Shown here: piece by piece, positions 1 through 51,219 of the stretch
Layout of the letters: each line of letters opens with the position of its first letter
How positions within the stretch are numbered: the first letter of the stretch is position 1
Assembly: GCF_024711105.1 (NCBI RefSeq)
Contig: NZ_JANJTL010000127.1
Location: forward strand, 1 to 51,219
Source: Brevundimonas sp.
GTDB lineage: Bacteria; Pseudomonadota; Alphaproteobacteria; Caulobacterales; Caulobacteraceae
Direction: 5' to 3'
Length of the DNA: 51,219 nucleotides
Program-made: the position numbers and the translations under genes
The notes under the pieces: generated by a model
Told to the model about the DNA's origin: nothing
The model's database searches: none
What the model saw: the letters and a program-made list of their open reading frames with translations, nothing else

Positions 1-508
1 CCACCCACCCACCGGCTCCATCGCCCGCGCCCACGCACCGCGCGCCCCGCCCAACCCCCGTACCCACCCCCTCGAGCTCGCCCCCCCCCACGACGCCGGC
101 GGCCATCGACAGTAACAGGACGTTCATGGCGGCGTAGGCCAGAACGTCGGGCCGCGGAATTCGCGAGGTCAGGGCCTCGCGCCCGGTCACCGCGTCGGCC
201 ACGGCCAGCACCACCAGTTGGAAGGCGACCCCGCCCAAAAGGTTGTTGACCGCCAGCTGCGGCCCGGAGAACAACGCCGCCGTCGTCGAGGTCGCGATCT
301 CAGGCAGCGACGTGACCCCGCCCAGCACGACGAGTCCGACCACGGCCCCACCCAGCCCGGTCGCGGTTGCGAGGCGGTCCGCGTAGCGGGCCAGCCGGGT
401 CCCGGCATGCCACACCGCCGCCGCTGCCAGCGAGAACAGAACCAGGGAGGGGCCAAGGCCACCCTCGCCGTTCAGCCATCCGAGAATTTCGTCCAGCGCG
501 CCGTCCAC
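1..508 (-). CDS. Na+/Ca2+ exchanger-like membrane protein, truncated by the window edge
   Basis: The frame stays open from a GTG at 508 to the window edge, so the C-terminus is missing. The readable part runs from VDGALDEILGWLNGEGG into several hydrophobic segments, including GLGGAVVGLVVLGGVTSLPE followed by IATSTTAALFSGPQLAVNNLLGG. This resembles the alpha-repeat of the calcium/cation antiporter family (G-x-x-S-L-P-E-I with a following N-N-L-L-G), which lines the ion path in the inner membrane. The last ~30 codons (below about position 90) turn into a Gly-rich, non-membrane string, matching C-rich low-complexity DNA, so that end may not be real. Start choice is uncertain: GTG 508 has no clear ribosome binding site and overlaps the small upstream gene. 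It lies in a minus-strand run with another cation antiporter, suggesting an ion-homeostasis cluster (inference). Confidence 0.55.
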   Translation of the reverse strand, partial: MDGALDEILGWLNGEGGLGPSLVLFSLAAAAVWHAGTRLARYADRLATATGLGGAVVGLVVLGGVTSLPEIATSTTAALFSGPQLAVNNLLGGVAFQLVVLAVADAVTGREALTSRIPRPDVLAYAAMNVLLLSMAAGVVGGGELEGVGTGVGRGARCVGAGDGAGGWV

Positions 509-711
509 CGCCGGAAAGCCTGCGGGCCCGACGAATGTTCCGACTGTCCTGGGGCCGCGCGGGCTGAAACCTTGGCGGTCGAAACGGGTTGGAGGTCCAT
601 GCCGTAGGCGATGACCTGGTCGCCGGCGGGCGTCTCCATGAAGTGGTCATCTTCGCTCATGAGGGCCAGATAGTACCGTCCTGCCCGATAGGCCACTGGC
701 GCGCCTTTCAT
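472..711 (-). CDS. small hypothetical protein
   Basis: A 79-residue frame starts 7 bases after the stop of the upstream antiporter gene on the same strand, so it is probably co-transcribed with it. It has high GC at third codon positions like its neighbours. The first half (MKGAPVAYRAGRYYLALMSE) is mixed in composition, with no signal peptide or membrane segment; the last 25 residues are Arg/Trp-rich and may be out of the true frame. It overlaps the exchanger-like gene by 37 bases. I do not recognise a family. A frameshift joining it to the exchanger downstream is possible but cannot be shown here. Confidence 0.35.
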   Translation of the reverse strand: MKGAPVAYRAGRYYLALMSEDDHFMETPAGDQVIAYGMDLQPVSTAKVSARAAPGQSEHSSGPQAFRRWTARWTKFSDG

Positions 712-718
712 GACGCTC

Positions 719-1954
719 TCAGCGGTTGTGGTGCGTCGCGGTGACGAGATTGAAGACCGGCGTCGCCATCAGGGTGGTCACGATCGCCATGACCACCAGG
801 ATCGAAAAGACTTCGGGTCCGATTATGCCGTGGGCCAGGCCGATGTTGATGATGATCAGCTCCATGAGGCCGCGGGCATTCATCAGGGCGCCGACGCCGG
901 CGGCCGTGCGGTTGTCCTGCCCCGAGAGCCGGGCGGCGGCCCAGCAGGCGAGCCCCTTGGCGGCGATCGAGCCCAGCACAATCACGACGGCGACCGCGGC
1001 CAGGCTCACGGTGTTGACCAGCGTCAGCTGCGTGTTGAGGCCCGAGAAGGTGAAGAACATGGGGAGCAGGAGAACCACGACGAAGGGTTCCAGCTGACGC
1101 CGGAGTTCGTCGGCCAACAGGCCGCGGGGGATGGCGATACCCAGCACGAAGCCGCCGAAGACCGCGTGGACGCCGACGGCGTCCATCGCCCAAGCGCTGA
1201 GCATGTAGAGCATCAGGACGAGGGCCAGCATGCCGAGGTCGACCTCGCCGCGCCGTTCCGCATGATCGCCCAGCCTCTGGAGAAGGCGCGGCGCGATCAG
1301 GAGCATGAACGCCGCGAACAGACCCCCGCCGATGATCGCCTTTAGTGCGACCTCTGGGCCTGCGCCGAAACTGGCAAGTACGATCGCCAGCACGCACCAG
1401 GCGACCACGTCGTCGATCGCGCCGGCGGCCAGGGCGAGAGACCCGAGCGGGGTGCCGGCAAGGCCTCGCTCGTGGATGATCCGGGCCAGCATCGGAAAGG
1501 CCGTGATCGAGATGGCGGCCCCCATGAACAGGGTCGCCTGCCACAGCACGATGCCCTCACCGAACAGGCCGAGGCCAAGCAGCCAAGGGGTGACCGCGAC
1601 GGCCACGGCGAAAGGAGCCGCCATGCCGGCGATGGAGACCGACGCCGCGCTGGCCGCGTTCATGCGGAAATGATCCCGTCGGAAGGTCAGGCCGACCAGG
1701 AACATGTAAAGACCCACCCCGAACTGGGCGCCCACGAACAGCGTTGGCCTCAGATCCTCCGGAAACAGCGTCGCCTGCAGGTCGGGAACCAGCAACCCCA
1801 GGAGCGACGGTCCCAGGATCACGCCGGCGATCATCTCGCCGACGACCTGCGGCTGGCCGAGGAACCTCTTCGCCAGGCCGCCAACGACGCGGCAGGCGGC
1901 TACGGTCACCGCCATCTGCAGGAAGAAGGCGATGCTCAGCTCGGCGTTCGACAT
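719..1954 (-). CDS. CPA2-family cation/proton antiporter
   Basis: This 411-residue inner-membrane protein has about 12 hydrophobic segments and the Na+/H+-exchanger fold of the CPA2 family. Early motifs are LGQPQVVGEMIAGVILGPSL and GLYMFLVGLTFR, and the ion-binding region is AISITAFPMLARIIHERGL followed by GAIDDVVAWCVLA, where the double Asp is the family's expected ion/proton site. There is no C-terminal TrkA-N nucleotide-binding domain, unlike the Kef-type protein at 36762. The expected activity is exchange of Na+ or K+ for protons. The start is ATG 1954, preceded by a strong GGGAGGGG ribosome binding site. It is divergent from zwf with a 90-base gap. The exact ion cannot be read from sequence. 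Confidence 0.85.
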   Translation of the reverse strand: MSNAELSIAFFLQMAVTVAACRVVGGLAKRFLGQPQVVGEMIAGVILGPSLLGLLVPDLQATLFPEDLRPTLFVGAQFGVGLYMFLVGLTFRRDHFRMNAASAASVSIAGMAAPFAVAVAVTPWLLGLGLFGEGIVLWQATLFMGAAISITAFPMLARIIHERGLAGTPLGSLALAAGAIDDVVAWCVLAIVLASFGAGPEVALKAIIGGGLFAAFMLLIAPRLLQRLGDHAERRGEVDLGMLALVLMLYMLSAWAMDAVGVHAVFGGFVLGIAIPRGLLADELRRQLEPFVVVLLLPMFFTFSGLNTQLTLVNTVSLAAVAVVIVLGSIAAKGLACWAAARLSGQDNRTAAGVGALMNARGLMELIIINIGLAHGIIGPEVFSILVVMAIVTTLMATPVFNLVTATHHNR

Positions 1955-1992
1955 GGGTCCCCTCCCGGCCGCGGATTTGCCTCCGCTTCACC

Positions 1993-2032
1993 TTGGACAG
2001 CGCTACATAACAGGGTATGACAGCGCTGTCAT
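1993..2032 (+). promoter_or_regulatory. zwf promoter with LacI-type palindromic operator
   Basis: A perfect 16-base palindrome, ATGACAGCGCTGTCAT, lies at 2017-2032, 11 bases before the zwf ATG. A possible -35 (TTGGAC, 1993-1998) and -10 (TATGAC, 2016-2021) are 17 bases apart, which would place the operator over the -10. A second partial copy, GACAGCGCT, sits at 1996-2004. The GC-centred palindrome is typical of LacI-family operators. The same core recurs at 7695-7714 and, imperfectly, at 15630-15643. The likely binder is the LacI protein encoded at 9091 (inference). The promoter boxes are weak matches; the palindrome is certain. Confidence 0.7.
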
Positions 2033-2043
2033 TGGGAGGCGCC

Positions 2044-3489
2044 ATGAGAGATCTCGTCCTCTTCGGCGGCGGCGGAGACCTGTCGCTGCGCATGCTCCTG
2101 CCGTCCCTGTTCTGGCTTGAGCGGGACGGCCTGCTGCCGGACGACCTGAGCATCTGGGCCATCTCGCGCCGGGAAGAGGAACGGGCCGTCTTCCTGGATC
2201 GCATCCGCAAGGCGATCGGCCAGGCGGCGACAGAAGGAGACGCCTTCGAGCGAATGACCTCGCGCCTGACCTATCTGGCGCTGGACGCCACGTCCGCTGC
2301 AGGCCTCAAGCCGCTGGCCGACCAGATTCCGGCGGTGTCGCAGCCCATCTATTTCCTCGCCGTCTCGCCCACCCTGTATGCGTCGATCGCCGAGGCCCTG
2401 AAAGCGGCGGGGCTGGCGCGCTCCAACAGCCGCATCCTCCTGGAGAAGCCGGTCGGCCGGGATCTGGAGACGTTCCGCGAGATCGACGACGCCGTGGGCC
2501 GGGCCTTCGACGAGAGCCAGGTGTTCCGGATCGACCACTCTCTCGGCAAGGAGACGGTCCAGAATCTGATCGCACTGCGCTTCGGCAACACCGTGTTCGA
2601 GCCGCTGTGGAACAGCCAGAACATCGACCACGTCCAGATAACCGTCGGGGAGACGGTCGGCGTCGGCGACCGGTGGCCGTACTACGACGAGTACGGAGCG
2701 CTCCGCGACATGCTGCAGAACCACATGCTTCAGTTGCTGTGCCTGGTAGCGATGGAGCCGCCCAGTGACCTGGAGCCGGACTCGGTGCGCAACGAGAAGG
2801 TCAAGGTGCTGCGCTCCCTGCGTCCCATCACGCCGGAGGAGGCGGAACGCTCGACGGTGCGGGGTCAGTATGTCGCCGGCATCAGCGATGGGGATATCGC
2901 GAGTGGTTACCTGCAGGAGCGGGGCGGGCCGTCTGACACCGAGACCTTCGTCGCCATCCGGGCGGACATCGACAACTGGCGCTGGGCGGGCGTGCCCTTC
3001 TTCCTTCGCACCGGAAAGCGGCTGGCGGAGAAGCGCACCGAGATCGTGATCCAGTTCAAGCCGGTGCCGCATTCCATCTTCGACCACGGGCGTGGGGACC
3101 TGCAGGCCAATCGGCTGGTTATCGAGCTGCAGCCCGAGGAAGACATTTCGTTGACCGTGATGAACAAGCAGCCCGGCCTCGACAGGCAGATGCAGCTCCA
3201 GCCGATCCGGATGTCGCTGTCCTGGGGCCAAGGCGACCAGCAGGCGCGTCAGCCGCGGCGACGGATCGCCTATGAGCGCCTGTTGCTCGACGCCTTGAGC
3301 GGCGATTCCACCTTGTTCGTGCGCCGGGACGAGGCCGAGCAAGCCTGGAAGTGGGTCGACGAGGTTTCGGAGGCCTGGGCCAACGCCCGCCTCAAGCCAC
3401 GGACCTATGTCGCCGGGAGCTGGGGCCCGTCCGAGGCGGACATGCTGCTGGCCCGGAGCGGGCGGCGTTGGAACATAGGCCATGACTGA
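2044..3489 (+). CDS. zwf: glucose-6-phosphate 1-dehydrogenase
   Basis: The enzyme oxidises glucose-6-phosphate to 6-phosphogluconolactone with NAD(P)+, the entry to the Entner-Doudoroff route. It has 481 residues, normal for the family. The N-terminus carries the Rossmann glycine stretch LFGGGGDLSLRMLLPSLFWL, then LLEKPVGRDL, then the active-site segment RIDHSLGKETVQNL. The usual signature is DHYLGK; here Tyr is replaced by Ser, while the His and Lys are kept. The C-terminal substrate domain includes GVPFFLRTGKRL. I start at ATG 2044, which has GGGAGG at 2034-2039, rather than at 2017, whose codon falls inside the operator palindrome. It is the first gene of zwf-pgl-edd-glk-eda; its last 8 bases overlap pgl. 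Confidence 0.95.
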   Translation: MRDLVLFGGGGDLSLRMLLPSLFWLERDGLLPDDLSIWAISRREEERAVFLDRIRKAIGQAATEGDAFERMTSRLTYLALDATSAAGLKPLADQIPAVSQPIYFLAVSPTLYASIAEALKAAGLARSNSRILLEKPVGRDLETFREIDDAVGRAFDESQVFRIDHSLGKETVQNLIALRFGNTVFEPLWNSQNIDHVQITVGETVGVGDRWPYYDEYGALRDMLQNHMLQLLCLVAMEPPSDLEPDSVRNEKVKVLRSLRPITPEEAERSTVRGQYVAGISDGDIASGYLQERGGPSDTETFVAIRADIDNWRWAGVPFFLRTGKRLAEKRTEIVIQFKPVPHSIFDHGRGDLQANRLVIELQPEEDISLTVMNKQPGLDRQMQLQPIRMSLSWGQGDQQARQPRRRIAYERLLLDALSGDSTLFVRRDEAEQAWKWVDEVSEAWANARLKPRTYVAGSWGPSEADMLLARSGRRWNIGHD

Positions 3490-4192
3490 CATCCAGGTCC
3501 TGCCGAGCCGGCATGCCTGGGCGGAGATCGGCGCCCAACTTCTGGCCGAGGCGCTGCAAGCCGGCCTGAACGAGCGGGGTCGCGCAGCGATCGCTGGTGC
3601 GGGCGGATCGACGCCGTCGCCGATCTACGAGCGCCTGTCTCGATCGTCACTGGACTGGCCGCGCGTGACTGTGACCCTGGTGGATGAGCGTTGGGTGCCG
3701 GAGAATGATCCCGCGTCGAACGCAGCCCTGCTGCGTCGGACGCTGCTCAAAGGGGCGGCCGCCGAGGCGGAGTTCGTCGGCCTCGCCCAGGGCGCGCCCA
3801 CGGTCGACCGCTCGGCGCTGCTCGCCGCTCGCCTGCTGGACGGTCGCGTGGAACAGTTGGACGCCATCCTGCTGGGCATGGGCGAGGACGGCCACATCTG
3901 CTCGATGTTTCCGGGCAGCCCTACTCTGAAGTCGCTGCTCGACCCATCGGCCGGAAGGACGGTGCTGGGCGTGCCGCCGGGGCGCGATGGCTCGGCGCCT
4001 CCTCAGGAGCGTCTGTCCCTGAACCTCGCCTGGCTGAGGGAAGCGCGGCGCGTGGTCCTCGCCCTCTCCGGCGCCCCCAAGCGCGCGGTCTTCGACCGAG
4101 AAGCCGGCGGCGATCCCGAGGCTCAGCCCGTCGCGGCTCTGATCGCATCGGCGCCTGGACTGCACGTGATCTGGACGGAGGCGGCGCAATGA
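3482..4192 (+). CDS. pgl: 6-phosphogluconolactonase
   Basis: Hydrolyses 6-phosphogluconolactone to 6-phosphogluconate in the cytoplasm. The 236-residue protein belongs to the NagB/Pgl fold: the phosphate-binding loop is [15 protein letters not shown], followed by [23 protein letters not shown] and the active-site region [17 protein letters not shown], all standard for Pgl. It starts inside the end of zwf (8-base overlap) and its stop overlaps the edd start as ATGA, so translation of the three is likely coupled. The assignment is firm from motif order, length and context. Confidence 0.95.
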
Positions 4193-6096
4193 CCTCACTC
4201 AATCCCGTCGTGGCGCGCGTCACGGACCGAATTCGCGAACGCAGCAGGGAGACGCGCGCGGACTATCTGCGCCGGATGGACGCTGCGTCGGCTGAGGAGC
4301 CCGGGCGCGCGAAGCTGAGCTGCGCGAACTGGGCCCACGCCTTCGCCGGCAGTCCGGTCCAGGACAAGCTAAGGGCTATGGGCGGCCGGGATCCGAATAT
4401 CGGGATCGTGACGGCCTACAACGACATGCTGTCTGCGCACCAGCCGTTCGAGCGGTTCCCGGCTGTGATCCGGCAAGCGGTGCGCGACGTGGGAGCGACC
4501 GCCCAGGTCGCGGGCGGCACGCCGGCCATGTGCGACGGGGTGACCCAAGGCCGTCCGGGCATGGAGCTGAGCCTGTTCAGCCGTGACCTGATCGCCATGT
4601 CGACTGGCATCGCCCTGACGCATGACGCCTTCGACGCCGCTGTGATGCTGGGTGTCTGTGACAAGATCGTGCCCGGGCTGTTCATGGGCGCGCTGGCGTT
4701 CGGCCACTTGCCCGTGGTGTTCGCACCGGCCGGCCCGATGCCCTCAGGCATACCGAACGCCGAAAAGGCGCGGGTGCGGGCGCTCTACGCCCAGGGGCTG
4801 ATCGATCGGCAGGCCCTGCTCGAGAGCGAGGTGGCGTCCTACCATTCGCCGGGGACCTGCACCTTCTACGGCACGGCCAACTCAAATCAGATGATGATGG
4901 AGGTCGCCGGCCTGCACATGCCGTCCACCGCATTCGTCCATCCGGAAAGCGGCCTGCGCGACGCCTTGACGGCGGCCGCCGCGAAGCAGGCGGTCTGGCT
5001 GGCCCGGGAAGGCCGGGGCACCATGGCGCGGGTGGTGGACGAGCGGACCATCGTGAACATGATCACGGCCCTGCTGGCGACGGGGGGCTCGACCAACCAC
5101 GCGATTCATTTGATCGCTATGGCCCGGGCGGCCGGGGTGATCATCGACTGGACAGACATGGATGACCTGTCGTCGGCGACGCCGCTCCTGGCCCGGGTCT
5201 ATCCGAACGGTTCGGCGGACGTGAACGCCTTCCAGGCTGCGGGCGGACCGGCCTTCATCACACGCGAGCTTGTGGCCAGCGGCAATCTGCACGCCGATGT
5301 CGAGACGGTGATGGGGCACGGGCTCGAGGCCTATTTCCGGGAACCGAGCCTGGTCGACGGCGAACTGGTCTGGCGTGACGGCGTCGCCGAAAGCCTCGAC
5401 CGGGACATCTTGCGACCCGCCCACGATCCATTTCAGAAAGACGGCGGCCTGCGGCTGGTGCAGGGCGATCTCGGCCGGGCGGTAATCAAGGTCTCGGCGG
5501 TCAAGCCCGAGAACCGCGTCATCGAGGCGCCCGCGGCCGTCTTCGAAAGCCAGGAAGCGGCGCTGGAGGCCTTCAAGGCGGGCAAGCTGGACCGCGACGT
5601 GATTGTCGTCCTCCGCTTCCAGGGGCCGCGCGCCAACGGCATGCCGGAACTGCACAGCCTGTCGCCCGCGCTTTCGGTGCTTCAGGACAGGGGCTTCAAG
5701 GTGGCCTTCGTGACCGACGGCCGAATGTCGGGAGCCTCAGGCCGGACGCCGGCGGCGATCCATGTCTCGCCGGAGGCCCTGGCCGGCGGTCCGTTGGCCC
5801 ATGTGCGGGACGGTGACGTCATCCGGCTGGACGCGGAGCGCGGGGTCCTGACGACGATCGGCGCCGGCGATATCTCAGCACGGCCGTCGAGCCTGAGAAG
5901 CGACGCCCACGCCGAGGGCTCCTCCTGGGGCTATGGGCGCGAACTTTTCGCCATGTTCCGCCATTCCGTCTCGACCGCGGAGGAGGGGGCGTCAGTCTGT
6001 TTCGGTCCGCTCTCGACCGCGGTTGGCGCCGGTGACCAGCCGCGCGCGGACGGTCCGCCGAACCCGAATATTGTCGACCGCGCCGTCGACGCCTGA
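4189..6096 (+). CDS. edd: phosphogluconate dehydratase
   Basis: Dehydrates 6-phosphogluconate to 2-keto-3-deoxy-6-phosphogluconate (KDPG), the committed step of the Entner-Doudoroff pathway. At 635 residues it is slightly longer than usual, mainly through an extended N-terminus and tail. IlvD/Edd-family cysteines expected to hold the iron-sulfur cluster are visible in [23 protein letters not shown] and [15 protein letters not shown]. Later segments [14 protein letters not shown] and [20 protein letters not shown] are characteristic of the family. The dehydratase has no sign of damage. The ATGA overlap with pgl and the 15-base gap to glk place it in the middle of the operon. Confidence 0.96.
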
Positions 6097-6111
6097 CGCG
6101 AGGGAGAGTCC

Positions 6112-7089
6112 ATGACCATGAAGGACGGCACGCTCGCGCTGGTTGGCGACGTCGGAGGCACCAACGCCCGCTTCGCGCTCGCGGCCTGGAGCGACGGCCG
6201 GTTCGCCCTGGCTCAGCAGAAGAGTTTTCCGGCCGAGACGCACCCGACCTTCCTCGGGGCCGTGCGCGACTACCTCGAGGCGCAGGCTGTTCGTCCGGAC
6301 TATGCGGTGCTCGCCGTCGCCGGACCCGTCAGGAACGGAGAAATCGACCTGACCAACTCGCCGTGGCGCGTGTCGGAGAGCGAGCTGGAATCGCTCGGTC
6401 TGATGCAGGCTCGCCTCATCAACGACTTCGAAGCCCTGGCCTGGGGCGCCCCCGGCGTCTCGGAGGCCCACCTGGCCTCGCTCGGCGGGCCGGATGCAGG
6501 CGACCCGAACTGCACCGTCGCCGTGCTTGGACCTGGAACCGGTTTCGGGGTCTCGGCGCTGGTTCGTGACGGACGCGGCGGCGAAATCGCCATGCCGGGC
6601 GAGGGCGGGCACGTCTGCTTCGCGCCCGGCGACCCGATCGAGGACGAGATCCTGCGCATCCTCCGCCGGCGCTATGACCGGGTCTCGATCGAACGCCTGA
6701 TCTGCGGTCCGGGTCTGTTGAACATGCACCGGGCCCTGGCGGAGATCGAAGGCCGCGAGACTTCGGCGGACGATCCCGCCGAGATCACTCGGCAGGCGCT
6801 GGAGGACTGGCGTAGCCCCTGTGGGGCCACCCTCGCGCGCTTCTGCGCCATCCTCGGAGCGGTGTCGGGTGACGTGGCCCTGACCACTGGCGCGCGCGGC
6901 GGGGTCTATATCGCCGGCGGTATCGCACCGCGGATCCTGGACTTCCTGAAGGCCAGCCCCTTCCGCGAAAGGTTCGAGCGCAAGGGCCGGTTCGCGGATT
7001 ACATGAAGGCCATTCCCACGAAGGTCATTCTCGACAAGCACGCCGCGCTGCTGGGCGCGGCGCGGGCCCTCGAAAGGATCACGACATGA
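6112..7089 (+). CDS. glk: glucokinase
   Basis: Phosphorylates intracellular glucose with ATP, feeding zwf in the same operon. The 325-residue protein is of the Escherichia coli Glk type: N-terminal phosphate-binding loop LVGDVGGTNARFALA, substrate segment LINDFEALAWGAP, second ATP loop AVLGPGTGFGVSALV, and EGGHVCFAPGDPIEDEIL with the zinc-independent Glk pattern. GAGAG just upstream of ATG 6112 serves as ribosome binding site; ATG 6118 is an alternative start two codons on. It overlaps eda by ATGA. With a permease delivering free glucose (7760) rather than a PTS, glucokinase is the expected entry point. Confidence 0.94.
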   Translation: MTMKDGTLALVGDVGGTNARFALAAWSDGRFALAQQKSFPAETHPTFLGAVRDYLEAQAVRPDYAVLAVAGPVRNGEIDLTNSPWRVSESELESLGLMQARLINDFEALAWGAPGVSEAHLASLGGPDAGDPNCTVAVLGPGTGFGVSALVRDGRGGEIAMPGEGGHVCFAPGDPIEDEILRILRRRYDRVSIERLICGPGLLNMHRALAEIEGRETSADDPAEITRQALEDWRSPCGATLARFCAILGAVSGDVALTTGARGGVYIAGGIAPRILDFLKASPFRERFERKGRFADYMKAIPTKVILDKHAALLGAARALERITT

Positions 7090-7700
7090 TCGAGCTGATG
7101 CAGCGCGCCATTGTCATCCCTGTGCTGACGATCGAACGCGTCGGTGACGCGGCCCCGTTGGCGAGAGCCCTGGCGGCGGGGGGGCTGAGCGTCCTGGAGG
7201 TGACCCTGCGCACCCCGGCGGCGCTCGAGGCGATCACCGCCATTGCGGCGGACGTCCCCGAGGCGGTCGTCGGGTCGGGAACCTGCCTGACCGCAGCTGA
7301 CGTGGAACGCTCCGCCAAAGCGGGCGCCAAATTCGCCGTCAGTCCCGGCCTCACCCCGGACATCCTGGCTGCCGACGCGATACCTTTGCTGCCCGGCGTC
7401 GCCACCGCCTCTGAACTGATGGCGGGACTTCAGGCCGGACTATCCACGTTCAAGTTTTTCCCGGCGGTCCCGGCCGGCGGGACGGCCATGCTGAAGGCCT
7501 GGGCGGGCCCGTTCGCGGATGCGCGGTTCTGTCCGACCGGAGGCATCGACGTCGCCACGGCGCCGGAGTTCCTGGCCCTGCCGAACGTCCTCTGCGTCGG
7601 CGGCGGCTGGGTGGCTCCGAAGCCGCTGATCGATGCGGGCGACTGGGCGGGGATAACCCGGCTGGCGAGGTCTGCCGCGGCCCTTGCTCAGCGCCGTTGA
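7086..7700 (+). CDS. eda: KDPG aldolase
   Basis: Splits 2-keto-3-deoxy-6-phosphogluconate into pyruvate and glyceraldehyde-3-phosphate, closing the pathway. The 204-residue class I aldolase shows LEVTLRTPAALEAI with the catalytic-site Glu, GSGTCLTAADVERS, FAVSPGLTPDIL, and the Schiff-base lysine in TFKFFPAVPAGG, then FCPTGGID. Length is normal. It overlaps glk by four bases. Its stop codon lies within the operator palindrome at 7695-7714, so the end of the operon and the control site of the next gene are interlocked. Confidence 0.96.
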   Translation: MIELMQRAIVIPVLTIERVGDAAPLARALAAGGLSVLEVTLRTPAALEAITAIAADVPEAVVGSGTCLTAADVERSAKAGAKFAVSPGLTPDILAADAIPLLPGVATASELMAGLQAGLSTFKFFPAVPAGGTAMLKAWAGPFADARFCPTGGIDVATAPEFLALPNVLCVGGGWVAPKPLIDAGDWAGITRLARSAAALAQRR

Positions 7701-7714
7701 CAGCGCTGTCAACG
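7695..7714. promoter_or_regulatory. 20-base perfect palindromic LacI-type operator
   Basis: CGTTGACAGCGCTGTCAACG is a perfect 20-base palindrome. It contains the same 14-base core as the zwf operator and covers the eda stop codon. It lies 46 bases before the sugar permease start at 7760. TTGACA within it could be a -35 element, which would allow a bound repressor to block transcription of the permease and the LacI gene behind it. The likely regulator is the LacI protein at 9091 (inference). Confidence 0.75.
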
Positions 7715-7759
7715 CTGGTAGCGTCGCCGAAACCCGCTAGTCGGGATCGGGGGGGCATC

Positions 7760-9070
7760 ATGGAAATCGCAGGCGGCGGCGCGCAGGGTCATGCCAGGGG
7801 CGGAGGGGTGCGGCTGCTCGTTCCGCTGGTCGTGGCGCTCTTCTTCGCGTGGGGATTTGCGACGGTCCTGATCGACGCGCTTGTTCCCAAGCTGCGCGGC
7901 CTGTTCCAGCTCACCTACCTCGAAGCGGCGCTGACGCAGTCGTGCTTCTTTGCGGCCTATTTCATCGTGTCCCTGCCGGCCGCGGCCCTGTTGAGCCGCA
8001 TCGGTTATCTGAAATCTGTGGTCGTCGGCCTGATCGTCATGGCGTTCGGCTGCCTGCTGTTCGCTCCCGCGGCCCAGATCGGCGTCTATGCGACGTTCCT
8101 GGTGGCCCTGTTCATCATGGCTTCGGGGATCACCCTGCTGCAGGTGGCTGCCAATCCGCTGATGGCGCTCCTGGGCAGACCCGAGACCTCGCACAGCCGG
8201 CTCACCTTCGCTCAGTTCTTCAACTCGCTCGCGACCTTTGTCGGCCCGTTCGTAGGCGCGGCCTTCATCCTGCGCGAGGCGGGCGAGACGCCGGATCCCG
8301 CGACGCTTTCCCCCGAGCAACTCGCGGCCTTCCGCCTGGAGGGCGCGCAACACGTCCAAGGTCCTTTCCTTGCCATCGCAACAGGCCTGATCCTGATGGC
8401 GGTGCTGTTCTGGCTCCTGCGCAAGAAGGCCACGCTGCCGGAAGCGCAACGGGCGCCGGGGTTGGGCGAGACGTTCTCCCTGCTCAAGCGGCCGCGTCTC
8501 GCCTTCGCCGTGGTTTCGATCTTCGTCTACGTGGGCGCGGAGGTGGCCATCGGCAGTTTCCTGACCAACTACCTGGCTCAACCGCGCGTGCTCGGCCTGT
8601 CGCTGGACGAGGCGCACAAGCTGATCGCCTACTACTGGGGCGGCGCCATGGTCGGCCGTTTCATCGGAGGCTTCGTGCTTGGCCGGGTCGCGCCCGGCAA
8701 GGTCCTCGCTTTCTGCGCGGTCATGGCGGGCGGTCTCGCCCTCGTGTCGGCGATGACTTCGGGCCCGGTCGCGGCCTGGACGCTGATCGCGGTGGGCCTG
8801 TTCAACTCCATCATGTTCCCGACCATCTTCACGCTCGGCATCGAGGGCATGGAAGAGAAGACGCCCCAGGCGTCGGGCCTCATCTGCATGGCCATCGTCG
8901 GCGGCGCCGTCATCCCGCCGCTTACGGGTTGGGTGGCCGACCATGTCGGCCTGGCGCTGTCGCTGATCGTGCCGGCGGTTTGCTATCTGTGGATTGCGTT
9001 CTATGGATGGTCCGCGCGTCGGGCGGCTGCGGAGGCTGAGGCTCCGGTCGCCCCGCCCACGGGCGCATGA
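7760..9070 (+). CDS. FucP/GluP-like sugar:proton symporter (MFS)
   Basis: An inner-membrane permease of 436 residues with 12 hydrophobic segments. The opening LVVALFFAWGFATVLIDALV and the segments SCFFAAYFIVSLPAAALLSR, ITLLQVAANPLMALLG and TFAQFFNSLATFVGP are typical of the fucose/glucose/galactose symporter branch of the major facilitator superfamily. Start ATG 7760 follows a long G-run (GGGGGG) ribosome binding site; an upstream in-frame start at 7697 would fall in the palindromic operator and is less likely. Position between the Entner-Doudoroff operon and a LacI gene points to uptake of glucose released by the glucan enzymes. The substrate is inferred from context. Confidence 0.88.
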   Translation: MEIAGGGAQGHARGGGVRLLVPLVVALFFAWGFATVLIDALVPKLRGLFQLTYLEAALTQSCFFAAYFIVSLPAAALLSRIGYLKSVVVGLIVMAFGCLLFAPAAQIGVYATFLVALFIMASGITLLQVAANPLMALLGRPETSHSRLTFAQFFNSLATFVGPFVGAAFILREAGETPDPATLSPEQLAAFRLEGAQHVQGPFLAIATGLILMAVLFWLLRKKATLPEAQRAPGLGETFSLLKRPRLAFAVVSIFVYVGAEVAIGSFLTNYLAQPRVLGLSLDEAHKLIAYYWGGAMVGRFIGGFVLGRVAPGKVLAFCAVMAGGLALVSAMTSGPVAAWTLIAVGLFNSIMFPTIFTLGIEGMEEKTPQASGLICMAIVGGAVIPPLTGWVADHVGLALSLIVPAVCYLWIAFYGWSARRAAAEAEAPVAPPTGA

Positions 9071-9090
9071 TTTCGGATTAAGGACACGCC

Positions 9091-10107
9091 GTGGGCGTCG
9101 CCACGATCAACGACGTCGCCCGGCTGGCCGGCGTGTCGATCAAGACAGTCTCCCGGGTCATGAACCGCGAGCCGAACGTTCGCGAGGAGACGCGCGCCAA
9201 GGTCCTGTCAGTGGCCGAGTCTCTGCAGTACCGCCCCAGCCAGTCGGCCCGAAGCCTGGCGGGTTCACGATCCTTCCTGATCGGACTGCTGTTCGACAAC
9301 CCCAGCGCGGCCTATGTGACGGACGTCCAGCTGGGGGCGGCGGCGCGCTGTCGCGCCAGCGGGCGCCACCTCGTCATCGAACCGGTCGACACCGCCGCGC
9401 CCGATCTCCCGAAGCTGGTGCGCGAGACCTGCCGCGCCCTGCGTCTCGACGGTGTGATCCTCACCCCGCCGGTGTGCGACGACGCGCGCGTGCTGGACGT
9501 GCTGGAGCAGATGGGCGTGCCGTATGTCCGGCTGGCGCCGAATCGCGACCCCGACCGGTCGCCGCGCGTGACCATGGACGACCGTGCGGCCGCGGCTGAG
9601 ATGACCCGCAAGCTGATCGCGCTGGGGCACACGGACATCGGCTTCGTCATCGGCCACCCCGACCACGGCGCAAGCGAACTGCGCCGCCAGGGCTTCGTCG
9701 ATGCGATGCGCGAGGCCGGACTGGAGACCAGGCCAGACCGCATGATCCAGGGGCGTTTCTCGTTCCGATCGGGCTTCGACGCGGGCGAGGCGTTGCTGGG
9801 ACAGGGCCGGCCGACCGCCGTCTTCGCGTCCAACGACGACATGGCCCTGGGGGTCATGGCGGCGGCCCGGCAGCTGGGACTGGATGTTCCGCGCGACCTG
9901 TCCATCGCGGGCTTCGACGACACGCCGGCCGCCCAGTCTGTGTGGCCTCCGCTGACGACCGTGGCGCAACCGATCGGCGCCATGGCCGCGGCGGCCGCGG
10001 ACATGATTATCGACGGCGAGGCCGCTCATCCCCACACGGGCGCGCCGCCCAGCCGCGAGCTTGGCTTCACCTTGCGGATGCGGGGCTCGACGGTCGAGCC
10101 CGCCTGA
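9091..10107 (+). CDS. LacI-family transcriptional repressor, likely regulator of glucose genes
   Basis: A 338-residue LacI/GalR regulator. Residues 3-37 form the helix-turn-helix and hinge (ATINDVARLAGVSIKTVSRV), followed by a periplasmic-binding-protein-like sensor domain with SFLIGLLFDNPSAAYV, GHTDIGFVIGHPDHGAS, AVFASNDDMALGVMAAA and LSIAGFDDTPAAQSVWPPLT. The start is GTG 9091, with AAGGA upstream. It follows the permease by 20 bases on the same strand, so it is probably read from the palindrome-controlled promoter and would be autoregulated. The predicted operator is TGACAGCGCTGTCA. The inducer could be glucose or an Entner-Doudoroff intermediate, which is not visible in the sequence. Its stop abuts the convergent GH15 stop with no gap. 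Confidence 0.9.
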   Translation: MGVATINDVARLAGVSIKTVSRVMNREPNVREETRAKVLSVAESLQYRPSQSARSLAGSRSFLIGLLFDNPSAAYVTDVQLGAAARCRASGRHLVIEPVDTAAPDLPKLVRETCRALRLDGVILTPPVCDDARVLDVLEQMGVPYVRLAPNRDPDRSPRVTMDDRAAAAEMTRKLIALGHTDIGFVIGHPDHGASELRRQGFVDAMREAGLETRPDRMIQGRFSFRSGFDAGEALLGQGRPTAVFASNDDMALGVMAAARQLGLDVPRDLSIAGFDDTPAAQSVWPPLTTVAQPIGAMAAAAADMIIDGEAAHPHTGAPPSRELGFTLRMRGSTVEPA

Positions 10108-12522
10108 TCAGCGCGAGCCGTACCGCGCCCGCACCGGTGCGTAGCCATCCCACACCTCGCCGTCGGCCAGCGAGCGCAGCAGCTTGACGTATTCCGCGTG
10201 CGACCAGGCCAACGGCGTCGCCGACTGGGTTCCCTCGCCACGCTGGTAGCCGTGAGGCGGCGCCACGCCGACCCCGTCCCAGACCTGTTCCGAGATCAGC
10301 AGGCCGTCGTTGGCGAACAGTTCCATGGCTCGCACATAGCGACTGCGGATCGCGGCCCGTTCCGTCTCGGTGAAGACGCCGTCGAGCAGGGCGAGCGCCA
10401 GTTGGTAATGCCCGCGTTCACCAGTGAAGATCGGCCAGACCCGTCCTCGCTGGCCGGGGCGCATCTGGTCGCCAGCGCCATAGTTCGACCCGCTGGCGGT
10501 GTCCTCGCCATAGCCGTCGACGCCATAGCGGCGCCAGCCGGGGAAACGGCCCTCCACGCCTGCCCAGGTGAAGTCGTAGCGAATGCGGGTGAGGTCAGGG
10601 CGATCGACTCCGTCCACTTCCGCGAGGGACTCCAACACATGCGGGTCGTCGGCCCGACGCACACCGTAGCGCACCAGCTCAAGGAAGCCCGCGTCAATCA
10701 TTGCGTCCTCGGCGACCGTGTCCTGGCCGTTGCGGCTCTCGACGCGCGAATGGTTATTCGGATCCTCGTCGGTATTGATACGCAGGTAATACCGACCGTC
10801 GCCGACCGAGCCCTCGGTGGTGAACATCAGGGCCTCGATCTGGGTCTCATAGCGGTCGGCCGTCTCCCGGTACTGGGACGCGGCCTCCGTGTCGCCTACA
10901 CGATCAGCCAGTTCGGCGGCCGCGATTAGCCCGGTGATGACGGCGGCGGTCGTCGAGGGCGAATGGCCGCCCTGCTCCTCCCAACGCTCCTGCTGGGTGA
11001 AGGGCGGGCGAATGGTGTTGGTGTTCCAATCGATATCCACGTCGCCGCCGGCGACCAGGAAATTGGCGGCCGGGCGGAGCATGTTGTCCCACCTGGCGTG
11101 CAGGCTCTCGTCGTCCAGCCAGCCGAACTGCGACAGGCGATAGGCCAGCATGATCGGCATGGCCGTCTGATCGAGCTGCACCGCGACCCACTCCGGCGTG
11201 CCGTCAACCTCGGACTTCTGTAGGAACCACCCGGTCGCGCCGCCGCGATAACCAGGCGTGGACGCCGAGACCTGCACGCGCGGCAAGTAGCGGAACGCAG
11301 CCAGCGGCGTTTCCCGGTCGCCCAGCGCCGCGAGCGCCATGGCGCATTGGTAGAAGTCGCGCGGCCAGACCGCCTTGTAGCCAGTCGCGGGCCGATCCGC
11401 CGATGCGGTGTCTCCCCATGGATTGGACAGGGACGCGATGAGGGCGCCGGCGTAGGTGCGGTCTTCCTGGACCTTCAGGGCGAGCGCGGACGCATATAGT
11501 AGTCGGCCCCCGTCTTCGGCCTGGCGCGACAGGCGCGGCAGCTGGTCGAGGGAAGCCAGATAGTCCTCCCATCCAGTGCGATCGCCCTCTCCGTTGTAGC
11601 GGGCGAGGGCTTCGTCATAGCCGGTCGAGAGCGAGCCGCTGGCGGCGGCTCGGCTGGCGTCCTCCGTCGCGCCGAAGCCGATCGCGAGGTCGTAGGTCGT
11701 CTCACTCGACGTGGTTTCCAGCTGGGCGCTGAGCATGAGCGGGCCGCGGTTGGCTCCGGTCGTGGCGTAACCCTCGCTGAGGACGCCGTCTCTCAGATCG
11801 GCGAGGCTTTCGGCGTCAGCGAGCCAGTTGACTGAAGCGCGTTCGAAAGGACGCGAGGGAGCCAAGGTCAGATGAACGCCTCCTTCATCCGCGTTCAGGC
11901 CCACTGTCGAGGCGGACCCGGCGTCGTTGACTCCGGTGTTGGCCATGTGTGGTTCGAGAAGCAGGAAGGGCGTGACCTCGTCGCCGCCCAGCGAACGCAC
12001 GGTGACCCGCAGCACCAGAGACTGGCGGTCCGGGTCGGTGAAAACCCGCTTTTCAATCTCGACCCGCCCCTCAGGATCGCGCGTGACGATGCGATACGCC
12101 GGGGAGAGCGGCCGCCCCTCGGAGTCGGTGTGGAGGTACTCCGTCGTCGCAGTCGTGCCGTCGCCCTCCACGACCAGCCCCGACGCGGTGCGCACCGCAA
12201 TTCGCATGCGGCGGATCTGCGCCTCGTGCACCAGGCCGTACATCGTTTCCGTAAGGACCCCGTCGGCGACGGAGAACCAGACACGGGACACCGCGCCGGT
12301 CGGCCCCCCGTCGCGGTATTCGCCATCGACGTAGGCCTCGTAGGATGCGCCGACCGCGGTCTTGGCCGCATAGGCCCACCGTGTGACGGGCTGGTCGCCC
12401 GCGGCGGGCGCGACGCCTGACGGGATGGGCGGCGGATCCAGGTTCAGCAAGGCGCGCGCGCTGGCGCAGCCGCTCAGCAGGGCCGCCGAACATCCGAGGA
12501 GGAGGAAGGCTCGCAGGCTCAT
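10108..12522 (-). CDS. GH15 glucoamylase/glucodextranase-like lipoprotein
   Basis: Expected to release glucose from the non-reducing ends of alpha-glucans. The 804-residue precursor has a lipoprotein signal (MSLRAFLLLGCSAALLSGCA; lipobox LSGC, Cys18), placing it in the periplasm or on the outer membrane. An N-terminal beta-rich domain (about 30-290) like glucodextranase N-domains precedes the alpha/alpha barrel, with YKAVWPRDFYQCAMALAALG. The likely general acid is in WEEQGGHSPST and the general base in RVWPIFTGERGHYQLALALL. ATG 12522 has AGGAG upstream and overlaps the esterase stop as ATGA, so it ends a three-gene operon GH97-esterase-GH15. Whether it prefers maltodextrin, isomaltose-type or cyclic substrates is open. 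Confidence 0.88.
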   Translation of the reverse strand: MSLRAFLLLGCSAALLSGCASARALLNLDPPPIPSGVAPAAGDQPVTRWAYAAKTAVGASYEAYVDGEYRDGGPTGAVSRVWFSVADGVLTETMYGLVHEAQIRRMRIAVRTASGLVVEGDGTTATTEYLHTDSEGRPLSPAYRIVTRDPEGRVEIEKRVFTDPDRQSLVLRVTVRSLGGDEVTPFLLLEPHMANTGVNDAGSASTVGLNADEGGVHLTLAPSRPFERASVNWLADAESLADLRDGVLSEGYATTGANRGPLMLSAQLETTSSETTYDLAIGFGATEDASRAAASGSLSTGYDEALARYNGEGDRTGWEDYLASLDQLPRLSRQAEDGGRLLYASALALKVQEDRTYAGALIASLSNPWGDTASADRPATGYKAVWPRDFYQCAMALAALGDRETPLAAFRYLPRVQVSASTPGYRGGATGWFLQKSEVDGTPEWVAVQLDQTAMPIMLAYRLSQFGWLDDESLHARWDNMLRPAANFLVAGGDVDIDWNTNTIRPPFTQQERWEEQGGHSPSTTAAVITGLIAAAELADRVGDTEAASQYRETADRYETQIEALMFTTEGSVGDGRYYLRINTDEDPNNHSRVESRNGQDTVAEDAMIDAGFLELVRYGVRRADDPHVLESLAEVDGVDRPDLTRIRYDFTWAGVEGRFPGWRRYGVDGYGEDTASGSNYGAGDQMRPGQRGRVWPIFTGERGHYQLALALLDGVFTETERAAIRSRYVRAMELFANDGLLISEQVWDGVGVAPPHGYQRGEGTQSATPLAWSHAEYVKLLRSLADGEVWDGYAPVRARYGSR

Positions 12523-13475
12523 GATTGGGCTCCTTGGCGGGCGCCGAGCAGGAAGATCAGAGGGACGTCCAGGCGCTGGTTCCATGCCCCCTCGTTGTGC
12601 TCCGCGCCGGGAAAAACGAGGCTGGTGAAGCGCTCCGGCCCCCATCCGGCTTGACGGACCGTGGAATCGATGCGGTCCTGGAAGAAGGCGTAGAACTGAT
12701 CAAGCGTCTCGTCCCCGCGATCAAAATAGAGGCGGTGGTCGGACCCGGCGGGCAGACCTTCGCGCACCACGCGCGTCCACGTCTCGACCAGCGTCTCCCG
12801 GAAGGCTTCGAGCCCCGAAGCGTCCAGCCCCTCGATGCGCAGGGGCCAGTGGGTCGAGAGGCAGGCCGCGGCTGAAAACACCTCCGGGTGTTTCATCATA
12901 GCGTAGAGCGAAATGAGCCCCCCCATGCTGGAACCCGAGATCACCGTGTCGTCACGGCCGGGCAGGGTGAGGAAGCTCGCGTCCACCCGCGGCTTCAGCT
13001 CCTCGACAAGGAAGCGGAGGTAGCCGTCCGAGAGCGGCTCGCCGCCGTAAAGGGCGCGGAGCTCGGAACGGGTCGCCGCCGGCAAGGCGCGAATGAGATC
13101 TGCCGGAACGTACTCCTGGCGACGAAGCGGGGTGTTCCAGACGCCGACCACGATAGGCGCGCGCACCTCACCCTTGTCGATGAGGCGGACCAGGTGCTCA
13201 TCCACGCCCCACTCTCCGAACGGGGCCCGGCTGGGGTCAAAGAGATTCTGGCCGTCGTGCATGTAGAGGACGGGATGCCGGGCGTCGCCGACGCCGTAGC
13301 CTGGCGGCAGCCAGACGGTCACGTTGCGCGGCTGCACATGGGCGGACTCCACCCCCATCCAGTCGATGACCGTCCCGCCGGCGACCACGGCGGCTGTAAG
13401 ATCCTGCGACCTCGCCGCGGCCGCTAGAAACGGCGTGGTCAGGGCCGCGCCCAGGAGAGTTCTGCGGCCGATCAT
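12519..13475 (-). CDS. secreted alpha/beta-hydrolase, esterase-D-like
   Basis: A 318-residue precursor with a signal peptide (MIGRRTLLGAALTTPFLAAA). The mature part is a putative-esterase-type alpha/beta hydrolase: VTVWLPPGYGV, PVLYMHDGQNLFD, the nucleophile elbow GSSMGGLISLYAM (Ser near residue 182) and a C-terminal catalytic His in FPGAEHNEGAW. Relatives include enterochelin-esterase and Fes-like or carbohydrate esterases. Both ends overlap its neighbours by ATGA, so it is made with GH97 and GH15. A role in removing acyl groups from glucan or processing an oligosaccharide is inferred only from this context; the substrate is unknown. Confidence 0.82.
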   Translation of the reverse strand: MIGRRTLLGAALTTPFLAAAARSQDLTAAVVAGGTVIDWMGVESAHVQPRNVTVWLPPGYGVGDARHPVLYMHDGQNLFDPSRAPFGEWGVDEHLVRLIDKGEVRAPIVVGVWNTPLRRQEYVPADLIRALPAATRSELRALYGGEPLSDGYLRFLVEELKPRVDASFLTLPGRDDTVISGSSMGGLISLYAMMKHPEVFSAAACLSTHWPLRIEGLDASGLEAFRETLVETWTRVVREGLPAGSDHRLYFDRGDETLDQFYAFFQDRIDSTVRQAGWGPERFTSLVFPGAEHNEGAWNQRLDVPLIFLLGARQGAQS

Positions 13476-15571
13476 TGGTCGGCTCCGACCGGCGTGAAGC
13501 GGATAGCCTGACCGCCCCCGGGGGCCAGGGCGAGCGTCATCCGGTCGGAGGCTGTCACCACGCGTTCTTCGATGATGATGTCCTCGCGCACGCCCTCCCA
13601 ACTCGCCGAGGGCCCGTCGCGATAGATCTGGGCGCGATAGCTGACGCCGGGCCGCAGGAAATCGAGCGCGATCTCAAGATTGCGGCCATTCTCGTCCGTG
13701 ACGGCCCCGAGGTACCAGTCGTCCGACCGTCGGTCCCGGCGGACCACCGTGACGAAGTCGCCGACCTCGCCGTTCAGGACACGTGTCTCGTGCCAGTCGG
13801 TCGGGACATCGAGGATGAACTGGAACGGGCCGGGGTTGGCCTCATAGTTCTCCAGCAGGTCCGCCGCCATCTGGATAGGGCTGTAGATCACGACATAGAG
13901 CGCCAATTGCTTGGCCCAGGTGGATGCTACGCCTCCGGGCGAGCGGGTTTCCATGCCGAAGATACCGGGCGTGAAGTCCATGGGGCCGGCCATGAGGCGC
14001 GTGAAAAACAGGTTGGCCTCGTGCTCGGGCGGGTTCGCCGGGTTGCCCCAGGCGTTGTATTCCATGCCCCGCGCGCCCTCGCGGCTGATGATGTTAGGCC
14101 AGGTCCGCCTCAGACCCGTGTCCTTCAGAGGCTCGTGGGCGTTGATGGCGATGTGGTGACGGGCGGCGGCCTCGATTACGCGCTGGTGGTGCAGCACCAT
14201 GTCCTGTCCTTCATGCCAGGCGAACAGGATTTCTCCGTCGGGGCCCCTGACGCGCGCTTGCCCCGCGTCGGCGACGTACCCCGTCTTCACCACCGCTACT
14301 CCCAGCCGGGCGTAGAGGTCGAAGGCCGCTTCCATCTGCTCTTCGTAGTGCGCGGCGTTGCCTCCCGTCTCGTGATGCCCGATCAGACGCACGCCCTGCT
14401 GCCTTGCATACGCCGCGAGGCCTTCGAGATCGAAGTCAGGGTAGGGGCGTGTAAAGTCCATGTCCTGGCCGTTCCCGAACCAGTCGCCGTCCCAGCCGAC
14501 GTTCCATCCTTCGACCAGCACCCCCGCGAAATCATGCTCCGCCGCGAAGTCGATATAGCGGCGCGTTGGATCGGTGGTGGCGCCGTGATGGGGTCCCGAC
14601 CCCCAGGTGTGGGTCCCGAGGTGCATCTGCCACCAGATGCCGATGTACCTCCCCGGCTCGATCCAGGACACGTCTCCGAGTTGGTTTGGCTCGTTCAGGT
14701 TCAGGATCAGGTCCGCTGACTGGTAGAGGGCGGCCGCGGTGGGGGCGATCTGGATCGTCCGCCAAGGCGTGACGAAGGGCGTTTCGACCACCACGGCGGC
14801 TTCGCCCGCCCCCGGCGTCAGATCGGCCCGGAAGCGCAGCCCCTCAGCGCGCGCAAGGTTCATCGCCGAGTAGTTGACGAGCGCGGCCTCGTGAAAGGCC
14901 AGATGGAGACCATCGCTAAACCGCACGGTCATCGGCGTCTGGGCTGTGCCGACCTGATCGATGCGTGTTGTGTTGTAGAGATACTCCTCGCGGTTCCATT
15001 CGTAGGCCGGGATCCACCAGGCCGTGCCTTCCTCGGCGATCGCGAATTCCGTCAGTTCCTGAGCGATCCGGACCGTCTGCAGCTCATCCTGCCTCGGGAC
15101 TTCGTAGCGGAAGCCGAGCCCATCATCGTAGACGCGGAACACGACGTCGAACCGTCGCGCTAGAGGGCCGCGCTCCAGGAGTTGGACGCGCAGCTCCGAA
15201 AAGCTGTTGTCGACAAATCGATTCTCGCCCCAGGGCTGCTCCCAGACCTCGGAATGGGTGCGAGTTGTGGTTCCCGCGATTTCCAATCCGCGTTCGAGCT
15301 TGGGAGCGTCGACAAGCAGGAAACCCAGGCGAGACGGCGAGATGATCCGTCGCCCCGCCCTGGAAACCTCGTAGAACACGCGTCCGTCGCGGTCGCGGGA
15401 CACCTCGACCACGACCTCGCCAGACGGCGAGGAAACCCGCGCCTGCGCCAGGGCGTCGGATGGGAGGGTGCTCAGGAGCGCGGCCGCCACCCCCGCAGCC
15501 ATCACCGCGGCGGTGCGCCCTCGGCCCACCGCCTCCCATATGTTTGCAAACTTTTGCATAAAATTTGTCAA
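13472..15571 (-). CDS. GH97 alpha-glucosidase (SusB-like)
   Basis: A 699-residue secreted GH97 enzyme: signal peptide ending near SDALAQA, N-terminal beta-sandwich, TIM barrel, C-terminal domain. The barrel shows WWQMHLGTHTWGSG and VLVEGWNVGWDGDW. INAHEPLKDTG and ARGMEYNAWG keep the Glu residues corresponding to the inverting alpha-glucosidase SusB rather than the Asp nucleophile of retaining GH97 alpha-galactosidases (assignment by recalled motif, not alignment). The expected role is hydrolysis of maltodextrins in the periplasm. I choose TTG 15571, seven bases after GGGAG; ATG 15559 is an alternative. An internal GTTTGCAAAC palindrome falls at codons 7-10. It heads an operon with the esterase and GH15, divergent from the TonB receptor. 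Confidence 0.9.
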   Translation of the reverse strand: MTNFMQKFANIWEAVGRGRTAAVMAAGVAAALLSTLPSDALAQARVSSPSGEVVVEVSRDRDGRVFYEVSRAGRRIISPSRLGFLLVDAPKLERGLEIAGTTTRTHSEVWEQPWGENRFVDNSFSELRVQLLERGPLARRFDVVFRVYDDGLGFRYEVPRQDELQTVRIAQELTEFAIAEEGTAWWIPAYEWNREEYLYNTTRIDQVGTAQTPMTVRFSDGLHLAFHEAALVNYSAMNLARAEGLRFRADLTPGAGEAAVVVETPFVTPWRTIQIAPTAAALYQSADLILNLNEPNQLGDVSWIEPGRYIGIWWQMHLGTHTWGSGPHHGATTDPTRRYIDFAAEHDFAGVLVEGWNVGWDGDWFGNGQDMDFTRPYPDFDLEGLAAYARQQGVRLIGHHETGGNAAHYEEQMEAAFDLYARLGVAVVKTGYVADAGQARVRGPDGEILFAWHEGQDMVLHHQRVIEAAARHHIAINAHEPLKDTGLRRTWPNIISREGARGMEYNAWGNPANPPEHEANLFFTRLMAGPMDFTPGIFGMETRSPGGVASTWAKQLALYVVIYSPIQMAADLLENYEANPGPFQFILDVPTDWHETRVLNGEVGDFVTVVRRDRRSDDWYLGAVTDENGRNLEIALDFLRPGVSYRAQIYRDGPSASWEGVREDIIIEERVVTASDRMTLALAPGGGQAIRFTPVGADQ
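15542..15551. promoter_or_regulatory. GTTTGCAAAC palindrome (second operator type)
   Basis: A perfect 10-base GC-centred palindrome inside the first codons of GH97. Flanking sequence repeats the theme (TTTTGCATAAAA at 15552-15563). A near copy, GTTTGCAAAT, lies at 15719-15728 before the receptor gene. The spacing between them is 177 bases, which would allow looping. The likely binder is the second LacI protein (23504-24514), by inference. Confidence 0.4.
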
Positions 15572-15775
15572 AAGAGTGCTCCCACGATTTTTTCATTTTT
15601 ATCCGCGCCGCTGCGCGGGCGACAGGGTATGACAACGCTGTCTTTCGGAGGGCTGCAAGCGCTTTTTTGCCTCGGGTGTGACAAAAATGTGGTTGTTTGG
15701 CCCCCAAAACTTGCATTAGTTTGCAAATGTCGAGCGACGGTCAACGAACAAGGGCCGCGCAATGGGAGGCACCCT
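15572..15775. promoter_or_regulatory. divergent control region of the GH97 operon and TonB receptor operon
   Basis: This 204-base AT-richer gap separates the two divergent glucan operons. It holds TGACAACGCTGTCT (15630-15643), a near-palindromic variant of the zwf operator. The stretch GGGTATGACARCGCTGTC is shared with the zwf promoter region, so a common promoter-operator unit is likely. GTTTGCAAAT at 15719-15728 is the second motif type. GGGAGG at 15764-15769 is the receptor's ribosome binding site. Promoter -35/-10 boxes could not be assigned with confidence. Confidence 0.6.
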
Positions 15776-18508
15776 ATGTTCATCCGAACCAACCGGTTCC
15801 GCGCGAGTCTTCTCTGCGGCGCGGCGACGTCCCTCGCGCTCGTGGCTGTCGCACAGCCGGCGCTGGCGCAGGACACGCCGCCAGACGACGAGACCACGGT
15901 GGAGGAACTCGTCATCACGGGCATCCGCGCCGGCCTCGAGAACTCGATCTCGGTCAAGCGCGAGGAAAGCTCGATCGTCGAGGTCGTGTCGGCTGAGGAC
16001 ATCGGGCGGCTTCCCGACGTTTCCATCGCCGAATCCATCGCGCGTCTGCCGGGCATCACGGCCCAGCGCCTGAACGGCCGCGCCCAGGTCATCAGCGTCC
16101 GCGGCCTCAGCCCGGACTTCACCACCGCGCTCCTCAATGGTCGTGAACAGGTCACTGCCGGTGACGCCCGCGGCGTCGAGTTCGACCAGTATCCGTCGGA
16201 ACTGCTCAGCGGCGTCGTGATCTACAAGACGCCGGACGCCTCGCTGATCGGCCAGGGTCTGGCCGGCACCGCCGACCTCCGCACGATCCGGCCGCTGGAG
16301 TTTGGCCGCAGGGCTCTGGCCCTCGGCGCGCGGTACGAGTGGAACGACATCGGCGCGCTGAACGCGGGCACCGATGAGGACGGCTACCGCTACAACATTT
16401 CCTTCGTGGACCAGTTCTTCGACGACCGTGTCGGCGTCGCGCTGGGCTATGCGTCCATGAGCTCGCCCTATCAGGCCGAGCGTTTCAACGCCTGGGGCTA
16501 TCCGACGGTCGGCGGCCATCCGGCCGATCCCGACCCGGTCGTCATCGGCGGCGCCAAGCCCTACGTGCAGTCCAGCCTGCTGGAGCGCGACGGTTACTTC
16601 GCCACGTTTGAGTTCCGTCCCAACGAGCAGGTCCGCTCCACCGTCGACGCCTTTTACTCGGAGTTCGCCTTCGAGGAGGTTCTTAGGGGCATCGAGCTGC
16701 CGCTGTACTGGTCGTCGGCTACGCTTCAGCCCGGCTCGGTCGCTCAGAACGGCCTCGTCGTTCAGGGCCAGTTCAACGGGGTGAAGGGCGTCGTCCGCAA
16801 CGACGTCAACACCCGGGACTCCGAACTGTTCGCGATCGGCTGGAACACCCAGTTCACGATCAATGACTTCTGGTCCGCCGAGCTGGACCTCAGCCACTCG
16901 TCCATCAGCCGCGAAGACGTCATCCTCGAGACCTACTCGGGCACCGGCCGCGCCGGTTTCGGCGCCACGGACAACATGGGCTTCACGACCGGTCCTTCGG
17001 GCACCCGGTTCACGTCGACCCTGAACTACGCCGACTTCAACACCATCCGCCTGACCAGCCCGCAGGGCTGGGGCGGCGACGTCATCCCTGGCGGTCAGGC
17101 CGGCTACTTCAACAGCCCGTCCATCGAGGACGAGCTGAACGCCATCCGCCTGAGCGCCGAACGCTACATCGGCGGGACCTGGCTCGACTCGATCGAGTTC
17201 GGGGTCAACTACACCGACCGCGAGAAGTCCCTGACAGCGAATGAATGGTTCCTGGGCCTCAGCGCCTCGGACGTGGTGGTGCCCGAGTCGGCCCGGCGCG
17301 GGATCACGTCTCTGGACTTCCTCGGCATCCCCGGGATGATCAGCTATGACCCCTTCGCGCTCCTCAGCGCGGGCGTCTACACGCTTGTCCGCAATCCGAA
17401 CGGGGACGTGGCGGCCAAGAACTGGAACGTCGAAGAGACGGTCACGACCTTCTACACCCAGTTCAACATCGACATGCCGCTGTCCGGCACCCAGGGTGTC
17501 ACCGGCAATTTCGGCGTGCAGGTCGTCCAGACTGAGCAAGCCTCCCAGGGCTTCGCCGCGACGGGCTCGGGCGCCACGACCATCTCGGTGCCGGTCGACG
17601 AGTCTCACGACTACGTCGAGGTTCTGCCGAGCCTCAACCTGACCGTGGCTCTCTCGGATCAGGACTTCCTGCGCCTGGGCGCCGCCCGCACCCTGGCTCG
17701 CCCCCGCCTCGACGACATGCGAGCCAGCTTCACGTACAACTACGATGAGTCCCGGCGCCTTTCGAGCAATCTGGACTTCTCGCCCTGGAGCGGCGGCGGC
17801 GGCAACCCGTTCCTTGAGCCGTGGATCGCCCGGTCGTTCGACATCGCCTACGAGCACTACTTCGGCGGTCGCGGCTACATCTCGATCGCGGCCTACTACA
17901 AGGATCTCGAGACCTACATCTACAACCAGCGCAGACTGGCGGACTTCACCGGCTTCCCCGTCGGCCCCGCCGGCGAGCCGCTCCTGCGCCAAGGTTTCGT
18001 GAGCAACCCGGCCAATGGCGAAGGCGGCTCGATCGCCGGCGTCGAAGTGGCCTTCAACGCGCCTTTGGACATCTTCCACCCGGCGCTCGACGGCTTCGGG
18101 GTGTTCATGAGCGCCTCGATGACCGACAGCCAGATCGAGCCGAACGGCCCCGGAAGCGGTTTCACCCCGCTGCCCGGCCTGTCGGAAGAGGTCATCAACA
18201 CCACGCTCTACTATGAGCGGAACGGCCTCCAGGCGCGGATATCGAGCCGTTATCGCTCCGACTTCCTGGGTGAGGTGGCGGTGTTCGCCAACGGCAGGGG
18301 TCTCCGGATGGTCGACGCCGAGAACGTCATCGACGCCCAGCTCGGCTACACCTTCGATATCGGCCCACTGAGCGGTCTCGGCGTGACCCTGCAGGTCAAC
18401 AACCTGACCGACGAAGAGTTCTCGACCTACCAGGACTCCGAGGATCGGGTCATCGACTACCAGCGCTACGGGCGCACCTTCCTGCTGGGTGTGAACTGGC
18501 GTTACTAA
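15776..18508 (+). CDS. TonB-dependent outer-membrane receptor, maltodextrin-type
   Basis: A 910-residue outer-membrane transporter of the Xanthomonas/Caulobacter type. It has a signal peptide (MFIRTNRFRASLLCGAATSL, cleavage near ALAQ), a TonB box EELVITGIRAGLENS, then the plug (IVEVVSAEDIGRLPDVSIAE, ITAQRLNGRAQVISVRGLSP) and a long beta-barrel ending in an aromatic residue (LLGVNWRY). ATG 15776 is set by GGGAGG; a longer upstream frame reaching 15182 only shadows GH97. It heads an operon with a halogenase-like flavoprotein and two GH13 enzymes, an arrangement like the MalA maltodextrin locus of Caulobacter crescentus (recalled). Uptake of malto-oligosaccharides is therefore the best guess. 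Confidence 0.93.
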   Translation: MFIRTNRFRASLLCGAATSLALVAVAQPALAQDTPPDDETTVEELVITGIRAGLENSISVKREESSIVEVVSAEDIGRLPDVSIAESIARLPGITAQRLNGRAQVISVRGLSPDFTTALLNGREQVTAGDARGVEFDQYPSELLSGVVIYKTPDASLIGQGLAGTADLRTIRPLEFGRRALALGARYEWNDIGALNAGTDEDGYRYNISFVDQFFDDRVGVALGYASMSSPYQAERFNAWGYPTVGGHPADPDPVVIGGAKPYVQSSLLERDGYFATFEFRPNEQVRSTVDAFYSEFAFEEVLRGIELPLYWSSATLQPGSVAQNGLVVQGQFNGVKGVVRNDVNTRDSELFAIGWNTQFTINDFWSAELDLSHSSISREDVILETYSGTGRAGFGATDNMGFTTGPSGTRFTSTLNYADFNTIRLTSPQGWGGDVIPGGQAGYFNSPSIEDELNAIRLSAERYIGGTWLDSIEFGVNYTDREKSLTANEWFLGLSASDVVVPESARRGITSLDFLGIPGMISYDPFALLSAGVYTLVRNPNGDVAAKNWNVEETVTTFYTQFNIDMPLSGTQGVTGNFGVQVVQTEQASQGFAATGSGATTISVPVDESHDYVEVLPSLNLTVALSDQDFLRLGAARTLARPRLDDMRASFTYNYDESRRLSSNLDFSPWSGGGGNPFLEPWIARSFDIAYEHYFGGRGYISIAAYYKDLETYIYNQRRLADFTGFPVGPAGEPLLRQGFVSNPANGEGGSIAGVEVAFNAPLDIFHPALDGFGVFMSASMTDSQIEPNGPGSGFTPLPGLSEEVINTTLYYERNGLQARISSRYRSDFLGEVAVFANGRGLRMVDAENVIDAQLGYTFDIGPLSGLGVTLQVNNLTDEEFSTYQDSEDRVIDYQRYGRTFLLGVNWRY

Positions 18509-18526
18509 AGTCCTGAGCGACTCAAC

Positions 18527-18560
18527 GCCCCGGGCGGACCTCGCCCGGGGCTCTTTTTTT
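18527..18560 (+). terminator. rho-independent terminator after the receptor
   Basis: GCCCCGGGC (18527-18535) pairs with GCCCGGGGC (18543-18551) around a 7-base loop, followed by CTCTTTTTTT-type T-run. It lies 19 bases after the receptor stop and before the halogenase gene. It probably attenuates rather than fully ends transcription, giving more receptor than downstream enzymes (inference); no separate promoter for 18599 is obvious. Confidence 0.88.
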
Positions 18561-18598
18561 CTCAGGGGTCCGCTCTGCGGATCGAATGCGGAGGAGCT

Positions 18599-20086
18599 AT
18601 GCCGGGCCCCGTGCGCCGAGTCGTGATCGTTGGAGGCGGCGCCGCAGGGTGGATGGCCGCATCCGCGCTCGCCAAGGTGTTCGGTTCGCTGATCCGGATC
18701 GAGCTCGTCGAGTCCGACGAAATCGGAATCGTCGGCGTAGGCGAGGCGACAATCCCCCAGATCAAGCTGTTCAACGGCCTGCTCGGGCTTGACGAAAAGG
18801 ACTTCCTCAGGCGCACGCAGGGGACCATCAAGCTCGGCATCCAGTTCGTGGACTGGAAGCGCAGGGGCCATAGCTACCTGCACGCCTTCGGGCAATTTGG
18901 CCGCAACGTCGGCGGCCTGTCCTTCCATCAGTACTGGCTAAAAGCTCGCAAGAGCGAGCAGGCCGAGGATCTCTGGGCCTATTCCCTCAACGCCGAGGCG
19001 GCAGAGCGCGGGCTGTTCGGCCATGGCGCTGACCTCGCCTATGCGTATCACTTCGACGCCGGGCTCTACGCCCGCTTCCTGCGCGACTACGCCGAAGCGC
19101 TCGGCGTGGTTCGCACCGAGGGCAAGGTCGCGGACGTCCTCCGGCGCCCCGACACCGGCGACATCGCCGCCATCCGGATGGAACGCGGCGGCGAGATCGC
19201 GGGGGACCTTTTCATCGACTGCACGGGCTTTCGCGGCCTGCTGATCGAGCAGACGCTCGAGACCGGTTACGACGACTGGTCGGAGTGGCTGCCCTGTGAC
19301 CGGGCCATGGCCGTCCCAAGCCAAAACGTGGGGTCGCCTCACCCCTACACCCGTTCGACGGCGCGGGACGCCGGCTGGCAGTGGCGCATCCCGCTGCAGC
19401 ACCGCACGGGCAACGGCTATGTGTACTGCAGCCGCTTCATTTCCGACGACGAGGCGGTGTCCACGCTCAAGACGCACGTGGAGGGAGAGCTCCTCGCCGA
19501 GCCGCGACCGCTGCGTTTCGTGACGGGCGTTCGCCGCAAGCTCTGGAACCGCAACTGCGTCGCGCTGGGGCTGGCCTCGGGCTTCATGGAGCCGCTGGAG
19601 TCGACCAGCATCCACCTCATCCAGGCGGACGTCGACAAGCTGATCCGATTCTTCCCGACCGAGGGGATCCAGGCCGCCGACGTCGCCGAGTTCAATCGCC
19701 AGAGCAGGGCGGAGTTCGAAGCCGTGCGCGATTTCCTGGTGCTGCACTATGCTCAGGTGGAGCGCGATGACACGCCATTCTGGCGGCATTGCCGCACCGA
19801 AATTCGCAGACCCGACAGCCTGCTGGAAAAGCAGGCCCTGTTCGCCGCCAACGGCCGCATCCGTCAGGACGAGTTCGACCTCTTCACCGAATCCAGCTGG
19901 CTCCAGGTCCTGTACGGACAGGGCCTCTCGCCCGCGGGCTATGATCGCCTGGCCGACCGGCTGTCGGACTCCCAGCTCGCCCAGCTCATGGGTGATACGC
20001 GGCGCATGGTCAAAGGAGCCGCCGACGCCATGACCACGCACAAGTCGTTCCTAGCCGCCCTCGCGCCTTCGGAGGTGTCCACATGA
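18599..20086 (+). CDS. flavin-dependent halogenase-family protein 1
   Basis: A 495-residue flavoprotein of the tryptophan-halogenase family. It has the FAD loop VVIVGGGAAGWMAASAL, a Lys at residue 78 (GTIKLGIQFVDW) matching the catalytic lysine of PrnA/RebH, the WxWxIP halogenase signature in AGWQWRIPLQHRTGNGYVYC (about residue 260), and SGFMEPLESTSIHLIQ with the conserved Glu. All marks of a working halogenase are present. BrvH from a Brevundimonas-like source, a relative, acts on indole; the natural substrate of this group is not known. Location between a TonB receptor and an amylase in one operon (ATGA overlap with the amylase) is a recurring association in this bacterial group. GGAGGAG precedes ATG 18599. 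Confidence 0.9.
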   Translation: MPGPVRRVVIVGGGAAGWMAASALAKVFGSLIRIELVESDEIGIVGVGEATIPQIKLFNGLLGLDEKDFLRRTQGTIKLGIQFVDWKRRGHSYLHAFGQFGRNVGGLSFHQYWLKARKSEQAEDLWAYSLNAEAAERGLFGHGADLAYAYHFDAGLYARFLRDYAEALGVVRTEGKVADVLRRPDTGDIAAIRMERGGEIAGDLFIDCTGFRGLLIEQTLETGYDDWSEWLPCDRAMAVPSQNVGSPHPYTRSTARDAGWQWRIPLQHRTGNGYVYCSRFISDDEAVSTLKTHVEGELLAEPRPLRFVTGVRRKLWNRNCVALGLASGFMEPLESTSIHLIQADVDKLIRFFPTEGIQAADVAEFNRQSRAEFEAVRDFLVLHYAQVERDDTPFWRHCRTEIRRPDSLLEKQALFAANGRIRQDEFDLFTESSWLQVLYGQGLSPAGYDRLADRLSDSQLAQLMGDTRRMVKGAADAMTTHKSFLAALAPSEVST

Positions 20087-21894
20087 CCAGGCTGAAGAAG
20101 ATGATGCTGGCGGGCGCCGCCGCAGTGCTGGCGCTCATTCCCGCCGTCGCGCCCGCCTCGGCGCAGGAGGCGCTGCGCCTCCGGCCTGTCGAGGACGAGG
20201 TGATCTACTTCGTGCTGCCCGACCGTTTCGAAAACGGCAGCACCGAAAACGATGAGGGCGGGCTGACAGGCGATCGGCTGACGACGGGCTTCGATCCCAC
20301 CCACAAGGGATTCTACCACGGCGGCGACCTGCAAGGCCTCATTCAGCGGCTGGACTACATTCAAAGCCTGGGCGCGACCGCGATCTGGCTCGGTCCCATC
20401 TACCGGAACCGGCCGGTGCAGGGCCCGCCCGGCCAGGAGTCCGCCGGTTATCACGGCTACTGGATCACCGATTTCCTGGACGTCGACCCCCACTTCGGCA
20501 CGCAGGAGGACCTGCGCGCTTTCGTCGACGCCGCGCACGCGCGGGGGATGCGCGTCTATCTGGACATCATCACCAACCACACTGCCGACGTGATCACCTA
20601 CCCGGAGTGCCCGAGCGGCTGCAACTACCGCTCGGTCGCTGACTACCCCTACAGCCGCAGCGTCGACGGCGAGCCGATCAATGACGGCTTCCTGGGCGAC
20701 CAGGTCCGGACGGCGGAGAACTTCGCGCGCCTGACCGATCCGAGCTGGGCCTACACGCCGACGATTCCCGCGGGGATGGAGGACGTCAAGAATCCGGCCT
20801 GGCTGAACGACCCGATCTACTATCACAACCGGGGCAACTCGGCCTGGTGGGGCGAGAGCACCACCTACGGCGACTTCGCCGGGCTGGACGACCTGATGAC
20901 CGAAAACCCGCGGGTCGTCGACGGCTTCATCGACATCTTCGGCTGGTGGATCGACGAGTTCGGCATCGACGGCTTCCGAATAGACACGGCCAAGCACGTG
21001 AATCCGGAGTTCTGGCAGGCCTTCGTGCCGGCGATGCAGGCCAGGGCGGCCGCGCGCGGCATTCCGAACTTCTACGTCTTCGGAGAGGTCTACGACCTGG
21101 AAGCCGCCGGGCTTGCCCGACAGACGAGGATCGCGGGACTGCCTTATGTGCTGGACTTCGCCTTCCAGGAGACTACGGCGGATGTGATCGCGCGCGGCGA
21201 AGCGACCGAGCGGCTGGCGCGTCTGTTCGATATGGACGTGCTCTACGAGGGCGGCGCCGAGCAGGCCATGCGCATGCCGACCTTCCTCGGTAACCACGAC
21301 ATGGGCCGGTTCGCCCGCTTCGTTCGCGAAGGCCGGCCTGAGGCCTCCGAAGACGAGGTGCTGAACCGGGTGATCCTGGCCCACGCCTTGATGATGTTCG
21401 CCCGCGGCGTGCCGGTGATCTACTACGGGGATGAACAGGGCTTCGTCGGGGACGGAAACGACCAGGACGCGCGCGAGGACATGTTCCCCAGCCGGGTCGC
21501 CTCCTACAATGACAATCGACTGGTCGGTTCAGACGCCACCACCGCCGAGGCGAACTTTGGAACGGAGGGGCCCCTGTTTGAGGCCCTCGCCGCCATGGCC
21601 CGAATCCGGGCGGCCGACGCCCGCCTGCGCAGCGGGCGGATGATCGTTCGCGACTACGTTCAGGGACCGGGCGTCTTCGCCTTTTCCAGGGTGGACGAAG
21701 ACGGCGGGGAGACGCTGGTTGTGCTCAATACGTCCAGTGAAGCCCTCCGCCGAAATGTGCGCGTGAACGAATCTTCATTGGCTTGGACCTCGGTTCATGG
21801 GCAATGCCCCGCACAGGCGTCCGCGCCGGGCAGCGTGGCCGTCGAACTGGCGCCCCTGTCCTACGTTGTCTGCGCGACCCCCGTCGGAGGCTGA
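20083..21894 (+). CDS. secreted GH13 alpha-amylase / cyclomaltodextrinase-like
   Basis: A 603-residue precursor with a signal peptide (MTRLKKMMLAGAAAVLALIP, cleavage near ASAQ). It has a GH13 catalytic barrel: VIYFVLPDRFENGS, GFYHGGDLQGLIQRL, region I DIITNH (about residue 160), region II GFRIDTAKH with the nucleophile Asp (about 300), region III VFGEVYD with the acid Glu (about 334), and region IV FLGNHDMGR (about 403). A C-terminal beta domain follows. It would cut internal alpha-1,4 bonds of starch or maltodextrin in the periplasm or outside. Its start overlaps the halogenase stop (ATGA), and GGAGG precedes it. The exact GH13 subfamily is not settled. Confidence 0.92.
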   Translation: MTRLKKMMLAGAAAVLALIPAVAPASAQEALRLRPVEDEVIYFVLPDRFENGSTENDEGGLTGDRLTTGFDPTHKGFYHGGDLQGLIQRLDYIQSLGATAIWLGPIYRNRPVQGPPGQESAGYHGYWITDFLDVDPHFGTQEDLRAFVDAAHARGMRVYLDIITNHTADVITYPECPSGCNYRSVADYPYSRSVDGEPINDGFLGDQVRTAENFARLTDPSWAYTPTIPAGMEDVKNPAWLNDPIYYHNRGNSAWWGESTTYGDFAGLDDLMTENPRVVDGFIDIFGWWIDEFGIDGFRIDTAKHVNPEFWQAFVPAMQARAAARGIPNFYVFGEVYDLEAAGLARQTRIAGLPYVLDFAFQETTADVIARGEATERLARLFDMDVLYEGGAEQAMRMPTFLGNHDMGRFARFVREGRPEASEDEVLNRVILAHALMMFARGVPVIYYGDEQGFVGDGNDQDAREDMFPSRVASYNDNRLVGSDATTAEANFGTEGPLFEALAAMARIRAADARLRSGRMIVRDYVQGPGVFAFSRVDEDGGETLVVLNTSSEALRRNVRVNESSLAWTSVHGQCPAQASAPGSVAVELAPLSYVVCATPVGG

Positions 21895-21896
21895 AC

Positions 21897-23507
21897 TTGA
21901 TCGTCGAGCGCGCCCGCGTCCAACCTGTCACAGCGGCCGCCGAATGGTGGCGTGGCGCGGTCATCTATCAGATCTATCCACGCTCGTTCCTCGACACCAA
22001 CGGGGACGGCGTCGGTGATCTGCAGGGCGTGATCGAGCGCCTCGACTACGTAGCCTCCCTCGGCGTGGACGCTGTCTGGCTGTCGCCCTTCTTCAAGTCG
22101 CCGATGAAGGACTTCGGGTACGATATTTCCGACTACCGGGCGGTCGATCCGATCTTCGGGGACATGGCCCAATTCGACCGGCTGCTTGAGCGGGCGCATG
22201 AGCTGGGTCTCAAGGTCCTCATCGACCAGGTCTACTCCCACACCTCGGACCAGCACGCCTGGTTCGTGGAGAGCCGGGCCGATCGCGCGGGCGCGAAGGC
22301 GGACTGGTACGTATGGGCGGATCCGAAAGAGGACGGGTCACCGCCCTCCAACTGGCAGTCCGTGTTCGGAGGACCGGCCTGGACGTGGGACGCGCGGCGC
22401 AAGCAGTATTACCTGCACAACTTCCTGCCGTCCCAGCCGGACCTCAATCTGCACAATCCGGCCGTGCAGGAGGCCATCCTCGACACGACGCGGTTCTGGC
22501 TGGAGCGGGGGGTGGACGGCTTCCGCCTGGACGCCGTGAACTTCATGATGCACGACCCGTCGCTCAGGGATAATCCGCCCGCCATCGACGGCGGCAAGCG
22601 CGGTCGGCCCTTCGACTACCAACAGCACCTGTTCAACAAGTCTCACCCGGACATCGTGCGCATGCTGCACCGCCTGCAGTCGGTGGTCAGCGAGTACGGA
22701 GGCCGTTTCACCCTCGCGGAGATCGGTGGCGAGCTCGCGGATCGGGAGATGAAGGCGTACACGGCCGGCCCGGAAGGTCTCGACAGCGCCTACGCCTTCA
22801 GCTTCCTGTATGCCGAGCGGCTCACTCCCGAACTTCTGCGTTCGGCGCTCCGCGCCTGGACGGGCGCCGAGGGGGAAGGGTGGCCGAGTTGGGCCCTGTC
22901 AAATCACGACGCCCCCCGCGCCGCGTCGCGGTGGGCCAGTCCTGAAGACTGTGCCGCGACCGCCAAGCTCAATCTGCTGCTTCTGACGGCGATACGGGGC
23001 AATCCGATCATCTATCAGGGCGAGGAACTGGGGCTGCCTCAGGCCGACCTGCCGCTGTCCGCCCTGAAGGACCCCGAGGCCATCGCCAACTGGCCCGAGA
23101 CCCTCGGCCGGGACGGCGCGCGCACGCCCATGCCGTGGCGCGCCGACGATCCCACCGGAGGATTCACCGCCGGGGAGCCTTGGCTGCCCTGCCCGCCCGA
23201 ACACCGGAAGCTGGCGGTCGAGCGCCAGGAAGGCGAGGCGACCTCGGCGCTCAACCTGACCCGGCGCCTGCTGGCGCTGCGGAGTTCGGAAGCGGCGCTG
23301 CGGCTCGGGTCCCTGCACCTCCGGGAGTCCCACGAGCCTGTGGTCGTGTTCGAACGCTCTCATCAGGGTCGCACCCTGATCTGCGCCATCAACCTGGGGG
23401 CCGGCGAGGCCTCAACACCGCCGCTCGGGCGGATCCTGGCTTCGGTCAACGGCGGTTCGGCCGAGCGGCTGCCTTATCGGGGAGGCGTGATCGCAGAAGC
23501 GCCCTAG
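21897..23507 (+). CDS. GH13 alpha-glucosidase
   Basis: A 536-residue enzyme without a signal peptide, so probably cytoplasmic; it would split imported maltose or maltodextrins into glucose. Motifs are EWWRGAVIYQIYPRSFLDTN, region I VLIDQVYSHTSDQH, region II GFRLDAVNFMMHD (nucleophile Asp about residue 209), region III FTLAEIGGE (acid Glu about 275) and region IV LSNHDAPRAASR. DTNGDGVGDLQG near the N-terminus is a calcium-site-like loop common in oligo-glucosidases. I choose TTG 21897 because GGAGG ends six bases upstream at 21890; it begins just after the amylase stop. The much longer open frame from 21783 overlaps the amylase. The stop overlaps the convergent LacI gene by four bases. Confidence 0.92.
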   Translation: MIVERARVQPVTAAAEWWRGAVIYQIYPRSFLDTNGDGVGDLQGVIERLDYVASLGVDAVWLSPFFKSPMKDFGYDISDYRAVDPIFGDMAQFDRLLERAHELGLKVLIDQVYSHTSDQHAWFVESRADRAGAKADWYVWADPKEDGSPPSNWQSVFGGPAWTWDARRKQYYLHNFLPSQPDLNLHNPAVQEAILDTTRFWLERGVDGFRLDAVNFMMHDPSLRDNPPAIDGGKRGRPFDYQQHLFNKSHPDIVRMLHRLQSVVSEYGGRFTLAEIGGELADREMKAYTAGPEGLDSAYAFSFLYAERLTPELLRSALRAWTGAEGEGWPSWALSNHDAPRAASRWASPEDCAATAKLNLLLLTAIRGNPIIYQGEELGLPQADLPLSALKDPEAIANWPETLGRDGARTPMPWRADDPTGGFTAGEPWLPCPPEHRKLAVERQEGEATSALNLTRRLLALRSSEAALRLGSLHLRESHEPVVVFERSHQGRTLICAINLGAGEASTPPLGRILASVNGGSAERLPYRGGVIAEAP

Positions 23508-24514
23508 GCGCCGCAGCTTTCGCGCACGATCAGGTCGGTCGGCAGGCGTTCCGAGCGGGCTCCGCCAGGCGCCGAGTCCAGGAGCTTTGAAACGAGCAGT
23601 CGGCCGGCCTTGGCCGCGTCCTGCGCGATGGTCGAAAGCGCGGGGGTCGCGTATCGCGCGAACGAGACGTCATCGTATCCGATCACCGAAACATCCTGCG
23701 GAACGCGTATCCCGTTCCGGTCCAGGGCCCGGATGGCGCCCAGGGCGATCAGGTCCGAGGCCGCGACAAGACCGTCGAAGGCCACGCCTTTGTGGAACAG
23801 GGCGTCCACGGCGCTCTCGGCGGACTCTACCTCGAAGTGCGCTGGTTGGATGAGGTCCTCATCGGCAGGCAGGCCGACCGAAGCCAAAGCCTCCAGATAG
23901 CCGCGGTGGCGCTGCATCGCCTCCGGCGCCTCCGTGTCGCCCAGAAACACGATGCGCTTTCGCCCCAGCCGGGCCAGATGCAGCGTCGCCCGCCGTCCCC
24001 CCATCAGGTTGTCGCTGCCGACAGAGCAATAGTCCTGGGCAGGCAGTTCTGCGCCCCAGACGACGAACCGGGGATCGATGGCCGTGAGACGGTTGAAGGC
24101 CTGGTGGAGCGAACTCTGACCCAGAAAAATGACGCCCTCGGCCCGGCTGGTGTTCATGGCCGCCGCGAGGTCGTCGAAGCTGGTCGGCGCAAAATGGCTG
24201 ACCATAACATCGCAGTCGCGTTCGCGCGCCGCTTCGCCGACACCAGCCAGCAGCTCAAGGAAAAAGGGGTCGGACAAACGGCCGTCGCGGCCCTGAGGGG
24301 TAGGCGCCACCACGCAGATCGTCGCGTCCGCTCCGATCGGGCCCGCGGGCATGTAGTGGCGGAAGGGATATTCGTGCTCGCGCGCGAGTTTCCAGATGGC
24401 CTGCTTGGTGCGCGCGCTGACGGCCGGATGGTCGTTCAGCGCGCGCGAAACCGTCGAAACCGACACTCCGGCCAAGGTGGCCAGATCCTCCAGACGGGTC
24501 AGTTTGTGGCTCAA
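23504..24514 (-). CDS. LacI-family repressor of the alpha-glucan genes
   Basis: A 336-residue LacI/GalR regulator. The helix-turn-helix TRLEDLATLAGVSVSTVSRA spans residues 5-25, with a hinge and then a sugar-binding core (GVIFLGQSSLHQAF, GRKRIVFLGDTEAPEAMQR, GLVAASDLIALGAIRAL, VSVIGYDDVSFARYATPALS). TTG 24514 is preferred: GGGAG lies five bases upstream, while the longer frame to 24652 has no suitable context and overlaps the permease gene. It is 13 bases behind the sugar permease and so in its operon. It differs from the other LacI in recognition-helix residues (VSVSTVSRA versus VSIKTVSRV), consistent with a distinct operator, perhaps the TTTGCAAA type (inference). Confidence 0.9.
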   Translation of the reverse strand: MSHKLTRLEDLATLAGVSVSTVSRALNDHPAVSARTKQAIWKLAREHEYPFRHYMPAGPIGADATICVVAPTPQGRDGRLSDPFFLELLAGVGEAARERDCDVMVSHFAPTSFDDLAAAMNTSRAEGVIFLGQSSLHQAFNRLTAIDPRFVVWGAELPAQDYCSVGSDNLMGGRRATLHLARLGRKRIVFLGDTEAPEAMQRHRGYLEALASVGLPADEDLIQPAHFEVESAESAVDALFHKGVAFDGLVAASDLIALGAIRALDRNGIRVPQDVSVIGYDDVSFARYATPALSTIAQDAAKAGRLLVSKLLDSAPGGARSERLPTDLIVRESCGA

Positions 24515-24527
24515 GTCGGCTCCCGTC

Positions 24528-26051
24528 TCACGTGGGGCTGGAAGCCGATGACGACGGGCGCGCCACGGGGTCCGAGACTGCGTAACAGCAGACGGCGGCC
24601 GCGAACATCGATCCGGCCCCCATCGCCAGGGCAAACATCGGATTGTCCCCAAAAAGACGCTGGACCAGCAGGCCGAGAATGGTCGCGGCGACGAGTTGAG
24701 GGATCACGATGAAGAAGTTGAAGATGCCCATATAGACGCCCATCTTGCGGGCCGGCAGCGCGCCGGCGAGGATCGAATAGGGCACTGACAGGATCGAAGC
24801 CCAGGCGATCCCGACGCCGATCATGCTCACCCACAGCAAGGCCGGGTCGCGGATGAACCAGAAGGACAGCAGGCCCAGACCGCCGAGGCTCAGGTTGATC
24901 GCGTGAGCGCTCCGGCGGCCGACCCGCGCGGCCAGCAACGGAATGGCGAAGGCCGCGAGCGCAGCGACCCCGTTATAGGCGCCGAACAGGACGCCCACCC
25001 AATCCGCGCCCGTGTTGTAGGCGACCGAGGTCGTGTCGGTCGTCTGATAGTGAAAGCTGGTCACGGCCGGTGTCGCGTAGATCCACATGGCGAACAGGGC
25101 GAACCAGGAGAAGAACTGCACGACCGCTAGTTGGCGCATCGTGGCCGGCATGGCGGCCATGTCCCCCAGGATCTCGACCAGTCCGTTCGACCTTCCAGCC
25201 GCTCTCATGCCGTTGGCGACGATCTGGAGCAGGCCGTAGGCCGCGAGGCCAGCGCCCAGGATGTAGACTTCCTTGTTCAGGTCGGCCCACCAGACGAGAC
25301 CCGCGAGGACAACACCCGCGAACAGCCACAGCACGCCGCCCGCCGACGAGCGAGGCGAGGTCGCCTCGGCAGTTTCGTTCCCTTCCCCGAGGCGGACACG
25401 TCGCGCTGCTTCGAAACGGTCTATCTCCTCGGGGCTGTACTCGCGGCTGAAGATGACCGTCCACATGACGGCGATGAACAGGCAGGCCGCGCCGATGTGA
25501 AAGGCGAGGCGGACGGAGTCTGGCACGACGCCCTCGGGCGCCGTGTTCGAGACGTCGAACCAGTTCGACAGCATCCACGGCAACAGCGAAGCGAGGACAG
25601 CGCCCACGCCGATGAAGAAGCTCTGCATCGCGAAGCCCTGGGTGCGCTGCTCCTCGGGCAGGTTGTCTCCGACGAAGGCTCGGAAGGGCTCCATGGTGAT
25701 GTTGATCGAGGCGTCCATCAGCCAGAGCATGCCCGCGGCGATCCAGAGCGAGGGCGACAACGGCATGAAGATGAGCGCGAGTGAAGTCAGGACCGCGCCC
25801 CACAGGAAGTAGGGCCGCCGGCGGCCAAACCGGCCCCAGGTCCGGTCGCTCATGTATCCTACGATAGGCTGGACCAGCAGGCCCGTCAGCGGCGCCGCGA
25901 TCCACAGGATGGCGATGGAATCGACCTCGGCCCCAAGGGTCTGGAAGATGCGGGAAGTGTTGGCGTTCTGGAGGCCGAAGCCGATCTGGATTCCGAGGAA
26001 TCCGAAGCACATGTTCCAGATCTGCCAAAAGCTTAGCTTGGCCTTCTCCAT
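24528..26051 (-). CDS. GPH/SLC45-type sugar permease (MFS)
   Basis: A 507-residue inner-membrane transporter with about 12 membrane segments. FWQIWNMCFGFLGIQIGFGL, LWIAAPLTGLLVQPIVGYMS, DRTWGRFGRRRPYFLWGAVL and the second-half motif match the glycoside-pentoside-hexuronide and sucrose/maltose carrier group. The start is ATG 26051, with GGGAGGGG just upstream; the extra 24 codons to 26123 lack support. Gene order (permease, LacI) and the neighbouring alpha-glucosidase suggest uptake of maltose or maltodextrin by proton symport. The upstream region, 26052-26187, is shared with the divergent aldo/keto reductase. Confidence 0.88.
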   Translation of the reverse strand: MEKAKLSFWQIWNMCFGFLGIQIGFGLQNANTSRIFQTLGAEVDSIAILWIAAPLTGLLVQPIVGYMSDRTWGRFGRRRPYFLWGAVLTSLALIFMPLSPSLWIAAGMLWLMDASINITMEPFRAFVGDNLPEEQRTQGFAMQSFFIGVGAVLASLLPWMLSNWFDVSNTAPEGVVPDSVRLAFHIGAACLFIAVMWTVIFSREYSPEEIDRFEAARRVRLGEGNETAEATSPRSSAGGVLWLFAGVVLAGLVWWADLNKEVYILGAGLAAYGLLQIVANGMRAAGRSNGLVEILGDMAAMPATMRQLAVVQFFSWFALFAMWIYATPAVTSFHYQTTDTTSVAYNTGADWVGVLFGAYNGVAALAAFAIPLLAARVGRRSAHAINLSLGGLGLLSFWFIRDPALLWVSMIGVGIAWASILSVPYSILAGALPARKMGVYMGIFNFFIVIPQLVAATILGLLVQRLFGDNPMFALAMGAGSMFAAAVCCYAVSDPVARPSSSASSPT

Positions 26052-26187
26052 GTCGCCCCTCCCAAGGTCGATTTCCATGGCGTTTGCGTGAGGTAGTCTG
26101 CCTCCAACCCTCGATGGAGACAAACCCTTTGCCCCGGAAGCTGCGCCGTTCTAGCGTTTTCTTTGCAGAAAATTGCGAGATGACCGG
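26052..26187. promoter_or_regulatory. divergent promoter region, permease-LacI versus reductase-halogenase 2
   Basis: A 136-base gap between divergent genes. It contains several TTTGC half-sites and an imperfect inverted repeat TTTTCTTTGCAGAAAA at 26157-26172, related to the TTTGCAAA motif before the receptor. These could be targets of the LacI protein at 23504. No convincing -35/-10 pair was found. Confidence 0.35.
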
Positions 26188-27183
26188 ATGGCCTGGAACG
26201 CCCGCGCCGACCGCTACAAGGGCGGCATCTTCCGCCGCTGTGGTCAAAGCGGGCTGCAGCTGCCGGCGGTTTCGCTGGGGCTCTGGCAGAACTTCGGGTC
26301 CGACCAGGATTTCGACAGCCGCCGCGCGATGCTGCGATACGCCTTCGACCAGGGCGTCACCCACTTCGATCTCGCGAACAATTACGGTCCGCCGCCAGGT
26401 TCGGCGGAGGAGAGCTTCGGCAGGGCGTTCGATCTGGATTTCCGGCCTTATCGCGACGAGATCATCGTTTCGACGAAGGCGGGTTGGCCCATGTGGCCAG
26501 GTCCCCTTGGCGACGGCGGGTCGCGAAAGCACCTGATCGCCAGCCTGGACCAGAGCCTGAAGCGGCTGGGGCTCGACTACGTCGACATCGTCTATTCGCA
26601 CCGCCGCGATCCCGACACGCCGATCGAAGAGACCATGTCGGCCCTCGCCCAGGCCTGTCGGCAGGGCAAGGCGCTGTACGTGGGCCTCTCCTCCTACGAC
26701 GCCGAGGACACCCGGACAGCGGCTAGGGTCCTGGCCGAGGAAGGCGTGCGCTTGCTGGTCCACCAGCCGCGGTACTCCCTGCTTGATCGCGAGATCGAGA
26801 GCGAGCTGTTCCCGGAACTGGAAGCGCTCGGCCTCGGCTGCATTGTGTTTTCGCCCCTGGCGCAGGGCCTGCTCACCGACAAGCAGATTGAGGGCGCGGC
26901 AGAGGGGTCGCGGGCCGCCTCGGCGGTCAACCTGGGCGAGCGCCTGGATCCCGGGATGCGACTCCGCCTCGGGGCGCTGGCGCGGATCGCTCGCGAGCGT
27001 AGGCAGACCCTGGCGCAGATGGCCGTCTCCTGGACGCTGCGTGACCCGGTGGTGACCTCCGCCATCGTCGGCGCGCGCACGCTCGAACAACTCTCCGAGA
27101 CCTTGACCGCGCGTGAGAAGACCGACTTCTCGGTGGAGGAACGGCGGGCCATCGACGACGCGTTAGGGGGAGCTGACCGTTGA
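26188..27183 (+). CDS. aldo/keto reductase (YghZ-like)
   Basis: A 331-residue NADPH-dependent oxidoreductase of the aldo-keto reductase superfamily, closest in layout to L-glyceraldehyde-3-phosphate reductase YghZ. The catalytic Asp and Tyr lie in THFDLANNYGPPPGSAEE, the Lys in IIVSTKAGWPMWPG, the His in DIVYSHRRDPDTPIEE, and the cofactor-binding C-terminus is VTSAIVGARTLEQL. ATG 26188 is chosen; TTG 26173 in frame is an alternative. Its stop overlaps the TTG start of the halogenase-like gene, so the two are translationally coupled. The substrate is unknown; the coupling suggests reduction of, or redox supply for, something linked to that flavoprotein (inference). Confidence 0.87.
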   Translation: MAWNARADRYKGGIFRRCGQSGLQLPAVSLGLWQNFGSDQDFDSRRAMLRYAFDQGVTHFDLANNYGPPPGSAEESFGRAFDLDFRPYRDEIIVSTKAGWPMWPGPLGDGGSRKHLIASLDQSLKRLGLDYVDIVYSHRRDPDTPIEETMSALAQACRQGKALYVGLSSYDAEDTRTAARVLAEEGVRLLVHQPRYSLLDREIESELFPELEALGLGCIVFSPLAQGLLTDKQIEGAAEGSRAASAVNLGERLDPGMRLRLGALARIARERRQTLAQMAVSWTLRDPVVTSAIVGARTLEQLSETLTAREKTDFSVEERRAIDDALGGADR

Positions 27184-28697
27184 CCGTTGAGAGAGACACG
27201 CGGCCGATCCAGTCGGTGCTGGTCGTGGGGGGAGGCACCGCCGGCTGGATGGCCGCGGCGGCCCTGAAGCGGGCTCTGGGTCCGGACCGCGAAGTGCGGC
27301 TGGTCGAATCCGATGAGATCGGCATCGTCGGGGTGGGAGAGGCGACCGTTCCCGCCATCCGGCAGTTCAACGCCCTGATCGGCCTGGACGAGGCCGAGTT
27401 CATGCGGGCCACCCAGGCGACCTTCAAGCTGGGGATCCAGTTCGTCGACTGGGGGCGAAAGGGTCACACCTATTTCCATCCCTTCGGCGCCTTTGGTCTG
27501 GGGACCGACCTGGGGGGGTTTCACCAGGGCTGGCTCGCGGCGCGCGCCGAGGGGCTGAACACCCCGATCGAAGCCTACTCCCTCTGCGCCCAGGCGGCGC
27601 GCAAGGGCAAGATGGCGCGCCTCGAGCCCGACCCGCGCTCGCCGCTGCAGGCGTTTCACTCCGCCTATCATTTCGACGCCTCCCTTTACGCGCGTTATCT
27701 GCGCGGCTTCTGCGAGCGCCTCGGGGTCGAGCGGATCGAAGGCAAGATCCTCGACGCCGACCTGCGCCCTGACGGCTTCGTCGCCGGCGTCAGGCTCGCT
27801 GACCAGCGCGTCCTTGAGGCCGATCTGTTCATCGACTGCACCGGTTTCCGGGGGCTGCTGATCGAGCAAAAACTCCATGCGGGCTACGAGGAATGGTCGC
27901 ACTGGCTGCCGATGGACCGGGCCATCGCCGTGCCGTGCGCCCGGGTCGATCCGATCACGCCCTATACGCGCTCGACGGCGCGCGAAGCTGGCTGGCAGTG
28001 GCGTATCCCGCTCCAGCACCGGACGGGCAACGGCTACGTCTTTTGCAGCCGTTTTCTGAGCGAGGACGAAGCGGCGTCGGATCTGCTGGGCGCGCTGGAC
28101 GGGGACGCCCTGGCCGAGCCGCGCGTCCTGCGCTTCACCACGGGCCGCCGCCGGAAGTTCTGGGACCGGAATGTCGTGGCGCTCGGGCTGGCGTCAGGCT
28201 TCATCGAGCCTCTGGAATCGACCAGCATCCACATGATCCAGTCCGGCGTGACGCGCCTGCTTCAGCACTTCCCGGACCGGTCGTTCTCCCAGACGAACAT
28301 CGACACCTACAACGCCCGGGCCGTCGCTGAGGCGGAGCTGATCCGCGACTTCGTGATCCTGCACTATCACGCGACCCAGCGGGATGACGCGCCGCTCTGG
28401 CGGGAAGTGGCGGCCATGCCGATACCGGAGACCTTGCGCCAGCGTGTCGAAATCTTCCGCGACCGTGGCCTGCTGATCTCATCGTCGGACGAGCTGTTCT
28501 CCCACACGTCATGGTGCGCGGTGATGCTGGGCCAGGGCATCCAGCCGATCAGCCACAACCCGCTTTACGCCAGACAGGGCTCAGCCGGGAAAGCGTCCCT
28601 CTCACGCGTTGAGAGGCAGGTGGCCGAAGTGACGGACCGGATGGTGTCCCATCAGGAGTTCCTGAAAGCCAACAACCTGCTCAGCGCCCCGGCCTGA
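27180..28697 (+). CDS. flavin-dependent halogenase-family protein 2
   Basis: A 505-residue paralogue of the protein at 18599. It has the FAD loop LVVGGGTAGWMAAAAL, Lys83 in ATFKLGIQFVDW at the catalytic-lysine position, WxWxIP in AGWQWRIPLQHRTGNGYVFC (about residue 270), and SGFIEPLESTSIHMIQ. The paralogue differs in the central insert and C-terminus. TTG 27180 is the start; it overlaps the reductase stop (TTGA). The reaction expected from the family is FADH2/O2/halide-dependent halogenation of an aromatic compound, needing a separate flavin reductase that is not present nearby. Substrate unknown. Confidence 0.88.
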   Translation: MTVERDTRPIQSVLVVGGGTAGWMAAAALKRALGPDREVRLVESDEIGIVGVGEATVPAIRQFNALIGLDEAEFMRATQATFKLGIQFVDWGRKGHTYFHPFGAFGLGTDLGGFHQGWLAARAEGLNTPIEAYSLCAQAARKGKMARLEPDPRSPLQAFHSAYHFDASLYARYLRGFCERLGVERIEGKILDADLRPDGFVAGVRLADQRVLEADLFIDCTGFRGLLIEQKLHAGYEEWSHWLPMDRAIAVPCARVDPITPYTRSTAREAGWQWRIPLQHRTGNGYVFCSRFLSEDEAASDLLGALDGDALAEPRVLRFTTGRRRKFWDRNVVALGLASGFIEPLESTSIHMIQSGVTRLLQHFPDRSFSQTNIDTYNARAVAEAELIRDFVILHYHATQRDDAPLWREVAAMPIPETLRQRVEIFRDRGLLISSSDELFSHTSWCAVMLGQGIQPISHNPLYARQGSAGKASLSRVERQVAEVTDRMVSHQEFLKANNLLSAPA

Positions 28698-28795
28698 GCC
28701 TTGCATCAACGGCTGATTAGATTAGGCCGCTATTTAGGTTGCTCCAACCCGCCTATCCGCAACCCGACGAATAGTAACGAGAAACCCAGAGAGGC

Positions 28796-28885
28796 TGGCG
28801 GACAGAGAGGGATTCGAACCCTCGATAGGCTTGCACCTATACACGCGTTCCAGGCGTGCGCCTTCAACCACTCGGCCACCTGTCC
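28796..28885 (-). tRNA. tRNA-Ser (anticodon GGA)
   Basis: Read on the minus strand from 28885: acceptor GGACAGG pairs with the 3' CTGTCC side, D-arm GGCCGAGTGGTTGAAGGC, anticodon arm CGCCTGGAACGCG with anticodon GGA, a long variable arm (GTATAGGTGCAAGCCTAT) typical of class II tRNAs, T-arm GGGTTCGAATCCC, and an encoded CCA at 28798-28796. About 90 bases, right for tRNA-Ser. It lies in the 311-base gap between halogenase 2 and msrA; nothing else was found in that gap. Confidence 0.96.
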
Positions 28886-29008
28886 ATACCAGCGCGCGGG
28901 GCGGGCGGCGAAGCGCCCGTCGCGGCAGGAGGCGGGGGAATATAACGACGGGGCCCAGTGGGCAAGCGCCGCGGGCGATCCCATATTGGCGCCGAAGGAG
29001 TTTCAGCC

Positions 29009-29626
29009 ATGTCCGACGCCCCCACCGGCCGCCCCGATCCGATCCCCACCGATGAGGTCCATTTCGTCAATGGCCGTCCCCTGAAGGGACCCCATCCCGA
29101 AGGCTTCGAGACCGCCGTCTTCGGCATGGGCTGTTTCTGGGGCGTGGAGCGGGTGTTCTGGAAGCTGCCGGGCGTCTGGGTCACGGCTGCCGGTTATGCG
29201 GGCGGGGTGACGCCGAACCCGACCTACCAGGAGGTCTGCGGCGGCAAGACGAACCACGCCGAGGTGGTGCAGGTCGTCTTCAACCCGGCCGAGATTTCCT
29301 ATGAGGAGCTGCTCAAGGTGTTCTGGGAGAACCACGACCCCACGCAAGGGAACCGCCAGGGCAACGACATCGGCACCCAGTACCGCTCGGCCATCTACTA
29401 CGCCGACGAGGCCCAGCGCCGCGCCGCCGAGGCGTCGCGCGACGCCTATCAGCAGGCGCTCCAGGCCAAAGCGCACGGCCGGATTACGACCGAGATCGCG
29501 CCCATGCCGCCCTTCTATTTCGCCGAGGGCTATCACCAGGCCTACCTGGCCAAGAACCCGGGCGGCTACTGCGGCATCGGCGGCACGGGCGTGACCTGCC
29601 CGACCGGCCTGGAAGCGGACGCCTGA
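29009..29626 (+). CDS. msrA: peptide-methionine (S)-S-oxide reductase
   Basis: Repairs methionine S-sulfoxide in proteins using thioredoxin. The 205-residue protein carries the catalytic motif [57 protein letters not shown] and [18 protein letters not shown]. The C-terminal [16 protein letters not shown] contains resolving cysteines. ATG 29009 has GGAG upstream; the in-frame upstream start at 28958 lies in a region without coding features. It is followed by a YjbR-family gene after two bases, so the two form an operon. Confidence 0.95.
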
Positions 29627-29628
29627 GC

Positions 29629-29973
29629 ATGGACCGGGAGGGGGTGAAGGCTGTCTGTCTGGCCCTGCCCGGCGTTACGCTCGACCATCCGTGGGACCCG
29701 GGTCATGACGCCTACAAGGTCGGCGGCAAGATGTTCGCCGTGGTCGGCGGCTTGGGGAGCCTGTCCTTCAAGGTGTCCGACATCGCCTTCGAGGTGCTGA
29801 CCGAGTCGGGCCGGGCCGCGCCCGCGCCCTACATGGCGCGCGCCAAGTGGGTGCAGCTGGAGACGCCCGACGCCTGGCCGGACGATGAGCTGGCCGAGCA
29901 CCTGCGCATCGCGCACGGCATCATCGCGTCCAAGCTTCCCAAGAAGCAGCAGGCGGCGCTCGGGCTGATCTGA
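29629..29973 (+). CDS. MmcQ/YjbR-family protein
   Basis: A 114-residue protein of the MmcQ/YjbR (CyaY-like fold) family: CLALPGVTLDHPWDPGHDAY, KVGGKMFAVVGG, SLSFKVSDIAFEVL, ARAKWVQLE, and LRIAHGIIASKLPKK near the end, the helical segment usual for the family. A DNA-binding role has been suggested for this fold but the function is not established. It starts two bases after the msrA stop and is surely co-transcribed. No membrane or signal segment. Confidence 0.85.
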   Translation: MDREGVKAVCLALPGVTLDHPWDPGHDAYKVGGKMFAVVGGLGSLSFKVSDIAFEVLTESGRAAPAPYMARAKWVQLETPDAWPDDELAEHLRIAHGIIASKLPKKQQAALGLI

Positions 29974-30040
29974 ACTCCCGCTTGCCAGCGGCCCCGGATG
30001 GTGTCTGACTGAGCGGTTCCTTCGGGGACTCGCACCACGC

Positions 30041-31283
<1,243 letters not shown>

Positions 31284-31297
<14 letters not shown>

Positions 31298-32516
31298 GGA
31301 AGCGGCGGCCCGCCGCCTGCTGAGCGCCGCCGCCGTCCGCGAGCGGGCGCATGAGATGCTGGAGATCGGCCTCACGGGCGGTCTCGATCACTGGCGCGTC
31401 GACCTCGACCGGCTGCCGGAGACGGCGGCCTTCGTGGCCGAGGTGATCCGCGACCAGTATCCGGACCTGAAGGTCCCGTTCCACGCGCGCTGGCGGCACT
31501 TCGTCTTCGGCGGGCGGGACCTGTGGGCTGAACTCGCTCTGGCGGCGGGGGAGGGGACCGACGCGCGGGCGCGGACAGCCTTCGACCAGGCCATCGTCTC
31601 GGTCCTGCTCGACGCGGGCTCGGGCCCCGGCTGGCGCTATCGCGACGCGCCAACGGGGATCGAGGCGGCGAGGTCCGAGGGTCTGGCGCTCGCCTCGCTG
31701 CGCATGTTCCAGGCCGGGGCCTTCGCCGGTCCGGAGGGGAGCCTCAAGGCAACCGCCGCGGGCTTGCAGGGCCTGACCGCCGAGGGACTGGCCGAAGGAT
31801 TCCAGGTGTCCGCTGACAACCCGCTGGCGGGACTGGAGGGCAGGGCGGCCCTGTTGCGCAGGCTCGGCCATCAGGTCGCGGCGCGGCCAGACCTGTTCGC
31901 GCTCGGCCACGATCCGCGGCCCGGCGGCCTCTACGACACCATGAAGGCGCGCGCGTCCGATGGCCGGGTTCCCGCGCCGGTGATGCTGGAGGTGCTGCTG
32001 GAGGCGCTCGGCCCGGTCTGGCAGGACCGGCTGACGCTCGGCGGGATCGATCTCGGGGACACGTGGCCGCATCCGGCGCTGAGGCGCGACGACGCAACCG
32101 ACGGCCTGGTCCCCATCCACAAGCTCAGCCAGTGGCTCAGCTATTCGCTGGTCGAGCCGCTGCAGGCGGCGGGGCTGGAGGTGGTCGACCTCGACGGCCT
32201 CACGGGCCTGGCCGAATATCGTAACGGCGGCCTCTTCCTCGACATGGGCGTTCTGGCGCTGAAGGACCCTGGCGACGCGGCGCGCGACTGGCCTGTGTCC
32301 GATCCGCTGGTGGTCGCCTGGCGGTCGATGACCGTCGCCCTGCTCGACCGCATCGCGCCCTTGGTCCGCGCCGAACTGGGCGTCACGGCCGAGCAGATGC
32401 CCCTGGCCAGCGTGCTCGAGGGCGGCACCTGGGCGGCCGGGCGGCGCGTCGCGGCGCGGCTGCGCGACGGCGGCGGTCCGCCGCTGAAGATCATTTCGGA
32501 CGGCACGGTGTTCTGA
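31284..32516 (+). CDS. DUF1688 / URC4-family protein of uracil catabolism
   Basis: A 410-residue protein of the DUF1688/URC4 family. [67 protein letters not shown] and [20 protein letters not shown] are recognisable conserved stretches. Yeast URC4 is needed for growth on uracil; its chemical step is not settled. The reading frame begins with TTG 31284, overlapping the URC1 end by 14 bases; the true start may be a few codons later. Stop overlaps the next gene region as TGATG. Co-expression with URC1 and upp is evident from these overlaps. Confidence 0.85.
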
Positions 32517-32527
32517 TGGAGACGACG

Positions 32528-33153
<626 letters not shown>

Positions 33154-33157
<4 letters not shown>

Positions 33158-33621
33158 ACGCGCTCCGTCCGCGCCGCATAGCAGCCGCGCCGGGCGTAGT
33201 GGATCTGCACATAGGCTGTGTCAGGCCGCGTGAGCATGGGCAGCAGCAGGCGCTCGGCCTGCGCGCCCTCGATCAGATCGGCGTCGATCATCCGGTGGGC
33301 GGCGTCGAAGGCCCTCAGGGACAGCGTGCGTCGCCGGAGCGCGGGCGGGATCTCCCCCACGCGATCGAAGGCCGTCTCGGCGCCTTCCTCGACGAAGATG
33401 GCATGGCGGCTGCGGTAGGGCGTGTCAGCCGGCTGGTGCTCATGGTTCAGCAGCAGCGCCCAGCCGCCCGGGGGGATGTCATCCAGCCCGATCCGGCATG
33501 GCGCGGCGTGCGGCTGGTCCACCCGCACCCGCTCGACCCCTCGCGCCGCCAGTTCGGCGTCGCTCAGGCCGTAGAGCGGGCGGAAGAGGTCCGGCGATAG
33601 GCCGATGATGCGAAAGTCCAT
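33154..33621 (-). CDS. DUF1203 family protein
   Basis: A 155-residue protein of the DUF1203 family: [20 protein letters not shown] at the N-terminus, [30 protein letters not shown], and [15 protein letters not shown] near the end. The function is unknown. No signal peptide. AGGAG precedes ATG 33621. It converges with upp and overlaps its stop by four bases, so no terminator lies between them. Confidence 0.8.
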
Positions 33622-33690
33622 AACGGGCTCCTGGAGTTCGGGTGCCCGTCATGGCCGATCGTGAGTGGGGCGTCTTCCCGCCCCTTGCCG

Positions 33691-34305
33691 TCAATACATC
33701 CGGCAGTAGCGCCGATAGCCGTCGTTATGGAGGTAGGTGCCTGACCGCCAGTCAAAGGACCGGTAGCGGCTCTGGCACCAGCGCCGCCAGCTGTCGTCGT
33801 AGCGGTACCGGTTGTAGTAGTCCCGGTCGTCCGTGGTGCCGACGATGTTCACGCCCAGCGCCGAGCCCAGAATGGTCAGGGCCAGGGCGGTGCCGGCGTC
33901 GACACCATAGCCGTTGCCGTAGCCATAGGTGCTGCCGTAACCGTAGCCGTTTCCGTAGTTGTTGTAGTGCCGACCATAGTCGTAGCCGTACCGGTTGTAG
34001 TCGTACTGGCCATAGCGATTGTAGCCGTACTGGCCATAGTCGTACGGGTTGTACTGATACCGGTTGTCGTAGCCGTACCGGTACGGGTCATAGCGGTAGT
34101 ACCGCTCGTAATCGTCCCGGTTTTGCTGTTGTTCGATCCGGCGACGGCATTCGCTGAAGCTTTCGCCCCGGTAGCAGTCGCCCCGGTACTGGGTCGCGAT
34201 GACCGATGACGAGGCCGCGGTAGTCGCGGATGTGCCGGCGGACGCAGGCGCCGCCAGGCCGATGAAGGCGGCGCCGGCCGCCAGGGTGGTGATGAGTCTG
34301 CGCAT
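33691..34305 (-). CDS. tyrosine-rich secreted protein with BA14K-like C-terminus
   Basis: A 204-residue precursor: signal peptide MRRLITTLAAGAAFIGLAAP (cleavage near ASAG), then a Cys-containing segment RGDCYRGESFSECRRR, then ~75 residues dominated by Tyr, Gly, Asn, Asp and Arg in YGYDNR/YGYNRYGQYD-type repeats, a hydrophobic stretch (TALALTILGSALGVNIVG), and a tail WCQSRYRSFDWRSGTYLHND followed by GYRRYC that resembles BA14K-type domains. The DNA shows the same period as short GTA/CGG-rich repeats. An envelope or surface role is likely; the precise function is not recognised. Standing alone, with no clear operon partner. Confidence 0.72.
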   Translation of the reverse strand: MRRLITTLAAGAAFIGLAAPASAGTSATTAASSSVIATQYRGDCYRGESFSECRRRIEQQQNRDDYERYYRYDPYRYGYDNRYQYNPYDYGQYGYNRYGQYDYNRYGYDYGRHYNNYGNGYGYGSTYGYGNGYGVDAGTALALTILGSALGVNIVGTTDDRDYYNRYRYDDSWRRWCQSRYRSFDWRSGTYLHNDGYRRYCRMY

Positions 34306-34371
34306 TCGGAGCTCCTCTCAGCCGAAGGCTCCCCCTGAGCAGACCCAAACGTGGTTATCGGAGAAAGGCTC

Positions 34372-36180
34372 CTAAGGCGCCGCTTGGGTTTCGATCCAGG
34401 CGTCGATCCGATCCTCCAGCACGTCCATCGGCACCGGTCCGCCCAGCAGCACCGCGTCGTGGAAGAGCCGCACGTCGAAACGGTCGCCCAGACGCTCTTC
34501 AGCGCGGCGGCGCAGGCGCAGGATGGTCAGCTCCCCGATCTTGTAGGCTAGGGCCTGACCCGGCCAGGAGATGTAGCGCTCCAGCTCGGTCTGGATGTTC
34601 AGCTCCGACAGGGCCGAGTTGTCCCGGAAGCAGGCTCGAGCCTGTTCGATGTCCCAGCCCATCCAGTGAATGCCGGTGTCGGCCACCAGCCGGCAGGCGC
34701 GCCACATCTCGTAGGACAGGCGGCCGAACCGCTCATACGGCGTGCGGTAGATGCCCATCTCGTAGCCGAGGAATTCCGAATAAAGGCCCCAGCCCTCGAC
34801 GAAGGCGGTGGCGTCCCCGTTCCGCCGGAACCAGGGCTGGTCGCCCAGCTCCTGTTGCAGGGCGATCTGGTGGTGGTGGCCCGGAACGGCCTCGTGCAGC
34901 GTCAGGGCCGGCAGTTCATAGAGACCTCGCTGGTCGAGGCTTGAGGTGTTGACCAGGTAGCCCCCGGCAATGCCGTTCACCAGGCTGCCGGGGTTGTAGC
35001 GGCCGGTGGTGTAGTTGGCCTCGATCTCCTGGGGCACCGGCCGCACGCCGTAGGGCAGGCGGGGCAGGGTGTTGAACAGGGCCGGCATCTGGTCGTCCGC
35101 GCGCTTGGCGATGTCGCGGGCGTGCATCATCAGTTCCTCGCGCGACTGGGCGTAGAACTGCGGATCGGTTCTCAGGAAGGTCAGGAAATCGGCGAAGGAG
35201 CCGGTCCAGCCCGCCGCCGCCATCTCGGTCTGCATCTCGGCGCGGATGCGCGCCACCTCCGACAGGCCCAGCTGGTGGATCTCATCGGGCGTCATGCCCG
35301 TGGTGGTGTACCAGCGCGCCGCGAACGCATAGGCCTCGCGCCCTCCCGGTCGATTGCCGAGTCCGATGGCATTGGGCTCTGCTGGGGACGCGGCGAGGTA
35401 CTCGTCGCGCATGAAGGCCGCCCAGCGCTGACGGGCCGGCATGATCTCCGCGGCGATGATGGCCTCCGCCCGGCTCCTGATCTCGGCCCAGTCCGCCTCG
35501 CTGATCGCGGCGGGCCGCTGGGCGAACGGGCGCAGCAGCGGGTCGTTCGCCGGCGTGAAGGCCGCCGCGGCCGCCGTCGAGGTCACCACGCGGTCGGCGA
35601 TGATTCGGGGCTGGACCATGCCCGTTTCGATGCCACGTCGGGCGTCGGCCAAGGCGTTGTCATAAAGCGTCGAAAGGCCGCCCAGCCGCGCCAGCCAGGC
35701 CTCGGCGTCCGCGCGCGTGGCGATACGGGTCGATGAGGCGAGGTAGCCCGCGAGCGTCTCGACCCCGCCTTCGGAATCGAAGGCCAGGCGGCCCTGGTCC
35801 AGCTCGATCCGCTCCAGATCCAGAGCCACCGAGCGAGTCAGCAGGGCATGGTTCAAACGCTCTTCAGCGTTCAGCCCGCCCAGGTCCACGGCCGCCAGCC
35901 GGTCACGGAACTCCCCCAGAGGCGCGCGGGCCGCCAGCTCCGCCTCTCGGCTGGTGTCCGGAAGGCGAGACAGGGCTTCGCGGTCGCCTTCCGAGCCGGC
36001 GGTGATGGGATCCATCGACCGCGCCCAGGCCTCGTAGTCTGACACGATGTCCGAGAAGGCCTGCGAAGCCTGCGACTGCTCAGCCGCCGCCGGTTCCTGC
36101 GCGGCCAGGGCGGGCGCTACGGCCATCCCCACCGTCAGCGCCAGCACGCTCGCCGCCGCGATCCCGCTCCAAGGCTTCAT
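34372..36180 (-). CDS. DUF885 family secreted metallopeptidase-like protein
   Basis: A 602-residue precursor with a signal peptide (MKPWSGIAAASVLALTVGMA, cleavage near ALAA). DUF885 proteins are predicted zinc peptidases; the motif LHEAVPGHHHQIALQQE provides His/Glu ligands, followed by AFVEGWGLYSEF with a further Glu and the C-terminal PGQALAYKIGELTILRLR. This signature places it beside M32-like gluzincins. The start ATG 36180 has GGGAGG; the preceding 32 codons of open frame are ignored. Expected periplasmic or surface-exposed. Substrate unknown. No operon partner is clear; the glyoxalase-fold gene lies 96 bases upstream on the same strand. Confidence 0.82.
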   Translation of the reverse strand: MKPWSGIAAASVLALTVGMAVAPALAAQEPAAAEQSQASQAFSDIVSDYEAWARSMDPITAGSEGDREALSRLPDTSREAELAARAPLGEFRDRLAAVDLGGLNAEERLNHALLTRSVALDLERIELDQGRLAFDSEGGVETLAGYLASSTRIATRADAEAWLARLGGLSTLYDNALADARRGIETGMVQPRIIADRVVTSTAAAAAFTPANDPLLRPFAQRPAAISEADWAEIRSRAEAIIAAEIMPARQRWAAFMRDEYLAASPAEPNAIGLGNRPGGREAYAFAARWYTTTGMTPDEIHQLGLSEVARIRAEMQTEMAAAGWTGSFADFLTFLRTDPQFYAQSREELMMHARDIAKRADDQMPALFNTLPRLPYGVRPVPQEIEANYTTGRYNPGSLVNGIAGGYLVNTSSLDQRGLYELPALTLHEAVPGHHHQIALQQELGDQPWFRRNGDATAFVEGWGLYSEFLGYEMGIYRTPYERFGRLSYEMWRACRLVADTGIHWMGWDIEQARACFRDNSALSELNIQTELERYISWPGQALAYKIGELTILRLRRRAEERLGDRFDVRLFHDAVLLGGPVPMDVLEDRIDAWIETQAAP

Positions 36181-36276
36181 GTCGTCCCTCCCGAACTGAA
36201 GACGCCACGCTAGCGCTCCGCCCTGCGCGCGCCAACTCCGCATCGTGGCGCGGCTGTGGCGCGGACCAGCCGTCAA

Positions 36277-36636
36277 TCAGCCCGGCGGCTGCCACAGTTC
36301 GATGGGATTGCCCTCAGGGTCATGGATGCGGGCGAAACGGCCAACCTCGGGGGTGGCGTCCCATTCGTCCTTGGTGATGACCTCGATGCCCGCAGCGCGC
36401 AACAGGGCCAGCAGGCCGTCCAGGTCGTCGACGCGCAGGTTCAGCATCCAGCTCTTGTCGGCGGCGAAATAGTCGCTGTCCGCCTTGAAGGGCGAGAACA
36501 CCGTGGGGCCGGCCTGTTGGGGCCAGAGATAGACGCCCTCGGGCGCGCCGACGCCCAGATGCTCCAGGTACCAGGCCGCCAGCGCCTTGGGGTCCTTGGA
36601 CCTGAAGAAAAAGCCGCCGATGCCGGTCACTGCCAT
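36277..36636 (-). CDS. glyoxalase/bleomycin-resistance fold protein
   Basis: A 119-residue VOC-superfamily protein: VTGIGGFFFRSKDPKALAAW, YLEHLG, the metal-coordinating-type positions in LRVDDLDGLLALLRAAGIEV, and the C-terminal RIHDPEGNPIELWQPPG with the usual Glu. It is a small single-domain metalloenzyme or binding protein; the substrate is not recognisable. ATG 36636 is chosen, with GAGGA upstream; the longer frame to 36723 runs toward the divergent Kef-type gene. Confidence 0.82.
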   Translation of the reverse strand: MAVTGIGGFFFRSKDPKALAAWYLEHLGVGAPEGVYLWPQQAGPTVFSPFKADSDYFAADKSWMLNLRVDDLDGLLALLRAAGIEVITKDEWDATPEVGRFARIHDPEGNPIELWQPPG

Positions 36637-36761
36637 GGGTTCGTCCTCCGTCGACGGCCACTCTGGGCGCCGCCCCGAGGCTTGTCCAGCGAAGCGCGCG
36701 GCGCCGGCTCGCCCCGATCGCAATCCCCGCCTATATCTGCGGGACAGGGCAGGGGACGCGC

Positions 36762-38627
36762 ATGGCTGAGGCGAGCGGGACGGAGCTGGGCCAGGTGGTG
36801 GCGCTTCTGGCCACGGCGGTCGTGGCCGTGCCCATCTTCCGCAAGCTCGGCCTGGGCTCGGTGCTCGGTTATCTCGCCGCGGGCCTTCTGATCGGGCCCT
36901 TCGGGCTGCGCCTGTTCACCGACCCCGAAGCCATCCTGCACACCGCCGAACTCGGGGTGGTGATGCTGCTCTTCATCATCGGCCTGGAGATGCGGCCGAA
37001 GAAGCTGTGGAGCCTGAGGAAGGAGATATTCGGTCTCGGCCTGGCCCAGGTGGCGGCCGCCACCGGCCTGCTGACGCTGCTGGGAGTCGTGTTCGGCCTG
37101 CCGCCCGTCGTGGCCCTGATCGCCGGCGCCGGGTTCGTGCTGTCATCAACGGCGGTCATCATGCAGATGCTGGATGAGCGTGGCGAGCTGCTGGAACCCC
37201 AAGGCCAGCGCGCCGTGTCGATCCTGCTTCTGGAAGACCTGGCCATCGTGCCGCTGCTCGCGCTGGTCGCCTTCCTTGGTGCCGCTGCCGGCAATGCGGA
37301 CGCGGAAACCGCTCGGCCGCTGTGGATGACGATAGCCACAGGGCTGGGCGTCATCCTCGCGGTGGTTCTGGCCGGCCGGTATCTGTTGAACCCACTGTTC
37401 CGCATCCTCGCCAACACCGGCGCACGCGAGGTGATGACGGCCGCCGCCTTGCTTGTCGTGCTCGGCGCGGCCTGGTTCATGGATCTTGGCGGCTTGTCCA
37501 TGGCCATGGGCGCCTTCCTGGCGGGCGTGCTGCTCTCTGACTCGACCTTCCGGCACCAGCTGGAGGCCGATGTCGAGCCGTTTCGGGCGATCCTGCTCGG
37601 GCTTTTCTTCCTCAGCGTCGGCATGTCGCTCGACGTTTCGGTGGTGGTCGGCGCCTGGCAGGTGATCCTGCTCTGGCTGGCCGGCTTCATGGCTGTCAAG
37701 GCCGTCGCCATCTATGGCGTGGCTCGCCTGTTCCGCGCCGCGCACAACGAGGCGCTGGAGCGCGCGGCGCTGTTCGCCCAGGGCGGCGAGTTCGCTTTTG
37801 TCCTCTATGGCGCCGCGCTGGCGGTCGGGATTTTCGACCCGCGCGTCAGCGCCATGATGACCGCAGTGGTCATCCTGTCGATGGCCTTCACACCCCTCGT
37901 GACCCTGTTCGTCACCCGCTTCCTGCTGCGCGACAAGCCTGTGTCGATTGACGACATCGACGGCGTCGAGCGCGCCGAGGGTCTGCGTGAGCGGGTCTTG
38001 GTCATCGGTTTCGGTCGCTTCGCTCAGGTGGCGTCACAGGCCCTGCTGGCCCGGGACGTCGACGTCTCCATCATCGACAGCGACGTGGAGATGATTCAGG
38101 CGGCCGGGAACTTCGGCTTCAAGATCTACTACGGCGACGGCTCCCGACTGGACGTCTTGCGCGCCTCGGGCGCCGCGACCGCAGAGGCCATCCTCGTCTG
38201 CGTCGACAAGCCGGAGGTTTCCGACCGCATAGTGGAGTTGGCCCGGTCGGAGTTTCCGCTGGCCCGCCTCTACGTCCGAGCCTTCGACCGGGGCCACTCG
38301 CTGCGCCTGGTCGCGGCCGGCGTAGACTATGAGCTGCGCGAAACCTTCGAGTCGGCCTTGCGCTTCGGCGGCAAGGTGCTGTCCGACCTCGGCCTGAGCG
38401 AAGAGGAGGTCGCCGAGACCGTGGCCGACGTCCGCCGCCGCGACGAGGAGCGGTTCGAGGCCCAGCTGACAGGCGGCCTCGCGGCCGGCCGATCTCTCCT
38501 GCGCAGCAACATGGTGACGCCCGAGCCCGAGCCCTACATGCCGCCCAAGCGCGAGGCGCAGGCCCTCAACCAGGAAACCGCCGTGGTGCTAGAGGAGGAC
38601 CAGGTCCGCGAGGAGGCGGCCCGATGA
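36762..38627 (+). CDS. Kef-type K+/H+ antiporter with TrkA-N domain
   Basis: A 621-residue CPA2 transporter. Residues 1-~390 form about 12 membrane segments with VLGYLAAGLLIGPFGLRLFT, VVMLLFIIGLEMRPKKLW, LSSTAVIMQMLDERGEL and LLLEDLAIVPLLALVAF, the Kef-type ion-binding motif. Then RVLVIGFGRFAQVASQALLA begins a Rossmann TrkA-N domain (about 405-530) that binds nucleotide, and a charged acidic tail follows. KefB/KefC function in K+ efflux protecting against electrophiles. No KefF/KefG partner is nearby; instead a DUF599 gene overlaps its stop by ATGA, an unusual and suggestive pairing. Confidence 0.9.
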   Translation: MAEASGTELGQVVALLATAVVAVPIFRKLGLGSVLGYLAAGLLIGPFGLRLFTDPEAILHTAELGVVMLLFIIGLEMRPKKLWSLRKEIFGLGLAQVAAATGLLTLLGVVFGLPPVVALIAGAGFVLSSTAVIMQMLDERGELLEPQGQRAVSILLLEDLAIVPLLALVAFLGAAAGNADAETARPLWMTIATGLGVILAVVLAGRYLLNPLFRILANTGAREVMTAAALLVVLGAAWFMDLGGLSMAMGAFLAGVLLSDSTFRHQLEADVEPFRAILLGLFFLSVGMSLDVSVVVGAWQVILLWLAGFMAVKAVAIYGVARLFRAAHNEALERAALFAQGGEFAFVLYGAALAVGIFDPRVSAMMTAVVILSMAFTPLVTLFVTRFLLRDKPVSIDDIDGVERAEGLRERVLVIGFGRFAQVASQALLARDVDVSIIDSDVEMIQAAGNFGFKIYYGDGSRLDVLRASGAATAEAILVCVDKPEVSDRIVELARSEFPLARLYVRAFDRGHSLRLVAAGVDYELRETFESALRFGGKVLSDLGLSEEEVAETVADVRRRDEERFEAQLTGGLAAGRSLLRSNMVTPEPEPYMPPKREAQALNQETAVVLEEDQVREEAAR

Positions 38628-39325
38628 CCGACTGGACCTTCGGCCTGTCCTGGCTGGACGCGGCGGCGCTGGCGATCTTCCTCGCCTGCTGGCTCGGCTA
38701 TGGGCCCTTCCTGCGCACCCTGGCGCGGGGCGGCGTGCTCAACCTCGACATGGACGCGGTCCGGCACGCCTGGATGCGGGCGATGTGCGCGCGCGAAAGC
38801 CGCATCGTCGACGGCCAGCTGCTCGGCCACACCATCAACTCGGCTTCCTTCTTCGCCTCAGCGAACCTGATCCTCATCGCGGCGGTCGGCGGCGTGCTCT
38901 TTGGTGGCGAGGGCGCGCTGCAGACTGTGGCGGGCGTGGTCATCGAGGCGCCCGCGCGCGTCATCGAGGCCAAGCTGGCGCTGATCGTCGTCTGCCTGTC
39001 GCGGGGCATGCTCGACTTCATCTGGGCCATCCGCCAGCTCAACTATTCGGTCGCTCTGATCGGCGCCGCCCCGGACGCCGAGGCCGATCCGCAACGCAAC
39101 CGTGACTACGCCGACGCCGCGGCCGAGGTGCTCAACCCCGCCATTGCCGGGTTCAACCGCGGCGTGCGGGCCTATTATTTCGCGCTTGCGGCAGGGGCGT
39201 GGTTGGTAAGTCCGTTGTTCCTGGCGCTCGGCGCGCTTGCGGCGGTCGCATTGCTGGCCTGGCGCCAGATGAAGTCCCCCGCGTCGCTCGGGATCAGCAG
39301 GGCGCGTCGGCTGCTCGGCGTCTGA
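38624..39325 (+). CDS. DUF599 integral membrane protein
   Basis: A 233-residue protein with about four hydrophobic segments: LAIFLACWLGYGPFL, SASFFASANLILIAAVGGVL, ALIVVCLSRGMLDFIWAIRQ and YYFALAAGAWLVSPLFLALG. A conserved DUF599 motif WMRAMCARESRIVDGQLLGH lies between the first two. It overlaps the Kef-type antiporter by ATGA and is thus part of the same operon. Function not established; a role as accessory or modulator of the antiporter is inferred from coupling only. Confidence 0.85.
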   Translation: MTDWTFGLSWLDAAALAIFLACWLGYGPFLRTLARGGVLNLDMDAVRHAWMRAMCARESRIVDGQLLGHTINSASFFASANLILIAAVGGVLFGGEGALQTVAGVVIEAPARVIEAKLALIVVCLSRGMLDFIWAIRQLNYSVALIGAAPDAEADPQRNRDYADAAAEVLNPAIAGFNRGVRAYYFALAAGAWLVSPLFLALGALAAVALLAWRQMKSPASLGISRARRLLGV

Positions 39326-39384
39326 TTTTTTGCAGGTGCGAAAAAAACTGCTTGCGCGTTGTGCGGTGCGGCGTATCCTGACCT

Positions 39385-39447
39385 CGCCCTGATTGGGCGT
39401 TTCCTCCCAAATGACTTCCAGCCGCGCTTTCGGGCGCGGCTTTTTTT
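39385..39447 (+). ncRNA. candidate small RNA with CCUCCC linker
   Basis: In the 120-base gap after DUF599 there is a possible promoter (TTGCGC 39352-39357, TATCCT 39374-39379, 16 bases apart), a first hairpin CGCCC-TGATT-GGGCG (39385-39399), an unpaired TTTCCTCCCAAATGAC stretch, and a strong terminator hairpin ending at 39447. A CCUCCC linker between two hairpins is seen in alphaproteobacterial riboregulators that pair with Shine-Dalgarno sequences. The -35 is weak and expression is unproven; alternatively, this is only the 3' end of the DUF599 transcript. Confidence 0.4.
39420..39447 (+). terminator. rho-independent terminator
   Basis: AGCCGCGC (39420-39427) pairs with GCGCGGCT (39434-39441) around a short loop, followed by a run of seven T (39441-39447). 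It ends plus-strand transcription from the Kef/DUF599 operon or the candidate small RNA. The T-run overlaps the stop of the convergent amidohydrolase gene. Confidence 0.9.
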
Positions 39448-40294
39448 ATTCGGCGGCCGCCGAACGCGGCGCGAGCGCGAGGAGCGCCGTCGCCACTTCC
39501 GCCACTTCGGACTTAAGGGCCGCGAATTCGGGGCGCGGCTCCAGGGTCGTCTCGTCGAGATACATCGACCGGTCGATCTCGACCTGCAGCGCGTGAAAGC
39601 CGTCACGCGGCCGGCCCCAGGTCTGGGTGACGAAGCCCCCCGCGTAAGGCCGATTCAGCGCCACCGTTCGTCCGTGCTCCTCGAACACGGCCCGGGCCTT
39701 GGCGGTGACCGCCGGGTCGCAGGCGCGGCCGTGCAGGTCTCCGAGCACGATGTCCGGCCGCCGACCGCTTCTGCGGGCTTCAGCCTCCGCTGCCTGCGAG
39801 GGCATGGAATGCCAGTCGACCAGCACCGCCCGTCCGTGCCGGGCGCGAGTCTCGTGCATCAGTTCGGCCAGGATCGCATGATAGGGCGCGTGCGCCTCGG
39901 CCAACCAAGTCCGGGCTTCCTGCATGGACAGGCGCCGCCGATGGATCGGCTCTCCGACCGCCGTCAGTCGGGGGATCACGCCGAGGCCTGCCTGAACCCT
40001 CGACGTGCGGCCGGCGCCGCCGTCAACCAGCAAGGGGTCGAGCTCTTCCGGAGCCCGGTTCACATCCACGAAGGCCCGCGCCACGACCGCGCTGAGCGTC
40101 GTCACGCCCGCGCCCTGTATCAGCTGGTCGACCAGCGGATCCTCGAGGCTGCGCAGGGCGCGCGGATCGACCCTGGCCAGCTCCGCCAGCGCTTCGGGAA
40201 TCCGCCGCCCGGCGTGGGGCGCCGCAAAGATCACAGGTCCCGCCCGTCGAGCGCGCGCCACATGATAGGGGCTTGGCGTATCGCCGCTTTTCAT
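39446..40294 (-). CDS. N-formylglutamate amidohydrolase family protein
   Basis: A 282-residue hydrolase of the N-formylglutamate amidohydrolase (HutG-like) family. The N-terminal GPVIFAAPHAGRRIPEAL, the DVNRAPEELDPLLVDGG segment, VLVDWHSMPSQAAEAE with the likely metal-binding Asp/His, DIVLGDLHGRACDP and FHALQVEIDRSMYLDETT are conserved features. Family members hydrolyse N-formyl- or N-acyl-amino acids in the cytoplasm. No other histidine-degradation (hut) gene is present in the window, so a general deformylation role is as likely. Adjacent and divergent to cpdR. Confidence 0.85.
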   Translation of the reverse strand: MKSGDTPSPYHVARARRAGPVIFAAPHAGRRIPEALAELARVDPRALRSLEDPLVDQLIQGAGVTTLSAVVARAFVDVNRAPEELDPLLVDGGAGRTSRVQAGLGVIPRLTAVGEPIHRRRLSMQEARTWLAEAHAPYHAILAELMHETRARHGRAVLVDWHSMPSQAAEAEARRSGRRPDIVLGDLHGRACDPAVTAKARAVFEEHGRTVALNRPYAGGFVTQTWGRPRDGFHALQVEIDRSMYLDETTLEPRPEFAALKSEVAEVATALLALAPRSAAAE

Positions 40295-40350
40295 TCTCGA
40301 TTTACGCCCGGCGGGTTACGGTCCGCGTCTGACTTTAGGGGCAAGGTCGC

Positions 40351-40707
40351 GTGGCGCACATCCTTTTGGCTGAAGACGACGGCTCTCTGCGCGGATTCCT
40401 GGCGCGTGCGCTCGAGAAGGCGGGCCACTCCGTAGTGTCCTGCGAGAACGGCGACGACGCCATCGACGCTCTCGACGCGGGCCCCTACGACCTGCTCCTG
40501 ACCGACATCGTCATGCCCGGCGCCGACGGCATCGAGGTCGCCCGCATCGCGGCGCAGCGCCAGCCGGGCGTGCGGATCATGTTCATCACCGGCTTCGCAG
40601 CCGTGGCTCTGTCAGCGGCCCAGGCTTCGCCCCAGGCCAAGGTCCTGAACAAGCCCATCCACCTGCGCGACATCGTCGCCGAGGTGGACCGCATGATCGC
40701 CGCCTGA
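40351..40707 (+). CDS. cpdR: CpdR single-domain response regulator
   Basis: A 118-residue stand-alone receiver. The acidic pair lies in ILLAEDDGSLRGFLARALEK, the phospho-acceptor Asp in YDLLLTDIVMPGADGIEVAR, Thr in RIMFITGFAAVAL and Lys in AKVLNKPIHLRDIVAEVDRM. This arrangement, especially IMFITGFAAVAL with the NKPIHLR end, is that of CpdR, which in Caulobacter crescentus controls ClpXP localisation and thereby timed proteolysis in the cell cycle when unphosphorylated. Start GTG 40351 follows GGGGCAAGG. The usual upstream kinase relay (CckA-ChpT) is encoded elsewhere. Confidence 0.93.
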   Translation: MAHILLAEDDGSLRGFLARALEKAGHSVVSCENGDDAIDALDAGPYDLLLTDIVMPGADGIEVARIAAQRQPGVRIMFITGFAAVALSAAQASPQAKVLNKPIHLRDIVAEVDRMIAA

Positions 40708-40772
40708 CACCTCTTGCGGCGGGCGAAGCGCCCGGGCTATAGACCCGCCTCCGCTTTCCGAAGCGGCCCCGG

Positions 40773-40847
<75 letters not shown>

Positions 40848-42926
40848 TCATTCAGCTGCGGCCGTAGAGGCGAGCGGCCGTGCGTCCAGCCACTGCATAA
40901 GGTGCTCACTCACGCGGCTCGTAACGCGCTGGCGCTCGTCGGCCAGGAGCCGGGGGCGCCGGAAGAGATCCGCCAGGCGCTGCTGGGTGGAGACATAGGC
41001 GTCGAGGAACTCGAGCGTCGGCTGGAACCCCATCACCTTCTCGGCCGCCTCGGACGGGGTCAGGCCGTGGACGTTCAGCATGGCGCCCCCTGCCAGCTTC
41101 AGGGCGCGATGACATTCGCCGGCGAAGTAGATCGGCGCCGCCTGACAGGCCAGGGCGTCGAACAGCTTTTCGGTCACATATTGCCGCTGATGGGTGTTCT
41201 CGATCGCCGAGACCATGAACGACCGCCCGTCGAGACGACTGAGCTTGTCCAGATGCCAGTCGGGCAGGTCCTGGCGCCGGAGGTCGGATCCGTCCCATCC
41301 CTTTCCGTCGCGGAGCACGCCGGGTCCGTCGCACAGCTGGGCCAGGCGGGTCCGGTAGGCGCTCAGCCCCCGGACATCTGTCTGGGGAGGCTGAACGTCA
41401 TAGACCTTCTTGTCGCGATGCTCGGCCATGAAGGCGGCGCGGATCGGCGCGCGGCTCCATAGCTGTGCGTAGTGCTGTGGAGCTTTCCGCGCGTTTCGGG
41501 CGAAGACGTGGCCGTAGCGGACGAAATAGAGATCGTCCGTGGTCAGGAAGTAGGGGATCACCTCGAACTCGAAGGCGTCGCCATTCGTATGGTTGAGACG
41601 GCGGAACGGGAGGCGGCGGCCGCCGCGCGTCATCATCGACTCGGCGCGGAACAGATCGGTCGACCAGACCGTGTCCCACAGAGGCTCTTCGGACACGACC
41701 GCCAGGACGGGGCGGTTGGAGCGTTGATGAAGGTCCCAGACGGCGTCGAAGTTGTCCCGAATGTCGATCTCGAAGCCAACGACCACGAGGTCCGCTTCGC
41801 GCGGGCTGTCGACATAGTCGAAGCGGCCAGCGAAGAGCTGCCGATAGGCCGGATAGGAGAGCGGCGTTCGATGCCCGTGCCGGCCGAACAGGCAGACCCG
41901 TGGCCGATTGCGAATTGTCGCGGGTGCGGCGGCGGGACGGGGCCGGACCGCCGCCTGGCTCGCCTCGACAGCCAGGGCGCGGATGTCGTGAATGAAATTC
42001 CCGGGGCCGTAGAGCGACCACAACTGGCGCAGGGCGCGTCGTTTGCGCGCGATGGCCGCGGGATCCGAGGCGAGCTCAGCGAGGCGGTCAGGCAGGACCT
42101 TGACTGCGTCCTCCGTCTCGTCGCACGCGACGGCCGCCTCCGCCCAGAGGGCCGCCGGGCCGGGAAGGGCGGCGGTGTCCGAGAGCAGGACCGGGATTGA
42201 GCCGAACCCGAGGGCTTCCCACAGCCGGATCGAACTGGGGCCCGCGCCGGACGGGCACAGGGTGAAGGTCGACCTGCGCAGGGCGCGCTTGAACTGCGCC
42301 TCGGCCTCGGCGTCGGTGAGGGCCTGGGGGTCCACCTCCAGACGCCGGATCTGGTGGTCATAGACCGCCCGCTGATAGTGCCAGCGGTCCCGAAGCACCA
42401 CCAGGCCGCGGGGGTCGCGCTGAAGATGGTCGGCGATCCAACGCCGGACGTCGGTGAGGTACCAGGTGTTCTGCACCGCCCCGATGAAGTTGAAGAGGAT
42501 CGGGCGGGTCTCGTCCTCTTCGTGCTCGCGCGCCCTCGGGGCCTGGACCGGATAAAGAGGGAATGGATGGATGCGAATGGCCCGGTTGCCGGTCCAGCGC
42601 GGCCGGCCCCTGGCGGCATGACTCCAGAACACGTCGGTGATGCCGACCAGATCGAACAGATGCTTGAATTCCTGCATCCGGACATGCTGGCAGGTGGTCA
42701 CCCGGCGGACCCTGCGTTTCGCAGTCGCCGCGAACGCGTCGAGTTGCGCCAGCAGGTCCGCGGCGTCTTCGGGCCGCGATCCAAGGCGGTCGATCAGGGT
42801 CGCCCACGGAAATGCGAAATAGCCGACGCCCTCCGCCTTCAGGCCGGAGGCGCGCACCATCTCGAACGCGCGCTGCTCGGTGATGGCGGGATACTGCCAA
42901 TCGCCATCGTGCCGGTACTCGAGCAA
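40848..42926 (-). CDS. exostosin-type plus GT10-type fusion glycosyltransferase
   Basis: A 692-residue protein with two apparent glycosyltransferase modules. The first half (to about residue 330) ends with STFTLCPSGAGPSSIRLWEA followed by LGFGSIPVLLSD, the sugar-nucleotide motif of exostosin-family enzymes. The second half (about 345-640) contains FMVSAIENTHQRQYVTEKLF followed by DALACQAAPIYFAG, which matches the GT10 alpha-1,3-fucosyltransferase motif (EN..YVTEKL.DA). A linker rich in Ala/Pro lies at 330-345. It probably builds a surface polysaccharide in two steps; donor and acceptor are unknown. TTG 42926 is the likely start (GGGGG upstream). It abuts the tRNA-Val gene. Confidence 0.75.
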   Translation of the reverse strand: MLEYRHDGDWQYPAITEQRAFEMVRASGLKAEGVGYFAFPWATLIDRLGSRPEDAADLLAQLDAFAATAKRRVRRVTTCQHVRMQEFKHLFDLVGITDVFWSHAARGRPRWTGNRAIRIHPFPLYPVQAPRAREHEEDETRPILFNFIGAVQNTWYLTDVRRWIADHLQRDPRGLVVLRDRWHYQRAVYDHQIRRLEVDPQALTDAEAEAQFKRALRRSTFTLCPSGAGPSSIRLWEALGFGSIPVLLSDTAALPGPAALWAEAAVACDETEDAVKVLPDRLAELASDPAAIARKRRALRQLWSLYGPGNFIHDIRALAVEASQAAVRPRPAAAPATIRNRPRVCLFGRHGHRTPLSYPAYRQLFAGRFDYVDSPREADLVVVGFEIDIRDNFDAVWDLHQRSNRPVLAVVSEEPLWDTVWSTDLFRAESMMTRGGRRLPFRRLNHTNGDAFEFEVIPYFLTTDDLYFVRYGHVFARNARKAPQHYAQLWSRAPIRAAFMAEHRDKKVYDVQPPQTDVRGLSAYRTRLAQLCDGPGVLRDGKGWDGSDLRRQDLPDWHLDKLSRLDGRSFMVSAIENTHQRQYVTEKLFDALACQAAPIYFAGECHRALKLAGGAMLNVHGLTPSEAAEKVMGFQPTLEFLDAYVSTQQRLADLFRRPRLLADERQRVTSRVSEHLMQWLDARPLASTAAAE

Positions 42927-43044
42927 GGGCCCCCCGCGCCTGCCGTCGCGGACAGCGATCCGCTACGGCAGACTAGGCGGCGGTCTGACGGATTATCGAG
43001 CGACCTCGGGTCGTAATCCTTCAAGAATTACAACTTACAAGGGG

Positions 43045-43425
43045 TCAGGGCAGGTCCCTCGGGTTGAGGGCCGCAACCTCGGCGTCAGTCAGCCGGCGCA
43101 CCCCAGTGACCGGGCAGGTCGTCGTCCCGCGTCCGATATCCGGGACGATGAGTTCGGCGTCAAAGCCGGAGCAGACGCTGGAGCCGCCGCCGGTCGGGCG
43201 GATACCGATCGACTGGGACCAGTCGACGTTGCCGCACGAGAAAGTGTCCAGGCGGAAAACCTCGTCACGGCTGGTGCGCACATAGACGACCCGATTTTCC
43301 GACGAGGCGAAGGAGTCGACCTCGCTGGCGAAAAAGCACTCGCGCGGTTGGCGCGGGCCATCCATCGCGGTGGGCGCGCAAGCGGTGGCGAGAAAGAGCG
43401 CGCCGAGTGCGAGAGGGGTTCTCAT
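43045..43425 (-). CDS. small hypothetical lipoprotein
   Basis: A 126-residue precursor starting MRTPLALGALFLATACAPTA, a lipoprotein signal with Cys near residue 16. The mature part has paired cysteines (CFFASEVDSF, SCGNVDWSQS, CSGFDAELIVPD, TTCPVTGVRRL) and ends VAALNPRDLP, reminiscent of DUF6491-type secreted proteins. I do not assign a function. The upstream MPCHEQEPD codons are extra; ATG 43425 sits behind AGGAG. It stands alone on the minus strand between the glycosyltransferase and mnmC. Confidence 0.65.
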   Translation of the reverse strand: MRTPLALGALFLATACAPTAMDGPRQPRECFFASEVDSFASSENRVVYVRTSRDEVFRLDTFSCGNVDWSQSIGIRPTGGGSSVCSGFDAELIVPDIGRGTTTCPVTGVRRLTDAEVAALNPRDLP

Positions 43426-43476
43426 GTCAGGCTCCTGTTCATGACAAGGCAACGGTTCAACCCACGAAAGGTCGGG

Positions 43477-45252
43477 TCAACCCCCGGACGTCGAGGGTCG
43501 CATGGGCTCGGTCAGGGAGGCAAGCTGCGCAGGGAGGGGCGACGGCGAACCGACGACGGCCGCCGCCAGATGCTCGGCCAGCAGCGGGGCCCAGGCGAAG
43601 CCGCGGCCGCCAAGGCCGCCGAGCGTCCAGACGCCCTCGCCCAGGGCCCCGCACAGGGGGAGATGATCCGATGTGGTCGCCCGAACGGCCGCCCGCGCCG
43701 TGGTCTGCAACTCGGTCAGTTCCCGGGCAAGCGCCGGCATGACCGCCTGGAGCTTTGAGAGGAGCGAGGAGGTGTCCTCGGGATCGATTTCGACGTCAGA
43801 GCGTCCACGATCATGGGTCGCGCCGACCAGCGTCCCCGACCGTGTCGGCACACAATAGCCGGATCCCCAGACGGCGGGCGGTGTGCGAAGCCCTTCGGTC
43901 CAGAAGAGTTGACCGCGCACCGGTCGGAGATTGGTCAGGCCCAGGGCCGCGGTCCCCCAGCCGGCGGTCAGGATGATCGCATCGGCCTCCAGGCGTTGGT
44001 CTCCGTTGAGGCGGACCGCAGGGCGCGCGCCAGGCTGGACGCCGATGACCCGCCCGCTTCGAATGTCGGTTTCCGCGAGTCAGGCGCGCAGCAGGGTCGG
44101 CGGTTCGACTACGAGGGCGTCGGCCATCAGCAGACCGGTTCGCGATGTGTCCTCGCCAAGGATGGCGGCCGCTGAGCGGGCGTCCACGGGACGCAAGGCA
44201 GCCTCGGGCCAGAGAGGCTGCGCGGCGATCCGCGCCAGGCGGGCGGCGTCCCGCTCATCCCGCGCCAGGCGCAAGACCCCCTCGGTCAGCACCGCGTCGG
44301 CGGCTTCGCGCCGATAGATATCTACGGCTCTGAGAAAGGCCTGGGCGCCGAGGGCGGCGACGGGACCTCTGCCTGCGTCCAGACGGGGCGTAACAAGCGC
44401 CGCCGGCGCGCCTGACGCCCCGGCGCCGGGCTCCTCGGCTTCGACCACCAGCGGTTCCACTCCGTGGCGTCGAAGCGCGCGGACGACCGCGGCTCCCGCC
44501 ACGCCCGCTCCGACGACGATCACGCTTGGCAGGGGTGAAGCGGTCCTGACGGCTCCAGCCAGGCGGGCCTCCAACCTCTCGCGCTTGCGGCCGAAGCCTG
44601 CCACCTTCGAGACGTCGAAGCCGTTCGCGGCCAGCCCGCGGCGAACCGCGCCCGCAACCGTGAAGGTCGCCAGCCGGGCGTCCGGCGCAGAACGCGCGGC
44701 GATCAGGCCCAGCACCTCCTCGCGCCACATGTCCGGATTGGACGAGGGCGCAAAGCCATCGAGGAACCAGGCGTCGGCCCGGCCCTGCCAGCCCTGAAGC
44801 ATCTCGGCCGCGTCGCCGTGACCGATGTCCAGCGTCGCGTTCCAGGCGGGCAGGTCGATGCGATGAAATCCGGGCGTCGGCTTCGGCCACTGGTCGAGCA
44901 AGGCCTCGGAAATCCCGGCCAACTCAGGCCAGGCGGCATGGGCGCGGGCGGCGTCGGCGCGCAGCAGAGGGTGAGCCTCGACGGAAAACACATGGAGGCG
45001 CGCGCCCGGCTCACGGGTCCGGCGCCACAGGTCGAGCGTGGCCATGATGTTCAGGCCAGTCCCGAACCCGGTTTCGGCCAGTACGTAACGGCTTCGCCCG
45101 GACCAGGCTTCAGGCAGACCGCACCCGCCCAGGAAGACCGCCCGCGTTTCCTCAAGCCCCCCTTCCGCCGAGAAATAGACATCGCCGAAGACGCGGGAGA
45201 CCGGCCCTTCGCCGGTCCAGTCGAGTTCAGCGGGCTTGATGGTTTCGGTCAC
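43477..45252 (-). pseudogene. mnmC: mnmC interrupted by one in-frame TGA codon
   Basis: Read with one break, this is a full-length bifunctional tRNA modification enzyme that completes mnm5s2U34 in wobble positions. The N-terminal part (about residues 1-245) is the SAM methyltransferase: YVLAETGFGTGLNIMATLDL, HVFSVEAHPLLRADAARAHA and DAWFLDGFAPSSNPDMW. The C-terminal part is the FAD oxidase: VIVVGAGVAGAAVVRALRRH. The frame reaches TGA at 44080-44082 after VVEPPTLLRA and then continues in the same frame, with family-like sequence (LAETDIRSGRVIG, ILTAGWGTAALG, VRGQLFWTEG) to the stop at 43477. No indel is needed: a TGG-to-TGA change would account for it. It may be a real nonsense mutation, a sequencing error, or an undescribed readthrough. 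Start is GTG 45252. Confidence 0.85.
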
Positions 45253-45267
45253 GGTCAGCGCGAATGG

Positions 45268-45295
45268 AAAAAGGGGCCGCCCGACGGGCGACCCC
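45268..45295 (-). terminator. rho-independent terminator, minus strand
   Basis: On the minus strand GGGGTCGCCC-GTC-GGGCGGCCCC forms a hairpin (paired blocks 45273-45276/45292-45295 and 45279-45282/45286-45289) followed by TTTTT (45272-45268). It ends the transcript of the acidic lipoprotein, just before mnmC. Confidence 0.85.
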
Positions 45296-45326
45296 TTCTA
45301 ATCCGTTTGCGCGTTGGCGCGTGGGA

Positions 45327-45581
45327 TTACTGGGCCGGAGCCTCTTCGGCCGGGGCTTCGCCTTCCATGGCTTCGCCAGCGGCTTCGGCGGTTTCGCCCG
45401 CGGCCATGGCGGCGTCGTCGGCGGCTTCGCCGGCGGTGTCAGCGGCCTCCTCGGCGGCGTCTTCGGCCGACTCGGCGGCCACTTCGGCGTCGTCAGCGGC
45501 TTCTTCGGCGGCGGGCTGGCAGGCGGCGACCGACAGGGCGGCGACGCCGATCGAGGCGATCAGGAGCTTACGGATGATCAT
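45327..45581 (-). CDS. acidic alanine-rich small lipoprotein
   Basis: An 84-residue precursor: signal MIIRKLLIASIGVAALSVAA with lipobox VAAC, then a mature part of nearly only Ala, Glu, Asp, Gly and a few Thr/Met in a (A/E)AADDAE-like rhythm, ending EAPAEEAPAQ. GGAAGGA precedes ATG 45581 and a terminator follows. The composition suggests an abundant, disordered or helical, outer-membrane-anchored acidic peptide. No function is recognised. Confidence 0.75.
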   Translation of the reverse strand: MIIRKLLIASIGVAALSVAACQPAAEEAADDAEVAAESAEDAAEEAADTAGEAADDAAMAAGETAEAAGEAMEGEAPAEEAPAQ

Positions 45582-45686
45582 GAGTGTTCCTTCCCAAGGG
45601 ATTTTTATCGCGGGCTCATGACACCCGCAGGCGGGAGGTAACGCCGATTTGAACGGCGTAGCAAGCCTAGAATCACGAAGCCGTGA

Positions 45687-46559
45687 TCAGGCGGCGGCCG
45701 CCGGCTCGGCCGAGAGGGCCTCTTCGAGCTGGGCGAAAGTAGGCTGGGCGGGGCTGGGGATATCGGTCCGGCCAAGCTCCACGGAGATTTGCGCCGCGTT
45801 GCCGTGCAAGTGGGCGACGAGCACCGACTGGATGATCTTGTAGAAGGCGCCTTCCTCCTCGACGATCGCCTTCAGTCGGGCCGCGAGGGGGCCGACGAGA
45901 CCATAGGCCAGGAAGACGCCGAGGAAGGTGCCGACGAGCGCGCCGCCGATCATGCCACCCAGAATTTCCGGCGGCTCGGTGATCGAACCCATGGTCTTGA
46001 TGACGCCGAGCACGGCCGCGACGATGCCTAGCGCCGGCAGCGCGTCAGCCATGTTCTGAAGCGCATGGGCCGGGGCCAGCGCCTCATGGTGATGCTTCTC
46101 GAGCTGCTTTTCCATGGCGTCCTCGACCTGGTGGGGGTCCTCGAGGTTCATGGTCATCATCCGCAGCGTGTCGCAGATGAAATCGATGGCGAAGTGGTCC
46201 TTCATGATCTTCGGGAAGCGGGTGAAGATCGCGGACTCCTTGGGATTTTCGATGTGGCTCTCCAGGGCGATGACGCCCTTGGACTTCATCGTCTTGGTCA
46301 GCTGGAAAAGCAGGGAAAGCAGGTCACGGTAGTCCGAGGCCTTCCACTTCGGACCCGCGAAGGTCTTGCCCAGACCACCCAGCGTGCCCTTGATGACCGC
46401 GCCGTTGTTCGAGATCAGGAAGGCCGCGATCGCAGCCCCGCCGATGGCCATCATCTCGTGCGGCAGGGCGTGCAGGATTACCCCAAAGTTGCCGCCGGCC
46501 AGCATGTAGCTGCCGAAGACCATGGCGAACAGAAGCACGATGCCGATGATCTGGAACAT
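45687..46559 (-). CDS. motA: flagellar motor stator protein MotA
   Basis: A 290-residue inner-membrane stator subunit that with MotB carries protons past the flagellar rotor. MFQIIGIVLLFAMVFGSYML begins the first of four membrane segments. The cytoplasmic loop (YRDLLSLLFQLTKTMKSKG, NPKESAIFTRFPKIMKDHFA) holds charged residues that contact the rotor. The TM3-TM4 pair begins LPALGIVAAVLGVIKTMGSI, with PPEILGGMIGGALVGTFLGV, and Pro residues equivalent to E. coli Pro173 and Pro222 are visible. I start at ATG 46559, the normal MotA N-terminus; the longer ATG 46589 adds ten residues. motB is not in the window, as is usual in Caulobacter-type genomes. A small 6-bp hairpin overlaps the stop. Confidence 0.94.
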   Translation of the reverse strand: MFQIIGIVLLFAMVFGSYMLAGGNFGVILHALPHEMMAIGGAAIAAFLISNNGAVIKGTLGGLGKTFAGPKWKASDYRDLLSLLFQLTKTMKSKGVIALESHIENPKESAIFTRFPKIMKDHFAIDFICDTLRMMTMNLEDPHQVEDAMEKQLEKHHHEALAPAHALQNMADALPALGIVAAVLGVIKTMGSITEPPEILGGMIGGALVGTFLGVFLAYGLVGPLAARLKAIVEEEGAFYKIIQSVLVAHLHGNAAQISVELGRTDIPSPAQPTFAQLEEALSAEPAAAA

Positions 46560-46589
46560 GTAAGGCCCGAACCCGCGTGAGGTCGGCAT

Positions 46590-47017
46590 GGTGAAAGGGA
46601 ATGCTTAAGGGGAGGTTTTGAGCGAGGGGCCGCACAGGCGTCATGCTCCTCCGGCTCTCGCTTGGAGATTGGGGAGGGCGGTGGAGCGCCGGGCCTTCGC
46701 CCGGAGACCGTATGGGTTGTGTGTTTCGGCAAAGGAGACGCTCCGCCGCGGATGTTTTCCCGAAGCCCCTGCTGGGCGCCCTTCGTTAGGGGCTACGCAG
46801 CTGTTTTGGCCCCGGACGGCGGGCCCTGGCGCAGCGACCAGGGTCCCGGACCCGACGGGTAATCCGCCCCGCCGCTCAATCCGCTCATCCGCATCCCGCC
46901 GCCCGCAGGGTCGCTGGCCTTGCGCCCTCCCCGTGCGACGGGACGGGTGCAGGATAGACGGGCAGCAGGGGACGGGGGTTCAGAGCGCCGTCTTCCCCCG
47001 TGGCCCCTGCATCTCGA
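46590..47017. other. non-coding stretch between motA and rpoH with strong potential secondary structure
   Basis: No convincing gene is seen in this 428-base stretch on either strand; open frames have unlikely composition. It holds several clean GC stems. Examples are AGCGAG/CTCGCT around 46620-46660, GCCGGGCC-TTC-GCCCGG near 46690-46705, AAGCCCCT...AGGGGCT around 46765-46795, and CCCTGG-CGCAGCGA-CCAGGG near 46825-46850. The density of stems is higher than the GC-rich background suggests and could reflect a structured RNA. No named RNA family could be identified from memory. Confidence 0.4.
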
Positions 47018-47119
47018 CCGTCATGTCCGGGCTTGTCCCGGGCATCCATCAGTACCGCTGGGCCAAGGCCTGCAACGGACTGAGGTAATGGATCACCGGG
47101 ACAAGCCCAGTGATGACGG
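47018..47119. repeat. long imperfect inverted repeat (REP-like)
   Basis: The left arm (from 47018: CCGTCATGTCCGGGCTTGTC then CCGGGCATCCATCA) and the inverted right arm (to 47119: CCGTCATCACTGGGCTTGTC then CCGGTGATCCATTA read on the minus strand) match over about 34 bases with a few mismatches, around a ~34-base centre that can fold itself. This type of GTCCGGGCTTGTCCCGG element is dispersed in many alphaproteobacterial genomes (family recollection). Only one copy is in the window. It may be a REP/RAYT-type element or a bidirectional terminator. Confidence 0.75.
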
Positions 47120-47163
47120 ATGTGGGGGGCGGTCGGGAACGCTCGTTTCGAAGGGAGAATCGA

Positions 47164-47201
47164 ACGTCCGTCTTGAAAAAGGACGGACGTGGGTGTATAC
47201 A
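47164..47201 (+). promoter_or_regulatory. rpoH promoter with 9-9-9 inverted repeat
   Basis: TTGAAA (47173-47178) and TATACA (47196-47201) are 17 bases apart, a strong sigma-70-like pair. CTTGAAA (47172-47178) matches the -35 of heat-shock (sigma-32) promoters, while the -10 does not match CCCCAT. A perfect inverted repeat, ACGTCCGTC (47164-47172), nine-base spacer, GACGGACGT (47182-47190), brackets the -35. Its geometry equals that of CIRCE but the sequence differs. The 176-base leader down to 47377 might hold a thermosensor; none was proven. Confidence 0.7.
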
Positions 47202-47377
47202 CCTGTCAGGTGAAGTGGCGCTGGAAAGCCACGGGGCGAACCGATTTCGCCGAGCGTGGCCTTTGAACGGGCGCAACCAATCACCAGATTGTCCGGTTGA
47301 GGGGCGAGGCTCGGACGCACAATCCGTGGTCAGGGCCGATCAGCTCGCTCGCAAGGGACGGAAAGACGAGGGGTCCA

Positions 47378-48265
47378 ATGGCCGTTAATTCGATCGCGAT
47401 CATGTCGCCTGAACAGGGACTGTCGCGCTATCTGACTGAAATCCGTAAGTTTCCCATGCTCAGCAAGGACGATGAGTTCATGCTGGCGAAGCGCTGGACC
47501 GAACACCAGGACACCGAGGCCGCCCACAAGCTGGTGACGTCCCACCTGCGGCTCGTGGCCAAGATCGCCATGGGCTATCGCGGCTACGGCCTGCCGATCG
47601 GCGAAGTGATCTCCGAGGGCAACGTCGGCCTGATGCAGGCCGTCAAGAAGTTCGACCCGGACAAGGGCTTCCGCCTGGCGACCTACGCCATGTGGTGGAT
47701 CCGCGCCTCGATCCAGGAATACATCCTGCGCAGCTGGTCGCTCGTGAAGATGGGCACGACCGCGGCGCAGAAGAAGCTGTTCTTCAACCTGCGCAAGGCC
47801 AAGAGCCAGATCTCGGCCTTCGAGGAAGGCGACCTGCATCCGGAGCACCTGTCGCAGATCGCGACCAAGCTAGGCGTGACGGAGGACGAGGTCACCTCGA
47901 TGAATCGCCGCCTGTCGGGCGGCGACGCCTCGCTGAACGCGCCGATGCGCGCGGACGGCGAGAGCGAGTGGCAGGACTGGCTGGCCGACGACAACGCCGT
48001 CAGCCAGGAGACGCAGCTGGCGGAGTCGGAAGAGCACACCCTGCGCATGGAGCTGTTGCAGGAGGCCATGCAGGAGCTGAACGAGCGCGAGCGTCATATC
48101 CTGACCCAGCGCCGGCTGATCGAGGATCCGCTGACGCTGGAGGAACTGGCCGGCCAGTACGGTGTGTCGCGCGAGCGCGTGCGCCAGATCGAGGTCCGGG
48201 CCTTTGAGAAGCTGCAGAAGGCGATGCGCGCCGCCGCCGTGGACCGGCGGCTGGTCGAAGCCTAG
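47378..48265 (+). CDS. rpoH: RNA polymerase heat-shock sigma factor
   Basis: Sigma-32 directs transcription of chaperone and protease genes. The 295-residue protein has region 2 (AHKLVTSHLRLVAKIAMGYR, GLPIGEVISEGNVGLMQAVK, FDPDKGFRLATYAMWWIRAS), the RpoH box (AAQKKLFFNLRKAKSQI, involved in regulation by chaperones), and region 4 ending in the helix-turn-helix EELAGQYGVSRERVRQIEVR. The start is ATG 47378 (GAGGGG upstream); a frame open to 47297 has no support. The strong promoter and a 176-base leader precede it. The stop overlaps the convergent receiver-protein gene by four bases. Confidence 0.96.
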   Translation: MAVNSIAIMSPEQGLSRYLTEIRKFPMLSKDDEFMLAKRWTEHQDTEAAHKLVTSHLRLVAKIAMGYRGYGLPIGEVISEGNVGLMQAVKKFDPDKGFRLATYAMWWIRASIQEYILRSWSLVKMGTTAAQKKLFFNLRKAKSQISAFEEGDLHPEHLSQIATKLGVTEDEVTSMNRRLSGGDASLNAPMRADGESEWQDWLADDNAVSQETQLAESEEHTLRMELLQEAMQELNERERHILTQRRLIEDPLTLEELAGQYGVSRERVRQIEVRAFEKLQKAMRAAAVDRRLVEA

Positions 48266-49074
48266 GCGGCGCGGCCGCCCGTCTCCGCGCTGCTCTGAGC
48301 GATCAGGGCGAGCACCGCCACCGCGGGACCGCGCACCGCCGTGGCGGTGGCTTGGGGCGCGGACGCCGCGCCTTCGAGCTCGGCGGCGTTGACCGCCAGC
48401 CGGGTCTGTCCCTTTTCGATGGCGTGCGCCTTCAGGTCGGCGGCCTGGGCGCGGATGGCGCGCAGCGCCTGGGGCGGGTCGCGATCGAACTGGTCAAGCG
48501 CGGCCACCAGGATGCGGCGGGCCTGATCGAGCGTGTCGATATGATCCGGCGCGGCGGCGGCGGATTCCTCGCGCCGCTTCTTCGGACCCTTGTAATCGCC
48601 CGAGTTGAACCGGCGGCGGTCCGGCCCGACGTAGCCGACGGCCTCCACCCAGTTGCGGGGGCGGGTCGCGACATTAATCACCCGGCGCACGAGATCGCCC
48701 GCGGTGAACGGCTTGACCATGAACTCGTGGACGCCGGCGTCACGGGCGCCCTTGATATTGGTGGCCGTGGCCTCTGCGGTGACCATGATGATCGGGACCT
48801 GCCGGCTGGCCAGGTGCGAGCGGCGGATGCGCCGGGCCAGGGTCTCGCCGTCAAGGCGCGGGCCGGTGCGCTCCACGAAGATCAGGCTGGGTTCGAAGTC
48901 CCGGATCAGCTCCAGCGCCCGCTTCTCGTCGACCTCGACCAGCACCTCGCGGGCGCCCAGGCCCTTCATCAGGTCCGTCAGGAGACGCGAGGCCGCCAGG
49001 TTGGCGTCCACGATCATGACGCGCCGCAGGACTGGCTCCAGCCGGGTCAGAATCTTGGGATCGTCGATCAACAT
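48262..49074 (-). CDS. receiver-domain protein lacking the phospho-acceptor aspartate
   Basis: A 270-residue protein with an N-terminal receiver fold (about 16-135): VMIVDANLAASRLLTDLMKG, IIMVTAEATATNIKGARDAG and HEFMVKPF with Lys121. At the phospho-acceptor position, LIFVERTGPRLDGE carries Glu68 instead of Asp, and the first acidic pair has only Asp23. Glu mimics a phosphorylated Asp, so the domain is probably locked or works by binding. The C-terminal part (about 150-270) is Ala/Arg-rich and helical, with no known output domain; GYVGPDRRRFN resembles the GPDRR motif common in alphaproteobacterial receiver proteins. It converges on rpoH. Function not assigned. Confidence 0.82.
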   Translation of the reverse strand: MLIDDPKILTRLEPVLRRVMIVDANLAASRLLTDLMKGLGAREVLVEVDEKRALELIRDFEPSLIFVERTGPRLDGETLARRIRRSHLASRQVPIIMVTAEATATNIKGARDAGVHEFMVKPFTAGDLVRRVINVATRPRNWVEAVGYVGPDRRRFNSGDYKGPKKRREESAAAAPDHIDTLDQARRILVAALDQFDRDPPQALRAIRAQAADLKAHAIEKGQTRLAVNAAELEGAASAPQATATAVRGPAVAVLALIAQSSAETGGRAA

Positions 49075-49117
49075 GGCCGCTAGCGTAACGGCGCACGGTA
49101 AAGATCGGCTTGACGGG

Positions 49118-50413
<1,296 letters not shown>

Positions 50414-50474
50414 GACTCATAGCTCCGCTGGAATGCGGCGGCGGTATAGCGGAGGGGAGGGGGCCTGTCGCCCC

Positions 50475-51092
50475 TCAGCCGCCGAAGCGGTGAACCAGGC
50501 GGATGCCGACCTCGTCCAGGCCCTCGTTCTTGCCCTGGTGGAAGATCTGACCGTTGGACAGGTGGACGTAGGACAGTTCGACCGCCGTGGAATCGGTGAT
50601 CCGCCAGCCGACCGCCAGTTCAGGCTCGAACAGGACCTGGGAGCCGAACTCGATCCGTTCAGAGCGCAGGGCGACGCGGCGGTTGAACTCCTCGGGCGTG
50701 ATGCCGGGCTCGGCGTAGTCCGGGAAGATGTCGTACCCGTCGTGCACGGCCAGGCCGATGCCGGGCTGGAGATAGAGGCGCCCGTCGTCGGTCAGGGGGA
50801 CGTGCCAGTTCAGCCCGGCGGCGATGTAGCTGGTGTCACCGGCGGTGTTGCCCGAGACGAAGATGTGGGCGCGTGGACCGCGCATCCAGGACGGGAAACC
50901 GTCCAGGCGGTCGGAGCGCCAGCCGAGATGGACGTTCTGGCCGTCTTCCTTGCCGGCGGCGCCGAGGCCCACAGCCTCGCCCAGGAAGGTCACGTCGTGG
51001 GCGTAGACCCCGACCATCAGTTCGCCGGCCGCGGCGGGCGCAGCGACAGCCAGGGAGGCGGCCGCGACGGCCAGGGAGACGATCTTGCGCAT
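50475..51092 (-). CDS. PagL-type lipid A 3-O-deacylase
   Basis: A 205-residue outer-membrane precursor: signal peptide MRKIVSLAVAAASLAVAAPA (cleavage near AAAG), then beta-strands typical of an eight-strand barrel. The PagL catalytic triad is visible: His177 and Ser179 in VELSYVHLSNGQIF and Glu190 in QGKNEGLDEVG. The chain ends in a barrel-like strand, RLVHRFGG. It would remove the R-3-hydroxyacyl chain at the 3-position of lipid A, changing the outer leaflet. It precedes purA in the same direction, with a 61-base gap, so co-transcription is possible. Enzyme activity is inferred from motifs. Confidence 0.85.
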   Translation of the reverse strand: MRKIVSLAVAAASLAVAAPAAAGELMVGVYAHDVTFLGEAVGLGAAGKEDGQNVHLGWRSDRLDGFPSWMRGPRAHIFVSGNTAGDTSYIAAGLNWHVPLTDDGRLYLQPGIGLAVHDGYDIFPDYAEPGITPEEFNRRVALRSERIEFGSQVLFEPELAVGWRITDSTAVELSYVHLSNGQIFHQGKNEGLDEVGIRLVHRFGG

Positions 51093-51143
51093 GAACAGCC
51101 CTCGTATGCAGCGAGCGCAGTTATGGCCTGAACCAGGGCGGCG

Positions 51144-51219
51144 TCAAAGCACCTCTGAATAGGCGCGTTGGAGCCAAGGCAGCAGCGCACGGACATCAGC
51201 GGTCTCGACGGTCGCGCCG
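51144..51219 (-). CDS. C-terminal end of an unidentified gene
   Basis: The window edge cuts this minus-strand frame. Only the last 24 codons are seen (GATVETADVRALLPWLQRAY then SEVL and stop). The composition is that of a normal protein C-terminus, but no family is recognised. It ends 51 bases before the PagL-type gene start. Confidence 0.5.
   Translation of the reverse strand, partial: GATVETADVRALLPWLQRAYSEVL

Follow-up and report, generated by a model that had tools for sequence, protein, structure and literature searches.

The window, a 51,219-nt stretch of Brevundimonas DNA, encodes two flavin-dependent halogenases (FDHs). The surroundings of their relatives in other genomes point at a link with TonB-dependent receptors (TBDTs) rather than with glucan, which provides a clue to the natural role of these enzymes. 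Such a systematic FDH-TBDT context has apparently gone undescribed so far. Our preferred reading, to which we assign a probability of about 0.5, is that the two enzymes function in the cytosol as two-component, FAD-dependent halogenases with an open active site, track TBDTs and serve as accessories, modifying some ligand or partner linked with uptake, aromatic or peptidic in nature.

Two open-site halogenases in a maltodextrin locus

An earlier note, made from the sequence alone, had described two halogenase genes with their catalytic motifs kept. Both reading frames are indeed open and intact, at 18599..20086 (FDH1, forward strand, 495 aa, P0001) and 27180..28697 (FDH2, forward strand, 505 aa, P0002). 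They match the PF04820 profile with 620 and 640 bits, respectively (cut-off 21), and are the only two matches found by profile search in the 2.69-Mb assembly. The FAD loop, catalytic Lys, WxWxIP and EPLEST motifs are all confirmed: in FDH1, GxGxxG occupies residues 12-17, the Lys is K78, WQWRIP spans 260-265 and EPLEST 331-336, and FDH2 likewise carries this set, with K83 as its catalytic Lys. The signature of variant A FDHs (PF04820), comprising GxGxxG, WxWxIP and the catalytic Lys and Glu, is present in both proteins, and their assignment to the PF04820 class of flavin-dependent halogenases is near certain. Every catalytic residue checked is kept, and both look active, as the note had held.

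FDH1 begins with an ATG at 18599 that is preceded by GGAGG and lies 90 bp past the end of a TBDT annotated as a member of the TIGR01782 (TonB-Xanth-Caul) family (15776..18508, forward). Its 3′ end overlaps by 4 bp (ATGA) the gene for a GH13 α-amylase-like protein (20083..21894, forward) whose N-terminus resembles a signal peptide by eye, bearing out the note's claim of an FDH coupled to a secreted amylase and preceded by a receptor. There follow a GH13 α-glucosidase-like protein (21897..23507, forward), the LacI-family regulator LacI2 (23504..24466, reverse) and a GPH/sucrose-type MFS transporter (24528..26078, reverse). FDH2 starts with TTG at 27180, inside the last 4 bp (TTGA) of a gene for an aldo/keto reductase (26188..27183, forward) that goes unmentioned in the note. 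Upstream of the TBDT, genes for a GH97 α-glucosidase-like protein (13472..15559), an esterase (PF00756; 12519..13475) and a GH15 glucodextranase-like protein (10108..12522) lie on the reverse strand, and zwf-pgl-edd-glk-eda-gluP-LacI1, for the Entner-Doudoroff pathway and glucose uptake, occupies 2044..10107 (forward). A TBDT, an inner-membrane transporter, degradative enzymes and a regulator, the gene set of a CUT locus, are thereby present and are conserved in relatives; judged by its predicted products, this is a maltodextrin-type CUT locus. No biosynthetic or aromatic-degradation genes are annotated around FDH1 and FDH2. The window also lacks a PF01613-family flavin reductase; the single such gene of the genome lies elsewhere (C80:3785-4207).

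A strong hairpin followed by a T-run, resembling an intrinsic terminator, separates the TBDT from FDH1 (18527..18560, forward). Terminators occur in 30 of the 66 TBDT-FDH gaps that measure 40-600 nt, where shuffled sequences lead one to expect 2.2 (two more gaps were too short for the test), and in 44 of 65 gaps between TBDTs and other same-strand genes (3.2 expected). A terminator specific to FDHs was therefore rejected. The LacI-type palindrome TGACANCGCTGTCA lies, with one mismatch, upstream of the TBDT-FDH1-GH13-GH13 unit (15630..15643). Other copies precede zwf (2018-2031) and gluP-LacI1 (7698-7711), and the assembly holds no further site at one mismatch or fewer. Since it is found upstream of only 2 of 47 TBDTs, the window's own included, we rejected it as an ancestral feature.

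BrvH and Xcc4156 have been studied as enzymes that brominate; neither has a natural substrate known to us. A structure model of FDH1, the only one of the two that was modelled, has a pLDDT of 94 and the predicted box-and-pyramid FDH fold. It superimposes best on Xcc4156 (TM 0.97), the Pseudoalteromonas protein 9luq (0.94) and BrvH (0.94), with lower values for tryptophan halogenases (0.88-0.93) among the 50 matches listed. In a FastTree phylogeny built from the C-terminal part only, with two outgroup sequences, the FDHs group with the same three proteins in a clade that excludes PrnA and Th-Hal (support 75). The lid loops, delimited as in PMC7336383, are short, with 22 residues of region 1 in FDH1 and 30 in FDH2, and 31 residues of region 2 in both. 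In region 2, the alignment of FDH2 with the lid-less Xcc4156 has no gaps; the alignments of FDH2 to Th-Hal and PrnA break at region 1 and stop at region 2, respectively. At the halide site, E-S-T is followed by Ser in FDH1 and FDH2 versus Gly in PrnA and Th-Hal, the only tryptophan halogenases whose alignment was compared. Lacking both a long lid and EST-G, neither protein can be assigned to the PrnA/RebH/PyrH type of tryptophan halogenase. By profile, motifs and, for FDH1, the fold model or, for FDH2, alignment, they are of the distinct, open-site BrvH/Xcc4156 type.

PMC5945002 reports that the K83A mutation abolishes BrvH activity, and that indole is a poor substrate, Trp none and turnover low; PMC7336383 and PMC5945002 describe free indoles as accepted by both Xcc4156 and BrvH. 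The low turnover of BrvH would be compatible with FDHs that are flavin monooxygenases or oxidases carrying out another reaction in life. We consider this highly improbable, given complete halogenase motifs and halide-site residues and nearest characterised relatives that do halogenate, in the case of BrvH dependent on the Lys.

Linkage to receptors, and loci without halogenases

Among FDHs flanked by 5 kb or more of sequence, a TBDT lies within 5 kb of 67/77 in the named proteobacterial loci plus the window and of 62/73 in the genus loci (raw counts, kinship ignored). The remaining 10 and 11, respectively, include FDH2 of the window, whose distance is 8.7 kb. When tandem FDHs are skipped, the first upstream gene is a TBDT for 76/118 FDHs in the named set and window (63 on the same strand, 13 divergent) and for 44/97 in the genus (21 and 23). 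As background, other genes of the same loci have a same-strand TBDT directly upstream in 11/708 and 19/505 cases. The order TBDT-FDH recurs, the median gap being about 130 bp, and the named set spans alpha-, beta- and gammaproteobacteria. In a class sample of 144 genomes, 11 have a TIGR01782 receptor over the cut-off, and these include all five in which a BrvH-type FDH scores 560 bits or more, a line set after the scores were known (kinship again ignored). BrvH itself comes from a similar context, as the note had stated: homologues 92-98% identical over ~297 aa occur in four Brevundimonas genomes in the order GH3-TBDT-BrvH-FDH-LacI. The genus is identified as Brevundimonas by these matches to BrvH of up to 98% and by locus L070, from Brevundimonas intermedia, where five of six matched genes reach 93-99%.

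The linked receptors belong to two unlike families, TIGR01782-type and Oar-type, and the other neighbours vary (GH3, GH30, GH31, GH97, GH13, PF10091 or none recognised). Genes for cupin_8 and DUF6445 proteins recur near FDHs. In arrays of three or four FDHs, the second-place FDH is catalytically crippled in 8/8 cases. Such dead partners suggest hetero-complexes, which to our knowledge have not been described for this halogenase family.

A particular link with glucan or with sugar uptake, as the note had proposed, is not supported: hydrolase partners vary, 25 of the 34 congeners have the maltodextrin TBDT locus without an FDH close by, and eight of 16 FDH2-clade members lie in stretches without a TBDT. 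Four of the FDH-free loci (L149, L162, L166, L171) come from genomes without any PF04820 match. Because the locus so often occurs without a nearby FDH, and in four cases without any FDH found, the FDHs appear to be accessory, the receptor seems functional without them, and a necessary part in glucan breakdown was rejected. A receptor-linked accessory role is moderately supported. The maltodextrin TBDT is nonetheless present in 16/16 genomes with FDH2 versus 21/45 without (p 7e-5, kinship ignored; the 37 genomes with this TBDT were counted by hand), and FDHs in general also track genomes that have it.

PF04820 exceeds the cut-off in 35 of 61 genus genomes, and FDH2-type genes occupy acyl-CoA catabolic or housekeeping surroundings in eight. 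This patchiness would suit single, mobile FDH genes that frequently insert into CUT loci and whose function is unrelated to receptors. We judge such hitchhiking quite unlikely, as 85-87% TBDT linkage across three proteobacterial classes and the genus, in a repeated order with a short median gap, does not readily arise by chance. Relatives of the PF01613 protein occur in 3/167 loci (2081 genes), namely L202, L205 and L206, each ~6 kb from an FDH2-clade gene that belongs to the eight without a TBDT.

Candidate mechanism and substrates

By homology, an unlinked flavin reductase would supply FADH2, which reacts with O2; the resulting flavin hydroperoxide would oxidise bromide or chloride to HOX, and this would travel through the tunnel to K78 (FDH1) or K83 (FDH2) and halogenate an electron-rich indole or phenol ring in the lid-free site. 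The substrate may be larger than, or unlike, free tryptophan. FDH1 would be expressed within the TBDT-GH13 unit and, lying behind the terminator, is therefore probably less abundant than the receptor, whereas FDH2 would form a separate, reductase-coupled unit. Dispensable, as it appears, for glucan degradation, the FDHs most likely act on a ligand or partner, aromatic or peptidic, that is connected with uptake through the receptor.

Less probably, the target is instead a free aromatic, be it indole or a plant phenolic or aglycone taken up with the sugar, and its halogenation serves detoxification, signalling or defence; the link with receptors would then reflect co-induction by nutrients. The action of BrvH and Xcc4156 on free indoles, the coupling of FDH2 to an aldo/keto reductase and the FDH2-clade members away from TBDTs, some amid acyl-CoA catabolism genes, favour such a small-molecule role, whereas the low activity of BrvH on indole, the varying hydrolases and the lack of biosynthetic or aromatic-degradation genes among the annotated window neighbours argue against it. 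Moreover, among the loci compared, the aldo/keto reductase was found in the window only.

The open active site, which others have proposed to suit peptides (PMC7336383), the tight FDH-TBDT linkage and the recurrent cupin_8 and DUF6445 genes would also fit halogenation of Trp or Tyr in the receptor, or in another exported protein of the locus, before export. Consistent with this, a Trp column (W683) is found in 10/11 FDH-adjacent versus 1/25 other orthologous TBDTs; the exception, L177, stands at a contig end, and its true neighbour is therefore unseen. However, a single change on the tree suffices for this pattern, and columns with other residues match FDH adjacency as well or better. The FDH-adjacent L147 has Thr at this column, as do six of the eight genomes in which FDH2 lies at another place; in G157 and G164, the remaining two, Trp goes together with an adjacent FDH1-type gene. 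With two independent pairs only, the test is powerless. A receptor substrate would also require a common target in two unrelated receptor families. No Trp tracks FDH presence independently of phylogeny among the orthologous TBDTs aligned; a receptor target is for that reason unproven, and we regard it as decidedly unlikely.

A wider reading, which we think unlikely, is that open-site FDHs constitute a TonB-receptor-linked halogenation system of Proteobacteria whose target, brominated or chlorinated as an accessory to uptake, is a protein or peptide such as, perhaps, the receptor or its ligand, for example against phages, colicin-like toxins or competing ligands, with a conserved dead FDH partner at some loci. 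If true, this would be the first physiological role for BrvH-type halogenases. Because the TBDT linkage holds whatever the sugar and relatives carry the locus with and without an FDH, the question of FDH function is now experimentally defined for genetics and mass spectrometry.

Comparison with known systems

The window locus shares a TBDT, α-glucosidases, an MFS transporter and a regulator with the maltose CUT loci of Caulobacter crescentus (mal) and Xcc (XCC2469), but the word 'halogenase' does not appear in the main text describing those loci (PMC1790865). With PrnA, RebH, PyrH and Th-Hal, FDH1 and FDH2 share the PF04820 fold, the catalytic Lys and Glu and WxWxIP; unlike them they have no long substrate lid, nor the EST-G of PrnA and Th-Hal. 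Xcc4156 of Xanthomonas campestris (6Y1W) is the closest solved fold to FDH1 (1.3 Å), has a region 1 about as short, and is 46-51% identical to the window FDHs over ~300 aa, but its halide site has EST-N where theirs has EST-S. BrvH (6FRL, Brevundimonas BAL3) resembles them in fold, motifs, EST-S halide site and short lids, at ~45% identity. Its counterparts in the genus form an FDH pair in a GH3-TBDT-FDH-FDH-LacI locus, whereas FDH1 and FDH2 are single genes that stand apart from each other within a maltodextrin locus; like FDH1, these counterparts stand directly downstream of a TBDT.

Two halogenases in a maltodextrin-type locus

The two flavin-dependent halogenases (FDHs) of the window, FDH1 (18599-20086) and FDH2 (27180-28697), are the only PF04820 matches in the whole assembly, with profile scores of 620 and 640 bits. 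The earlier note held that both look active, and their sequences agree: the reading frames are intact, and the FAD loop, the catalytic Lys (78 and 83), WxWxIP and EPLEST are all kept. The gene order described for FDH1 is likewise confirmed, as this gene starts 90 bp past the end of a TonB-dependent receptor (TBDT) gene (15776-18508) and has a 4-bp overlap with the GH13 gene of the secreted-looking amylase. FDH2 shares a 4-bp overlap with an aldo/keto reductase gene (26188-27183), a coupling seen in the window only; no relatives of this reductase (E <= 1e-10) were found in other loci with called genes. Further enzymes encoded in the locus are GH15, GH97, another GH13 and an esterase; with them come genes for two LacI regulators, two MFS transporters for sugars and the Entner-Doudoroff pathway. 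This is a maltodextrin-type TBDT-based carbohydrate utilization locus as defined in passages of PMC1790865. Further along, at 30041-33157, lie adjacent GTP-cyclohydrolase-II-like (PRK07198), DUF1688 and UPRTase genes. We take this gene row to resemble a URC-type uracil catabolism set.

A hairpin with a T-run at 18527-18560 closes the receptor gene before FDH1 begins, and therefore FDH1 expression probably relies on read-through or on a weak start of its own. Terminator-like hairpins are present in 30 of 66 TBDT-FDH gaps (2.2 expected), including L203 and L204, two of four loci with BrvH counterparts. Because 44 of 65 gaps from a TBDT to other genes carry them as well, such hairpins go with TBDT genes in general. 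A palindrome derived from the window itself, TGACANCGCTGTCA, has three sites genome-wide at no more than one mismatch. All three lie in the window, upstream of zwf, of gluP-LacI1 and of the TBDT-FDH1 unit. It is absent at FDH2 and is not conserved in relatives (2/47, window included). We infer that FDH1, but not FDH2, is under the sugar/Entner-Doudoroff regulon of this genome.

Linkage of halogenases to TonB-dependent receptors

Gene neighborhoods were compared in a named set of 80 loci, the best 80 of at least 549 confirmed relatives, and in a genus set chosen independently of likeness to the window proteins. The latter comprises 52 stretches, namely the PF04820 loci above cut-off in a 61-genome Brevundimonas sample (match in 36 genomes, above cut-off in 35) minus those already in the named set. 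Among FDHs flanked by 5 kb or more on each side, a TBDT lies within 5 kb of 67/77 (named set plus window) and 62/73 (genus set). When tandem FDHs are skipped and contig-edge cases are counted as misses, the first upstream gene is a TBDT for 76 of 118 named and 44 of 97 genus FDHs, against a background of 11/708 and 19/505 for other genes of the same loci behind a same-strand TBDT. These receptors are of two unlike types, TIGR01782-like and Oar-like. In a class sample of 144 genomes, 11 have a TIGR01782 receptor above cut-off, and all five genomes with BrvH-type FDHs belong to these 11 (p 1e-6, uncorrected for phylogeny and with the FDH score line set afterwards).

The earlier note also proposed a specific tie of the FDHs to sugar uptake, which is not supported: the linkage tracks the TBDT, and hydrolase neighbors vary. 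Specifically, 51 of the 55 named loci with 6-kb flanks carry a TBDT and 40 carry any hydrolase of the models used (GH13 in 23, GH3 in 11, GH30 in 8, GH31 in 8, GH97 in 6 and PF10091 in 4); the counts for 44 genus loci are 34 and 23. The FDH link is with the receptor, and this context is systematic and not special to the window. The best current reading is accessory, receptor-linked halogenation by predicted FDHs.

Neighborhoods of the orthologous receptor were fetched for 34 of the 36 other genus genomes counted with one. Nearly all 34 retain genes for MFS, GH97, LacI, two GH13 and the TBDT. An FDH is found in nine, although in L176 it seems part of a neighboring locus; none is found in the other 25 stretches, several stretches being cut by contig ends. 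The source genomes of four FDH-less loci (L149, L162, L166 and L171) are without any PF04820 match. The sugar locus can do without an FDH, and the FDHs are accessory genes. Seven of the 16 members of the FDH2 clade (support 100) sit in the maltodextrin locus and eight elsewhere, and in L191 the contig ends too soon. FDH2 of the window is 8.7 kb from the receptor, and the clade member of L202 lies between acyl-CoA dehydrogenase and enoyl-CoA hydratase genes. A flavin reductase encoded approximately 6 kb away in three of the eight genomes with FDH2 outside the maltodextrin locus (L202, L205 and L206) is a possible partner. For FDH1, the genus set contains just two close counterparts (L164 and L165; support 99).

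A receptor beside an FDH might itself be the substrate. When every alignment column of 36 orthologous TBDTs was tested against FDH adjacency, Trp 683 (window TBDT numbering) was found in 10/11 FDH-adjacent receptors versus 1/25 others, and that one (L177) is at a contig end with its neighbor out of view. However, columns of other residues fit equally well or better, the change to Trp occurred once on the tree, and Thr occupies this column in FDH-adjacent L147 and in 6/8 genomes with FDH2 elsewhere. Because only two independent pairs exist, the idea gains nothing either way, and the data speak neither for nor against it.

The receptor link extends to BrvH, which the earlier note had placed in a similar context. 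A BrvH fragment shares 92-98% identity with FDHs of four genomes from the window's genus, where the order is GH3-TBDT-FDH(BrvH)-FDH-LacI. Since these genes directly follow a TBDT, the founding enzyme of this FDH type, judged by its counterparts, comes from a TonB-receptor locus. Of the six genes matched in the 13-gene Brevundimonas intermedia locus L070, five show 93-99% identity to loci of the genus; together with the BrvH match, this identifies the window's genus as Brevundimonas. In the BrvH paper, no word of the main text starts with TonB, and the TBDT context is absent from passages of PMC8269204 (no word TonB), PMC10919026 and PMC11340318. By title and abstract start, the open-access literature yielded no treatment of halogenase loci beside TonB receptors, nor did it yield a paper on halogenases with SapC, polysaccharide utilization, maltose or glycoside hydrolase. 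We call the context undescribed within the open-access literature and the topics searched.

Other observations concern neighbors and distribution. Within 6 kb of TBDT-FDH units, Cupin_8 (JmjC-like) genes occur in 7/55 named and 9/44 genus loci (for example, L069:11761-12747) and DUF6445 genes in 12/55 and 2/44 (for example, L108:4831-5523). In the window's family, a single genome can have as many as 14 PF04820 matches (G067 and G116 are examples); only 12 candidates were scored per genome in this sample, so that true copy numbers may exceed those counted. Two phage-collection records labelled 'Bacteriophage sp.', both of human faecal origin (MT835646.1 and MT837902.1), encode FDHs that are 52-55% identical, far above the 29-33% of the cyanophage and marine-virus entries among the 15 of 65 records listed, and may be misassigned bacterial contigs.

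Tandem homologues lacking catalytic residues

Of 224 FDH genes called, five under 420 aa were dropped, and 221 rows were aligned with the window's two proteins counted twice. Twelve rows lack the catalytic Lys or Glu ('dead' FDHs: L051, L077, L084, L090, L098, L183, L184, L185, L186, L189, L216 and L222), and eight of these also lack GxGxxG; the sole change in L216 is Lys to Arg. Each of the 12 comes second in a same-strand tandem, usually with a 4-bp overlap with the preceding gene. In 11 cases that preceding gene is an aligned FDH retaining Lys and Glu; in L084 it is a 419-aa piece outside the alignment. Arrays of three or four FDHs are ordered active-dead-active(-active) in 8/8 cases; the 30 pairs are for the most part active-active. 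The window itself has no dead FDH.

By simple counting (dS up to 1.05), dN/dS is approximately 0.3-0.45 at 52-60% identity in two groups covering six of the 12 dead proteins; a single pair at 96% identity gives 0.2. Therefore, at least the six dead FDHs with such values are kept by selection. Their presence may point to hetero-complexes and, by extension, to unusual substrates. In L180, L182, L187 and L188, the second FDH of the tandem was called at 291-418 aa and left out of the alignment; it occupies the position that a dead FDH has in L183, L185 and L189. By score, low-scoring PF04820 genes also adjoin high-scoring FDHs in the class sample (G177:C1:346646-351047, 211 bits; G291:C1:710190-713023, 143 bits).

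Relation to characterized halogenases

By family, the window FDHs are ordinary enzymes. Sequence comparison and a predicted structure place both nearest to the open-site enzymes Xcc4156 of Xanthomonas campestris (6Y1W), 9LUQ of Pseudoalteromonas and BrvH (6FRL). Over approximately 300 C-terminal residues, identity to these three is 46.5%, 48.8% and 44.6% for FDH1, and 50.7%, 51.6% and 45.4% for FDH2. The FDH1 model, built from a 72-sequence alignment (mean pLDDT 94.2), matches Xcc4156 with a TM of 0.97 and both 9LUQ and BrvH with 0.94, compared with 0.88-0.93 for tryptophan halogenases among the 50 structure matches listed. BrvH requires its Lys, slowly brominates indole at C3 and ignores Trp (PMC5945002), and bigger substrates, possibly peptides, are suggested for Xcc4156 by its authors (PMC7336383). 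The label 'tryptophan halogenase' was rejected for FDH1 and FDH2 as misleading because their nearest relatives are open-site FDHs, both lid regions are short like those of BrvH and Xcc4156, and Ser follows E-S-T at the halide site, whereas Gly takes this place in the tryptophan halogenases PrnA and Th-Hal.
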